From Cordylochernes scorpioides (taxonomy: Eukaryota > Arthropoda > Arachnida > Pseudoscorpiones > Chernetidae), in assembly GCA_030710605.1 (NCBI GenBank), contig CP092882.1:2871319-2935318 (forward strand): DNA of 64,000 nucleotides, given 5' to 3'. A model generated the notes under the pieces. It did not search any database. It was not told the origin of the DNA and saw only the letters and a program-made list of their open reading frames with translations. The position numbers and the translations under genes are program-made. Position 1 is the stretch's first letter, and every line of letters starts with the position of its first letter. Of this stretch, positions 1 through 64,000 are shown in pieces.

Positions 1-206
1 ATATCGTATTTAAAAAATCCAAATCTGGCAACATCTCCCGGTACATCTCGCTCTAATGAGATGAATTAATTAGAACCTGTGGGATTTTTACAAACCATTC
101 ATGTTGGAGTGGGCTACCGTATTCCTGTGATCACCGCCATGTGCCGCCGCACCAGAGTCTGCCAAAGAAATATATTCCCCCATCAATTATAGCTCTATAT
201 ACATTT

Positions 207-837
207 ATATTTTAAAAAGATGCATATATTGGATTTATAATTATTTTATTGTTCCAATATTTCGGGGGGCAACTCGCCTCTCTTTATCGAGGATGTTTTT
301 CATTAAAACATGCGAGCACACCACTCTCGTTCTACAAGGCCAATGAAAGAATTGTATCTTTGATTTGTATATTACATTCAGTATATATACAGCTAATAAT
401 TATATTTAATATTATAGATTATTATTTTATCTATGAAAGAGAGAGATTTATATACAACAGTGTAATTGTAAATAATTGTGTGTATACATATACTTTTAAT
501 TTACTCATTATTTTGCTTTCATCATTTTCATTAATTTTGAATAATATGTATACACACAATTATTTACAATTACACTGTTGTATATAAATCTCTCTCTTTC
601 ATAGATAAAATAATAATCTATAATATTAAATATAATTATATTAGCTGTATATATACTGAATGTAATGTTTAAATCAAAGATACAATTCTTTCATTGGCCT
701 TGTAGAACGAGAGTGGTGTGCTCGCATGTTTTAATGAAAAACATCCTCGATAAAGAGAGGCGAGTTGCCCCCCGAAATATTGGAACAATAAAATAATTAT
801 AAATCCAATATATGTATCTTTTTTTTTAAATATAATT
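207..837. repeat. Large fold-back element, PLE-type family A
   Basis: Two nearly identical arms (207-503 and 545-837, opposite orientation) face each other across about 40 bases, so the transcript could fold into a hairpin of roughly 290 bp. Each arm carries CGAAATATTGGAACAATAAA, read outward from the centre. This has the same layout (CGAAA then AATAAA) as the 3' end of the Penelope-like fragment at 5595-6695. A shorter copy lies at 17617-17795 and a diverged half at 38925-39060; all are followed outside by a shared tail containing ATTATGGATT. ORFs crossing the arms are palindrome artefacts. The PLE link is inference. Confidence 0.85.
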
Positions 838-1234
838 TTAATTATGGATTCCTCAATCTTCAAAATACATTTTTTTTTTATTAGTGAAATTGTACCCGTC
901 TTCCGCCCGGGGATTATCCAGGAACAGTTCAGCCACGTTTTATTAAGGCGCTTAAACGATGTTAATTCCAAAAAACTGCACAAAAATAGCAACCAATCAA
1001 ATGTAGTTAATAACCAGTGCTGCCCCTAGTAGTTAAAATGGGAACTACAGAAAAATGGTTTTCGATATATTAAAATTACTACATGAAAATTTTGTTAAAG
1101 AACCTCGATGTTAAACTATATCATTTTTTTCAGCTACCTTCATGGAAAATGTCTTGGTGATTGATTCAGTGGTTGTGTTGCATAGAGGGAAGAATAGAAA
1201 CAAACTTATCGATTTATCTTTTCATTTATATACA
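838..1234. other. No gene seen
   Basis: AT-rich DNA carrying the family-A flanking tail (ATTATGGATTCC at 842) and a short open frame that I regard as chance. Nothing else recognised. Confidence 0.5.
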
Positions 1235-1345
1235 TATTAAAAACAAAGAAAGCATATCCTGACCACGAGCACATGTGCTTTTAGATGGCAGAGCGCAATC
1301 TAGTGGAACAGAAATCAACTAAACGTTGATTTAGCCTGTTCCCTG
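1235..1345 (+). repeat. Dispersed repeat, family M
   Basis: The segment from AAAGCATATCCTGACCA through CAACTAAACGTTGATTTA to TGTTCCCTGATA recurs in reverse orientation at 6738-6860. The inner part (GATGGC..., CAACTAAACGTTGAT) is shared with the repeats near 22690, 58886, 61810 and 62190. No coding capacity; type unknown, probably a short non-autonomous element. Confidence 0.6.
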
Positions 1346-2479
1346 ATATTTGGCCAACCCATTTTCTTGATTTATCTATATAACCACTATTCCTTTTACC
1401 ATATATGTTATTTTGGTGTCATTACTCTCTTAGTAGTGATGATGATAGACATTGGTTGATATATCGTTATTCAAACCTCCCGGTATTGGGCTAATTTGCA
1501 TATTCTGAGGTAGATCGTAACTCCTTCCTTACCTAACTAACTCTATAGTCTTTCCGAATTTCGCCCAGAACGGTGTCAAATAGTGTGGACACACCCACTT
1601 TATCATTTATAAAACACGGGGGAAGTAGATCCAGAAGGAATTGAAGGGGAAACATGGAACTTCAATTGTGGCGTTATTTGAATGATCCCAATTTCTATGT
1701 AAAACGTCTAAAATGGCTAAATTCGGGCACATTCTCATTTTTAAACACTTGGTCCAGATGTACATTCATGCTAAGTTCCGTGATATTCCACCAGCTCCTT
1801 CCTTGTAGGTAATGTTTACAAGTCCACTCTGACACTGTGATCTTGTGGGGGAAATAAAGCTTAAAAACGTCCAAAGAAAAATAATGTTTCCATCGAGTTC
1901 CCAGTAGAAGGGAGCCATTGTGTTCATCCACCTCTACACGGCGGACAAAAGGAAAGAGCATCAAAGAGGAGTTTATGGCCAAACGTAAAGCTGCGGCCCT
2001 CCTAATCACGTCTGCCGTTTATTAAGGCGCGCGGCGACTTTAATGACATCACTCTAAAGCGCTAAGCCTAATGGTAGCAGACGGCCAGCTCCCTAATGGC
2101 GGGAAAGCTCCCTGCCCCCGGGCTTGAGTTTCTTTTTTATCGGAACGTCTGCTTGCCTTCTTTATGGTCTCGTCGTAGTTTGCCGATAAATCGTTTGTTC
2201 CCCTCCACGCCCGCGGTGTGGCGGGACATACCGTCTATAGATCAACATCCTTGCAAGTGGTAAAATTTGTAAAATACGTATATAAAATACAAAATAAGTT
2301 TGCTTTAATGTATCATATTACCTCATATATTTTAGAATTAGTTTTTCCAAATTATTACACCTACATGTAAATTCAATCATTTTAATATTATTCTAGTTAA
2401 GCAGATATGCAAAACAATAGCTACGTGTATATAAATTCTATTTCAAACTAGTTGGATTATTATCATATTAGTAATTCCT
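1346..2479. other. No gene recognised
   Basis: Mixed unique-looking sequence. A 104-codon open frame on the minus strand (1695-2009) has no recognisable domain. A short piece around 1697 (GTAAAACGTCTAAAAT) also occurs at 7075, suggesting an old dispersed repeat. Confidence 0.4.
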
Positions 2480-2576
2480 GTAGAAGGGCGTATGTGCCCG
2501 AAAGCTCGTAAATTGCCGTTTTAATAAAGATACGCAGCCCTTGATGCTTTATTGTATTCGTTTATAAGTTGTACAG
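2480..2576 (+). repeat. PLE-type terminal module, family C (single arm)
   Basis: Contains GAAGGGCGTATGTGCCCGAAAGCTCG, followed by TTAATAAAGATACGCAGCC and a short tail ending TTTATAAGTTGTACAG. The same module occurs as a palindrome at 37442-37579. Layout matches the 3' end of the GIY-YIG bearing PLE fragment at 5595-6695. Confidence 0.6.
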
Positions 2577-3370
2577 GGTTTTTTCAATCTATAGATCAAC
2601 ACGCCTACGTGGTTGGCTTTTCTTGATTTACCAATAATATAGTAGAATACAACGGCACAACCGTAGATCTCTACGTCTAGTTGATTCCGATAGATGGCGC
2701 TCTCAGCCACCGAAAATTCCTAGTTGCGCGGTCAGGATTTATTCCACAAACCTCCACCAATCACTGAACCAGCATTGACCAATGGCATCCAAACGTTGAC
2801 CTATTCAACCATCAAGCGCCGAACAAGACCACACAGCCCACATAACCTCTCCACAATTAAGACAATACAGGAAAGTGCAATTTTGTGGCATTCCTATCAG
2901 AGCCCCAAATGATGAAGTGGTAGCGCCTATTTATTCATTCCTTCTTTTGTAAAAATGTTTTCAGCCTTCGGCCTTACGATGTTGTTGTTTTTCTTTCGGT
3001 GTTTAACTGGCTTCTCTCTTTTCTAGATAATTAAATTATTTTTCAAAAGAATTTTTTTAGAATCCATTGTTAAACATGACGTCATTCTTGCCAACAATCC
3101 CAGGTTCTGAACTTCTAACCCAACGTGACCCTGTGATCACCAAAGAGCTAGGTGACCGGGGGTGAGCTACCAAAGCCTGTTGTTTACACAGCGATCCTTT
3201 TAATATTATGTAAGTCCTAGCACATGCGACGACGGCACATTTCAAGAATAATTAAACCTAAAAATGTATCATGTAATTAAACTATGCTATAAAATCTACC
3301 AGGTTTCTCCTTCGCAGTAAGAAGTGTTGAATTTCGTAAAGATAGAGGCTGCCTGGCCGGCATTCCTAGT
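2577..3370. other. No gene recognised
   Basis: Contains a repeat-like GATAGATGGCGCTCTCAG stretch near 2690 (related to family M) and short open frames that look like chance. No domain, RNA gene or transposon end seen. Confidence 0.4.
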
Positions 3371-3598
3371 TCTTCAAATTAAAGTTACTTCGGCCAGTAA
3401 ATCTTTTTTATTATTGTCTCTACGTTTCGACAAAAATCTTTTGTTCTCGTCAGGAGCGAACAAAAACTAAAACATTTGGCAAAGCGTTGAAAATTATTCT
3501 AAGGCTGCAAGGGCGTTCTCAGGCGATATTTTTGTCGAAACGTCGAGATAATAGAATATTTACTGACCGAAGTATAATTAATTTGAAGAAGTGTTGAA
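3371..3598. repeat. Fold-back element, PLE-type family E
   Basis: Imperfect inverted arms (3371-3439 and 3526-3590) with TTTTTGTCGAAACG at the inner edge of each arm, followed outward by a T/A-rich segment and an ACTxxCCGAAGT element. A GACGAGAACAAAAG segment on the minus strand precedes CGAAAC, repeating the PLE 3'-end pattern. Confidence 0.65.
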
Positions 3599-3770
3599 TA
3601 GTTTAATTTCTTGTATATAGATGGCGTGTTTAGCTCACTGGCCTTTAGTGAAATGTTTCAACATATTGACATGGAACTCTACTGCCCTCAACGTGTCCAT
3701 TGAACCGTTAAATGTGTCTTACAACGAATTCCTTTTAAGTGTTGGGTATATAATAACCCAATATTAGATT

Positions 3771-3905
3771 AATTAAACTGGCGAAACCGCGGGGAGGGTT
3801 CACCACTGATGAGTCAGGGGCCCTTTTAATATTTCAGTATTACAGTAAGCGCAGTAAGAAGTGTTTTATTCGAAAAAGGAAAATCGAAGTAAAAAGTTAG
3901 CTTTT
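3771..3905 (+). repeat. Hammerhead-core-bearing dispersed repeat, copy 1
   Basis: Starts AATTAAACTGGCGAAACCGC and runs through CACCACTGATGAGTCAGG to CAGTAAGCGCAGTAAGAAG. It contains both hammerhead-ribozyme core strings, CTGATGAG and CGAAAC. Other copies lie at 4751-4918 (two), 18480-18570, 29050-29220 (paired), 33020-33130, 36980-37050 and 58091-58200. Ribozyme activity is not established: a proper stem I is not visible. Confidence 0.6.
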
Positions 3906-4750
3906 TTTGTATAACAGAATAAGGATATCAGAATCCTATATATAAAGTAAAATTTGAAATGCTTACTATCAATACTCAGCCTAAATACAACTCGGAAATT
4001 GGTTTTGGATTTTTAAATTATACGTATATATAGACTAATAGAAAATGATAAGTTTCGCTCTTCACATATAAAAATAAAATTCTCCTCTAATCGAACCCAT
4101 GATCTTATATTCGATATATAACTTCATTGCTCGATGCAACTACAAAGTTAAAATATATATATACGTTAATTGGTAATGAGCTCAACGCTAATTGGTTGAC
4201 TGCAGTCACGTGATAGCAGATAACCAATCAGCGGACGAATAAAGTAGAAACCATCTAAACATCAGAGAAACAATATACATATAAGATTTACAGTTCTATT
4301 GAAGGTTTACCAACCAACAAAGCGAGAACATATACGACAATTTCTGTATACGTTAAGAGAAAACATAATTTGTATTCTTACCTGAGTTATGGAATTAACT
4401 ATTGCACGAACTAAACAAGAAAACGGTGTAAATAGGTTTATATATAAAAAGAGGACTGTGTAAGAAATCAATCAATTCTAGAGTGAAAAAGCTTTTAAAA
4501 GGAGAAATCCATTAACTTCTCGCCTGGGAAGAATCACCTGCTGAAATATTTACTCCGTACGTCAAGTGCTGGGGGATAACTTTACATGGGTGGAATTTAT
4601 TTCTAAATGAAGGCTGTGGATCAACTCTGTCACAGCCAATCTTGTTACTGTTGTTACGAGATGTCTATATATGCGAGATTCAACGATTTATTTAATTAAC
4701 GGTTTCTCTTATTTCAATTAAAAACAATTCGCTATTGTCCATATTGTAAT

Positions 4751-4918
4751 GGAGAAAATATTGGGAAGGCCTGGCTCATCAGTGGTGGACCATTCCAGCG
4801 GTTTCGGCAGCAGTTCACTCTACCGGATCGCGCCGACGTAGAAAACAATAACGGCCTGGAAACTGGCGAAACCCCGCTGGAAGTGTTCAGCACTGATGAG
4901 CAAGGCTTTTCTAATGTT
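4751..4918. repeat. Two hammerhead-core repeats in opposite orientation
   Basis: The left copy is on the minus strand (CTCATCAGTGG at about 4777, GGTTTCGGC at about 4799). The right copy is on the plus strand (CTGGCGAAACCCC at about 4862, CACTGATGAGCAAGG at about 4891). They are separated by about 45 bases. The left copy reads GGTCCACC before CTGATGAG, where the others have GGTTCACC. Confidence 0.6.
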
Positions 4919-5594
4919 GTTCTATTAGTGATAGGGGCACACAGTAGGAAACTGTTGTTTAAATTAGAATTAAAATGATTTCAAATTTATATTCCATAGA
5001 GGACGTGTTGTTGTCTTGTATTTAATTAATAAGTGATTAATTTATTCGAATATAGCGGGATTCCATTATTTACTTACATACGCCACACTTATTTACACAC
5101 ACCCCTATCTAATATGTTATATAAATAAATTAACTATTTGATATCTGGAAAAATAAATAACATTTAACAATATTTTTTAACCTAGCGTGTCACTCAGCGA
5201 GGAAAAAGGAAGCAGTTAAGAGCGGAAATCGGTGTGGATCCGTCCAAATATTGGCTGGCGCGGCGAAATTTCTGCGACCATCGTGGAAATTGAGTTTTCC
5301 CCTTTAATCCTTTTTCTGAGCTCCCTTTCTATAAGGAGATGTGCTGGAAGTTTTTATAAAGCGGTGATTGTGCTTACTCGGAGAACGGGAAATAAATTTA
5401 ATTTAAGAAAGAAAATAAAAGTGTGAAAAATTAAAAGATTGTTCCCAGGAATCTCTCCAGTGTCTGGCGGGCGGTGTGGAGGACGACAATCAACAAATTA
5501 TATATGTATTATATATGTGCATATTGGTCTATGTTATATATATGCTATCTCCATATATTTTTCATTATTAAATGTTATTTAAAACAATAATAAA
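4919..5594. other. No gene recognised
   Basis: AT-rich sequence with TTAATTAATAAGTGATTAAT-like low-complexity patches. The 64-codon open frame at 5232-5426 has no domain. Confidence 0.4.
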
Positions 5595-6695
5595 CAATAA
5601 GAGGAGCTTCTTGTGTAAATTTCTTTATTACCGCAAGCTTTCGAACAGAACGTTCTTCAACGGGCGTGGATAGTAAAAACGTACTAACATGCTATTAGAG
5701 GAGAAAAACGAATATATACACCAATAAATTTACATATTGAAGAGATAATAGCGTAAAAAGAGAATACATAAAAATATTTAAAATGAAATTTACATAATAC
5801 AAACGTGACGACTAAAAAATAAGCAATAAACTTGAATGAGACTAAAAACTAAGGTAAAATTATTATTAAAACGGCGACATCCCTACACCAAAAGAACAAA
5901 GAATAAAACAGTATATGGAAGTTAAAATCAACAAGACCAAGGCAGGGGAAAGGGAGGGTCCCACCCAGTGCTGCCACTATCTTTGAGATATAAGAGGGGG
6001 GGGGGGTGAAAGACAAGCTATTTATAAAGTATCTGGTAAATGTCTGGGAGGTCTATTTTACGGTTACAACTATTGTTTTGTGTGGAAATAATAGATTCTA
6101 GGCAGAGTCGGTGATGTTTGTTATGTATGTGCCGGTATTTAACTTGAGGATGGTCGAGATCAAAACTATGGCCTGTTTGTGCTATATGCGTGAAAATTAA
6201 GGATTTAGTATCTTTATTGCGGATGTTACGTCTGTGCTCTGAAATACGGATGCCAGTGGTTCTGCCTGTTTCTCCAACATAAGAAGTTGGGCAATCCAGG
6301 CACTGTATGGAATAAACTGCGCCGGTAGAGTTTATGGGTAGGGTGGGTTTATCAGATTTGGTGATGTGATGTCTAAGGATAGTGGCTAAGTTGGGGGGAC
6401 TATTGTAGAGAACTTTTATGCCGTATGGGCGTAGGACTCTGGAAATGGATACTGCGGCAGGGGAGAACGGAAGCCAACAAGTGGCCCTGTGAATTGTAGT
6501 GGTTCTGTGGACACGTGGATCAAAAGTATGTTTTTCTATGAAATCTATGGGATAACCAGCGGTTGTTAATAAGGAAAGGATTCTAGATCTTTCTATTGTT
6601 TTAAAAATGGGTAAGGAACAATGGGTAAAAATTCTTTTAGTTAAGGTCCTGACTGTATTAATTTTAAAGGAGATGGGACTATTGGAGGAGAAATG
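5595..6695 (-). mobile_element. Penelope-like element, 5'-truncated 3' portion, family D
   Basis: The minus strand carries the last 225 codons of a PLE protein (6018-6695) followed by about 420 bases of 3' sequence. That sequence ends in a CCGTTGAAGAACGTTCTG / TTCGAAAGC / AATAAAG module at 5620-5665. It is the only place in the window where that terminal module is physically joined to PLE coding sequence, so it anchors interpretation of the other fold-back repeats. The 5' part (reverse transcriptase) is missing; the break is near 6696, where an in-frame stop follows. Confidence 0.8.
6018..6695 (-). pseudogene. PLE polyprotein C-terminus with GIY-YIG endonuclease (5'-truncated)
   Basis: A continuous frame of 225 codons ending in TAG at 6018-6020, with no internal stop and no usable initiator because the element is truncated. 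Residues about 127-225 form a GIY-YIG nuclease domain. It has VYSI, then CLDC, then SYVGETGR with the conserved tyrosine and arginine, RISEHRR, a TGH motif and LESIIS carrying the expected catalytic glutamate. PLEs join this nuclease to a reverse transcriptase, and it is thought to nick the target for priming. The upstream 126 residues fit the RT-EN connector (YGIKV, arginine/leucine rich). It lacks an RT, so it cannot act alone. The clean frame suggests a fairly recent insertion. Absence of a normal start, not decay, is the main defect. Confidence 0.85.
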
Positions 6696-6737
6696 TTATT
6701 TATTGATAAATATTTATATTTGTGTGTTTCACCTTAT

Positions 6738-6860
6738 ATAATAACTTATGCTATCAGGGAACAGGGTAAATCAATGTTTAGTCATTTCTGTCCCAGTAGA
6801 TGGCGCTCTGTCATCTAAAAATCACATGTGTTCCTGGTCAGGATATGCTTTCTTCATTTT
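6738..6860 (-). repeat. Dispersed repeat, family M, second copy
   Basis: Inverted relative to 1235-1345: TATCAGGGAACAGGGTAAAT at the left, GTAGATGGCGCTCTGTC in the middle, GGTCAGGATATGCTTTC at the right. The two copies are easily alignable end to end. Confidence 0.6.
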
Positions 6861-8104
6861 TAATAATCACTTATATGGACGATGTGATAAAGAAGTTCCA
6901 ATCTATCTCGACTCTAACTGGACATGTCGCTGATAGCTTCTGCTGTGGAACACCTAAATTCCATATAAAATAGCAGCTAGTGTTTACAGATAAACAAGTA
7001 TAAATAGAAAATTTCCCACCCACGAGTTAAAGAAAAACATGGAATTTGGATCCCATTAATTATAACATTTGTATGTAAAACGTCTAAAATTAGTTAGATG
7101 CGGACATTTTTAAAAGCTTTTATTTAACTTGCCCCCATCTCTGTCTGTCTGTCTGGATGTCTGTCGCCAAATCTTGTAATCAATTTTTAATATACTTATA
7201 GGGCACCTAGAAATATGAAATTTGGTACACATGTTCAAACCTGATGACAATGCTAGCTGACCAAATTTCAGACTTCTGGGTTGTCAGGTTGGCCAAGAAC
7301 GGACAAATTTCCAAATTTCCTTTCAACTTTTGTATATTTAATTTTAATATGCTTCCAGACCATATAGAATAATGAAACTCACAATACTCGCTCAGTCCAA
7401 TTAACAATGCAAGTGTACTAATTTTCAGACTTCTGGGTGGTCGGGAAGGCGGGAAATGCACCATTATCTATATTTCTTTTTTAATATTATCTGTTACATT
7501 ATATCTACTCGGAAAATGCTGGAGGTTGCGAAAGGATTTTTTTCAATAAATGTTCAAGACATGGAAGGAATTAGAAATCCAAATATTCAGATTCCTATCT
7601 AAAACGTCCTTGGAATTACAAGCAAATAAATGAGAAAAGCCAACAAATATATTAATTTTATCTGTTATAATTTAGTCATCTTATTCCAATATCATCACGC
7701 GCATATATTTATATTCATTATATATAGGTGTGTGTGTAACAATATACCACCATACATTTCACGACACCTTTTTAAATAGTTCCCCTTTTTCAATTAGTAT
7801 GTTGTTACTTTTAACTATTTAATTAATTGTTTAATTATAATTCAAATTTTATATGTACCAATTATCCCCTAACAATAATCCACTGGGTGTCTCTAACTTT
7901 GTAATATAATTCAATAAATTTAGGGTTCCCAAAAGCAAAGAGACGCAGTTCTGTTAGTAACGAATTTTGCTTACGTCACTTCCGACCTCCCACGAGGAAT
8001 TGACCAATCTGCTGCGAGCAGGCTTGCAGCTATTTAAGGCCAATGTCGTCTCAGTGATAAGGCTTTTTTTGGACTGGCATATATACGACTAAAAATAGCG
8101 TGAA
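6861..8104. other. Non-coding; two diverged tandem units at 7120-7465
   Basis: After a (GTCT)n run at about 7141, two related units of roughly 157 bases follow. Both contain CAGACTTCTGGGTKGTC (about 7267 and 7427), after phrases such as GAAATTTGGTACACATG. Such phrases are common in diverged invertebrate repeats, but I cannot assign a class. 7470-8104 is AT-rich with a GC-richer patch (7935-8045) of unknown nature. Confidence 0.45.
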
Positions 8105-8905
8105 TAATTAATTATAAAAACACTTTTAAAAAAAAAAGCTTTTATTTAAAATGCACTAAAAATACTATAAACTAAAGTGCCAGGAGAAAATGATTTTTTA
8201 TTAATCGACTACACGAGCTTTCGGGCAGTCACGCCCTTCAACTGGTAATGATACATGATGGCAATAGGCCTTAAATAGGATTCCGTTTTTAAAGAGATAT
8301 TTTTACATATGAGAAAAATAATATAGGACGGCTAATATTATTTTTCTCATATGTAAAAATATCTCTTTAAAAACGGAATCCTATTTAAGGCCTATTGCCA
8401 TCATGTATCATTACCAGTTGAAGGGCGTGACTGCCCGAAAGCTCGTGTAGTCGATTAATAAAAAATCATTTTCTCCTGGCACTTTAGTTTATGGTATTTA
8501 TATTCCAAGGAGAAAGTTTCTATGTTTAAATAAGTTGATGCACTAAAAATAACAAAATAAATATTTCTGAAGTATTGCTTTTTTTTTCTGAAGGTACCAT
8601 TTAACAAATAAAATAATAGACTTAGAAATAAAAGCGGTAGGGTACAATAATAATAAATTTGAGATCAATGTGATTTTATATGAAGCCAAATGATTAGCAA
8701 GTTATGCCTTTCATTAAATTTATACCTATTTGCTGCATAAATGATTATCATCCCCCACCGCTTTTATTTCTAAGTCTATTATTTTATTTGTTAAATGGTA
8801 CCTTCAGAAAAAAAAGCAATACTTCAGAAATATTTATTTTGTTATTTTTAGTGCATTTTAAATAAAAGCTTTTTTTAAAGTGTTTTTTATAATTAATTAT
8901 TTATT
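8105..8905. mobile_element. Fold-back/MITE element X, interrupted
   Basis: Left arm 8105-8164 plus 8552-8645, right arm 8753-8905 in reverse complement. The arms meet around a short centre (8646-8752). Outer ends both read ATAATTAATTATAAAAAACAC-like sequence. The left arm is split by another palindrome (8165-8537), while the right arm keeps the uninterrupted sequence across the same point. Non-coding; class unknown. Confidence 0.75.
8165..8537. mobile_element. Fold-back PLE-type element, family B, with 14-bp target duplication
   Basis: Arms of about 155 bases (8168-8324 and 8336-8492) are near-perfect inverted copies. Each ends outward with TTGAAGGGCGTGACTGCCC, GAAAGCTCG and TTAATAAAAAATC. 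ATGCACTAAAAATA occurs immediately on both sides (8151-8164 and 8538-8551). The interrupted host repeat retains a single copy in its other arm, so this is a genuine target-site duplication. About 45 extra bases follow the right arm (8493-8537), making the insertion asymmetric. Confidence 0.8.
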
Positions 8906-9153
8906 TTTATGTAATATATCCTGTACAGTCCTGTCAAGTTTCATGATATTCGACCAGTTCCTTTTGGGCGTAACCCTCTATCTCTACACCATGACTATTG
9001 TACTCTAAATCATAAATTAAATAAATCACTATATCAAATACACCAGTTTATATTCAACTACAATTTTCTCATTTAAGGAATTCGTTAACTTCACGATCCA
9101 GTTGATTTTGGAGAAGACACTGACGAAAGTTAATGTGAAGATACAAACAGTAT

Positions 9154-10055
9154 CATCATTATTCAGGTGAGATTCCTCAACCTCGGCGTTGTCAGACATT
9201 ACCTCGGTCCGTTCTCTGAGGATTTCCCTGGTCGAAATACTGCGGTTCCGCAGACTTGAAACATCGCCTTCAGAAGCCGTTTCCACCTTCAAGTGAATGT
9301 CCTCTTCCACGAGATACAAATATTTGAGAAGTTTTGAACAATTGGAATTATTTTGTAAAATTATTTTCCCAGTTTTCATCATTATTCAGGTGAGATTCCT
9401 CAACCTCGGCGTTGTCAGACATTACCTCGGTCCGTTCTCTGAGGATTTCCCTGGTCGAAATACTGCGGTTCCGCAGACTTGAAACATCGCCTTCAGAAGC
9501 CGTTTCCACCTTCAAGTGAATGTCCTCTTCCACGAGATACAAATATTTGAGAAGTTTTGAACAATTGGAATTATTTTTGTAAAATTATTTTCCCAGTTTT
9601 CATCATTATTCAGGTGAGATTTCCCAACCTCGGCGTTGTCAGACATTACCTCGGTCCGTTCTCTGAGGATTTCCCTGGTCGAAATACTGCGGCTCCGCAG
9701 ACTTGAAACATCGCCTTCAGAAGCCGTTTCCACCTTCAAGTGAATGTCCTCTTCCACGAGATACAAATATTTGAGAAGTTTTGAACAATTGGAATTATTT
9801 TTGTAAAATTATTTTCCCAGTTTTCATCATTATTCAGGTGAGATTCCTCAACCTCGCCGTTGTCAGACATTACCTCGGTCCGTTCTCTGAGGATTTCTCT
9901 GGTCGAAATACTGCGGTTCCGCAGACTTGAAACATCGCCTTCAGAAGCTGTTTCCACCTTCAAGTGAATGTCCTCTTCCACGAGATACAAATATTTTAGT
10001 AGTTTTACATAATTGGAATTACTTTTGTAAAAATATTTTCCCAGTTTTCATTTGT
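9154..10055 (-). repeat. 224-bp tandem repeat, four copies, exon-like on minus strand
   Basis: Units begin at 9154, 9378, 9601 and 9825 (each starts CATCATTATTCAGG). On the minus strand every unit has an open frame including YLVEEDIHLKVETASEGD, then SLRNRSISTREILRERTE and EVMSDNAEVEES. The frame is conserved in all four, but the period (224, once 223) is not a multiple of three, so units cannot be read through as one protein. I do not recognise the peptide. Either it is a duplicated acidic exon (a GAG|GTAATG donor-like site follows RERTE) or a minisatellite derived from one. Confidence 0.7.
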
Positions 10056-10149
10056 TTCAAATGTATATTTACCCGAATTCTCTCTTCCACAAAGTGAGTC
10101 ATAGTAATACGTGATATGTAATTGTCTATTCATGATGCAATTGTGGAAA

Positions 10150-10252
10150 AACTTTAAAATTACGAAATATTTCCTCACAATGAGTTTCTTTTTATTTTAA
10201 ATTGCTAGTTTTCAAGCTATAATGTGAGGAAATATTTTGTAATTTTAAATAG
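10150..10252. repeat. Short palindrome
   Basis: CTTTAAAATTACGAAATAT at about 10151 is matched by ATATTTTGTAATTTTAAAT at about 10231, with TTCCTCACA / TGTGAGGAA inside. Arms about 30 bases, spacer about 40. Probably a small MITE or hairpin remnant. Confidence 0.5.
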
Positions 10253-10564
10253 ATATGTAATTGTGGTGTATAGCATCAGGTATCTGCTAGGCCTACATGT
10301 AGTCAGAAACCTGAGAGACGGGTATCTGCTATTTAGAATGGTTCTGTCACAGAGAGTAATTAAAAGCCTAATGTGTCCTAATCTGTACAGTATGCAAATA
10401 TTCTTTCAATGCTACATGAGACGACGCTTTACCTGAATTCTTCCCTATTAAGTATGTGTAACGTGAAATGTCTTTGTACAGGTGGTAGGTTCAGTCAATA
10501 CATTCCCTGATATTGTCCATCCGTCGTGTTACCATCTTCCAGGTCTTCTCTATATATATATATA

Positions 10565-11867
10565 CTTGGTGTACCAGGTAAATTGGGACTAACTTTGACA
10601 GTCCATAAAACAAAAACTACTTGAGATTAAAAACTTGTTTTTTTTTTCATTACGTAGCCATATTCATGTAAAATGCAACAGTACATGTGTGCGCAGTGTA
10701 GTGATGAAGAGTAACCGAGAATTTGAAAATCGAGCTGCCATCATCGTTGCTCTGCGCGCCGGAAGGAGCCCCAAAGAGATAGTGGATTTTCTTAAGTTGC
10801 CCAAAACCACTATTTATCGTGTCAAGAAGCAGTTTGATGAGGCCGACAGTAGCAAAGAGGGGATAGCTACAATGAAAAAGCACTCGCGTCGATCGGACAG
10901 GGTAAGAGGCGAAGAATTTGTCAAAAATGTCAAGGAGAAGATTGATGGAAACCCTGGGAAGAGCATGAGGGCCATAGCCAAGGAAATGGACGTTGGCTCT
11001 ATGACAATTGTCAGAACTATCCATGAGGACCTTGGTCTCAAGTCTTATGCCCTTCGGAAAGGTCAGTTGCTGACTGAGAATATGAAGAATAACAGAAAAG
11101 GAAAGGCTGCTGCCCTCCTCAACAACCTGAAACACGACTCTTTTGGCATGCTAAGGTTCTTCTCTGACGAAAAGAACTTTGACGTGGACCAAAAGGTAAA
11201 TCCCAGGAATGATCGCTGGATCTGTAAAGACCCCTCAGAGATACCTGTCGTGATGCACACGAAATTTCCTGCCTCCGTAATGGTCCTTGGCGTTATCAGC
11301 AGTGAAGGTGATGTCATGCCTCCCCATTTCTTTGAGAAGGGCCTTAGGATGAACGCTGACACCTACATCAATGTTCTGGAGATCGTTGTGAAGCCTTGGA
11401 TGGACATGGTGGCCGCAGGAAGGAAGCATGTCTTCCAACAGGACTCAGCTCCAGCCCATAAGGCAAAAAAGACACAATCGTGGCTGACACTTAACGTCCC
11501 TAGTCACTGGGGTCCTGATATTTGGCCCCCTAATTCTCCAGATTGCAATCCCCTCGACTACTATGTATGGGGCGTTGTTGAGAGAGATGTCAACAAAGCT
11601 CCTCATACCACCATCCAGTCTGTCAAGAAAGCAGTTCACACGGTGATGACCCAAATGGACAAGGTCATCGTCGCCAAGGCCTGTGCTTCATTCCGCACTC
11701 GCCTCGAGACTGTTGTAGCTAATAATGGAAACTACATTGAATAAATAAAAACTATATCCTTTTATCTACTACTGTGTCAAATTTCATTCGGATATTTTAA
11801 TTTTTACTTGCAAAAAATTTCAGTTAAAATACCATTGTTGAAATTCCCAATTTACCTGGTACACCAA
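10565..11867 (+). mobile_element. DD37D mariner-type (maT-like) DNA transposon, copy 1
   Basis: Bounded by TTGGTGTACCAGGTAAATTG at the left and its reverse complement at 11843-11867, with TA on both sides (10563-10564, 11868-11869). Length 1303 bp, full-length transposase inside. A second copy lies in opposite orientation at 34250-35555. Confidence 0.9.
10704..11744 (+). CDS. Transposase, IS630/Tc1/mariner superfamily, DD37D
   Basis: 346-residue cut-and-paste transposase. I chose the ATG at 10704 (MKSNREFENRAA); the longer frame upstream is not shared by the second copy. Two N-terminal helix-turn-helix regions bind the inverted repeats: first RSPKEIVDFLKLPKTTIY, then about residues 85-125 with KSMRAIAKEMDVGSMT. 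Catalytic residues are present: D in FFSDEKNFD, D in VFQQDSAPAH and D in NSPDCNPLDYY, with 37 residues between the last two. That spacing defines DD37D (maT) rather than mariner DD34D or Tc1 DD34E. The frame is uninterrupted and differs from the 34374-35414 copy at about seven residues. Both copies are therefore young and could be functional; activity is inference. Confidence 0.93.
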   Translation: MKSNREFENRAAIIVALRAGRSPKEIVDFLKLPKTTIYRVKKQFDEADSSKEGIATMKKHSRRSDRVRGEEFVKNVKEKIDGNPGKSMRAIAKEMDVGSMTIVRTIHEDLGLKSYALRKGQLLTENMKNNRKGKAAALLNNLKHDSFGMLRFFSDEKNFDVDQKVNPRNDRWICKDPSEIPVVMHTKFPASVMVLGVISSEGDVMPPHFFEKGLRMNADTYINVLEIVVKPWMDMVAAGRKHVFQQDSAPAHKAKKTQSWLTLNVPSHWGPDIWPPNSPDCNPLDYYVWGVVERDVNKAPHTTIQSVKKAVHTVMTQMDKVIVAKACASFRTRLETVVANNGNYIE

Positions 11868-11869
11868 TA

Positions 11870-13080
11870 CTTATAATAATAATTTTTGTTTCTATCTCTC
11901 ATCACGTATCCCAAATATTGACAATTGTTTGGTTACGTTCTCAATCCGCTTCTAAGAACCTCGGTGTTGGTAATTTTATCTCTTCTCGATATTCTCAGCC
12001 TTGTTATGTATCATCCCTGCCTTACTGCCGCTGTGATCCAAGATATATTTGTTCTACCGGGTTACGTCTTCTCAGCCAGCCACAATTCTATAAACACATT
12101 CCGCGACTAAGTGAAGTGAACTTCTCCGAAAATAAACATAATATATTGACAAAGAGCCACCAGCAAATTCCATTAGCTCGCCCCGTCAACATCAAGTTTT
12201 GCTGGGAGAGCTATTTTGAAAAACCAACTTCTCTAATTATTGGAGCGTAAGTTAATTAGCTCCAGCGAAGTTAATAAATTCTCGGGGCGTGTGTGTGGAT
12301 TGTCGTTTATATAGACGAGGATCAAGGCTGTAATTAAATGGTATTCAGTAGTTAAGATAATTGTGACATCAGCAATATTTAATTAAGGCTTGGTAGTCGT
12401 AATTAAACTGCGAAGTTTCGCTATGAATAAATTATCTTTGTCAAAGAAAGAAATATTGTGTTTTATGGCTGGCCGTTCATCAAACTCTTCCCCAGATCAC
12501 ATCTGGACAGATTCTATGCACGAAGACACCTCGATCAGTGTAGAGTACGGCCAAAGATGTGCCGCCTTATTGTTTAAGATACAACACCTTAACGAAATCA
12601 CAGATAAGCAAACACTTTACAAGAACATGTACCAATTTTAACGGTGTCTGAATAAATCAGCTCTACACTGACTACATTTAACTTTACATAACTTCTTTCA
12701 TTAAAAAGATAAAGCTGCCTGTGCCTCTCCCAACATTTCAGATAGAATCCCAGAATTCCCCGGTAACAGGATACGCCGGGAAGTGATTAAATCGATGTTG
12801 TGTAGCTATGTAACTCCCAACCATAAAATTCCTCGCGATACCTTTACACGATCCCACGATTACAATCTCTCGTTTGTGAAGTGAGCTCGGCGCTATGAAG
12901 TGTCTCATCAGTACAGAGATAATGGGGTCACCGGTCCACTCAATGTTCTCTTGCCTGGCTTCCATGATTTGTCATGGAGTTTAAGACACAGACCTTACAA
13001 AGGTATCTTTCACTCTATATGAATGCCGGCCAGACAACCTCGATATCTGAACCAATAAGATAGTTACGCTTATTATATCT
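11870..13080. other. No gene recognised
   Basis: Moderately AT-rich, apparently single-copy sequence with several short open frames (for example 11918-12250 and 12738-12965) that show no recognisable domain or splice context. Left as unassigned. Confidence 0.4.
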
Positions 13081-13290
13081 TTTATTATTATTATCCCTAG
13101 TACACGTGTACAGGCCAAGATGATGAGTGGTAGTTGGTGACTCCTTTTACTGTAATTGCATCACATATTTACACGTGTAGACGGAAGTTTGACTTTTGCA
13201 CTTGCAAGTGTGCCAGATTGCCTTTTAGTTACTTGCACTCACTGATGGGGTTGGACTTTTGTAAAAATCGGGGGCCATTGAAGCAATTTC
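13081..13290 (-). mobile_element. tRNA-derived SINE, 5'-truncated old copy
   Basis: Matches the body of the SINE at 63197-63519. Landmarks are CCCTAGTACACGTGTACAGGCC at the tail side, CATATTTACACGTGTAGAC, CTTGCAAGTGTGCCAGA, GTTACTTGCACTCACTG and GGGGTTGGACTTTTGTAA. The tRNA-like head is absent and there are many substitutions. Confidence 0.7.
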
Positions 13291-13430
13291 TTCAGAAAAA
13301 AATGCGGATCCCGGGGCGTGTGGCTGTCGAAATTATAAACGGTTCATACCTCTCCTTCACCTACCTACCTCAATAAAATACATGGAAGGTTTGTATACAA
13401 GGTATGTCCTAAATATAGGTTAGTTTGTCT

Positions 13431-13895
13431 TTATCGGCTTGAGAATTCGAGAAAGTGACTTAGGAAACCTGCAAGTCTTGAAACAAACTTCAAATAAATG
13501 CGAACAACAGGTTGTCACAGAGCTTGGCTGTCGAAATATCAGCAGAGAAATACTATCCTCAGGAAACAGGAGCTGTGGTCCTGAGAGTCTTGGCGGCGAC
13601 TCAAGTTTGTTTATCTCAAGTGATGCCTGGAACTGAAGCGTCTTCGACTTGCCTGTCTGTGGAAGAAGAGTTGAAGAGTTTGTTGATAAGACAGCACGGG
13701 GCCACAGAATGCCTACAGAGATGGTGCTGTGGAACAATTATGTTTTACTTTATTTCCAACTATGGACCACATTTACTGATTGATCTCGTGAAGAATATTT
13801 ACAATTCTACAGGCAGATTCTTTCACAGAGAGAAACTTTTAAAATCCAGACAAGAGATAGCATATAGAATATACAAACATATGGCACAATACTAA
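13431..13895 (+). other. Open reading region, unrecognised
   Basis: A 127-codon open frame (13512-13895) in less AT-rich DNA, overlapped by open frames in other phases and on the other strand. No motif, signal peptide or transmembrane segment is evident. I cannot tell whether it is an exon or chance. Confidence 0.25.
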
Positions 13896-14320
13896 CTTCT
13901 GAGTAAACCGAACAATTCTTCTTCAAAACATAACACAACAAAATAAGCTTTGTCTTGTGATATTTCCAAATGAAATACAAATTGTACTTCTATCACCATT
14001 CAATATCATGTGTAATATTTCATTCTTTTTATTTATTTTACTTAGTACTCTTTCAATGAAAACTGTTCGATACTTTACGTAACCAGCCTAAACGCTGATT
14101 GGTCCAACATGAGAGTCCTGTAAGACATCATCTTAATCAACCTGGACTATGTAATTATCAAGCAAGGGGATTTTTACTCCAATTATACCTCCTCCCGCCG
14201 TATTTTAATTAAAGTTTTCCATTTTCCCAATATTGAAGTCGACATTTGACTCCCTCTGTACGGCAGCTCACTGGCTGTTATACAATAATGGTTCAATTCT
14301 GGTTGCTCGGTAAGTCATCA

Positions 14321-15782
14321 TTTGGTATGTATGTTAATTAATTTTCATAATTAATAATATGTTATATATTTTTATTTTCGCACATCACATCACCGTACAA
14401 AGACCACGCTACAAAGAGCAATCGATAAAGAGAACTCCCACCACAGTAGGTACAGGTCGTAGAACTCCCAGTTTACACAGAAACAATTGTACGAACAGCC
14501 ATCCTATATACGGTTTATAATCTTTTAGCGTCCTCTCGTTGATTTATCTCAGCCGGGAGAAAGACGCGGGCGCTATATTTAATCGATAATCCTGCTAATT
14601 AATATCCCATCATTCATCGTTATTTGTAGCTTTGATAAAAGCAACTGGCATTCTCTTATGAAACTTCCTTAACTTCTTTCTATTTTAAGTTAGACAGCGT
14701 CAAGAAATCGATGGATGGAGGGCAGAAATCTATCATTGCCTGTCGTACCTATGGAGTGTTCTATCAGATGATATATATCTATATATATAAAATTGAATGT
14801 CTGTGTGTGTGTGTGTGTCCTCTATGGATTCAAAAACCATACATCCAATCGCCGTGAAATATTGGGATATTATTAGGTATATCGCCGGAAAGGTTTACGA
14901 AAAATAATTTCTTAAATATCTTTAATATCCTTAGAGTTATTTGCAGATTTGTAGCTTTAACTCGCAAGCAACGCCACCATTGAGACCGAGATAGGCTTAG
15001 GTTTTGGTCCACGCCTGATGACCTTGAGTCTTTCAGGGCTAATATATTAAGTTTGGTATGTATGTTAATTAATTTTCATAATTAATAATATGTTATATAT
15101 TTTTATTTTCGCACATCACATCACCGTACAAAGACCACGCTACAAAGAGCAATCGATAAAGAGAACTCCCACCACAGTAGGTACAGGTCGTAGAACTCCC
15201 AGTTTACACAGAAACAATTGTACGAACAGCCATCCTATATACGGTTTATAATCTTTTAGCGTCCTCTCGTTGATTTATCTCAGCCGGGAGAAAGACGCGG
15301 GCGCTATATTTAATCGATAATCCTGCTAATTAATATCCCATCATTCATCGTTATTTGTAGCTTTGATAAAAGCAACTGGCATTCTCTTATGAAACTTCCT
15401 TAACTTCTTTCTATTTTAAGTTAGACAGCGTCAAGAAATCGATGGATGGAGGGCAGAAATCTATCATTGCCTGTCGTACCTATGGAGTGTTCTATCAGAT
15501 GATATATATCTATATATATAAAATTGAATGTCTGTGTGTGTGTGTGTGTCCTCTATGGATTCAAAAACCATACATCCAATCGCCGTGAAATATTGGGATA
15601 TTATTAGGTATATCGCCGGAAAGGTTTACGAAAAATAATTTCTTAAATATCTTTAATATCCTTAGAGTTATTTGCAGATTTGTAGCTTTAACTCGCAAGC
15701 AACGCCACCATTGAGACCGAGATAGGCTTAGGTTTTGGTCCACGCCTGATGACCTTGAGTCTTTCAGGGCTAATATATTAAG
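14321..15782. repeat. Perfect 731-bp tandem duplication
   Basis: 14321-15051 and 15052-15782 read the same base for base as far as I can follow. The period is fixed at 731 by TTTGGTATGTATGTTAATTA at 14321 and 15052. The right part of each unit (from about 14781 and 15512) is a Helitron 5' region: TCTATATATATAAAATTGAA, a (TG)n run, and CCGCCGGAAAGG-like internal sequence, also found at 16728 onward. Either a very recent duplication or an assembly duplication. Confidence 0.9.
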
Positions 15783-16727
15783 TAAAACTAATTCAAATAT
15801 TAGTGCTTTAGTGCTATCTCCTTGAGGTTACAGATTTAAAAGTTTATTTTCTAAATTTAGATTTATAAGAAACATATTTTATTTTAAGTATTATACTTTA
15901 TGAAACATATTTTATTTTAAGTATTGTACTTTATTTTAAAAAGTTTAGATAATTGTGCAAGACGATATATATGATATATAAAAATCAAAAGAAATACTGA
16001 GTATCGTTTAAATATACAATTCAGATAAATATAAGTGCGATACTAAAAATTAAATTTTAACAACACCGCGTTACCGGTTACCGATTTAAAAGTTTATTTT
16101 TAAGTATTGTACTTTATTTTAAAAAGTTTAAATAATTGTGCAGGACGATATATATGATATATAAAAATCAAAAGAAATACTGAGTATTGTTTAAATACAG
16201 AATTTGAATAAATATAAATGCGATACAAAAAATTAAAATTTGGGAAGAAATTATTAAAGGTATATATATAATAGGTAAATTATTAAATTATTTAAATTAA
16301 AAATATTTAAATTAAAATTTGGGATATTATTAGGTGTATCCCCGGAAAGGTTTTCGACAAATAAGTAAAACTAATTCAAATACAGTAGAACTTGGATAAT
16401 TCGAACTTCTTTAATTCGAAAACCTCTTTAATTCGAATATTTATATTGGTCCCTAGAATTTCTTATAAATAGAATTTCCGTTTTTAATTCGAATTTTTGG
16501 ATAATTCGAATTTTTTTTATGGTCCCTTGGGGTTCGAATTATCCAAGTTCGACTGTATTAGTGCTTTAGTGCTATCTCCTTGGGGTTACCGATTTAAAAG
16601 TTTATTTTCTAATTTTAGATTTATAAGAAACATATTTTATTTTAAGTATTATACTTTATGAAACATATTTTATTTTAAGTGTTGTACTTTATTTTAAAAA
16701 GTTTAAATAATTGTGCAAGACGATATA
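15783..16727 (+). repeat. Helitron-derived internal sequence, rearranged and partly duplicated
   Basis: AGTAAAACTAATTCAAATAT followed by TTAGTGCTTTAGTGCTATC occurs at 15782 and again, split by a MITE, at 16366-16580. The phrase AAGTTTATTTT...AAGTATTxTACTTTATTTTAA recurs three times. GATATTATTAGGTGTATCCC at 16323 is the phrase seen inside the Helitron at 16728. This looks like several overlapping copies of a non-autonomous Helitron. No coding capacity. Confidence 0.55.
16383..16555. mobile_element. pogo/Tigger-type MITE
   Basis: 173 bp with inverted ends CAGTAGAACTTGGATAATTC and its near reverse complement ATCCAAGTTCGACTG, flanked by TA on both sides. Removing it with one TA restores AATTCAAATATTAGTGCTTT, which is exactly the uninterrupted version at 15790. 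Ends of this type are characteristic of pogo-like MITEs. Confidence 0.85.
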
Positions 16728-17610
16728 TCTCTATATATAAAATTGAATGTCTGTGTGTGTGTGTGTGTCTGTGTGTCCTCTATGGATTCAAAAACCATAC
16801 ATCCAATCGCCGTGAAATTTTGGGATATTATTAGGCGTATCCCCGGAAAGGTTTACGAAAAATAATTTCTTGAATATCTTGAATATCCTTAGAGATATTT
16901 GCAGATTTGTAGCTTTAACTCGCAAGCAGCGCCATCTTGCAACGGAGATCTTCCCCTCCCCCCCCCCCCCCCCCCTCCTCCCCCTTTTCCGGCCGCCGGC
17001 CAGTTGGTTGGACAGTCCAAGTTCCCGCCGACCAATCAGAGGGATCAAGAGCCCCCCCCTCGTCCGGCCGCCGGCCAATCAGAGTGATCAAGAGGTCCTG
17101 GCGCGCGGGGGGCGGGTGACCTCCGGGAACTACGTCCATCTTCCATAAACGACCATGATTTTATTCAACTTATCGAGTATTTTTCAAAGGACCGGGAAAA
17201 TATGTTCATTAGATAAAACGATGATTTTGTAATGTATAAAATTTGGAAAGACAAAATTCAGGAAGACACGGCACACAGGGACCGGGAAAAAATAATCACT
17301 TTATCGAGAGATTCACGACCATGACTTTATTCAACCTATCGAGTATTTTTCAAGGGACCGGGAAAATATGTTCACTAGATAAAACGATGATTTTGTAATG
17401 TAGAAAATTATGAAAGACAAAATTCAGGATGACACGGCACACAGGGACCGGGAAAAAATGTTCACTTTATCGAGAGATTCAAATTTACGAGTTTCAAATT
17501 ATCAAAATATATCTTTTTTTATAAGTTTATATAAAATTATTTTAACAAATGTTCGTTAGACAAACCTTTACTCGGGTAAAACCTCGGGCGAAGCCGGGTA
17601 CGTCCGCTAG
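16728..17610 (+). mobile_element. Non-autonomous Helitron
   Basis: Begins TCTCTATATATAAAATTGAA after an A and ends GTACGTCCGCTAG before a T. The terminal hairpin CCTCGGGCGAAGCCGGG lies about 12 bases inside the end, as expected for Helitron 3' termini (TC...CTAG inserted between A and T). No helicase coding. Internally it holds a C-tract and GC-rich segment (16957-17120) and two copies of a 166-bp unit (starts 17151 and 17317). Confidence 0.85.
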
Positions 17611-17616
17611 TATAAA

Positions 17617-17795
17617 TATAAAACATATGCATATATTGGATTTATAATTATTTTATTGTTCCAATATTTCGGGGGGCAACTCGCCTCTCTTTATCGAGAA
17701 TGTTTGTGATAAAGGGAGGCGAGTTGCCCATCGAAATATTGGAACAATAAAATAATTATAAATCCAATATATGCATATTTTGTAATACAATTTTA
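17617..17795. repeat. Fold-back element, PLE-type family A, short copy
   Basis: Arms 17627-17704 and 17706-17787 share CGAAATATTGGAACAATAAA with 207-837 but lack that copy's long inner portion. Abuts the Helitron 3' end at 17610. Confidence 0.8.
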
Positions 17796-18479
17796 ATTAT
17801 GGATTGCTCAATCTTCAAAATATATAAATATAGCTCATTTAAAAGCAATAACTTGTCTTGTAGCCGGGATTTCAGAGTGGGTTGTCCACTTCTGTAGGTC
17901 CTCTCGCGCCATCCATCCCCACCTACCATCTCATTGATGGTCCTCTCACTACCAGTCAGTCACTGACTGTGATAGTCCAACGGCTATCTCTCTGTTACTC
18001 TCCTATATTTAGGATGTTACATCTCTGAAGAGAGATTTTTATATCCCCCCGTCACTGGGACACAACATGTATACCCCGAGGTTCAGCCATTTCCGCAGAG
18101 CCATTTATAAGACTTGGGGAGGGAAATCGGAGCAAACTCCGTCTGATAACATTTCTACACGCTTGCCTTTGTCGACGTGTTTTGTCATTTACAATATCAG
18201 CGAGGCCGAAATATAAAATCAATGTTCATATTGAAGTTACAAAAGTTGAGCGGAACTCCTACCAACAAGTATAATTCTGTAAATTTGGAGTTTATAATGA
18301 TCGAAACGTGTTCCAGCCTGATGGAGATCTCCCTATAAGTCCCCGTTATACCCTAGGATGCCAGGGTCCAAAACATGTTGAATACTGTCCTCAAAGTCCA
18401 TAGTTTCGTTAAATACTAAGAATCCTTCCAAGGATACATAAGCAGAAGCGTCCAATACAATGATAGAGCGACCTGGTAG
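17796..18479. other. No gene recognised
   Basis: Starts with the family-A tail (ATTATGGATTGCTC at 17799). The remainder is unique-looking; no domain, RNA or transposon end was identified. Confidence 0.4.
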
Positions 18480-18570
18480 ATTAAACTGGCGAAACCGCAG
18501 GAAGGATTCACCACTGATGAGCTTTCCCATATTTTTCATCGCAGTGAGGAGAGTGAAGGATTTGCTTTTA
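18480..18570 (+). repeat. Hammerhead-core repeat, copy
   Basis: ATTAAACTGGCGAAACCGCA, then GGATTCACCACTGATGAG, then CATCGCAGTGAGG: the same order as at 3771. The segment after CTGATGAG is diverged. Confidence 0.6.
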
Positions 18571-19274
18571 ATTCGCGCTAAATATATTCATGGCATGAAC
18601 ACGTGATATAAGAAATTTCCAACTTTGTAAGGAATCAATGTTTACCTCGCTCTCTAAGAATAGACTTGTTGTAAGCTATGGAAATATATATTTATTTCCC
18701 TATACGGAAGCACAGACAGTCCCTAAGTGGAATCAAATAAAATGCGATTCTCATCAATTATTAAGAGCAGTCGCTACCATGATTATCATGGCTGCCGGTA
18801 CCACGTGTACTTGGAATATATAGCGTTTTAAAACGCTTCATACAAACCATTCTTCTCAAAGGAGTACTGCAACAAGGAAATTGCGTCTAAAAAAAAAGAG
18901 AGAAAAAAAAAAGATAAATGGTTCATTCAGCCCAGATTTAATTTGATTTCAATCTTCCTCCAAGGTAACCAAATTGATTCCTTTCGTAGAAAGGAACGTT
19001 AATAGAAGAAATTCTTTTAACAACGAGAGCTCAACTTGACACAGAATAATTCAGAGAAGAAAGAAAGAAAAAACAATTATAAAATAAGAATTTTAACAAA
19101 GAAAGAAAGAAAAAATCGGCATCCCTGTATTATTATAACACACAGAGTAGTGGTCTGTGATCGATCAATTCCTGTAATAATCCCGTGTTTAATTAGCGCT
19201 CTGCGATCTTATTTATGTTAGTAATTAATTTTGACTCTTGTGACTCCGCATTAGGGGGCTCAAATCAAATCTAA
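18571..19274. other. No gene; small SINE fragment at 18770-18815
   Basis: GCAGTCGCTACCATGATTAT followed by GGTACCACGTGTACTTGG at 18769-18815 matches the tail-proximal part of the tRNA-derived SINE. Otherwise low-complexity A/G-rich DNA. Confidence 0.5.
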
Positions 19275-19884
19275 TTTAGCGCGCCAATTGCGATGTTATG
19301 TAAATTCTTTGAACACACACAATTTATTAAATTTGATATATTTACATGGGAATTTCTCATGGTTTAAATCTCAGTATATATATATATGTATGGTGTATTC
19401 ACCCGCTGAAACGTGATCAGCCAATCAACGAGCAATGCTTTTTTAGCTCAATGTTTGCATTGAAAAAGTAAGTAATACATTAAATATAAGATCGTTTGCT
19501 CGAATCTCTAATTATGTTACAAAACAAACGTAAATTTATGTATAAAAGAGAACAATCCCTCGAAATATTTTGATTAAAAAAAACGTTTTTCTTTCACAGA
19601 CCCAGGTACGTCTTTTTTACATGAATCTATATTCGATGGATTAACTCAAGCTAGATATATTTCGTCAATGTATGTACACGGAGAAACAGTCTTACAGACT
19701 TGATCTGGGCGTTTTTTAAATGGTTATTTTGTTTTGACATGGTTTAGGAAAAATAGTACAAATGTGATATTGTACTGGGATAAGGTTCATAAAATAAGAA
19801 AAAGACATCTCCTTATCGTGCAACTAAAAGTTTCTGAAGCTGATGAAAGCGATCACGCGGGTGAATACACCATACATATATATA

Positions 19885-21204
19885 CGAGGTGTGTTCAAAA
19901 GGTATCGCGACTTTTGAATTTTCGCGGGTTACGTATATTCGAATTTCGATCTTTTTGTGGCTTTATGTTGGTACTCATGTCTCTCACTTATGCCGACAAG
20001 CTCGGCCATTTTGAATGTTCACTTAATTGTTGACAGCTGCTTTGCTTGTAGGTGTTTTGGATCGTCTTCGATTTTTACCTATTAAAAAAATGGATCAAAG
20101 AACCTGTATCAAATTTTGTGTGAAAAACGAAATTAAGTGCGCGGATGCATTCCGAATGTTGACTGTGGCATACGGAGAAGCTACCTAGGACCGAAGCAAC
20201 GTTTATCGGTGGTACAAAATGTTCTCAGAAGGCCGAGAAGATGTGAACGACGAAGAGCGTGCCGGACGCCCGAGCACTTCAACAACAGACGAAAAAATTA
20301 ATGAAGTGGAGAAAATGATATTGGCCAATCGTCGAATCACCGTTAGAGGAGTTGCTGAGGACCTAAACATATCGATTGGCTCGTGCCTTTCGATTTCTAT
20401 CAATGATTTGGGCATGAGACGGGTCGCCGCGAAATTCGTACCAAAATTGCTCAATTGCGACCAAAAATAGCATCGCATGAACATTGCTAATGAGATGTTG
20501 GACTCTGTCCGCGACGACCCAAATTTGCTCCAGAGGGTCATAACTGGTGACGAAGCGTGGGTTTATGGTTATGACGTGGAAACCAAAGCTCAATCATCTC
20601 AATGGAAGCTGCCGCACGAACCAAGACCGAAAAAAGCGCGCCAAGTTCGGTCGAATGTGAAAGGTTTGCTGACAGTTTTCTTCGATTGCAGGGTGGTGGT
20701 GCATCATGAGTTCTTGCCACAGGATAGAATGGTCAATAAGGAATATTACCTGCAAGTTATGCGCAATTTGCGCGAAGCAATCCGCCAGAAACGCCCGGAT
20801 TTGTGGAAGAACAAAAATTGGCTTTTGCACCACGATAACGCCCCTGCTCACACATCGTTGCTTGTGCGCGACTTTTTGGCCAAACACAACACACTAATGA
20901 TGCCGCAGCCACCGTATTCCCCAGATCTGGCCCCCTGTGACTTTTTCTTGTTCCCTAAACTGAAGAGGCCCATGAAAGGACGACGTTACGCTACGCTTGA
21001 CGAGATAAAGACGGAATCGAAGGAGGAGCTGGAAAAGATTTTTAAAAATGATTTTTTGAAGTGCTTCGAAGATTGGAAAAACAGTTGGCACAAGTGTATA
21101 ATATCTCATGGGGATCACTTTGAAGGGGACAAAATAGGTATTCATGAATAAATAAATAATTTTTGAAAAACACAAAAGTCGCGATACTTTTTGAACACAT
21201 CTCG
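19885..21204 (+). mobile_element. mariner (DD34D) transposon
   Basis: Ends CGAGGTGTGTTCAAAAGGTA and its near reverse complement at 21175-21204, flanked by TA (19883-19884, 21205-21206). It sits inside the right arm of the surrounding fold-back element, which reads continuously once the insertion is removed. Carries a disrupted transposase. Confidence 0.92.
20090..21151 (+). pseudogene. mariner transposase, two in-frame stops
   Basis: 353 codons plus stop when read through from the ATG at 20090 (MDQRTCIKFCVKNE). This is close to the usual mariner length of about 345-350. It is a DDE/D cut-and-paste transposase. The N-terminal helix-turn-helix half contains VNDEERAGRPST. The catalytic core has TGDEAWVYGYD (first D), HHDNAPAHTS (second D) and YSPDLAPCDFF (third D), with 34 residues between the last two, which defines mariner. 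TAG codons at 20186-20188 and 20468-20470 interrupt an otherwise single frame; both are point changes, not frameshifts. All three catalytic aspartates survive, so the copy is inactive but young. No intron or start anomaly is seen. Confidence 0.93.
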
Positions 21205-21241
21205 TATATACTGAGATTTAAACGTTGAGATGTAAATATAT

Positions 21242-22006
21242 TGTAACATAGTATGTATTATTTTAATTTATGTAACATAGTATTTCTTAATTTTATTATT
21301 TTTTATTTAACAGAGTGGTCATTTTTATTTTTATATCTTGCGACTCTGTAAATTTCCCTCGTGGCTTATCTTTTGTTTACCTTTCTTAGTTTGGCCTTCC
21401 CTGAAATAAATTTTGTTTCCTCCTGAAGTTTTTGTCTTCCCTAATTTTCCACGTGGCATTTTGGTGGAGATGCTGGGTAAGTTAGGGAAGACACACTGAA
21501 GATCGCCGAGAAGACCTTGAAGCCATGGGTGCTGTGATCTACATTTTCGGAGACTGACATCAGGATTCCACCGCCGTGCTAAAGCCAAGACTTCCCTCGA
21601 AGATGACGATGTCCCTATAGACGATACGACGACAAAGCCGCTCTTCACGCCGCAAGAAAATGGACGCAAAGGTACTAGGGACAAAGTTCCAAGACTTCGA
21701 TGGAATCCTTGGCAGAAGCACGTCAAATCCACGTCAGTATCTACAATAATTGCTAGCTGTGGGTCACAGCTCCCATAGGGAAGAAGCTATGTAACATAGT
21801 ATGTATTATTTTAATTTATGTAACATAGTATTTCTTAATTTTATTATTTTTTATTTAACAGAGTGGTCATTTTTATTTTTATATCTTGCGACTCTGTAAA
21901 TTTCCCTCGTGGCTTATCTTTTGTTTACCTTTCTTAGTTTGGCCTTCCCTGAAATAAATTTTGTTTCCTCCTGAAGTTTTTGTCTTCCCTAATTTTCCAC
22001 GTGGCA
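21242..22006. mobile_element. Miniature LTR retrotransposon (TRIM-like)
   Basis: Two direct repeats of 217 bp (21242-21458 and 21790-22006) appear identical. Each begins TG and ends CA, and they enclose 331 bp with no reverse transcriptase or gag. ATAT flanks both sides (21238-21241 and 22007-22010), a 4-bp target duplication. The base after the left repeat begins TTTTGGTGGAGATGCTGGG, a plausible primer-binding site starting TGG. The internal region has a 133-codon minus-strand open frame running into the left repeat, probably chance. It must be mobilised by another element's enzymes. Confidence 0.8.
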
Positions 22007-22689
22007 ATATCAATAAATTGTGTGTGTTCAATGAATTTACATAACATCGCAATTGGCGCGCTAAAGTTTAGAAAAGTTGGACATTACTTCTGTTTGGACT
22101 ATGGCTTCGTGTTTCTCAGTCCAATATGCAAATGTATAAATACCTTGGTATAGCAACATTTGATCAAAACATCAACAACAACAAGCTATTTTTGTTCCAA
22201 TACTTCACCTGGCCTACATATCTACCTAGATCAACCTACCAAACTTACATTTCTGTCAAGTAACCATATAACACAATATTTTACATCCAAACACCAATCA
22301 ATTATCTTGGTAGGTGTTTTAATAAATTGTGTATCGCGAACATAGAGTCGGGGGAAATGTCGCTCCGCCCAGCAGGCCCCAAATTAAAGCTGGCCAGGGA
22401 GGAAAGTATTTATTTAAAAATAATAAATTTATAGAGCTCTGCGTGGATTTATTTAAACTGAGATTAAATTGGCGACGTTTCAGTCTTCGTCCTTCCATCG
22501 TGTGTTGTAAAATGGCGTCGTTACTTCGGAACGGGTTCTGTGTGTGCAGGATATGTAAATGGGGAGAGGCGGTTTTATATTGCGGGTTTTTGTAAAAACA
22601 CATATAATTGTCCATATAAATTTCTCAAATACGAAGCCGCGCTTTACGAAACAATAAAACACTTGGGAAATAATATAGAAGTTCAGGTG

Positions 22690-22790
22690 TGTTAAAATTA
22701 AGAAAAGGGCATCTCCTGCTCGCACAAAGTTGCTGATGGTTTGCGTCGTCTATCGGCATAAATACCAACTAAACGTTGATAGAAACGATT
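22690..22790 (+). repeat. Dispersed repeat, family K
   Basis: AAATTAAGAAAAGGGCATCTC through TTGCTGATGGTTTGCG to CAACTAAACGTTGATAG. The palindromic version is at 58886-59063, and other partial copies are at 55690-55790, 61810-61900 and 62190-62270. A remnant on the other side of the PLE fragment (23820-23945) suggests the PLE inserted into one such repeat. Confidence 0.55.
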
Positions 22791-22817
22791 AAGGGGAAAG
22801 ACTCTTCTAGTAAGGTA

Positions 22818-23820
22818 TATCAATTAAGGAGGATCAGAAGATGAGTTTCTTTTATTGTATGAATGCAACCATAACCAAAAACTGGAGTTTTGGTCCCGAA
22901 AATATGCTTTCCCTCTCCAACGTAGGAACACCGACCATGAGGTCCCCAATGTTATCAACCTGTCTGACATAACCCTATCACCAGCTGAAAACAGACTATT
23001 ATCCAAAGGGCTAAAATACAGAATCCCAGCCAAAGTAGACACACCCCGACTCATTAGTGGAATAGAGGCCTCCATCAGAACCCTCTCCCACCAAGACCAA
23101 TGGACCATCAGGAATCAAGTAACCCGCACCCTCCAACGACCGCTACCTCCACTCTCCATGTCAAGATTAGAACACAAGATCATACGCAAACTGAAATCCC
23201 AACGATCCATTGTCATTACCCGATCAGACAAGGGATCTGATACGGTTATCATCAACCAAACCGAATACCATACAAAAATGACAGACATACTGAATGATAC
23301 AACCACTTTCACCCAAATCTCCACAGAAGAAAGCAAAGCAACAACCAAGAATTTCAGAGTTTCCCTCAACCGCATGAAACGCTCGGCCTCCATCACAATA
23401 GAAGATCACAAAAACTTCACCTCCAACATGGGAACTAATGCCTATATTTACGGCCTCCCCAAGATCCACAAACCATCCGTCCCCCTCCGTCCAGTCATCG
23501 CATACCACCTATCCCCTGCCTACCCCCTTGCCAAACACCTTACAAACCTTCTAACCCCTCTTTGGAATAATAACAGGAGAGCCTTCACGACACCCAATTC
23601 CACCAGTTTCATACAGGATATAACAAACCTGCTCCCCCCTCCAAACTCATCCATGTGCTCGTTCGACGTATCTTCCCTATTCCTCAGCCTTCCACACAGC
23701 CTCATGATAGATAACCTCCACCAATTCCTTTCATCCATCCACACAGATGCCACCATAGCTTTTTAATCGTAGCATTCATACAATAAAAGAAACTCATCTT
23801 CTGATCCTCCTTAATTGATA
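22818..23820 (+). mobile_element. Penelope-like RT fragment bounded by perfect 49-bp inverted repeat
   Basis: 22818-22866 and 23772-23820 are exact reverse complements (TATCAATTAAGGAGGATCAG at the outer ends). The left repeat is itself part of the PLE reading frame, so the right one is an inverted copy of PLE 5' coding sequence. The element is cut off within the reverse transcriptase. Inverted partial copies of this sort are known for PLEs. Confidence 0.8.
22827..23766 (+). pseudogene. Penelope-like reverse transcriptase, 5' half only
   Basis: About 312 codons open from just after a TAA at 22824-22826 to TAA at 23764-23766. Recognisable PLE landmarks in order: NVINLSDITLSPAENRLLSK (conserved N-terminal block), RSDKGSDTVIIN, YIYGLPKIHKP, LRPVIAYHLSPAYPLAKHL (RT finger motifs) and CSFDVSSLFLSLPH (RT motif A with its catalytic aspartate). 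Motif C (Y-x-DD), the thumb and any GIY-YIG nuclease are missing. The frame stops a few bases before the inverted copy of its own 5' end begins. It cannot make an active enzyme. It is probably a different PLE family from the 5595-6695 fragment, but the two do not overlap, so this cannot be tested here. Confidence 0.88.
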
Positions 23821-25377
23821 AACGTTGATAACCAACATTTTATATCCAGGATTCTGTAAATGCATGGTTAAGAAATCAGCGCTTAGCTCGCTGGAATTTA
23901 TTCCGATAGATGGCGCAAGCTATCAATAACCTTCAGTTTCACACGACAAGGAGATATTTTTCACAATTTTACCCCGTTTTTTAGTTTTTAATAGAGCTTC
24001 TTTCATTAAAGATAGAAGCTTTATTTCTATATTTTAAAAATTGTATAAAAGTGTTTTGCGCCATCACACACACACACACACACAAATTTCCTATCTATTT
24101 GAAAGTATACTCTTTGTTGAATCTATAAAATTTGGTTTCAAAATTTAAGGAAAAAATAACGGTTCGCTTTTTCACACCCTCCGGGTACAATAAGTTTCCA
24201 TGCGGCAACTAGGACCTGGACTCCGAACTTGTACAACCCCACCAGTGAGCACAGGTAACCAAACGGGGCTCTAGCACCTTCCAAGTGCATAGGACTACAC
24301 CTGGATATATATAAACATGAAGTATAACGGTATCTACCATGATGTGTATAAACACAACTTATAAACCACGTCTACGAGGCGCCGACACGACGTAGGCCAT
24401 ATGTAAATACTGCTTAGCAAAACTCACTTTTTCACCAATTAATCAACAACGCACCAAATCCCCAATTAATTAATTCTAAGCGATGTTTTAATACGCCTAT
24501 ATCGAGGGGATTAACTAAATTAAATTGGACAGTTAATTAGAACGGTGTCTGTTTTATCCCCGCACTTAACAATGGAAAGCTCGCTACTGTGTGCTTGTAT
24601 CCGTAGATCAATAGTGAGACTTGAAGTTCTTTCGCCCAGAAGTTAGCAGCTTTTCTTGAGAATTCTTTTCTGTAACTTGTCTGTTCTATCGAGGTCAAGT
24701 ATTGCTGCGGCAGCTGGAAGGAGGAGAGGGTATGATGCTGCCTAGGATGAATGGAGAAGATTGAAAGATATATGTAAATATACAGAGTATGTAGAATATT
24801 TGGACCATTCTTGTAATATTTGTACCTTGTTGGGTGCCAATCTAAATATGGTATAAAATTTCATTAATATAATATATTGATCACCTCAGCTTATCTAGGC
24901 CGTATTTGAAGGTTTAACTTGGCCCGTTTTAATGGTGGAAATTAGTAGGTTATAATCTAGGATAAATTTTTCGTCGAAAATGTTGAATATGGGAAATATA
25001 TTAAAGTAACTATTTATACCTAATTGAATGTCTCTGAGAATCCTTTTTAAGAAAATAGAACCGCAGATTCCACAGCAATGTCTGAAATAATCCCGCGGTA
25101 GTAGCTGCTATCTGTGAAAAGATTCTAGGATATAACGCTTGAGCGCTCCTTAGAAAAAGGGATTATCCCAATCCCATCCGGAGATTTCTCTCACCAAAAA
25201 AAAAGATCTTTGAATAGATTTGTTGAATTTTCGGAGTTCAGTTTCTTTGCACAGGTAAGAATGTCACATATGTAAACCTTCCCATAACATATTTACATAG
25301 CATTCCAAACCTCGCTGTACGGTACATCCTTCTTCATGATTAAGATAAATATTTATTTGACAAGGACAAAATGTGAC
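23821..25377. other. Mostly unassigned; (CA)n and SINE fragment
   Basis: A repeat remnant of family K occupies 23821-23945, a (CA)n microsatellite 24064-24085, and a diverged SINE fragment 24200-24310 (CAACCCCACCAGTGAGCAC and AACCAAACGGGGCTCTAG). The rest shows no gene or transposon signature. Confidence 0.5.
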
Positions 25378-25445
25378 GCCGAAACGTTTTATCACAAGTA
25401 ATTACAGAGGCTTTCGAACATGTCCTTCTTCAGGTTTCTTATATA

Positions 25446-26934
25446 TACTGGTGTCCAAAAATTAAGAAACTTTTGTTTTTTAATGATATGTTTTAAAATA
25501 TACAACGCTAAAAGCTAAAAAGTAATTTAATTAGGTATTTTAAGTCGTAGAATTTATTTATCGCAACCATTCGATTCGGTAAAATTGAAAATATGCAAAT
25601 TTTTGTTTGTCTTTATAAGTGTGCTATTTGGCGTGTCGTTTACCTCATCTAAGAATTGTCCAATTATAATTTTATTTAATCCTTAGTTAATTATGAGTTT
25701 ACGAAAAATTTTAGCAGATGATTTAAAATGGAGAGCTGTTGGAAGAATGGAGGCAGGGCAATCACAAGTTTAAGTAGCAAAATGGTTAAATGTGAATAAA
25801 TCTGTGGTCAGCAAAATATGGAAACAGTTCATTGAGACAGGAACCATCAAAAGAAAAGAAGGTTCTGGTAGAAAAAGAAAAACAGCTACCTCTGAAGACC
25901 GTTATCTGGTCGTAACTGCCAAGCGCCATAGGGAGATGGCAGCTATTCAACTCTCTAATGAACTCTCAAGTGCTACTGGAACGAGAATTTCAAGACAAAC
26001 TGTTTACCGAAGGCTTCACGAAGGTGCTCTTTATGCAAGACGACCAATGATCTGTATCCCTTTAACCTCTGCTCACAGGAGAGCCCGCTTGAATTGGTGC
26101 TTGGAACATCACGCCTGGACTTATGATCAGTGGGCTAATGTTCTGTTCAGTGACGAGTCAAAATTTAGTTTAAACACAGATTATCGACGAGTTTTCATCT
26201 GGAGGGAGCCTGGAACCCGCTATCATCCCAGTGAAATCAGGGAAATAGACAGTTTTAGAGGGGGCAGTCTCTTAGTCTGGGCTGGCATCAGTTCTAGCAG
26301 TCGCACACCCCTCCACATTTTTTCTGGGGGCACTTTAACTGCCCAAAGGTACAGGGACGAGATCCTTGAGCTCTATCTAAGATCTTATAGAGATCAAATT
26401 GGTCACAATTTAATTTTAATGGAAGATACTGCTCGTCCGCATAGGGCTAGGCTAGTCAATAAATATCTCCAGAGTGAGAATATTCGAAGGATGGATTGGC
26501 CAGCCAGATCTCCGGACCTGAATCCAATAGAGCATGTGTGGGATGCTCTAGGGAGGCGTATTGGAGCTCGTCACCCCTCTCCCCAAACCCTCGTTGAGCT
26601 AAGAACTGCTCTATTGGAGGAGTGGGATTTACTACCCCTGGACCTCCTCCAAAGCCTGGTAAACAGTATGAGGGCTCGCTGTGAGACCTTGATAGCTGTT
26701 AGAGGTGATCATACTCCCTATTGATATCTTATTTCTTTAAGATCTGGAACCTTAGCTTTGGGTATGTTGGTAATAATTTGCATATTTCATAATTTCAAAT
26801 ATATTATTTTTCACATAGCTAGTCAAATTCTCCATAGTTTAAACTATTTGTATACTAAATTTTATATTTGTTAATAAATTAGCTTTTGAGAAATTTCAAT
26901 ATTGGTTAAGTTTCTTATTTTTTGGACACCAGTG
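25446..26934 (+). mobile_element. Tc1-like transposon (DD34E)
   Basis: Ends TACTGGTGTCCAAAAATTAA and (reverse complement at right) CACTGGTGTCCAAAAAATAA, with TA on both sides (25444-25445, 26935-26936). 1489 bp. Encodes a transposase interrupted once. Confidence 0.92.
25693..26724 (+). pseudogene. Tc1 transposase with one in-frame stop
   Basis: Read from the ATG at 25693 (MSLRKILADDLKWRAVGRM) to TGA at 26722-26724, 343 residues, the normal Tc1 length. A TAA at 25771-25773 after GQSQV is the only interruption; downstream the frame is open for about 316 codons. Domains: paired-like helix-turn-helix (residues about 10-110, including VNKSVVSKIWKQF and a GSGRKRKT basic patch), then the DDE core. 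Core residues are D in LFSDESKFSL, D in LMEDTARPHR and E in SPDLNPIEHVW, with 34 residues between the last two. All three catalytic residues are intact, so a single change separates this copy from a complete frame. Translation from a downstream codon would lose part of the DNA-binding domain. Confidence 0.93.
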
Positions 26935-26985
26935 TAGTTGAAGAAGAGCATGCCCGAAAGTTTATGCAATTCCTTTTAGTACAAA

Positions 26986-27486
26986 CAATTGCGGCGGTCG
27001 CCTTTACTCTTTTTATCACAAATCATTCGGTTCACATTCCAAGACTTGTACATTACACAATTGTAGAAGAACTCGACCCAACAAAGATGCTATTAGACAA
27101 GTATCTACGTAGATATTGTCCTGTAGTCAGGTGTGATTATATAGCAAAACGTCTGAGAAAGAACTTATATTTCTGAAAAAGTGAATTTTGTTTGCGATTA
27201 AGAACCGTCGAACCATATTGTAGGAAATGGTATTTTATGTTGGCACGGTGGTATTTGGCTAAACGTTTGTAAATTTGTCGTCTGAGAATACTGTATAGCA
27301 GAATACAACGGGTCTATATGTAAATACATTCACGAACATATGTAAACCAGAAATATTCTAGCTGACCTGTGTAAGTTTTATCTGGTTTTCTCTATGTGTG
27401 TAGCTATATACTCAGTATAACACGTGTAGTCATATTTTACTTCGACGCAGACGGGGATTTTGATAAATACCACTTAATAAAAACTA
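26986..27486. other. No gene recognised
   Basis: Moderately AT-rich sequence; open frames are short and lack motifs. Nothing recognised. Confidence 0.4.
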
Positions 27487-27530
27487 CACTCATGGACAAA
27501 ATTTGGAGAAGTTGTACCTTTTATCATATA

Positions 27531-28561
27531 CTAGTAGAAAAGCCCGTCCAAGGACGGGATCGGCTAGAGCAGGTGGATTCCTAATTTTATTTCTCACATT
27601 CCTTTTTGATACTTAATAATATGTAATCGGAAGCGTTCGAGGTAAAATAACGTTCATGGTCCGTCAGGGATCGATCCCCTTCCGAGCGTTGCAACATTTT
27701 ACCTTTCGGGTCATTTTATTGATATTTTTTTAATTAACATTTTTACTTTAAAAGAGGTGAACTTACAATGAATAAATTTATTTGTAAACAACATTTTTGG
27801 TGAAGCAAGCTGAACTATTTTCAAGAAGCCTTCCTTGCTTGCTTCCGTGGATTATTTTTATTTTAACACACTTAGAACTTTTCACCCTAGAAAAAGCAAC
27901 ATATAACTGACCATGGCTAAAACTGGTTCAGGTAAATAGATGCCAACCATTTCAAGGGTTTGGCCTTGTGATTTATTTATTGTCATAGCGAAGGCTAATT
28001 TTACAGGGAACTGTCCCCTTCTGAGAATGAAAGGAATCTCAGAATGTATTGGGGCCAAGTAAACTCTCGGAATAAATACAGATTGATCTACTGCAGTGCC
28101 AGTCCGAACTTTTGCCATAATTAAATTAGGTAACAATTTAGTTACTACTAATCTCGTCCCGTTACAAAGACCTCGCTTTGTGTTTAAGTTTCGAAGAAGC
28201 ATTATGATTGCTCCAATTTAAACGTCTTTGTCGCTGCTGTTCAATACGACGTTGCTTTGCTTCGATGGCCTCAACAATAGAAAGGGCTCTTTTAGGAGAC
28301 ATTGTTTATAAAAATAAAATAATCAAGCTAAATTAAAAAAATAAAATTATTTAAAAAATATTATTCCTCAAATATTCACCGAATAAATTGCCGAAAGCAA
28401 AAAATGACTAATAAGGTCAGAATAGAATAAAATAAAGGATGAAAACAAAAACCAAACAGACCTACAGCCGGCCACGTCACTTAACTACGTAACTTGAACA
28501 CGTGACACAGAATGGACCAATCCTATTCGGCTTCAACGAACAAACGCTTTATTATATGTGA
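27531..28561 (-). mobile_element. Internally deleted Helitron
   Basis: On the minus strand it begins TCACATATAATAAAGCG and ends CCCGTCCTTGGACGGG-CTTTTCTACTAG. That is a TC start, a 16-base terminal palindrome, a short spacer and CTAG, inserted between A (27530) and T (28562) of the MITE. Length 1031 bp. It retains only the two extremes of the Rep/helicase gene, so it is non-autonomous. Confidence 0.88.
27882..28302 (-). pseudogene. Helitron Rep/helicase remnant (N-terminus joined to helicase C-terminus)
   Basis: Starts at the ATG at 28300-28302 with MSPKRALSIVEAIEAKQRR and continues about 30 residues to LNWSNHNA. A deletion then brings in, one frame over, helicase sequence: LRNLNTKRGLCNGTRLVV, FIPRVYLAPIH, LRRGQFPVKLAFAMTINKSQ and GQTLEMVGIYLPEPV. 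These are the last conserved motifs of Pif1-type helicases found at the C-terminus of Helitron proteins. The Rep (HUH) nickase and helicase motifs I-IV are gone. The full protein normally exceeds 1000 residues; under 150 remain. The product, if any, would have no nickase or ATPase activity. Confidence 0.88.
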
Positions 28562-28734
28562 TATCGGGATTCAGACAATAACTATGAAAGATATAACAGT
28601 GATCTTTATTGAATACACACGAGTTAACCAAGTGTGAACAAAATTGCCTCTGTCTCTTTCAAAAAAAAAAAAAAAAAAACAGACGACCGGCGACGTCAAA
28701 GACTTTCCACTTCCTTAAGTTTTGTCCAGGAGTG

Positions 28735-29049
28735 TAATATTTACAATAGTTGTGACATTGTGGTAAATAAACCAGACTGAAATGTTTGCTAACGGTTACT
28801 GCTGAGGGAAGTTTGCCTCCCGCGGGAATATTGGGCTCGGCTCCGTGTTTTCCCAGAAATATTTGAATTGAATCACGGACTCGTTTATCGAGGAGCGTTT
28901 CTGAACCGTGTGTGTGTTTCCCCGAGGTAAAAATGTACACAAATTTGGCGAGTCGGTGTTTTAACAACAAAAAGGAACTTAATATCAATACGATGCGCGC
29001 CATCTGTTGTAAGAATTTTTAACTATTTCTGACGCGTATGTTTATTTTT
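28735..29049. other. No gene recognised
   Basis: Unique-looking sequence; the minus-strand open frame here partly reads a poly-A tract of the MITE and is not credible. Confidence 0.4.
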
Positions 29050-29220
29050 TAAATAAAACAACTTTCTTCTGTCCTTACTGCAGTGGTAAAAATAATGGAA
29101 GGGCCTGGCTCATCAGTGGTGAACCCTCCCAGAGGTTTTTCCACTGATGAGCTAGGCTCTCCCATTATTTTATCATTGCAGTAAAGGCAGTAGAGAAAAT
29201 TGTTTTATATTAAAAAGAAA
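29050..29220. repeat. Paired hammerhead-core repeats forming a palindrome
   Basis: Left half on the minus strand (CTCATCAGTGGTGAACCCTC at about 29109), right half on the plus strand (CCACTGATGAGCTAGGCTC at about 29144). Flanks TGCAGTGGTAAAAATAATGG and CCATTATTTTATCATTGCAG mirror each other. Arms about 70 bp. Confidence 0.65.
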
Positions 29221-29604
29221 AATACGCGTCAAAAATAGTTAATTTTTCATTAAAAACTTGATCAAAGAACTACTTTGCAACACAAGCACAAGGATTCTAA
29301 ATGATAGAATTAAGAGAATAACGCGACAATTTCAGTAAGAATTTAGTCTAAGGCGGGGACCTGTCAAGCCCATTGATTGGCTCAGTGATGTCTGGGTGAG
29401 CCGTCACAACGGCTGCTCCAGATCCCATGAATAAAAGATGAGGACGTCGTCAACCTGGAGGACTTAGCCGCGCGCCGGTAATAAAGGAAGGAAAGGACTT
29501 AAAAGAATTATTCATTAGATCCATCTCCCGCGGAGGACAAATTGATGTCTGGGTTTTTACATGGAAGCGTTTAATGATGCGGCGGTTAATTGGCTGGAGT
29601 GGGG
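29221..29604. other. No gene recognised
   Basis: Unique-looking sequence between repeats; contains no open frame or RNA gene that I can support. Confidence 0.4.
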
Positions 29605-30410
29605 GAGGATTAGCATCTGGTACGTAGTATTGTTGCTCGGGTTAGACAAGTAGCTCTCATATCCCTAAACATTTCTGTAGCGATACAGGATTGTTGCTCG
29701 GATCTATTATTAGAATCGCCTAATTATATTTTATGGGGAGGATTAGCATCTGGTACGTAGTATTGTTGCTCGGGTTAGACAAGTAGCTCTCATATCCCTA
29801 AACATTTCTGTAGCGATACAGGATTGTTGCTCGGATCTATTATTAGAATCGCCTAATTATATTTTATGGGAAGGATTAGCATCTGGTACGTAGTATTGTT
29901 GCTCGGGTTAGACAAGTAGCTCTCATATCCCTAAACATTTCTGTAGCGATACAGGATTGTTGCTCGGATCTATTATTAGAATCGCCTAATTATATTTTAC
30001 GGGGAGGATTAGCATCTGGTACGTAGTATTGTTGCTCGGGTTAGACAAGTAGCTCTCATATCCCTAAACATTTCTGTAGCGATACAGGATTGTTGCTCGG
30101 ATCTATTATTAGAATCGCCTAATTATATTTTATGGGGAGGATTAGCATCTGGTACGTAGTATTGTTGCTCGGGTTAGACAAGTAGCTCTGATATCCCTAA
30201 ACATTTCTGTAGCGATACAGGATTGTTACTCGGATCTATTATTAGAATCGCCTAATTATATTTTATGGGAAGGATTAGCATCTGGTACGTAGTATTGTTG
30301 CTCGGGTTAGACAAGTAGCTCTCATATCCCTAAACATTTCTGTAGCGATACAGGATTGTTGCTCGGATCTATTATTAGAATCGCCTAATTATATTTTATG
30401 GGGAGGATAA
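29605..30410. repeat. 133-bp tandem repeat, six copies
   Basis: GGATTAGCATCTGGTACGTA recurs with a constant 133-bp spacing (GATTAGC at 29608, 29741, 29874, 30007, 30140, 30273), with a partial start at 30406. Units differ by only a few bases (for example CTCATATC/CTGATATC, TTGCTCGG/TTACTCGG, TTATGGGG/TTACGGGG). No long open frame. A young minisatellite. Confidence 0.95.
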
Positions 30411-31175
30411 ACATGGTGATAAATTTACAGTTTACTCTCACACTGTGGGTAATGAACTGTCCTAAGAGATTATACCTTATTTATCTTTCTCTGAAGAATT
30501 GTCAAATTTAAATATTTCTTTATAGGGTTCCTCGTCGTTTAGGCCGCTGATCGGGAATTAGCTGTTCGACTGTGCTAACAAGGGAGGTAGGTAGACGTGT
30601 TCATCCCTCCCCCACCCGGGTAAATATTCTCGTTTCTAACTGGCTCGATCTGCCTTACTTTACATAACGTATGCATTGTAGTATATTTATACTTTAAATA
30701 TCGCTACATTATAAGTAACGTCTGTTTACCCTCCCCGTCTCAAATGTCGCTAACCAAGTGATGGTTACATTACCAACTCAATAACATATTCACAGAATAA
30801 TCGTAAAAATAAAACGGACCAATGACTACTGCGACTCACAAAGAGATTTACAGCACCCATGAAAGACCATAACCTAAAAATGGCCACTCTACTGGTTGTG
30901 TCTCATTGTCTCATTCAGTCAAGTATCTTTGAATAGATAGTGAATTATACGTCTAGGGGGCTCCGTTCAATGTTTACCGCCCGCGAGCCAATTAGAAACG
31001 AGCGCTTTTACCCGAGTTGGGAGTGATGGAGGCGAGTAGAAATAAACACGGCAAGACATCCCCCTACCTCCCATCCCAATCGAATCTCTATTTCCAATCA
31101 GCGACCTAACCAATGAGGGACCTCCTAAAGATCCGTTCTGCCACGTTGAATTAACCTGACACCAAGTCATCTCGG
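30411..31175. other. No gene recognised
   Basis: Unique-looking sequence. A C-rich segment around 30600-30620 and a short minus-strand open frame (30967-31170) carry no recognisable domain. Confidence 0.4.
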
Positions 31176-31328
31176 ATGTCGGCCAAGATGGAAACTTCTG
31201 GGCACAATCTGTCTGTCCTTCCCCAGGTCATTCCCGCTCTAACCATCATGTACATTGCCATCGTCGGCCGGCTGTTCCTACGTCACAGCTCAAACTTCTG
31301 CCATTTCTGGGACGGCTTTTTAAAATAG
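31176..31328 (+). CDS. Short candidate exon, unrecognised
   Basis: A 50-codon frame from ATG at 31176 to TAG at 31326-31328 in otherwise AT-rich DNA. Third codon positions are strikingly C-rich, like the KCNE-like exon and unlike chance frames here. The peptide has a hydrophobic stretch, LPQVIPALTIMYIAIVGRLF, that could be part of a membrane segment. No splice donor that I would trust and no homologue recognised. It could be a first exon, or composition may mislead me. Confidence 0.22.
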   Translation: MSAKMETSGHNLSVLPQVIPALTIMYIAIVGRLFLRHSSNFCHFWDGFLK

Positions 31329-33019
31329 CTGTATTCTGGTTAAAGTTAAATAGACTGATACATCAAATATTTCTATTTAGGTTTTTAGATATGCTCTAAT
31401 TTCTCCGTCTGACGCTAAAACTCTAGACATTGATAACAACAGCAACAAAATCAAAGATTATCAAATTTACATAACTAAAATTACATGTAAGTAGTAATAG
31501 TGCGAGTTTGGTGATTGGGGTGCTGCTGGAGGATTGTATTTCTTTTTTTTTTCTATCGGTAACAAGGTGGCAGTATGAATTTGCATACACCATTAGATAA
31601 CTAACATTGTGTGTAGCCTTGGTGTAATAAATATCCTGCTTCAAAATGTTAGGTAAAATGCTGATGAGAAAATGCTAAAATTATCACAAAAATCCATCAA
31701 GTAATGTACCACTTGTAAAATCCATGAAAAGAAATAAAGCACCTTACCTTGCTGGGTCAGACGTGGAGCGTTCCATTTGTGAAGAAAGGGAAACCTGGAA
31801 ATTTGCATACGTTGGAAAAACAATAAAAAATTATTATATTTGCATACCTAATTGCATATTAGTTTGGATGCTGCATCCCTGTTGTATATTTTACATTTTA
31901 TTGAAACTTTTATATCTATTTACAAGTATATCGGTACTTACTTGTATATCGGTAAAGAAGAAATGCGCTTTGATAGAATTGAGTAAAAGCCACAGTACCT
32001 GTTTCAACACGAAGAATCGACCAACTCAGTGGCTCCAAGTATCACGGGATATCAGTGCAATAAAACTTCGAGGCGATAAGTCGATTCAAACCTATACTGT
32101 AATCGCTTTTATTCCATCGTAGCACATTGCCTTTGTGTGCACCGAATAATAACAAATTAGTTTAAAATTTTGTTTAAAATGACCCCATCTCAGAAAATTA
32201 TATTTATAGTTACATTTTTTAAACTTAAAATAGAGAAATTTGACTTTGCCTTTATTCGATAGTCTCATTGCAACTCAATCGTTCGTGAAAATGTTTATTT
32301 ATTTGCATATAAGACGTTGGCTGATTTCTTCAGTCGGTCCACAGATACGTCCTCTTGATCCTTCTTATATAATTATTTTATCAGACCATCATTTCTTATC
32401 AGAAGGCTCATGTAATTTAGCCTTAGATTTCTTAGCATTTTAACGGTCCTCTGCGCTCCGCTAACACCTCGTTATTTGTGACACGTAACAATATTTTCAG
32501 CAAACAACATCACTTCCATCAATCCGTGTCTGACGTCCATGTTCCACCCCCTATAATACCATACTCCACACTAATGTGTCTTCAAAGGTCCTTTGCGCAG
32601 CTACAGAACTAAGGTGGTTTGAGCCAATATCTCAGCTGCTTATTTCTAAAGACAACTTTTTCCATTGCGATTTGTGATTTCACTCCTGCAATAGCACCAT
32701 GTGTCCTATATAGCGAAATCCTGTTCACATTTTGGACGTCAAGTTGCGATCATTGACCTACACTAAAGTGTATAAGTAACTGACACCTTGTTGTGTGCAA
32801 AGTCCATGCTACGCCTGTACATTACAATCAGCCTGACTCACAATGATTATCAGGTCTTGCCTAGGACAATTGGAATAAGTGACCTTCCAACGCGTTGGAT
32901 TTCGGAAGCGGTCAGAAGCCATAGTGGCCATTTATTTAAAATGTAACCCATTCATAGCGCGAATATTTCTTTTTAAAATAAAACAAATTTCTACCTCCCT
33001 CTTACGTCAAAGATAAAAT
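31329..33019. other. No gene recognised
   Basis: Several open frames of 60-130 codons (for example 31724-32122) occur but show AT-rich, motif-free translations. No transposon ends were identified. Confidence 0.4.
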
Positions 33020-33130
33020 AATAGGAGAGCTTTTCCCTTCATTAGTAAACCCTCCAAGCGGTTTCGCCAGTTTAATTCTACATTGCAGCGCAAGGGCAGT
33101 ATTAGTTTATTGAAAAGAAGAATAAAATAT
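33020..33130 (-). repeat. Hammerhead-core repeat, degenerate copy
   Basis: On the minus strand AATTAAACTGGCGAAACCGC then TTGGAGGGTTTACTAATGAAG: the CGAAAC core is kept, the CTGATGAG core is mutated. Confidence 0.55.
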
Positions 33131-33745
33131 ATTGCTATAAGTAGTTTCCTTTTTAAAATTCAGACGGCGGGCTAAGTGAGCAACTAGTGTAGCGCCGAGC
33201 CAAGTTTAGAACTGTGCACAGAACAATGTGTCCAATATACGCCAGTTGTTTGTAGAATTCCTCATACATAAACCATCAGTTATGAAAGGTAACAACAATA
33301 AAAGAAAGGAATCTAAGTGGCGGATGAAAAATGTATGAACGTACTTCCGGCGAGGTTATTTCTTGGCAAATTGCTGTTTTATTGAGGCAAAACTTTTTCC
33401 CTCTCGCCCATATGTTAGCTCCGTTTGTGTTTCTGGAGATGGCTTCTCGCTGAGTTTGGCCATAATCGCGGCCACGCTTTGATTGCCTACCTAGATAGCA
33501 AGATAGTGCTCGTTGCTCAGATTCCACACGAGGTGTGTTCCAATAAAACTCCACATCACTAAATCGCTAAAGGGATTTATTAAATTCTTTGAATATTTTC
33601 AAAAAAAATTAATCGCGCTATTTCAGGAATATTTAGAGAGTAACGAAAGCCTGTTTAAGGTAATCAGAAACATAACAAAATAATTGGATGAGACAGAGTA
33701 AGAGGAAATGGATTGATGGATCAAAAGTTGTGGAGGGTAAACTAA
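33131..33745. other. No gene recognised
   Basis: Unique-looking; a 92-codon minus-strand open frame (33276-33554) has no domain that I recognise. Confidence 0.4.
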
Positions 33746-33877
33746 ATGGTAAAAGAACGGCTAGGAAGAATTAGGCTGATGGAGTGGATGGAAAGTATGG
33801 CGGGAGACCTAGAATCGCTCAGGAGCAGAGAAATTAGAGAAGATACAATGGTGGAGATATTTAAATGGTCGACGTGA
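33746..33877 (+). pseudogene. Possible LINE ORF tail fragment
   Basis: A 43-codon frame ending TGA-TAG: LGRIRLMEWMESMAGDLESL then RSREIREDTMVEIF. The pattern GR-x-R-x-x-W-x-x-x-x-x-x-DL is typical of the C-terminal end of non-LTR retrotransposon reverse-transcriptase proteins. The piece is short and the call is by pattern only. Confidence 0.3.
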
Positions 33878-34249
33878 TAGGAAGAGGCCATGAGTATCGA
33901 TATGCCCAACCTACAATACAGTATGGCACACAGGGTTATTGTCCAGGGTATTTATATGGGGTCGTATCTAGCAAGTTCTCTCTGTTGGTTACAGAACTAA
34001 TTTCCATTCTTCCTTTCATCCGTTGATCCCAGAGGAATACCCACGCTCGTGACGCCACTAAGACAGACATGAGATGGGGTTCGATCCTGTGAACAGCCTC
34101 GGTCTTAGGAGTTCAGTCGTCAGGTACCTAGTAGTTCCTTCTATCATCCATGTATTTCCAGTATCATATCTTTTGAGATGTGGGGTTGGACTGTAAGAAC
34201 TTCTGTGAGACTGAAAATTGGCTATAATATGGGGCTAATAGTAGCTATA
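33878..34249. other. No gene recognised
   Basis: Unique-looking sequence up to the transposon end; nothing recognised. Confidence 0.4.
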
Positions 34250-35555
34250 CAGGGTGTACCAGGTAAATTGGGAATTTCAACAATGGTATTTTAACTGAAA
34301 TTTTTTGCAAGTAAAAATTAAAATATCCGAATGAAATTTGACACAGTAGTAGATAAAAGGATATAGTTTTTATTTATTCAATGTAGTTTCCATTATTAGC
34401 TACAACAGTCTCGAGGCGAGTGCGGAATGAAGCACAGGCCTTGGCGACGATGACCTTGTCCATTTGGGTCATCACCGTGTGAACTGCTTTCTTGACAGAC
34501 TGGATGGTGGTATGAGGAGCTTTGTTGACATCTCTCTCAACAACGCCCCATACATAGTAGTCGAGGGGATTGCAATCTGGAGAATTAGGGGGCCAAATAT
34601 CAGGACCCCAGTGACTAGGGACGTTAAGTGTCAGCCACGATTGTGTCTTTTTTGCCTTATGGGCTGGAGCTGAGTCCTGTTGGAAGACATACTTCCTTCC
34701 TGCGGCCACCATGTCCATCCAAGGCTTCACAACGGTCTCCAGAACATTGATGTAGGTGTCAGCGTTCATCCTAAGGCCCTTCTCAAAGAAATGGGGAGGC
34801 ATGACATCACCTTCACTGCTGATAACGCCAAGGACCATTACGGAGGCAGGAAATTTCGTGTGCATCACGACAGGTATCTCTGAGGGGTCTTTACAGATCC
34901 AGCGATCATTCCTGGGATTTACCTTTTGGTCCACGTCAAAGTTCTTTTCGTCAGAGAAGAACCTTAGCATGCCAAAAGAGTCGTGTTTCAGGTTGTTGAG
35001 GAGGGCAGCAGCCTTTCCTTTTCTGTTATTATTCATATTTTCAGTCAGCAACTGACCTTTCCGAAGGGCATAAGACTTGAGACCAAGGTCCTGATGGATA
35101 GTTCTGACAATTGTCATAGAGCCAACGTCCATTTCCTTGGCTATGGCCCTCATGCTCTTCCCAGGGTTTCCATCAATCTTCTCCTTGACATTTTTGACAA
35201 ATTCTTCGTCTCTTACCCTGTCCGATCGACGCGAGTGCTTTTTCCTTGTAGCTATCCCCTCTTTGTTACTGTCGGCCTCATCAAACTGCTTCTTGACACG
35301 ATAAATAGTGGTTTTGGGCAACTTAAGAAAATCCACTATCTCTTTGGGGCTCCTTCCGGCGCGCAGAGCAACGATGATGGCAGCTCGATTTTCAAATTCT
35401 CGGTTACTCTTCATCACTACACTACGCACACATGTACTGTTGCATTTTACATGAATATGGCTACGTAATGAAAAAAAAAAAACAAGTTTTTAATCTCAAG
35501 TAGTTTTTGTTTTATGGACTGTCAAAGTTAGTCCCAATTTACCTGGTACACCCTG
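34250..35555 (-). mobile_element. DD37D mariner-type (maT-like) DNA transposon, copy 2
   Basis: 1306 bp with inverted ends CAGGGTGTACCAGGTAAATT and TA on both sides (34248-34249, 35556-35557). Same element as 10565-11867, opposite strand. Its outermost bases (CAGGG) differ from copy 1 (CTTGG/TTGG). Confidence 0.93.
34374..35414 (-). CDS. Transposase, IS630/Tc1/mariner superfamily, DD37D
   Basis: 346-residue uninterrupted transposase starting MKSNREFENRAA at 35412-35414 and ending TAA at 34374-34376. It has the same domain order as the copy at 10704-11744. Helix-turn-helix DNA-binding regions come first, then catalytic D in FFSDEKNFD, D in VFQQDSAPAH and D in CNPLDYYVWG, with 37 residues between the last two. 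It differs from copy 1 at about seven positions (for example DSNKEG for DSSKEG, ATRKK for ATMKK, RDEEF for RGEEF, HQDLG for HEDLG, RKYVF for RKHVF). Neither copy has a catalytic change. Two nearly identical intact copies in 25 kb argue for recent activity in this lineage. Confidence 0.93.
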   Translation of the reverse strand: MKSNREFENRAAIIVALRAGRSPKEIVDFLKLPKTTIYRVKKQFDEADSNKEGIATRKKHSRRSDRVRDEEFVKNVKEKIDGNPGKSMRAIAKEMDVGSMTIVRTIHQDLGLKSYALRKGQLLTENMNNNRKGKAAALLNNLKHDSFGMLRFFSDEKNFDVDQKVNPRNDRWICKDPSEIPVVMHTKFPASVMVLGVISSEGDVMPPHFFEKGLRMNADTYINVLETVVKPWMDMVAAGRKYVFQQDSAPAHKAKKTQSWLTLNVPSHWGPDIWPPNSPDCNPLDYYVWGVVERDVNKAPHTTIQSVKKAVHTVMTQMDKVIVAKACASFRTRLETVVANNGNYIE

Positions 35556-35557
35556 TA

Positions 35558-36979
35558 TAATACTGTGGGTGTCACTTGGTTTTCTGTCATACGTTCGGCA
35601 GTACGCTCCCAATGATGCATGCACACGGCACAAAAGGTTTGTATGCGTTCAAAGCAGCTTCAGGCTGATGGTTCACATCGGCGATATTCTCAAAGAAATC
35701 TCTCCTTCCCATTCCACCAGCTGACGTAGCGAGTTCCAGACTTCGGTCAGCTTAGCCGTTTTATCCACCAATGGCATTGAAGAGACAGCCTTCATTTTCT
35801 TTTCCCAACATCCAATCGGCCTTTCTTGTAGGTGTATTTTGTGGACTGGAATACTTCACAAGGAGAGGTTGAAAAGGAGCCCAACCAGACAAAAATCAAA
35901 TCATAGGATCATTCTCGAAATAGATAAAATTACAATCGAATTTGTAAAATACTGGAAGTTCCTTTGCTAACCCGAACAAACATTTGTCTTCTTCCAGAAT
36001 TTTTCCTTTCGCTTTTTAATTTGTATCAACAAACACAAGAATCTTCCATATACACTGAATATACATTGAATTAATAAACCAGGTTCTCCACGTTACAAAA
36101 GCAGATATGTAAATAATGGTCATCCCTCTAAAAAGAGCTTGTATCTCTCAGTGCACACCGGGGCGGCTAAGTGACGCCAGAGATTTGTGCGCCGAGAAAA
36201 GCCGGTTAGAAAAAGAAGTTTATTTTAATACCCCGACATAAAACGGAACAGACTTTTTATCTCCAGCGTTCGAGGATGATCCAAATGGATTCTGCTCCTT
36301 TTACCAGCTTACCTACCTGCTCTATAAAATCTCCCCATGTCGCTTTTAAAAAGAGGTTCCCAAACTACATATCCCACTTACAGGAAACTCCAATATGCAA
36401 ATAGGGCTCCTAGCTTGTAATTACTTGCCTATATGAGAGGGCGGGGGAGGTAATTCCTTTTATGTTTATCATCACTGTAATGGGAAGATTGGTATTTCTC
36501 AATATGGTTTATGGGGAAATATCTGAAATCAATACAGGTGTATAATCCCAATACCCATTAAGTGTTATCGTTTATTCATTTTCCGTCTGGTAGCTGGCAC
36601 CGACCGTTGTCGACCCGGGCAGACAGACCTTCTAGCTATCAACAACTTTAGAGGACTTCAGAGTCATCCACAAGCCATGAAAGAAAAGTGGTTATCCTGT
36701 TGGTTTTACTTATCCCAAGTGATGTTCACGGTGGGTTTGCTACTGTAAGTATGTAAGTTACGGAAGGCAAGGGGAAAGAAACACCGCGCTATTTTCCCAC
36801 GAAAACCCTCAATGAATGAACCAACTGGAGACCAAGGCAGTATATTACCATCAAACTATGGTTACAGCCTTGGAGGAGTCTGAATGAGGAGGCAGGGCTG
36901 AAATATACTATAAGTATAATGCTGCATTTGTTATAAGAAATATAAACTTTTGTTTGGCGTGTATATGGATTATTTTTTA
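35558..36979. other. No gene recognised
   Basis: Unique-looking sequence without long open frames. Nothing that I can assign. Confidence 0.4.
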
Positions 36980-37050
36980 AAATTAAAACAATTTTCTACT
37001 GCCCTTACTGCAATGATAAAATAATGGGAGGGCCTGGCTCATCCATCGGC
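36980..37050 (-). repeat. Hammerhead-core repeat, truncated copy
   Basis: AACAATTTTCTACTGCCCTTACTGCA then ATGGGAGGGCCTGGCTCATC: the 3' side of the family in reverse orientation, cut off inside the CTGATGAG core. Confidence 0.55.
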
Positions 37051-37065
37051 AAATATAAACATTAT

Positions 37066-37275
37066 GACAGAAGGAATCGCGGGATATCATTGTGTTGGAA
37101 GAGACCAAAGGTAGACGCGACGTGTTTCTTTATTTAAAAGGCTTCGGACAATGACGTCCTTCAACAGGCGAATATTCTCCTATTTGAGTAATGACTTGTT
37201 GAAGGACGTCCGAAAGCCCGTAAGAAACTCGTGGCGTCTACCTTTGGTCTCTTCCAACAACATTGTAAGATTTGA
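37066..37275. repeat. Fold-back element, PLE-type family G
   Basis: Arms of about 80 bp: TTGGAAGAGACCAAAGGTAG at 37098 and CTACCTTTGGTCTCTTCCAA at 37239. On the inner side CTTCGGACAATGACGTCC / GGACGTCCGAAAGCCC and CTTCAACA / TGTTGAAG. Same TGAAG + CGAAAG layout as the GIY-YIG bearing PLE. Confidence 0.75.
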
Positions 37276-37441
37276 TTTCCTTGAAAAGATTCACTGATAC
37301 GCCGGAAATAAATAATTCACAAGGTTGTAGTGGATATATCTAATCGTTCTTAGAAATCCAAACTGCATGGAAAAATACTGTTTTTAAAAATAAAATACAT
37401 CGTAGGAACAAATTGTAGACTCGATTGAAAAACCCTGTACG

Positions 37442-37579
37442 ATTTATAAATGAATAAAACAAAGCTTCAAGGGCTGCGTATCTTTTATTAGAACGAATAT
37501 AATACGTTATACGTTAATTATATTCGTTCTAATAAAAGATACGCAGCCCTTGAAGCTTTGTTTTATTCATTTATAAATT
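37442..37579. repeat. Near-perfect palindrome, PLE-type family C
   Basis: Arms of about 61 bp (TTTATAAATGAATAAAACAA at the left, TTGTTTTATTCATTTATAAA at the right) separated by about 15 bases. The sequence GATACGCAGCCCTTGA links it to the single-arm copy at 2480-2576. It lies 135 bases upstream of the KCNE-like start codon. Confidence 0.85.
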
Positions 37580-37713
37580 GTAGACTATTTGCCCGTATAG
37601 TCCTCAAAAGTCGAACTCGTCTTGATGAACATCAACACCAATACATGTCGATGCCTGTCACTGTTTAGTTGTTCACTGAGTGTGTGGCTGCAGCGGGCGA
37701 CCATGAGCGGCCC

Positions 37714-38106
37714 ATGTCCGGCCCCGGCAGCCGCGGTGATGCCCTCCACTGCCACAACCTCTCCCGCATCCTGGACCTGCTCCAGCAGCAGATGATGCCC
37801 AACACCACCGCGGACGACTCAGCAGCGGAGGACGACGACCAGAAGAACGCCGTCATCTACATCGTCGTGGTGCTTCTCTTCTACTCCTTCGGCATCGGCG
37901 TCATGATGATCAAGTACATGCGGAAGGAGGAAAAGGAGCAGGAGGAGTGCAAGATGTACCGGCGGTATATCAACTCGGCCCACGAGCAGTACCTGCACTC
38001 CACCAACCGCGCGCGGCTCGCCAACCGCCTTGCGCTGCAGGCTCTCAACACCGTCAACGCCATTCCCCAGACCACGCAGCTCGGCAGCAAGGTCACCTTC
38101 GTGTGA
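37714..38106 (+). CDS. KCNE/MinK-like single-pass membrane protein
   Basis: 130 residues from ATG at 37714 to TGA at 38104-38106. It is GC-rich with strong C/G third-position bias, unlike everything around it, so I take it as a host exon. N-terminal ectodomain residues 1-44 have possible N-glycosylation sites (NLS at 15, NTT at 30) and an acidic run (EDDD). One transmembrane helix spans residues about 46-66 (NAVIYIVVVLLFYSFGIGVM). The cytosolic side follows with KYMRKEEKEQEE and a basic C-terminus. Length, topology and the aligned FY...GxMxxKYMR juxtamembrane pattern match KCNE proteins, which modulate voltage-gated potassium channels at the plasma membrane. A GTGTGGCTGCAG acceptor-like site at 37693 suggests a 5' UTR exon upstream; a second ATG at 37702 is out of frame. 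Family assignment is inference. Confidence 0.7.
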   Translation: MSGPGSRGDALHCHNLSRILDLLQQQMMPNTTADDSAAEDDDQKNAVIYIVVVLLFYSFGIGVMMIKYMRKEEKEQEECKMYRRYINSAHEQYLHSTNRARLANRLALQALNTVNAIPQTTQLGSKVTFV

Positions 38107-41100
38107 CACGCACTTCCTATATTTCCCTTATCTATTGAACCAAATATCCGCTTATTTAACCCATCAGGGTTATGTTCTTTTGCACTAGTGAAGAGCGAAA
38201 ACCGCTCCCATTTGGTCAAAAGTAAATAAATATATTCATAGATTTAACCCCGACTCAATAAACACCGCCAAGATAATTATAATTAGAATAATTCCAGAAA
38301 TGAGATGGAAGGCTCTTCAAATAATTTCCAATCAAGGAAATTAAGATATGAATACTTTAACTTCCATTTAGGTTTGTGACGCCTTTAAATGCTTTTTTTA
38401 ATGGAATTTTCAATCATACAGAAATCTGAACTCCTTAGAGCATATTTTCAATTTGCATAGCAACTTATTACCTTTCTTTCCCACTTCAGCACTTCGGCTT
38501 TATGTACCGCCTTTTTATAAAAGAGACAAAAAGGTGCTATTTATTACGTATTAATATATGTTTTATAAATGTTTCTAGTGAACACACACACTATATAAAA
38601 TCTGGATATGTTGATCATATTACAGTAGCATTATATATCTCTACATCCTTCAAACTCCATTCAAAACACTCTTTTATATCTTATATAATATGATCCATAG
38701 AAAAAATGCACATGTTTTAAAATAATTCCTCTTGAATACACTTTCTCATTTTTATAACCTTGCTTACGTTATTTCCTCAAATGTGAATATAAGCAAGAGT
38801 TTATAAACCCACGTTTTATTTATTAGCTATATATAATAGTATATTATTATAGAAGGATATGTAGAAAGGTATATAAAAGTGTGTAAAAGGTATATATTGA
38901 ACAAAAATACCACATAATATTTCGATTACCACAACGTATTGCATATACGTTGTTATACTTTGACAAAGGTTGGCGTTCAGATAACCGAAATATTGAATTC
39001 ATTTATTATATTCAATATATGCCTTTAATTATGGATTGTTCCAGTTTTCAAAATAAATATGTTTCTCAAACCTATTCGAAGATCTTGGTAGTTCCATCAC
39101 GCTCAATGAATCAAAGTTTTTCTAAAAAGAACTGTTTGATATATATTTCCCCCTCAAATATTATATTTAAATTATATATACTGGAAGATCATTTATGATG
39201 CGTGCCTAAATATAAATTGCCCTCTATACATTAAACAATTCAAACAACATTTTAGCAAAACATTTACTCACAATTATAAAATTTTGAAAATCAGTCAATT
39301 CAATTTTTAAAAACAATGTACACATATATTAGAGAAATGGAGCACAGAATTCATTAATTTTATCAGAAAATAGATATATAATATTTCTTATTGTTTTAAA
39401 TTTATATATATATTTTTTTTCAAATAACAAATTTTTTAATGCTTTTTACCTGTATATTATTTTTGAAATGTAAACAAAAATTCAATTATGTAAAAAAAAA
39501 ATTAAAAACGCTTATTATTATATATCTTAAAGATCTAAATGGTTTAGAGATTAAATTTAAAATATATTTCGACACATTTAGAGATAATTTAAAATGAAAC
39601 CTTTTGACCAAAATAAATACACGATATTATAATTAAACTCTTCTAATTTTGCCAATAATTACTTATTTGTCATAATAAATTACAGGTTGAATATTTTTAA
39701 AGATGGAAATATATATATATATAATTTATCAAAAGATATTAATTTAAGAATATGATCTTTTGCAAAAATTTAAACGCGTCTGTGTATTTGTCTCTTGTAT
39801 AATATTGTGTGTAAATAGCCATTCACTTTATACCAATTTTAATGTTGGGAATAGGTGTAGTCATGATTATTAATTAACCTATTTGTATTATTATAAATAA
39901 TATTTCAAGGATTTTAAAATTTTAACAAATTTATACAAACTATATTAAATTTGAATTTGTTTATATTTCTTAAAATAGCATAGTACAATAATGCATACCT
40001 TTTTGAAATTGTAATTTTAATGTTTTATATTTATTGATTTGATAGAAGTAAAAAGAATTGTTGTGAATCAATAGCTATATTTGGAACCAAAAGATTATGG
40101 AAACAAATCAGCTTAGAAAAAGTCAAATATGTTTTTCACAATGGAGTCCGAGTATCGTTTTACAAAATTCAGCGTTTTATTTGAAAAAAAAAGCGTTTTA
40201 AATCGATTAATTTGAATATAATATTTGATATGTATTTAAAATATATAATTTTTTAACATATATATATCAAATTAATAAAATATAACTTTTCGGTGCTGTT
40301 AATAATAATAATAATAATCTTGCTTATTCTTCAGGCACACAAACAAAAATAATGTTTTTATTTTTAATTTTTTGTTGGAATTTTTAAAATAAATTTAAAA
40401 TTTATCAAAAGAATAGAATTTTTGCGCGTAATATATTATTTAATCCTATCTCTCAATCTGAATTAATATTAAAATATGACACAAATTTCAGAAATATTTT
40501 GTAAAAATCTATACACTCCTTTTTGTAAGAAATTATATTTATTTTTAAATATTTGTTTATAAATAATAAAAGACGAATGGGAGTCTTTAAATTTTTAAAA
40601 TTAGTTCTTAAATTTATGAGACATTTAGGGAACAAAATATATTAAGCGTTAACCAATATAGCTTAACCGTCTAAAAACATTTTTAAATATACAGAAATCT
40701 TGTATTTTAACTCTACTATGTATACATATAGAATGCTCACACATAATAAAGTATGTTTTAAGATAAATGAATTTTTAATTATATATACTCTCTCTCTCTT
40801 TTATTTGTAATAACATATATCGGTATTTAAAGATTTGGGGGACCACACAAGTTTACAACAATAAGTTAATTATTATCGAATGTAATGTACTTGTATGGTA
40901 GACATTATTGATACATAGAATAGTTTAAAACAAAATAAGTATGTGTGAGTAACATTGGTAATTGTTAATATCAAAATAATTCCGTAGCTCTAAATATCAA
41001 AATCTTTGAAATATTTATATCTTTTGGAATATTTATATTCTATTTCAAAATAATGGATAAAAATAAGATGAAAATGTTTTTGATATGTAGAATTTCATTT

Positions 41101-42150
41101 TGTATATAATGCACTTATATTGGCTATTGGAGATAAAACAATATATATAAACGAATATTTAAAAGCTTTGAATATATTTTATTATTTCTGAAACATGTCA
41201 TATTTCAAATATTTATGTATATTATTTTATATCATTTTTTTTTCTATTATATCAAATATTTCTCTAGCTGGTCGCACACTTTTTATACAACTATATTAAA
41301 AACTTATTATGATGATATTTTCAAAACTATATAGAAATTTAGTTTTAAACGCTCATATATATTTATTGGATATATCTTTAAATATTAATAATAATAATAG
41401 CTTAAACTCATTCTATCTTAATTAAGAAAATACACATGCTTAGAATAATTAATACTATAGAAAATATATAAAGTTTCTCTAATTTATATAGAATATTATG
41501 TTGTGTGCATCCTACAGAACTTTAGCTAAGCCTTGAGGGAGTCATCAACTAGGCAGCACCTCATTAAAGTACGTTAATGAGTCCCAAAGGAACGTTATAC
41601 ATTGGGAATTAATCCGTTGCACCGCCCTCTATTATCTGAATATTAAACTAATTTTTATTCAAATGCTAAATAATTGTTGACTCGTCATTTATATGTGACG
41701 TATATAAATAAGGATTTTTTTGTATTTTTAATTTTCTGATACTTTAAAATATTAAATTTATAATGGCTATATTATACTAAGATTAGTTTAAATGGAATAA
41801 TGATTGCATTAATAAAAAAGCATACGAATGATTTCGACAAAAATTTTCTCACAAGCAAGTTCCAGAACAAATAATATTATATCTTTTTTTGACCACCTTT
41901 TTTGCATATATTCTCTATTTAGATAAACGTATGTATTTTACCATCTCTTTTAAAATACATTTTCTAGAGAAATTTCTATATAGAAAGAATTTCTATACCC
42001 CGTAGCTATTACTGTCTTACCTAAATTTATAAATGGCCACGTGCCTTTGTATCATAAACTAAATAAATGGTTGGGCAACGCTGTATAAAATAAAGGTTCT
42101 GTAAATATTTTATATTTGTTATGCGCACTGTGTAATAAAGTCTCGCTGAA
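38107..42150 (+). other. AT-rich single-copy stretch, candidate long 3' UTR
   Basis: About 4 kb directly 3' of the KCNE-like stop, very AT-rich, with no recognisable transposon apart from a half copy of fold-back family A at 38925-39060. No long open frame. AATAAA occurs at 38257-38262 (proximal) and at 42134-42139, 18 bases before the satellite begins. TGTAAATA, the Pumilio-type site, occurs near 39810 and 42103. A long neuronal-type 3' UTR is a reasonable reading, but transcription is not shown. Confidence 0.4.
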
Positions 42151-42156
42151 CTTTTA

Positions 42157-45100
42157 GCTTTCTTGGAGTTTACAGCACACACAGTACTGTACGTGGTGGT
42201 TAGCTTTCTTGGAGTTTACAGCACACACAGTACTGTACGTGGTGGTTAGCTTTCTTGGAGTTTACAGCACACACAGTACTGTACGTGGTGGTTAGCTTTC
42301 TTGGAGTTTACAGCACACACAGTACTGTACGTGGTGGTTAGCTTTCTTGGAGTTTACAGCACACACAGTACTGTACGTGGTGGTTAGCTTTCTTGGAGTT
42401 TACAGCACACACAGTACTGTACGTGGTGGTTAGCTTTCTTGGAGTTTACAGCACACACAGTACTGTACGTGGTGGTTAGCTTTCTTGGAGTTTACCCTCA
42501 CAGCACACACAGTACTGTACGTGGTGGTTAGCTTTCTTGGAGTTTACAGCACACACAGTACTGTACGTGGTGGTTAGCTTTCTTGGAGTTTACAGCACAC
42601 ACAGTACTGTACGTGGTGGTTAGCAGCTTTCTTGGAGTTTACAGCACACACAGTACTGTACGTGGTGGTTAGCTTTCTTGGAGTTTACAGCACACACAGT
42701 ACTGTACGTGGTGGTTAGCAGCTTTCTTGGAGTTTACAGCACACACAGTACTGTACGTGGTGGTTAGCTTTCTTGGAGTTTACAGCACACACAGTACTGT
42801 ACGTGGTGGTTAGCTTTCTTGGAGTTTACAGCACACACAGTACTGTACGTGGTGGTTAGCTTTCTTGGAGTTTACAGCACACACAGTACTGTACGTGGTG
42901 GTTAGCTTTCTTGGAGTTTACAGCACACACAGTACTGTACGTGGTGGTTAGCAGCTTTCTTGGAGTTTACAGCACACACAGTACTGTACGTGGTGGTTAG
43001 CTTTCTTGGAGTTTACAGCACACACAGTACTGTACGTGGTGGTTAGTAGCTTTCTTGGAGTTTACAGCACACACAGTACTGTACGTGGTGGTTAGCAGCT
43101 TTCTTGGAGTTTACAGCACACACAGTACTGTACGTGGTGGTTAGCTTTCTTGGAGTTTACAGCACACACAGTACTGTACGTGGTGGTTAGCAGCTTTCTT
43201 GGAGTTTACAGCACACACAGTACTGTACGTGGTGGTTAGCTTTCTTGGAGTTTACAGCACACACAGTACTGTACGTGGTGGTTAGCTTTCTTGGAGTGTA
43301 CAGCACACACAGTACTGTACGTGGTGGTTAGCTTTCTTGGAGTTTACAGCACACACAGTACTGTACGTGGTGGTTAGCTTTCTTGGAGTTTACAGCACAC
43401 ACAGTACTGTACGTGGTGGTTAGCAGCTTTCTTGGAGTTTACAGCACACACAGTACTGTACGTGGTGGTTAGCAGCTTTCTTGGAGTTTACAGCACACAC
43501 AGTACTGTACGTGGTGGTTAGCTTTCTTGGAGTGTACAGCACACACAGTACTGTACGTGGTGGTTAGCTTTCTTGGAGTTTACAGCACACACAGTACTGT
43601 ACGTGGTGGTTAGCAGCTTTCTTGGAGTTTACAGCACACACAGTACTGTACGTGGTGGTTAGCTTTCTTGGAGTTTACAGCACACACAGTACTGTACGTG
43701 GTGGTTAGCTTTCTTGGAGTTTACAGCACACACAGTACTGTACGTGGTGGTTAGCAGCTTTCTTGGAGTTTACAGCACACACAGTACTGTACGTGGTGGT
43801 TAGCAGCTTTCTTGGAGTTTACAGCACACACAGTACTGTACGTGGTGGTTAGCTTTCTTGGAGTTTACAGCACACACAGTACTGTACGTGGTGGTTAGCA
43901 GCTTTCTTGGAGTTTACAGCACACACAGTACTGTACGTGGTGGTTAGCAGCTTTCTTGGAGTTTACAGCACACACAGTACTGTACGTGGTGGTTAGCTTT
44001 CTTGGAGTTTACAGCACACACAGTACTGTACGTGGTGGTTAGCTTTCTTGGAGTTTACAGCACACACAGTACTGTACGTGGTGGTTAGCTTTCTTGGAGT
44101 TTACAGCACACACAGTACTGTACGTGGTGGTTAGCTTTCTTGGAGTTTACAGCACACACAGTACTGTACGTGGTGGTTAGCTTTCTTGGAGTTTACAGCA
44201 CACACAGTACTGTACGTGGTGGTTAGCAGCTTTCTTGGAGTTTACAGCACACACAGTACTGTACGTGGTGGTTAGCAGCTTTCTTGGAGTTTACAGCACA
44301 CACAGTACTGTACGTGGTGGTTAGCTTTCTTGGAGTTTACAGCACACACAGTACTGTACGTGGTGGTTAGCTTTCTTGGAGTTTACAGCACACACAGTAC
44401 TGTACGTGGTGGTTAGCTTTCTTGGAGTTTACAGCACACACAGTACTGTACGTGGTGGTTAGCCTTTCTTGGAGTTTACAGCACACACAGTACTGTACGT
44501 GGTGGTTAGCTTTCTTGGAGTTTACAGCACACACAGTACTGTACGTGGTGGTTAGCAGCTTTCTTGGAGTTTACAGCACACACAGTACTGTACGTGGTGG
44601 TTAGCAGCTTTCTTGGAGTTTACAGCACACACAGTACTGTACGTGGTGGTTAGCTTTCTTGGAGTTTACAGCACACACAGTACTGTACGTGGTGGTTAGC
44701 AGCTTTCTTGGAGTTTACAGCACACACAGTACTGTACGTGGTGGTTAGCAGCTTTCTTGGAGTTTACAGCACACACAGTACTGTACGTGGTGGTTAGCAG
44801 CTTTCTTGGAGTTTACAGCACACACAGTACTGTACGTGGTGGTTAGCTTTCTTGGAGTTTACAGCACACACAGTACTGTACGTGGTGGTTAGCTTTCTTG
44901 GAGTTTACAGCACACACAGTACTGTACGTGGTGGTTAGCTTTCTTGGAGTTTACAGCACACACAGTACTGTACGTGGTGGTTAGCTTTCTTGGAGTTTAC
45001 AGCACACACAGTACTGTACGTGGTGGTTAGCTTTCTTGGAGTTTACAGCACACACAGTACTGTACGTGGTGGTTAGCAGCTTTCTTGGAGTTTACAGCAC

Positions 45101-48100
45101 ACACAGTACTGTACGTGGTGGTTAGCAGCTTTCTTGGAGTTTACAGCACACACAGTACTGTACGTGGTGGTTAGCAGCTTTCTTGGAGTTTACAGCACAC
45201 ACAGTACTGTACGTGGTGGTTAGCTTTCTTGGAGTTTACAGCACACACAGTACTGTACGTGGTGGTTAGCAGCTTTCTTGGAGTTTACAGCACACACAGT
45301 ACTGTACGTGGTGGTTAGCAGCTTTCTTGGAGTTTACAGCACACACAGTACTGTACGTGGTGGTTAGCTTTCTTGGAGTTTACAGCACACACAGTACTGT
45401 ACGTGGTGGTTAGCTTTCTTGGAGTTTACAGCACACACAGTACTGTACGTGGTGGTTAGCTTTCTTGGAGTTTACAGCACACACAGTACTGTACGTGGTG
45501 GTTAGCTTTCTTGGAGTTTACAGCACACACAGTACTGTACGTGGTGGTTAGCTTTCTTGGAGTTTACAGCACACACAGTACTGTACGTGGTGGTTAGCAG
45601 CTTTCTTGGAGTTTACAGCACACACAGTACTGTACGTGGTGGTTAGCTTTCTTGGAGTTTACAGCACACACAGTACTGTACGTGGTGGTTAGCTTTCTTG
45701 GAGTTTACAGCACACACAGTACTGTACGTGGTGGTTAGCAGCTTTCTTGGAGTTTACAGCACACACAGTACTGTACGTGGTGGTTAGCAGCTTTCTTGGA
45801 GTTTACAGCACACACAGTACTGTACGTGGTGGTTAGCTTTCTTGGAGTTTACAGCACACACAGTACTGTACGTGGTGGTTAGCAGCTTTCTTGGAGTTTA
45901 CAGCACACACAGTACTGTACGTGGTGGTTAGCAGCTTTCTTGGAGTTTACAGCACACACAGTACTGTACGTGGTGGTTAGCTTTCTTGGAGTTTACAGCA
46001 CACACAGTACTGTACGTGGTGGTTAGCAGCTTTCTTGGAGTTTACAGCACACACAGTACTGTACGTGGTGGTTAGCAGCTTTCTTGGAGTTTACAGCACA
46101 CACAGTACTGTACGTGGTGGTTAGCTTTCTTGGAGTTCACAGCACACACAGTACTGTACGTGGTGGTTAGCTTTCTTGGAGTTTACAGCACACACAGTAC
46201 TGTACGTGGTGGTTAGCTTTCTTGGAGTTTACAGCACACACAGTACTGTACGTGGTGGTTAGCTTTCTTGGAGTTTACAGCACACACAGTACTGTACGTG
46301 GTGGTTAGCTTTCTTGGAGTTTACAGCACACACAGTACTGTACGTGGTGGTTAGCTTTCTTGGAGTTTACAGCACACACAGTACTGTACGTGGTGGTTAG
46401 CAGCTTTCTTGGAGTTTACAGCACACACAGTACTGTACGTGGTGGTTAGCTTTCTTGGAGTTTACAGCACACACAGTACTGTACGTGGTGGTTAGCTTTC
46501 TTGGAGTTTACAGCACACACAGTACTGTACGTGGTGGTTAGCTTTCTTGGAGTTTACAGCACACACAGTACTGTACGTGGTGGTTAGCAGCTTTCTTGGA
46601 GTTTACAGCACACACAGTACTGTACGTGGTGGTTAGCAGCTTTCTTGGAGTTTACAGCACACACAGTACTGTACGTGGTGGTTAGCTTTCTTGGAGTTTA
46701 CAGCACACACAGTACTGTACGTGGTGGTTAGCAGCTTTCTTGGAGTTTACAGCACACACAGTACTGTACGTGGTGGTTAGCTTTCTTGGAGTTTACAGCA
46801 CACACAGTACTGTACGTGGTGGTTAGCTTTCTTGGAGTTTACAGCACACACAGTACTGTACGTGGTGGTTAGCAGCTTTCTTGGAGTTTACAGCACACAC
46901 AGTACTGTACGTGGTGGTTAGCAGCTTTCTTGGAGTTTACAGCACACACAGTACTGTACGTGGTGGTTAGCTTTCTTGGAGTTTACAGCACACACAGTAC
47001 TGTACGTGGTGGTTAGCAGCTTTCTTGGAGTTTACAGCACACACAGTACTGTACGTGGTGGTTAGCAGCTTTCTTGGAGTTTACAGCACACACAGTACTG
47101 TACGTGGTGGTTAGCTTTCTTGGAGTTTACAGCACACACAGTACTGTACGTGGTGGTTAGCTTTCTTGGAGTTTACAGCACACACAGTACTGTACGTGGT
47201 GGTTAGCTTTCTTGGAGTTTACAGCACACACAGTACTGTACGTGGTGGTTAGCTTTCTTGGAGTTTACAGCACACACAGTACTGTACGTGGTGGTTAGCT
47301 TTCTTGGAGTTTACAGCACACACAGTACTGTACGTGGTGGTTAGCAGCTTTCTTGGAGTTTACAGCACACACAGTACTGTACGTGGTGGTTAGCAGCTTT
47401 CTTGGAGTTTACAGCACACACAGTACTGTACGTGGTGGTTAGCAGCTTTCTTGGAGTTTACAGCACACACAGTACTGTACGTGGTGGTTAGCTTTCTTGG
47501 AGTTTACAGCACACACAGTACTGTACGTGGTGGTTAGCAGCTTTCTTGGAGTTTACAGCACACACAGTACTGTACGTGGTGGTTAGCAGCTTTCTTGGAG
47601 TTTACAGCACACACAGTACTGTACGTGGTGGTTAGCTTTCTTGGAGTTTACAGCACACACAGTACTGTACGTGGTGGTTAGCTTTCTTGGAGTTTACAGC
47701 ACACACAGTACTGTACGTGGTGGTTAGCTTTCTTGGAGTTTACAGCACACACAGTACTGTACGTGGTGGTTAGCTTTCTTGGAGTTTACAGCACACACAG
47801 TACTGTACGTGGTGGTTAGCTTTCTTGGAGTTTACAGCACACACAGTACTGTACGTGGTGGTTAGCAGCTTTCTTGGAGTTTACAGCACACACAGTACTG
47901 TACGTGGTGGTTAGCTTTCTTGGAGTTTACAGCACACACAGTACTGTACGTGGTGGTTAGCTTTCTTGGAGTTTACAGCACACACAGTACTGTACGTGGT
48001 GGTTAGCAGCTTTCTTGGAGTTTACAGCACACACAGTACTGTACGTGGTGGTTAGCAGCTTTCTTGGAGTTTACAGCACACACAGTACTGTACGTGGTGG

Positions 48101-49047
48101 TTAGCTTTCTTGGAGTTTACAGCACACACAGTACTGTACGTGGTGGTTAGCAGCTTTCTTGGAGTTTACAGCACACACAGTACTGTACGTGGTGGTTAGC
48201 AGCTTTCTTGGAGTTTACAGCACACACAGTACTGTACGTGGTGGTTAGCTTTCTTGGAGTTTACAGCACACACAGTACTGTACGTGGTGGTTAGCAGCTT
48301 TCTTGGAGTTTACAGCACACACAGTACTGTACGTGGTGGTTAGCAGCTTTCTTGGAGTTTACAGCACACACAGTACTGTACGTGGTGGTTAGCTTTCTTG
48401 GAGTTCACAGCACACACAGTACTGTACGTGGTGGTTAGCTTTCTTGGAGTTTACAGCACACACAGTACTGTACGTGGTGGTTAGCTTTCTTGGAGTTTAC
48501 AGCACACACAGTACTGTACGTGGTGGTTAGCTTTCTTGGAGTTTACAGCACACACAGTACTGTACGTGGTGGTTAGCTTTCTTGGAGTTTACAGCACACA
48601 CAGTACTGTACGTGGTGGTTAGCTTTCTTGGAGTTTACAGCACACACAGTACTGTACGTGGTGGTTAGCAGCTTTCTTGGAGTTTACAGCACACACAGTA
48701 CTGTACGTGGTGGTTAGCTTTCTTGGAGTTTACAGCACACACAGTACTGTACGTGGTGGTTAGCTTTCTTGGAGTTTACAGCACACACAGTACTGTACGT
48801 GGTGGTTAGCTTTCTTGGAGTTTACAGCACACACAGTACTGTACGTGGTGGTTAGCAGCTTTCTTGGAGTTTACAGCACACACAGTACTGTACGTGGTGG
48901 TTAGCAGCTTTCTTGGAGTTTACAGCACACACAGTACTGTACGTGGTGGTTAGCTTTCTTGGAGTTTACAGCACACACAGTACTGTACGTGGTGGTTAGC
49001 AGCTTTCTTGGAGTTTACAGCACACACAGTACTGTACGTGGTGGTTA
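42157..49047. repeat. 46/49-bp satellite array with 2268-bp higher-order repeat
   Basis: About 146 tandem copies of a 46-bp monomer (GCTTTCTTGGAGTTTACAGC, ACACACAGTACTGTACGTGG, TGGTTA). Many copies carry three extra bases at the junction (TTAGCAGCTTTC, 49 bp). Sequence variants are rare: CCTCAC insertion near 42496, GTGTAC at 43298 and 43535, one extra C at 44464, TTCAC at 46136-46140 and 48404-48408. The order of 46- and 49-bp units repeats with a 2268-bp period in the right half. The monomer contains the palindrome ACAGTACTGT. Open frames across it (for example 44422-44604) are satellite artefacts. Confidence 0.97.
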
Positions 49048-49367
49048 CATGCATAATCAACGCCATCTGTAGGCAAAGTAAACATCCTAACAATGATTCC
49101 AACGATATGAAAATATTGTGGCGAAGAAATATTTTATTATTTAATTTAATATTATTCAATGAAAATATTCAACAGATTATAAAACTATATATTACTCTGT
49201 ATTTGTAAAATCATCTTTAAAATATTTCTTTGCTTGCTTGTTCAAGATTCTCTAGCTGTAGATAGTTGGGTTGATTTGTTGATATTTGTCGACTGGTCGT
49301 GGGGACGTCATCAATAAATACTTTCACATCTCCAGATATACAAAGTCTTAATTTCTACGCTAAAATA
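49048..49367. other. No gene recognised
   Basis: AT-rich unique-looking sequence between the satellite and the next transposon. Confidence 0.5.
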
Positions 49368-50786
49368 CACTGCGTGACATTGAAAATGGAACACCAAGAA
49401 ATAGTGGCCAGAAAGTGATGAAACTCGGCAGACAGAGAGAGACAGGGACGAACAATAAGTGATCTTTATTTCAAAATGATAGTCATAATACAGAGCGAGA
49501 ACGGCGTCGGCTTAGTAGCAAGTAGGACCACCGCGGACGGCGATGCACGCAGCAACACGTCTAGGTAGAGAGTCAATCAGAGTACGGATGGCGTCCTGAG
49601 GGATGGCTCTTCATTCCCTCTCAACCATTTGCCACAGTTCGTCTTCTGAACGCGGCTGTGGCAAGGCATGCAAACGGCGTCCAATGATGTCCCAGACGTG
49701 CTCGATTGATGAGAGATAAGGAGAGTACGGTGGCCAGGGAAGCATCTGTACATCTTGCAGAGCTTGTTGGCTAATGCGAGCAGTGTGCGGTCGGGCGTTA
49801 TCCTGCTGATAAAGGGCATTGGGTACCCCCTGAAGTTAGGGGAGTGTCACCGGTCGCAGCACATCATCAACGTATCGTTGGGCCGTCATAGTGCCCTGAA
49901 TACGAAGTAAAGGTGACCTGGAATCATACGCGATTGCGCCCCAAACCATGATTCCACGTTGTCGCACGGTGGGGCGTTCCACAATTGCTGCCGGATCGGA
50001 CCTTTCTCCACGTCGACGCCACACGCGTACACGGCGACTATCACTGGACAAGCAGAAACGCGACTCATCTGAGAACACGACCCTGTGCCATTCCGTCATC
50101 CACGTCGATCTAGCCCGGCACCATTCCAAACGTTGGCGCCTATTCGGTGGGGTCAATGGCAGTCTTCTTAACGGACGGCATGAGTGCAAGCCATTAGCAA
50201 CCAATCGACGGGAAATGGTTCTGGTCGAGATGGAATGATCTAGGGTGTTTTGCACATGTTGCAGGATGGCGGTACAAGTGGCTTGTGGGGCCGCCACTGC
50301 TTGTCGAAGGATACGCCGATCCACACCTGCTGACGTCACTCTGGTTGCACCGACATTCCTATAAATTGCCACATTTCCTTGTTCCAACCATCTTCTCCAC
50401 AGTCGGTGCACCGTGGACGCACCAAGGTGTGTATCAGCTGCGATTTGACGTATGGACCAACCTGCCCTTTTCAGTCCGATCACCATGCCCCTCGTAAAAG
50501 CGTCTGTCTGCTTGAACTGCCTCCGTTTACGATGACCTGGCATTCTCTGTTATTACACGTGTCTTTTGACACAAGAACAAAATTTCTACAATGATTTTCC
50601 TTGAAGAAATAACGACACGAATACTGTCCTTTCTGCAAGTTCCTTCCCTTATATCTTACTCCATGTACGCACGAGAGCTGCGCATTTTACATCATTTGCA
50701 TAACTCGGTTAGGCGCGTCTACCCTGAAATTTGCATAATTTTCTGGCCACTATTTCTTGGTGTTCCATTTTCAATGTCACGCAGTG
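49368..50786 (-). mobile_element. Tc1-like transposon, decayed, short catalytic spacing
   Basis: 1419 bp with inverted ends CACTGCGTGACATTGAAAAT continuing about 45 bases (to the GTGGCCAG region), flanked by TA (49366-49367, 50787-50788). The minus strand carries an interrupted transposase. Confidence 0.92.
49512..50543 (-). pseudogene. Tc1-like transposase, two in-frame stops
   Basis: 343 codons plus stop when read through from MPGHRKRRQFKQTDAF (50541-50543). Paired helix-turn-helix domain: MVIGLKRAGWSIRQIAADTH and residues about 60-120. DDE core: FSDESRF (first D), YQQDNARPHT (second D), then PYSPYLSSIEHVWD with the glutamate. TAA at 49836-49838 falls just before the second catalytic aspartate and TGA at 49611-49613 near the C-terminus. 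The normally conserved SPDLSPIE is changed to SPYLSSIE. Only 32 residues separate the second D and the E by my count, two fewer than in standard DD34E Tc1 elements. The element at 53342-54355 has the same spacing. Inactive. Confidence 0.9.
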
Positions 50787-50788
50787 TA

Positions 50789-51036
50789 TTTAAGAAAAAT
50801 AAATTTTCAAAATATATAAAAAAGAGCGTATCTGGATTTGTGAAAGTAAATACAATTTTTCTTTCAATTATTTCGAGGGATTTCTTTATCAATTTGTTGA
50901 ATAAAAAACTACTTTGTAATTTACTACTTGCTATTTTTTGTTCAATAAATTTATAAAGAGAAAACAAACCTTTTTTTTTTTTTTGTGTGGAAACAAAAAG
51001 TTGTTTTTTTTTTTCACAGAGAACTATAAAATGCAT
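50789..51036. other. No gene; low-complexity T-rich
   Basis: T-rich and A-rich runs, including two poly-T tracts near 50970 and 51005. The open frames here are of biased composition and not credible. Confidence 0.5.
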
Positions 51037-51040
51037 TTAA

Positions 51041-52311
51041 CCCTTAAGTACTCGCGCGGGGTCTGACAGACCCCAGACACCCTTATTTCATTAAATATCT
51101 AGAATTCTATAAAACATTTGGAGATCAAAACTTTAGTAGCTTAATTTTATATGACAATGAATATGCAAACATGTGTTAACTTAATTTTGTTGCGCTATAA
51201 TAGTCAATAATATGGAGATGGGGTCCATTGGACCCCGCGCGAGTAATAACGTAACTTTAATTTTTAGGCATGGTGAAATAGGTAAGCTGCCTTATAGCTC
51301 GGCAACACTTTATATCTTTTTTCTATGACCTTATTTAGTTTTTTAGAAACAATGAATAAAATAAAAACGAAAATTACGCACAATTTTTGCTACAAATGCT
51401 ACGTTCAACTTACTCTTTCATTTTTGGTTTCAAGGAAAGAGAGAGTACATATGTACCACAAAAAAGTCCAAAGCAGTTATTTTAATTTCAATCATGGACT
51501 ACACAAAACAAATAGATCCTGAATATAGTGGAAAATATTGTAATGAAACAAAATCAGATGTAGTTGATCAATTGTGTAAAATTACACGGTAAGTAAGAGG
51601 ACAAGTAGATGGCCATTGTGCCTCCTTATATTTCATCAATGTTTCAACAGAATTTATATATAAAATGAACAAAAATTTAGAAACATTAAAAAGAAAATCG
51701 TTTTTTGAAGAGATAGCAATTGGGCTAATTGATCCAAATCTAGAAAAACGGGAAAATAAATGTTTTCCACTAAAAATATATCAAAAACATATCTACACAT
51801 TCTTCTACAGATTAGCCACAACAGGTAAGTCCTAAAATGTTATATTTAATTGACAGATATAAAGTTCTTGTGTTTCTTCAGGAGGAAAATCAACCAGGGT
51901 CATCGTCAGCGAAACGGAAGCGTTGCCAATTTTGTGATCGCTTCAAAACCGAAAATCCAAAATTATATATGCTCAAAAAATATTTATACCGAACACGCAA
52001 AAACATTTTACAAGAAGTGGGCACAACAATAATTTAGATTTTTATTCATATTTTAAGGAAATTGTTCGTTTATGTGGATAGTTTAAATTTTTTGCCTTAT
52101 TACCAATTTTATCAGATAAAAATAATCAATAATGTAATTTTTATAATTTATTGATATATTTGTAAACTAGAGACTGTATTTACTTTCGGATGCAAGCAAA
52201 AATTATATCAATATTTTATTTTTTAAGTATTTAATTCATTGTAGAATATTGGGGTCTGCGAGACCCCGCGCGAGTACTAACGTCAGTAAAATTGGCGCGA
52301 GTAACTAAGGG
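51041..52311 (+). mobile_element. piggyBac-like transposon, decayed
   Basis: TTAA at both sides (51037-51040, 52312-52315) and terminal repeats CCCTTAAGTACTCGCGC / CCCTTAGTTACTCGCGC. Subterminal GGGGTC...GACCCC hairpins lie at 51059-51075, 51219-51234 and 52251-52266, each next to CGCGCGAGT. 1271 bp, about half the size of an autonomous element, with transposase remnants inside. Confidence 0.9.
51495..52037 (+). pseudogene. piggyBac transposase C-terminal remnant
   Basis: Read from about 51495: NETKSDVVDQLCKITR, a TAA, then VRGQVDGHCASLYFINVS (the degraded GGVDLLDQM...RRWP...FFNMLD region), KRKSFFEEIAIGLIDPNLEKR and a TAA. After an intron-like or inserted segment the cysteine-rich tail follows at about 51882-52034: KRKRCQFCDRFKTENPK. 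It continues in another frame as ICSKNIYTEHAKTFYKKW, where some zinc-binding cysteines are lost. piggyBac transposases normally have about 600 residues with a catalytic DDD triad; that whole region is deleted here. Inactive. Strand and family are firm; exact exon structure is not. Confidence 0.82.
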
Positions 52312-52315
52312 TTAA

Positions 52316-52914
52316 TAAATACATTTGACCAAGGCATCTTTTGATCTCTGAGAACAACGTTCAGGTTTATTTCAGTGAGTTAGTCACAAGACATTCCCCT
52401 ATGTCTTCCCTTCCATACAAGAGGCGATAACTCTCGTACCAACTCCTTGTACTGGTGATGGCCACGGTTGTCCGAATTTACCAAAGCTGGTGTTGTTGGC
52501 TTTGTTGCTGATCTGAGCGTTCAGCTCGGAGAACAACAAAGATGAATTATTTTAATACTTGATATTTGATGTATTTATTTAAAGGGAGAGGTACCTTTCT
52601 TAGAATTAGAATATTAGCTACATAAGTGTCGTTTGTATTCAGAATTACAAACTAGTTATACGCTAATGTTTCATTCTTTATTGGGGGGGGGGAAGCGTTT
52701 ATTTTTTCAAATATATATTTATGCATAAATTCCCCCCATATTTCTCTCATGTAGTGAAAACTGCTCGTCAAACGTTTATTTTATAAGTTTCACGTATATC
52801 AAGATTCGACAAAGTAGTTGTGTAAGCACGTATATTTGTATACAACATGAAGTTCCCGGAGGAAGATATTCATGTACCTAGAGGGGTCCGTTAAATATGC
52901 ATCGTTCTTTAGAG
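52316..52914. other. No gene recognised
   Basis: Includes an AAAGCTGGTGTTGTTGGCTT phrase (52489) related to repeat family L at 53027, and a G-run at 52684. Otherwise unassigned. Confidence 0.4.
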
Positions 52915-53093
52915 AAAATCTATCATAAAAGGCACCTCTCCCGTCAAAGAGGATTCAAATAAAAGGTATGCGCCATCTATTGACCGTCTCTGCAAGCTAG
53001 CCGACAAACTAGGCGTTCTGAAATTTCCAAAGCTGGTGTTGTGTTTTGTCACTGATCCGAATCCGCTAGTTTGCAGAGATGGTTAATATACTC
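52915..53093. repeat. Dispersed repeat, family L
   Basis: GGCACCTCTCCCGTCAAAGA, then CGCCATCTATTGACCGTCTC, ending CTAGTTTGCAGAGATGG. It recurs at 56700-56790 (GTCACCTCTCCCGTCAAAAT, CGCCATCTAATGATCGTCTC). The ends GTCTCTGCAAGCTAG / CTAGTTTGCAGAGA form a weak inverted repeat. The Tc1 element at 53094 is inserted at its edge. Confidence 0.5.
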
Positions 53094-54506
53094 TATAACA
53101 AAAAAATCGACGCACCAAGAAGAAGTTGTCCGATTTATATGAAAATACGTATACAAAGAGGTTTCGACCAAACATGCAAATGATTGAAATTTGGTGGCCG
53201 AATTATGCAAAGCAAGAGTTTCAGCGCATCTGAACTGCGCATCCAGCACGAGCATTCTAGACTCAATATTCGGCGCGGCACGAGCTGATTTTCAGAATTT
53301 CCGTTTAATATTTTAGCAGTACGCCTATTTCTACTGTATCAATGCCTCGCCGAAAGATTCGTGCTCATTACGAACATATGTCAGAGTTTGAAACTGGTCG
53401 TGCCATTGGATTGAAAGAGGCTGGTTGGTCTAATCGACTAATCGCGCGACATCTGTGTCGAAGTGATGCGGCTATTAGGCGATGTTGGCAAAAGTGGGTC
53501 AACAACGGAAGATTGCAACTTCAGGACGGCAGCGGTCGACCAAGGGCAACAACAGAACGGGAGGACAGAGCAATTGTCAGAATGGCTGTCGCAGCACCGG
53601 AATCCACGTTATCTACCATCCAACGTGTGACCGGCACATAAGTGTCCAAAATGACCATCAACAGGCGACTGAGAGAGCGGAATCTAAGAGCTCGCCGACC
53701 GTTACGATGCCTACCCCTCACACCCGTGCACCGACAAGTCCGACTACAGTGGTGTCGGGAGCGATCAACTTGGAACTGCGCTGACTGGGGACATATAGTC
53801 TTTAGTGACGAGTCCCGTTTCTTACTGTGTCCTGACGACCGTCGCAAACGTGTCTGGAGACGTCCTGGGCAGCGTGTGGATCCTGACCTTACTGTCGAAC
53901 ACCACACAGGTCCACAACAGGGCGTTATGGTCTGGGGTGCCATTTCATTTGATAGCAGGACCCCATTGGTAATCATTTCTGGCACCCTGACAGCACAACG
54001 GTACGTTGATGACATTCTACGGCCTGTTTTGTTGCCGTTCCTCTCACATCACCCCGGTCTTACTTTTCAACAAAATAATTCCCGGCCACACACGGCACGT
54101 GTTACTATGGATTGTCTTCAATCTTGCCGAACTCTTCCGTGGCCAGTAAGGTCGCCTGATCTCTCGCCCATAGAGCACATCTGGGACGTGATGGGAAGGC
54201 GATTGCAACCATCCCGGAATGTTGACTATTTAGCCCGACAGTTGGAGACAATTTGGCAAGAAATCTCGAAGCACACCATCCGGAATTTTTATCAGTCCAT
54301 GACACGCCGGGTGGCAGCCTGCATCCAGGCCAGTGGGGGTCCAACGACATATTGACATTCTCAATTTGTGTCGATCAAACTCTGAAATTAAACAATTAAT
54401 TGTTCTGAAATTTTAATCGTTTTTTCCCCTATACATGCTATTTACATACACCAATTTTTGTCCTAATCTGACAACTCCTTCTTGGTGCGTCGATTTTTTT
54501 GTTATA
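53094..54506 (+). mobile_element. Tc1-like transposon, decayed, second short-spacing copy
   Basis: Inverted ends TATAACAAAAAAATCGACGC (53094 on) and its reverse complement ending 54506, about 26 bp, TA at both ends. About 1413 bp. The ends are unlike those of 49368-50786, but the encoded proteins are related. Confidence 0.9.
53342..54355 (+). pseudogene. Tc1-like transposase, one stop and catalytic Asp lost
   Basis: 337 residues read through from the ATG at 53342 (MPRRKIRAHYEHMSEF) to TGA at 54353-54355. N-terminal helix-turn-helix: GRAIGLKEAGWSNRLIARHL and a basic GSGRPRATT linker. TAA at 53639-53641 after RVTGT is the only frame break. DDE core: VFSDESRFLL (first D), then LTFQQNNSRPHTARV where the second catalytic aspartate is replaced by asparagine, then SPDLSPIEHIW with E. 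32 residues lie between the second and third catalytic positions, as in the 49512-50543 relative. Inactive for two independent reasons. Confidence 0.92.
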
Positions 54507-54524
54507 CAAATATTCTGTCGTCTA

Positions 54525-54852
54525 CACTCATGGACAAAACTTAAGGAAGTTGTACCTTTTACCATGTATATCGGGATTGAGACAATAACTCTGAAAGATA
54601 TTACAGTGACCTTTATTGAAGACACACAAGATAACCAAATGTGTATACACTAATGGACAAAACTTAAGGAAGTTGAACCATTTAGCATGTGTATATCGGG
54701 ATTCAGACAATAACTCTGAAAGATATTACAGTGACCTTTATTGAAGACACACGAGATAACTAAGTTGTGAATAAAATTGCTTCTGTCTTCTTAAAAAAAA
54801 AGAATAGACGACCGGCGAACTCAAAGACTTCCACTTCGTTTTGTCCATGAGT
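54525..54852. mobile_element. MITE family H, copy 2 with duplicated left half
   Basis: Starts CACTCATGGACAAAACTTAA. The left half is present twice in tandem (second start at about 54648, CACTAATGGACAAAACTTAA). The right part follows with GACGACCGGCGAACTC and a degraded right end GTCCATGAGTCC. Contains CAGTGACCTTTATTGAAGAC in each left half. Confidence 0.8.
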
Positions 54853-56045
54853 CCATTTTGACTGGAGAGGTAGCTTATGTTAATGTTTTAATATGGTTGA
54901 CTTTCAACTTATGATGTATGACTTACCGATCAATACACGTTGGTTGGTGTACGTGGTACTTGTGATGGATAACTGTTGTCCGTGGTCAAAATAAATTATA
55001 TTTTATTTTCTATGATTTATTTTTAAATTCCACCTGGGCAATAAAACACGCCCGTTATTCAAGAATTCGATAAAAAGGAATGGATAGATATTTTTTACAT
55101 CTTTTTGAAGGAGGGAAACTGTAGAATATAAAAGGGAATATCACAAAACTTACATTTTTAGACATTATAAAGAAAAATTCTTCTTTTTTCAAATCCTTGA
55201 AACTTTGTTAGAAAATTGGAGACTCCCGGGGTGAAATAAATTCCCGGGATTTCAATACTTGTGGACAATTGGAAGGTTATTAAATAGAAAGTTGGAAATT
55301 GGGAACAAGATAAAAATTCTCTACTTTACACGATTTGAACTCCATTTATTTTATTCGGGAGTTTTCCATATCAACCTACGTGCATAGAACAAGAAATTAT
55401 TCCATTTCAACACTTTTTTCTTTTTTAAATAAAACCTTCTTCTACTGTGTCCTCTTCTTCTCTTCTTCCTTATCTCCACTCAATCATATTAGGGTATCAA
55501 GTTGTGGCCCTTGATGGTGTCTGTTTGACACTGTTAGTGCGTAGTGAGGCTCGCGGTTGCCGAGGCCGTCACACTACTGCCCGTATGTTTAGTGAAGCTT
55601 TGTCCCAGTTCGCGCTCGCTGAAGTAAAGTGTGGTCGCCACATGTCCATAGGTCCATATATAACATTTAAACCATAACAATAAGATTATCTTCACTTGCT
55701 TAAATAAGATGAAACATCCTGATCGTGAATGTTGCTGATGGCTTACTGCCATCTATCGGGAAATATCTCAACTATCTGTTGATTTATTCTCCCAAGTTTG
55801 CCTAAGTCCTTTTTTGAACTATCAAGAAAAGCTAGCCACCTACGCGGTTCGGACTGCTGGTCCTCATCAGCATGGTGCAGGCTGTACGTTGAAGATCCTC
55901 AGTGCATCTCTTTGTCTCGTGGAAAAGCTATTTAAGGTTAAAGGGGCTGGTTATAAGCAAGCTATAGCATTTTAAAGGAAGTTTAACTCTTTTAAAACAT
56001 GTTATGGCGTATTTAAGGACAAATGTAAATATTATTTTAAAAGTA
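54853..56045. other. No gene; fragments of two dispersed repeats
   Basis: TATCTCCACTCAATCATATT and AAGTTGTGGCCCTTGATGG (55470-55530) recur at 61965-62025. TTGCTGATGGCTTACTGCC (55733) belongs to family K. No supported coding region. Confidence 0.45.
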
Positions 56046-56244
56046 TACTTATGGACAAAACTTAAGGAAGTTGTAACTTTAGCATGTATATCGGGATTGA
56101 GACAATAACTCTGAAAGATATTACAGTGACCTTTATTAAAGACACACGAGATAACCAATTGCCTCTGTCTCCTTTAAATAAAAAAACAGACGACCGGACG
56201 ACATCAAAAGACTTTCCACTTCCGTGAGTTTTTGTCCATGAGTG
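56046..56244. mobile_element. MITE family H, copy 3 (single unit)
   Basis: The simplest complete copy: left end TACTTATGGACAAAACTTAA, right end GTTTTTGTCCATGAGTGTA, about 199 bp with TA target duplication. Useful as the reference for the interrupted and expanded copies. Confidence 0.85.
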
Positions 56245-57032
56245 TATATATATGTGTGTACTGAAAAAAAAACTACTTTTCACGTTATTTCTTTTAAATT
56301 AATATCCATTTATTTATCTTTTTATTAGGTTAAGTCTAGCGCACGCCACTAGTGATAAACTAAAAGAACAACTCTCGTCTGTTAAAATTTGTTTCCAGTA
56401 CAGATGAATATTTGATGTCTTTCTCCCAGCTAACATTTATTCCGGCCAGACGAGAGGGAGTAAAAGTTCGTCTGCGGTAAGTTGGGACTCGTTTTCTGTG
56501 TTGCCATAAAATGGCGGTGGTGTAATGTTTCTTCTGCTTCTTTAGCTTTCATATAGAGCTGTTTGTTGAAGTCGCGTTTTATAACGTACACCTATGTTCT
56601 TGCACAATATTTGCATATTGTCGTATAGGAAAAAAATGAGGGAGGACAATCGTCAATATAACATGGAATAACAAGACTTTCATTTATCTTTTTTTAAAAG
56701 GTCACCTCTCCCGTCAAAATAGACGCAAAACGCCATCTAATGATCGTCTCTCCAATTGAGCAGACAGTGACAAAGCCACCACATCAGGAGAATTCAGAAC
56801 GTCCACCTGGGAACCAGGGTTTTGTCCGTCCAGTGTGGGCTTTGGCTCCACCAAGACTTCATGAAATCCTCAGAAGTTGGCGGTGTTCCGTTGGCCAATT
56901 CTACAGCCACAATAGGTGGGAATAACTATTCCGCTGTTACACTACGAATTATTTAATTCTAATTTTTTCTAGTTGAAGGGTTACAGCTAACATTGTAGAC
57001 GGGCCCAAAGGTCCTAAAGCTTGAATTAGCTA
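56245..57032. other. No gene recognised; repeat L fragment
   Basis: A family-L fragment lies at 56695-56790. A 61-codon open frame (56740-56925) runs out of it and has no recognised domain. Confidence 0.4.
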
Positions 57033-57832
57033 CACTCATGGACAAAACTTAAGGAAGTTGTACCTTTTCGCGTGTATGTTGGGATTCAGACAATAACTCT
57101 GAAAGATATTACAGTGACATTTATTGAAGACACACGAGATAACCAATATACACTCATGGACAAAACTTAAGGAAGTTGTACCTTTTAGCATGTATGTTGG
57201 GATTCAGACAATAACTCTGAAAGATATTACAGTGACCTTTATTGAAGACACACGAGATAACCAATATACACTCATGGACAAAACTTAAGGAAGTTGTACC
57301 TTTTAGCATGTATGTTGGGATTCAGACAATAACTCTGAAAGATATTACAGTGACCTTTATTGAAGACACACGAGATAACCAATATACACTCATGAACAAA
57401 ACTTAAGGAAGTTGTACCTTTTAGCATGTATGTTGGGATTCAGACAATAACTCTGAAAGATATTACAGTGACCTTTATTGAAGACATATGAGATAACCAA
57501 TATACACTCATGAACAAAACTTAAGGAAGTTGTACCTTTTAGCATGTATGTTGGGATTCAGACAATAACTCTGAAAGATATTACAGTGACCTTTATTGAA
57601 GACATACGAGATAACCAATATACACTCATGGACAAAACTTAAGGAAGTTGTACCTTTCAGCATGTATATCGGGATTCAGACAATAACTCTGAAAGATATT
57701 ACAGTGACCTTTATTGAAGACATATGAGATAACCAAGTGGGAACAAAATTGCATCTATCTCCTTAAAAAAAAAATAGACGACTAGCAGACATCAAGGACT
57801 TTCCACTTCCTTAAGCTTCGTCTCCATGAGTG
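57033..57832. mobile_element. MITE family H, copy 4, left half amplified to six tandem units
   Basis: CACTCATGRACAAAACTTAA starts at 57033, 57151, 57269, 57387, 57505 and 57623, a constant 118-bp period. The normal right half follows to CTCCATGAGTGTA at 57832. Units differ by one to a few bases. Copies 54525 and 57033 together show two and six units of the same half. Confidence 0.9.
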
Positions 57833-57951
57833 TATATAATTTTTATAAGAAACTTTTTCCTGGATGATTTTTTTTGCAACACTCTCATGTTGATATATCC
57901 CACCTTCTGAAGTTTATGGACGTGGCTACACACAAAATCTATTAAATGAGG

Positions 57952-58090
57952 ACAAGAAACACAAGGTAATAAGACAAAATCCAAATAAATAGTGTGCGAT
58001 ATTTTGGTAACAGTGTTGTTACCATTATCAGACAAAAGTACTGAATGTTGTATTTATTTGGATTTGGTCTTATTACCTTGTGTTTCTGGT
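57952..58090. repeat. PLE-type fold-back, family F, copy 1
   Basis: CACAAGGTAATAAGACAAAA / TTTGGTCTTATTACCTTGTG, with TGTGCGATATTTTGGTAACA on the inside. The right arm is partly replaced by AGTACTGAATGTTG. Confidence 0.7.
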
Positions 58091-58200
58091 GAATTAAATT
58101 GATCAACTGCCAGGAAGGTTCACCACTGATGAGCCAGGCCCTCCCAATAGTTTTTCATTGCAGTAAGCACAGTAAAAAGTGTTTTTTTTTTTTTTAAGGA
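58091..58200 (+). repeat. Hammerhead-core repeat, copy
   Basis: AACTGCCAGGAAGGTTCACC, then ACTGATGAGCCAGGCCCTCC, then TTGCAGTAAGCACAGTAAAA. CTGATGAG intact; the CGAAAC side is deleted (CTGCCAGGAAGG). Confidence 0.6.
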
Positions 58201-58246
58201 AAAAATTGTGTTTAAGGGTTTTATTTTTATTTATATATATATATAT

Positions 58247-58378
58247 AGTGTACAAGAAAATAAGGCCTAATCCAAATAAATTAATAGTGTGTGACGTTTT
58301 GGTAACAGCATTGTTACCAAAATGTCACACACTATTAATATATTTGGATTAGGTCTTATTTTCTTGTATCTACAATCT
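58247..58378. repeat. PLE-type fold-back, family F, copy 2
   Basis: Arms AAATAAGGCCTAATCCAAAT / ATTTGGATTAGGTCTTATTT around TGACGTTTTGGTAACAGCAT and TGTTACCAAAATGTCACAC; almost no spacer. Confidence 0.75.
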
Positions 58379-58564
58379 ATAATCCAAATTGTGCTTTATC
58401 ATTATTGAATAGTGTTTTATGTGATTCATACAAGTTGAAAATCGTGTCAAATCTATACAGTTGATTTCCCAATGAGGGTGTTGTCAACTTGGAAATGGTT
58501 AAAAGAAATTTGTGTTTGGGAATTGTAAAACTGCTTAATTATAGGAGATAAGATACACACTATT

Positions 58565-58752
58565 TTGATTATAGATTAGAAATAGAAGGTAATATGTAAG
58601 ACAAATTCCAAATAGACAAATAGTGTGTGACGTTTCGGTAACAGCGTTGTTACCATCACAGTAATATTCAGTACTTTTATCTGATGATGGTAACAACGCT
58701 GTTACTGAAACGTCACACACTATTTATTTGGTCTAATTACCTTGTGTTTAAT
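58565..58752. repeat. PLE-type fold-back, family F, copy 3
   Basis: GTGTGTGACGTTTCGGTAAC on the left and GTTACTGAAACGTCACACAC on the right, with a CAGTACTTTTATCTGATGATG centre. The CGAAACGTCACACAC string shows the PLE-type terminal pattern. Confidence 0.75.
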
Positions 58753-58885
58753 TATAGTAAGTTTTGAATATATTAAATAAGTAATAAACAGCTACTTTAC
58801 ACAATCTGTCAGCTTTACAGACACCATATGTAAATAACAGCTAAGTGTCAAAGTTTGCTTTTATAAAACCAATAATCAAAACCTA

Positions 58886-59063
58886 TGTGGAAATTAAGAA
58901 AAAAGGCATCTCCTGATCTTGTGCAACTAAAAGTTGCTGATGGCCTGCACCATATGTCGGAATAACTATCTACAAATAATTGATAGTTATTCCAATAGAT
59001 GGTGCAGGCCATCAGCAAATTTTAGTTGCACAAGATCAGGAGATGCCATTTTTCTTAATTTAT
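58886..59063. repeat. Family K repeat as near-perfect palindrome
   Basis: AAGGCATCTCCTGATCTTGT / ACAAGATCAGGAGATGCC and TGATGGCCTGCACCAT / ATGGTGCAGGCCATCA, arms about 75 bp, spacer about 15. Only single arms are seen elsewhere (22690, 61810, 62190). Confidence 0.8.
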
Positions 59064-59160
59064 CTACGTGATCCCAGTACAATTTCACACAATGTGGAAA
59101 TGTTCAACTTACATGTAGGGATGTTTACTGAGCTAGATGAAGATTAGCCACAATGGTGTT

Positions 59161-59330
59161 ATTTGCACATTTACACAGGACTCCACAATATGTAAATAGG
59201 TCCCTACATATTTGCACATTTACACAGGACTCCACAATATGTAATAATATGTAAATAGGTCCCTACATATTTGCACATTTACACAGAACTCCACAATATG
59301 TAATAATATGTAAATAGGTCCCTACATATA
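59161..59330. repeat. Short tandem repeat, three units
   Basis: ATTTGCACATTTACACAGGA through TAGGTCCCTACAT, three times. Unit length is 50, then 59, because AATATGTAATAATATGTAAA carries an extra nine bases in units two and three. Confidence 0.85.
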
Positions 59331-59445
59331 TATATATGGTGTCAATCATCTTGGAATAATGAAGATGGAAGATGCACAAGTTAGAATTGTAAAGACAAAA
59401 GATGTTTTATGGAGAAATAAAAGAAGTTTCAATTAGAGATTTATA

Positions 59446-59540
59446 AAACACAAGGTAATAAGACCAAATAAATCATTTGTAGTAGTTTGTAACACACTAT
59501 TTATTTGGATTTGGTCTTATTACCTTGTGTTTATAATCTA
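59446..59540. repeat. PLE-type fold-back, family F, copy 4
   Basis: CACAAGGTAATAAGACCAAA / TTTGGTCTTATTACCTTGTG with a short centre; its tail TTTATAATCTA is cut by the Helitron end at 59541 and continues as TATAATCCAAATT at 59880. Confidence 0.7.
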
Positions 59541-59875
59541 CTAGCCGAATGACCCGGGCAACGCCCGGGGTTTACCCGATTAAATGCTTTTATTCAAATA
59601 CTATTCGTTAAATTATAAATTGGCGCCGTGGATTTCTTGGATTTGGTTTGGTTTGGGTTGGGTTGGTTTCTTGCATAATATATAAATGAGTTTTAAAAAT
59701 TGTAAAAAAAAAAAAAATGCATCGGCCAGGAATCAAACCCGGGGCGCCCGCGTGGCAGGCGAGCATTCTACCACTGAACCAAAAGCAAACGGTGACAGAA
59801 TTAAGAACGCACGACGATGATAACTGTATATTATCCGTGACAGAGGCCACGACAGACGGTCGTGACTATGTTTAT
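59541..59875 (-). mobile_element. Non-autonomous Helitron, 3' end clear
   Basis: The minus strand ends CCCGGGCGTTGCCCGGG-TCATTCGGCTAG at 59541, followed by T: palindrome, spacer and CTAG as in the other two Helitrons. The 5' boundary is uncertain; host repeat resumes around 59876-59890. It encloses a tRNA-Gly-like sequence. Confidence 0.75.
59717..59785 (-). pseudogene. tRNA-Gly(GCC)-like sequence, 5' acceptor arm lost
   Basis: On the minus strand GGTTCAGTGGTAGAATGCTC (A box), then the GCC anticodon loop CTGCCACG, then the B box GGGTTTGATTCC and 3' end CCGATGCA. D, anticodon and T arms can form. The 5' acceptor strand is GCTTTTG, which does not pair with CCGATGC, so it should not yield a mature tRNA. 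A T-run follows, which could terminate Pol III. Confidence 0.8.
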
Positions 59876-59906
59876 AATCTATAATCCAAATTATTATATA
59901 TTTTTT

Positions 59907-60108
59907 TTGCTTATTCCTAGTACACGTGGTACAGGCCATGGTAATCATGGTGGGTAGAATTAGGCGACTGCTTTTACTGTAAGTACACCACATGTCTACA
60001 CATGTGAAAAGCAGTTAGACTTTGCACTTACAAATGTGCCAGAGCCCCGTTTGGTTACTTGCACTCGCTGGTGGGGTTGGACTTTTGTAAGAATCAGTGG
60101 CCATGGGA
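59907..60108 (-). mobile_element. tRNA-derived SINE, headless copy
   Basis: Matches the body of 63197-63519: TTCCTAGTACACGTGGTACA, CACATGTCTACACATGTGAA, CACTTACAAATGTGCCAGAG and GGGGTTGGACTTTTGTAAGA. The tRNA-like head is missing; LINE 3' sequence begins at about 60112. Confidence 0.8.
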
Positions 60109-60111
60109 ATC

Positions 60112-60278
60112 CAAATTGTTGTTGTTGTTGTTGTTTCTTATCCCCTTGTGTAAAGATTACACGAATTCCATGAGTTCATGCTCCTCGAGCTGTTTTATGA
60201 TGAGCAGCGGCCTCTCCCAAAGGTCCTGTTTAGTGCATCTAATGCAAGCCAAAATGTGTTCTGGAGCTGCAGGTGACA
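60112..60278 (-). mobile_element. LINE 3' end fragment
   Basis: On the minus strand, coding and tail as in 61446-61765: CTCGAGGAGCATGAACTCAT, TGTAATCTTTACACAAGGGG, then (AAC)n. It ends in a (TTG)5 run on the plus strand, the retrotransposon's simple 3' tail. Confidence 0.75.
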
Positions 60279-60350
60279 AATCCAAATTGTGCCTTATCTA
60301 TAAGAGATTTAAATATGAAAGGTAGGGATGTTTTGTCAGTTTTCCAGTAG

Positions 60351-60960
60351 GGATTTAAGATTGTGGACAGAGAACTGGAGAGTAAAGTGAATTATGTTAG
60401 ACATGTGGACAGAGAGTACAGCCTAGAAGTCTGCACAGGCTGTGTGGATCATCTGTTGACCCTACTGGAGGGATTGAAGAATGTAGAGAAACATTTTGGC
60501 TCAATGCTCAACTACGGGGGTCGGTAGAAGGATGGTCTAAACCGTTGGTTTTTCAACTGCTACGGCCCGGGTTCGATTCCCGCATTTGGCACTTTTTTTC
60601 TGATTAAAAAAAATGCTCCAATGGCCCCCAATTCTTGCAAAAGTCCAACCCCACCAGCGAGTGCAAGTAACCAAACGGGGCTTTACCCACCATGATTATC
60701 ATGGCCTGTACCACGTGTACTAGGGATAAGCAAAAAAAAAAAAAAGCTCAACTACAACATGGTCTGGAAGAGGTGATGGTAATTGCTCAGGTGTTCCATG
60801 ATCTCCGTACTGGAGATGGAATCATGATATCCAGGTTATTCGCATGCTGATTGGTCCTCTACTGTCACATGACCTTGAGTTACAGAATAAACAAAACAAT
60901 CCAAGCTCAGTTGTTCCACTCATTGAGATGTCAATTAAACAACTGGAATCTTGGAACTTC
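60351..60960 (+). pseudogene. Unrecognised coding segment, broken by frameshifts and a SINE
   Basis: Three coding-like stretches succeed each other in different frames. First, 60351-60515: VDRELESKVNYVRHVDREYS, then CVDHLLTLLEGLKNVEKHFG. Second, 60756-60838: LQHGLEEVMVIAQVFHDLRT then GDGIMIS. Third, 60839-60960: VIRMLIGPLLSHDLELQNKQ then VVPLIEMSIKQLESW. A SINE with a 10-bp target duplication separates the first two, but both duplicated copies carry the same one-base frame change, so that change is not due to the insertion. A pyrimidine-rich TTTTCCAGTAG acceptor-like site precedes 60351. The translation looks alpha-helical and leucine-rich. I do not recognise the family. It is either a decaying host gene or gene copy, or a host exon with sequencing indels. 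Confidence 0.55.
60516..60745 (+). mobile_element. tRNA-derived SINE, internally deleted, with target duplication
   Basis: GCTCAACTAC on both sides (60506-60515, 60746-60755). Starts GGGGGTCGGTAGAAGGATGG, with B box GGGTTCGATTCC at about 60569, then TCCAACCCCACCAGCGAGTG and AACCAAACGGGGCT. It skips about 100 bases of the body to CACCATGATTATCATGG and ends in an A-run. Same family as 63197-63519. Confidence 0.9.
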
Positions 60961-61167
60961 TTTTTTTTTTTTTTTGATGCTGAAATGTTTTCTTATTTTA
61001 TATTTATACTTTTAGAATCCTATTTCAGAGTTATATTTCTTAATCATATTGTTATAACAGTTTTGTTATTGTTTGTTATGGAACATGCTGATGGTAAATT
61101 TTGTAAGAATGGGTCTCCACTTTATTACACTGTTAGCACATTTCCATCTACAACTGAAGTGTGCCAT

Positions 61168-61302
61168 GATGTTGTTTCTTATCCCCTTGTGTGAAGATTA
61201 CACAAATTCCATGAGTTCATGCTTCTCGAGCTGTTTTATGATAAGCAGCGGCCTCTCCCAAAGGTCCTATTTAGTGCATCTAATGGAAGCCAAAATGAGT
61301 GT
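61168..61302 (-). mobile_element. LINE 3' end fragment
   Basis: Plus-strand reading TTTCTTATCCCCTTGTGTGA through CTCGAGCTGTTTTATGATAA to GCCAAAATGAG: the reverse complement of the C-terminal codons and tail seen at 61600-61760. A tail-only scrap lies at 61394-61445. Confidence 0.7.
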
Positions 61303-61445
61303 GCCATGATACAAGCCATATACTAAGGGATGATCCAAGTGTGCCTGGATCATAGTGCCATGATCAATGAAAGCTGCACCCCTACACCCCATTCCATGAG
61401 ATCATGGAATTTGTGTAATCTTTACACAAGGGACAACAACAAGGG

Positions 61446-61730
61446 ATGATCCCACCTAAGCACAGTTGGTACAGTGGAGTGGACCCAGGAGGAGCTCTGA
61501 ACCTCAGACAGCATCAAACGGCACTAACAAGATTTAGAAAAGGCCATCTCAAGCCATTGGAGATAGAAAATAACAACAAAATCTACCCCACTCGCCCAAA
61601 ATGTAGCTTGCCACCTGCAGTTCCAGAACACATTTTGGCTTGCATTAGATGCACTAAACAGGACCTTTGGGAAAGGCCGCTGCTTATCATAAAACAGCTC
61701 GAGGAGCATGAACTCATGGAATCCGTGTAA
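61446..61730 (+). pseudogene. Non-LTR retrotransposon ORF2 C-terminus (truncated)
   Basis: 94 codons ending TAA at 61728-61730, followed by the shared 3' tail to about 61765. The sequence has LRQHQTALTRFRKGHLKPL, YPTRPKCSLPPAVPEHIL and CIRCTKQDLWERPLLIIKQL. This ALTRxRxGH ... CPxC ... PEHIL pattern is the terminal region of LINE proteins that carry an RNase-H-type domain, abundant in chelicerates and other arthropods. The first cysteine of the CPxC is replaced (RPKC). The reverse transcriptase and endonuclease are absent, as expected for a 5'-truncated insertion. No activity. Confidence 0.75.
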
Positions 61731-61765
61731 TCTTTACACAAGGGGATAAGAAACAACAACACAAG

Positions 61766-62696
61766 GGATGATCTCATGAAATATAGTTTTATTGTATAAC
61801 ACAATATTTACATCAATATGTTAAGGCATCTCCTGGTCGTGCAAATAAAAGTTGCTTGTGTCATCTGTCAGAATAAATACCAACTAAACATTGCTTTTTA
61901 ATTATTCCACAATTGACCGAATACCCTTTCCTGATTAACCAAGAAAACTTCTTTTTCTTTCTTATCTCCACTCAATCATATTAGGATATCAAGTTGTGAC
62001 CCTTGATGGTGTCTGTTTGACAACCATCATGACTGGGTGAAGTAGAATGTGTTTGTCATTAAGACTGGGAGCACTACTCAGTGGCAGGCCGACTTAGCTC
62101 CAAAAGAAATGGCCGCCTCTGATATGAGGAACAGATGCCATGTGCAGCTGAAAAAGCAAGCAGAAAACTAACCACTTCCACGTTGCTTTGGCGATGGCGC
62201 AAGCCATCAGAAATTTTTAGTTGCACGATCAGGAGATGTTTTTTTGTTTCAACTTAATTTATCCATCTGCTCCCAGTGCAAATCTGTCACAAACCCCATG
62301 TTGCTGAGTTGTCTACTCCAGGAAACTTCACCAATGTGTGGAGTTGAAGAAATGATCCACAACAGTCGTAGATCCCAGATTTATTACCCGGCAGGTGAGG
62401 GAGGTCAACAAACAAACATCAATTTTCAAACAACGCGAGCATTTCTTTCTTTGGTGTGGGCGGGCAAGGCAACAAAAGGAAAGCAAAAAAAAAAATAAAG
62501 TAAAACTTCAAACACTTTTTTACAACATTTATATCCATAACTAAAATAGATTCTTTATATATTAATTAATATTACATAGTTACATACTGGAACATATCTA
62601 CACATCGTCCTGCTAGGGGGGGGGGGCCGTTGATTTGTTGGGTTAAATCCATCACAGGGGGGCAATTTTGGGGGCACAAGGAGGGGGGGGGGGGAC
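61766..62696. other. Repeat fragments, then probable 3' flank of the minus-strand exon
   Basis: Family K at 61810-61900 and 62190-62270 and the TATCTCCACTCAATCATATT repeat at 61965. A plus-strand frame ending at a donor-like CCGGCAG|GTGAGG (62386-62398) is too weak to call. 62580-62696 holds long G/C runs and would be the 3' UTR start of the exon at 62697. Confidence 0.45.
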
Positions 62697-62876
62697 TTAA
62701 GCCTGAGAGAGGCGGATGATATCTGAGGCCAAGGAAGCCACCAGAGGGAAAGAGCTGGATGGAGCCTTGAGTCCTTCCAACATCTGGAGAATTCCTTCCT
62801 CCGTCAACATCCGGATGTACCTCTTGGCTGTACCACACACCAGTGGAACATATTCCCAATTGTAAAGTAACCAAAT
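62697..62876 (-). CDS. Candidate terminal exon of a ZYG11-family protein
   Basis: A 59-codon frame plus TAA (62697-62699), read on the minus strand. It is preceded by a good acceptor, CTTTATCGTTATTCAG, ending at 62877. The peptide runs IWLLYNWEYVPLVCGTAK, RYIRMLTEEGILQMLEGLKA, then SFPLVASLASDIIRLSQA. The stretch RY-x-x-ML-x-EEG-x-LQ-x-L, preceded by a VC and an IQIW-like start, matches the order near the C-terminus of ZYG11 proteins. Those are armadillo-repeat substrate receptors of CUL2 ubiquitin ligases that recognise N-terminal glycine degrons. Codon usage is gene-like and more GC-rich than the flanks. Upstream exons are not visible in the remaining 1.1 kb and would lie beyond the window. 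Exact acceptor and family are inference. Confidence 0.5.
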   Translation of the reverse strand: MWLLYNWEYVPLVCGTAKRYIRMLTEEGILQMLEGLKAPSSSFPLVASLASDIIRLSQA

Positions 62877-62904
62877 CTGAATAACGATAAAGCACAATTC
62901 TAGC

Positions 62905-63005
62905 GTCAAACCTAATCTAAATAAATTAATAGTGTACGAGTTTCCGTGACAATTCTGTTACTGTCACACACTATTAATTTATTTGGATTATTTTCTTGTA
63001 TCTAA
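62905..63005. repeat. PLE-type fold-back, family F, copy 5
   Basis: CTAATCTAAATAAATTAATA / TATTAATTTATTTGGATTA around GTGACAATTCTGTTACTGTC. It would lie in the intron just upstream of the ZYG11-like exon. Confidence 0.7.
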
Positions 63006-63196
63006 GATCTAAATAACTAAATTAGGACATTTTGGTAACAGGTGTCTTGAAGACAACGTCAACAAAATCCTTAATTAGGGCCGGTGCCCCACATTGGATA
63101 TACCCCCAATTGAATATATTTACACTACAATCTTGTGGGGCTCAGCAGTTCCTACTTTCTGTTACCAGATTTAAACAAGTTGTATAGAAGTTAGTT

Positions 63197-63519
63197 TGTT
63201 TTTGTTTTTTTTTTTGCTTATCCCTAGTACACGTGGTACAGGCCATGATAATCATGGTGGGTAGTTAGCGACTGCTTTTTATTGTAAGCGCACCACATGT
63301 CTACACATGTGAAAGCAGTTCGACTTTGCACTTACAAATGTGCCAGAGCCCCGTTTGGTTACTTGCACTCGCTGGTGGGGTTGGACTTTTGCAAGAATCG
63401 GGGGCCATTGGAGCATTTTTTTTTTTTTTTAAAACAGAAAAAAGTGTCCAATGCGGGGATCGAACCCGGGTCGTAGTGGTCGTAAACCAAACGGTTTAAC
63501 CAGCCTTCCACCGACCCCC
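63197..63519 (-). mobile_element. tRNA-derived SINE, complete copy
   Basis: 323 bp with 12-bp target duplication TAGAAGTTAGTT (63185-63196, 63520-63531). The minus strand begins AGGGGGTCGGTGGAAGGCTG. It has an A-box-like TGGTTAAACCG and B box GGGTTCGATCC of a Pol III promoter, then ACTTTTTTCTG and a T/A linker. The body follows (CAACCCCACCAGCGAGTGCA; CACATTTGTAAGTGCAAAG; CACATGTGTAGACATGTGG; CACCATGATTATCATGGCC; CCACGTGTACTAGGGATAAG) and an A-rich tail. It is the reference copy for the fragments at 13081, 18770, 24200, 59907 and 60516. Confidence 0.92.
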
Positions 63520-63604
63520 TAGAAGTTAGTTAATTTATCTATCACGGAATATATTGATGACTTGGTGCTGATTCTACAGTAGAAATATCCTGATAAGGCA
63601 CAAT

Positions 63605-63735
63605 TTGGATTATAGATTATAAAAACAAGGTAATAAGACCAAATAAATAAATAGTGTGTGACGTTTCGGTAACAATGCTGTTACCGAAACGTCACACACT
63701 ATTTATTTATTTGGATTTGGTCTTATTACCTTGTA
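63605..63735. repeat. PLE-type fold-back, family F, copy 6
   Basis: AAGGTAATAAGACCAAATAA / TTTGGTCTTATTACCTT around TGTGTGACGTTTCGGTAACA and TGTTACCGAAACGTCACACA; spacer only a few bases. Best-preserved member of the family. Confidence 0.85.
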
Positions 63736-64000
63736 GAAATATCCTCTTGTTCTACATGTGGTGTCATATAGCGTTCATTCGTGATCTTTACTTTACACAA
63801 AGTACATGCGCCAAGCTGTCTCCTCCTAAGCTTTTAACAAGATTCCCTCGAGAAAAGAGTAAAGAATATTCTCAAATGAGCAATGTTTGAGTATAAGTGG
63901 CACAATATCAGGGATTACTTAGGTAAAATGACACATCACCCGGTGTTTATAATGGGGATAGAGAGTCAATTATACTAGTTTGGTCACTCTGCAGAGATTG
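63736..64000. other. No gene recognised
   Basis: Unique-looking sequence to the window edge; the short plus-strand open frame here starts inside the preceding palindrome and is not supported. Confidence 0.4.

Follow-up and report, generated by a model that had tools for sequence, protein, structure and literature searches.

Fold-back repeats in a 64,000-nt window of animal-like DNA as probable ORF-less inverted dimers of Penelope-like element ends

Endonuclease-bearing Penelopes of Adineta vaga and other animals are bounded by inverted pseudo-LTRs (pLTRs), one of which may carry a tail of ~31 bp; they occupy AT-rich targets, show palindromes at their junctions and, in the cases given, are flanked by target site duplications (TSDs) of 8-10 bp, some copies being devoid of a TSD (PMC3846280). 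Self-priming on an antisense template has been proposed for the A. vaga elements and the junction palindromes have been read in this way, the template question behind the origin of the inverted ends being left open in that account (PMC3846280). In PAc, a Poseidon element of Anolis carolinensis that contains a hammerhead, both target strands are cut and extended and the tail represents the stretch between two reverse transcription start sites, and the later steps of integration of Penelope-like elements (PLEs) are described as awaiting validation (PMC11167929). Minimal hammerheads are present in thousands of copies, most of them dispersed in non-coding regions of animal genomes, and the role of the ribozyme in PLEs has been called a mystery (PMC7761336). 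Metazoan retrozymes, which are non-autonomous, carry type I hammerheads and are possibly moved by PLEs, form direct tandem repeats of ~170-400 nt (PMC7229834). Inverted pLTRs, tails, TSDs and hammerheads are all, accordingly, known features. Hammerheads that lack a helix III loop and reside in pLTRs were reportedly described by Lunse and colleagues in 2017.

Here, we analysed a window of 64,000 nt of animal-like DNA (38% G+C) that is rich in fold-back repeats, and we consider it probable that these repeats are ORF-less insertions of the pLTR ends of several PLE families, joined head-to-head in what would be the order known for endonuclease-bearing PLEs. The inserts share with the elements described in PMC3846280 the head-to-head inverted pLTRs, the optional tail on one inverted end and the AT-rich targets, but the Penelopes covered there enclose an ORF or captured DNA, whereas the inserts in the window are mostly ORF-less and, where their TSDs are secure, have duplications of 10-14 bp. 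They differ also from metazoan retrozymes, which are direct tandem repeats rather than inverted dimers (PMC7229834). Three aspects, namely ORF-less miniature PLE dimers from many families, a strict one-tail pattern and centres located on a ribozyme stem, were not found in the literature searched, which included few subscription papers, Repbase being outside its scope.

Each of 15 loci was compared by BLAST with its own reverse complement, and 13 proved to hold inverted repeats, at 205-835, 3370-3590, 8157-8502, 17619-17784, 25396-26975, 37093-37259 and 37438-37582, and at six further positions, 57952-58090, 58251-58368, 58618-58725, 59441-59536, 62913-62990 and 63625-63734. The claim of the preliminary description that the loci it listed are usually palindromic holds for these 13 of the 15 tested but not for 2480-2576 (insert B), a single copy in one orientation for which the self reverse-complement BLAST returned no inverted partner; the coding fragment P (5595-6695), for which no palindrome had been claimed, was not palindromic in the same search, and locus 25378-26985 (insert F) holds a Tc1 element. 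In the latter, PLE-like arms that are 70% alike over 74 bases enclose the Tc1, with its transposase ORF at 25774-26724 (Pfam DDE_3 and HTH_Tnp_Tc3_2) and terminal repeats reaching from ~25448 to 26932, which are also included in the self-match of the locus (25396-26975). In the families bearing the hammerhead-type motif described below, from which the orientation of the dimers was read where it is present, the sense strand points outward, with the 3' ends outside and the 5' sides meeting at the centre. No ORF of the element was found inside the palindromes, and the ORF-less dimers C, D, E, H, N, S and T measure 126-373 bp.

The first of the inserts, A (199-872), is an inverted dimer of the family that also includes E, with a tail of ~29 nt on the right arm and a possible 8-bp TSD, ATACATTT (199-206 and 865-872), a length of at least 8 bp being reached also in 3.2% of controls. 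Insert B (2234-2601, + strand), a single-orientation copy with a hammerhead-type motif, is flanked by a 14-bp TSD, TCTATAGATCAACA (2234-2247 and 2588-2601), with which in view its bounds were chosen, and has a 3' end in common with H, the arms of which (37422-37582) match it at 88% identity. Inverted dimer C (3319-3599) has a 14-bp TSD, AAGAAGTGTTGAAT, a tail of 42 nt on the left arm and a CTGACGA..GAAACGTA core on the - strand at 3425-3453. Dimer D (8151-8551), with a 14-bp TSD, ATGCACTAAAAATA, two hammerhead-type motifs and a tail of 45 nt on the right arm, is almost perfectly symmetric at its centre; it landed inside an older large palindrome, which occupies 8081-8919 (8538-8856 plus outer arms). 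Dimer E (17611-17832) carries a 10-bp TSD, TATAAATATA, and a tail of 41 nt on its right, shorter arm, and F (25387-27021), the dimer split by Tc1, an exact 11-bp TSD, TTTTATCACAA, and a tail of 38 nt on the right arm. Two weak matches to the 3' end plus tail of family A/E, at 39001-39064 (73%) and 41298-41380 (65%), are perhaps old single copies of this end.

Dimer G (37058-37266) contains two hammerhead-type motifs and its TSD is ambiguous, with two candidates of 6 bp, and H (37410-37586), of family B/H, lacks the motif and displays a 12-bp TSD, AAATTGTAGACT, and a tail of 24 nt on the left arm; an ORF for a KCNE-like potassium channel, perhaps a real host gene, lies ~100 bp from H (37669-38106; Pfam ISK_Channel, 1.7e-6). 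The family at 57-63 kb comprises I (57941-58099), with unequal arms, a possible 7-bp TSD, ATTAAAT, and no visible tail; J (58245-58415), centred on stem II of the motif, with a possible 7-bp TSD and 40 nt of tail-like sequence on the right arm; K (58575-58760, outer bounds approximate), which has the best core, CTGATGAT..GAAACGTC at 58681-58714, tail-like sequence on its left, shorter arm and no exact TSD; and L (59434-59543), for which an exact TSD was not found. Both M (62886-63006) and N (63579-63745) are centred on stem II, M with an 11-bp TSD only if one mismatch is allowed and N with a 13-bp TSD, GTAGAAATATCCT, and a tail of 35 nt on the left arm. Long inverted pairs at 60126-61761 (154 and 134 nt, 93-97%) surround a repeated 'CCCCTTGTGTAAAGATTACACGAATTCCATGAG' unit, with no TSD of at least 8 bp found.

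Target duplications were defined by a rule under which one copy directly abuts an end of the palindrome while its partner lies 0-50 nt past the opposite end. By this rule, six of the 13 palindromes (C, D, E, F, H and N) are flanked by exact duplications of 10-14 bp, compared with 0.25% of 4000 masked random intervals; for the other seven a secure TSD was not found, the candidates measuring 8 bp in A, 7 bp in I and J and 6 bp in G, with none in K and L and an inexact one in M. The controls were masked throughout, since in unmasked sequence tandem repeats raise the rate of duplications of at least 11 bp to 4-5%. The TSDs of B, P and a second coding fragment, Q, are 14, 12 and 12 bp long, and in the same search duplications of at least 12 bp occurred in 0.6% of 1200 masked controls. 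When the 45 inverted pairs with spans of at most 2.6 kb (BLAST E 0.001) were all scanned for TSDs, two dimers emerged that are absent from the preliminary list: S (10113-10264), with a 13-bp TSD, GATATGTAATTGT, and a tail of 27 nt on the left arm, and T (58885-59101), of a separate family, with a 10-bp TSD, ATGTGGAAAT, and a tail of ~34 nt on the right arm. A 224-bp tandem repeat in four copies (9153-10051), with partly open frames, ends ~60 bp before S, and relatives of family T are scattered over the window (19763-19837, 22695-22781, 23898-23969, 61823-61893 and 62193-62281). Two more pairs from the scan, with duplications of 15 and 11 bp, lie in the 58-59 kb cluster and were set aside as direct repeats of the cluster's family. 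With either side permitted a tail of 0-60 nt, a TSD of at least 10 bp was present in 9 of the 16 palindromic inserts, against 2.6% of 1500 controls, and none of at least 9 bp was found for the remaining seven. Altogether, 11 inserts (B, C, D, E, F, H, N, P, Q, S and T) have duplications of 10-14 bp, which are 69-100% A+T, have no sequence in common and are not TA or TTAA. The proposal that distinct PLE families leave inverted copies of their ends is supported by these AT-rich TSDs, found in 6 of the 13 palindromes, and by the presence in four families of the motif that terminates the coding fragment P.

All nine palindromic inserts with a TSD of at least 10 bp are one-tailed, with 24-45 extra nucleotides on one side and 0-2 on the other; S and T entered this set through the TSD scan and bounds in the set were trimmed by hand, the first six (C, D, E, F, H and N) being the cleaner set, in which the count is six of six. 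Were the start chosen independently on each side, about half of the inserts would be expected to be symmetric. The arms within a palindrome are often unequal in length. In E, the tail-less arm extends its match to the reference arm of A 18 nt further upstream than the tailed one does. In K, when compared against I, it is the tailed arm that ends early, ~24 positions before its partner. Slighter hints in J, M and N (loop orientation or ~10 nt) lie in the same direction; what we call tails in J, K and M are so called because they resemble the tail of N (M by eye), at inserts whose TSDs are not secure. C is the opposite case, with the tail on the longer arm. We did not retain a general rule of tails on shorter arms, since it applies to five of six assessable inserts, with C contrary and J, M and N resting on few bases.

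These asymmetries bear on a competitor of a two-sided origin, self-priming, in which one first-strand cDNA would bend back at a hairpin and serve along its length as its own template, so that a palindrome results. The palindrome centres of J, M and N fall on a hairpin, the self-complementary stem II, and the arms of D and H are nearly identical up to the centre, the symmetry of D being expected from a snap-back as well. However, a fold-back copy cannot bear a tail that its template arm lacks, and its stopping each time at precisely the start of the tail, as nine one-tailed inserts of nine would demand, is not expected. The tail on the shorter arm of E, impossible by snap-back of one cDNA, favours two reverse transcription starts, one per nick, and K, provided that its tail has been correctly identified, argues likewise for two RNA-templated starts, J, M and N pointing the same way less surely; the tail on the longer arm of C does not speak against self-priming. 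The main way around the argument from E and K is a later loss of bases at the centre. On balance, we regard self-priming as somewhat unlikely.

We favour, with moderate confidence in the scheme as a whole, a mechanism with two nicks and two starts of reverse transcription. A PLE protein would nick both target strands 10-14 bp apart, and at each nick a separate reverse transcription of an element RNA would be primed, one cDNA being initiated at a distal start, and so bearing the tail, and the other at a proximal start, without a tail. The two cDNAs would then meet by their 5' sides and become linked, sometimes through base pairing of the self-complementary stem II, and filling in of the stagger would generate the target duplication. 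The location of the centres of J, M and N on stem II suggests that two cDNA ends may have annealed there before being joined. In L1 twin priming, priming from both target nicks also yields an inverted junction, but one RNA is copied from two places, whereas in the window two copies of the same end appear to be joined. The PAc data were obtained in vitro and reveal no difference between the strands in start site, whereas start use in the window looks asymmetric; the lack of a strand difference in PAc (PMC11167929) is not what one would have expected from a strict one-tail rule. As far as its treatment of integration extends, PMC11167929 does not derive an inverted dimer from two-strand extension. 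More tentatively, PLE integration may be inherently two-sided, one cDNA being primed at each nick of a staggered cut and each start site being used once, such that every insertion would be born as a one-tailed head-to-head dimer; stem II could splint the two cDNAs, and RNA of pLTR length would give rise to an ORF-less, MITE-like class of elements accounting for many orphan minimal hammerheads of animal genomes.

Two coding fragments would connect the palindromes to Penelope. P (5570-6702, - strand) is a 5'-truncated PLE-like fragment with a GIY-YIG-like ORF at 6018-6695, a 3' end that contains a hammerhead-type motif at 5631-5666 and a 12-bp TSD, AAATGTTATTTA (5570-5581 and 6691-6702). The ORF contains YVGETGR and matches GIY-YIG with an E-value of 0.0022, its Pfam score (17.5 bits for the whole ORF, 18.7 for the C-terminal part) being below the curated cut-off of 22.6. 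The junction of GIY-YIG coding sequence to the 3' end, asserted in the preliminary description, remains likely, albeit with a score under the Pfam threshold. Q (22770-23830, + strand) includes a reverse transcriptase (RT)-like ORF fragment between inverted 61-nt ends, a tail of ~34 nt at the left end and a 12-bp TSD, TAAACGTTGATA; apparently, it is an internally deleted element of PLE-type layout, and by eye it sits inside one old copy of family T. By its motifs, the ORF is a candidate PLE RT; Pfam returned no RT match, only a sub-threshold one to Radical_SAM_N (E 0.006). Relatives of the GIY-YIG and RT ORFs were not found in viral contigs, nor those of the RT ORF in genome contigs or phages, nor did three exact DNA patterns retrieve any; a search of plasmids with the RT ORF gave one match, to a radical SAM protein (E 0.03), which we take as chance, and a search of solved structures gave one unrelated match at 0.51 and otherwise none. 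AlphaFold models built without an alignment had pLDDT values of 39 and 35 and were unusable for a fold search.

Q, the sole RT-like copy in the window, has the anatomy of the ORF-less palindromes, namely inverted ends, one tail and a 12-bp TSD, and its resemblance to an internally deleted element of the same layout lends some credence to the possibility that the palindromes are degenerate full-length PLEs, with an inverted pLTR followed by a pLTR-ORF-pLTR unit, that lost the ORF by later deletion. We consider this unlikely, because the centres of D, H, J and N, which belong to unrelated families, are nearly perfect and provide no space for ORF remnants, and repeated precise deletions are less likely. 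The arms of Q match no palindrome family within the window and, beyond the motif, the coding fragments were not found to have arms in common with these families; RT-bearing copies with the palindrome arms, proposed as a check of the PLE assignment, did not materialize in the window. Direct pLTR pairs were absent among the window matches, such tandem pLTRs being published for full copies and not expected in truncated ones.

What the ends of the different families have in common appears to be a minimal type I hammerhead-like motif, and the likeness is real at the level of a structured motif. The preliminary description had proposed a general order of TGAAG, CGAAA and an AATAAA-like run; the literal order with AATAAA occurs at only three sites (5624-5659, 8197-8240 and 8419-8462; mean 0.25 and maximum 2 in 60 simulated windows), and TGAAG..CGAAA alone, with seven occurrences against a simulated mean of 4.0 and maximum of 13, is not above chance. 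We rejected the literal letter pattern as the defining feature, the hammerhead-type motif, not an AATAAA run, being what is common. The statement that the families are unlike in sequence and alike in layout survives for the structured motif, with eight clear matches to the covariance model R1 described below, but not for the literal letters. The motif consists of CUGANGA (or CUGUNGA), with or without one extra base, followed by stem II, GAAA, a loopless stem III of 2 bp and stem I; variants of stem III (GAAACGU, GAAAGCU and GAAAUAU) place C-G, G-C and U-A at the same position. K and C keep the hammerhead core, the 57952-63735 family having the form CTGATGAT..GAAACGTC. In B, D, G and P the core deviates by a change of A6 to U and one extra base before stem II; the motifs of A and I are decayed, as is the form seen in family A/E (207 and 17617). 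No motif was seen in S and T or, by eye, in the palindrome H at 37442. The motif shares with the minimal hammerheads of pLTRs the absence of a helix III loop, and differs in that several core variants occur here, with activity putative.

The alternative that this motif is a chance or unrelated hairpin, with no relation to hammerheads, has in its favour the absence of matches to the Rfam hammerhead families at E<=10 (in the whole window and two 101-nt stretches) and the core deviations in B, D, G and P. However, across nine motifs stem I is paired at 22 of 27 positions, stem III at 9 of 9 and stem II at 35 of 36, whereas exchange of partners between motifs gave 17.0, 4.1 and 23.5 (P 0.002, 0.001 and 0.00005, respectively), the registers having been set by hand and K and I belonging to one family. 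A rule-based hammerhead descriptor identified five sites (2500, 8222, 8437, 58707 and 5642), all within the studied loci, whereas 60 simulated windows yielded 0.2 sites on average and never more than 2; in a tandem-repeat scan of the window, none of the five was within a tandem array. The covariance model R1, trained on six sequences from B, D, F and G without P and with the structure supplied by the analyst, matches the end of P at E=9e-6, the next non-member being at 0.49; eight of its matches stand apart, namely those to the six sequences used in training, to the second arm of D and to P, which was outside the training set and has the motif of the four families within it. A hairpin unconnected to hammerheads is in our judgement distinctly unlikely. 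A minimal type I hammerhead-like motif with putative cleavage activity would thus be present, whole or as remnants, in most families. Sub-threshold matches to Rfam miRNA models are taken as reflecting the palindromes; one such match falls on an imperfect palindrome at 29019-29242 (227 nt, 81%), for which no TSD of at least 8 bp was found.

Tc1/mariner-type transposase ORFs, which account for five of the eight ORFs scanned with Pfam, are abundant in the window; some of the inverted repeats outside the studied set are Tc1/mariner ends, and a satellite array of 6.9 kb with a 46-bp unit occupies 42154-49047. An origin of the palindromes as MITEs or foldback DNA transposons, with mobilization by a Tc1/mariner or other transposase, is highly improbable despite this abundance and despite palindromic MITEs being common in animals, in view of the secure TSDs of 10-14 bp with variable sequence, the extra tail at one terminus, the lack of a Tc1/mariner terminus match when the arms were compared with the window (E 0.001) and the occurrence of the same motif at the end of the GIY-YIG-like fragment P. 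The TA or TTAA duplications and symmetric terminal inverted repeats typical of the class were not found in the inserts, and of the DNA-transposon termini, named beforehand with such duplications as the signs of a different origin, those of Tc1/mariner were likewise not matched by the arms within the window. The inserts are MITE-like, as had been suggested, in that they are without an ORF, but nothing further of that kind is needed, their anatomy being already published in the account of PMC3846280.

Inverted dimers of PLE ends offer an explanation for dispersed minimal hammerheads and could explain most copies located outside recognized PLEs. The one-tail rule, together with the tails on shorter arms, would allow ordinary genome sequence to be used for testing self-priming against two-sided priming. 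If this reading is true, some palindromic repeats that might be annotated as MITEs are the ends of retroelements.
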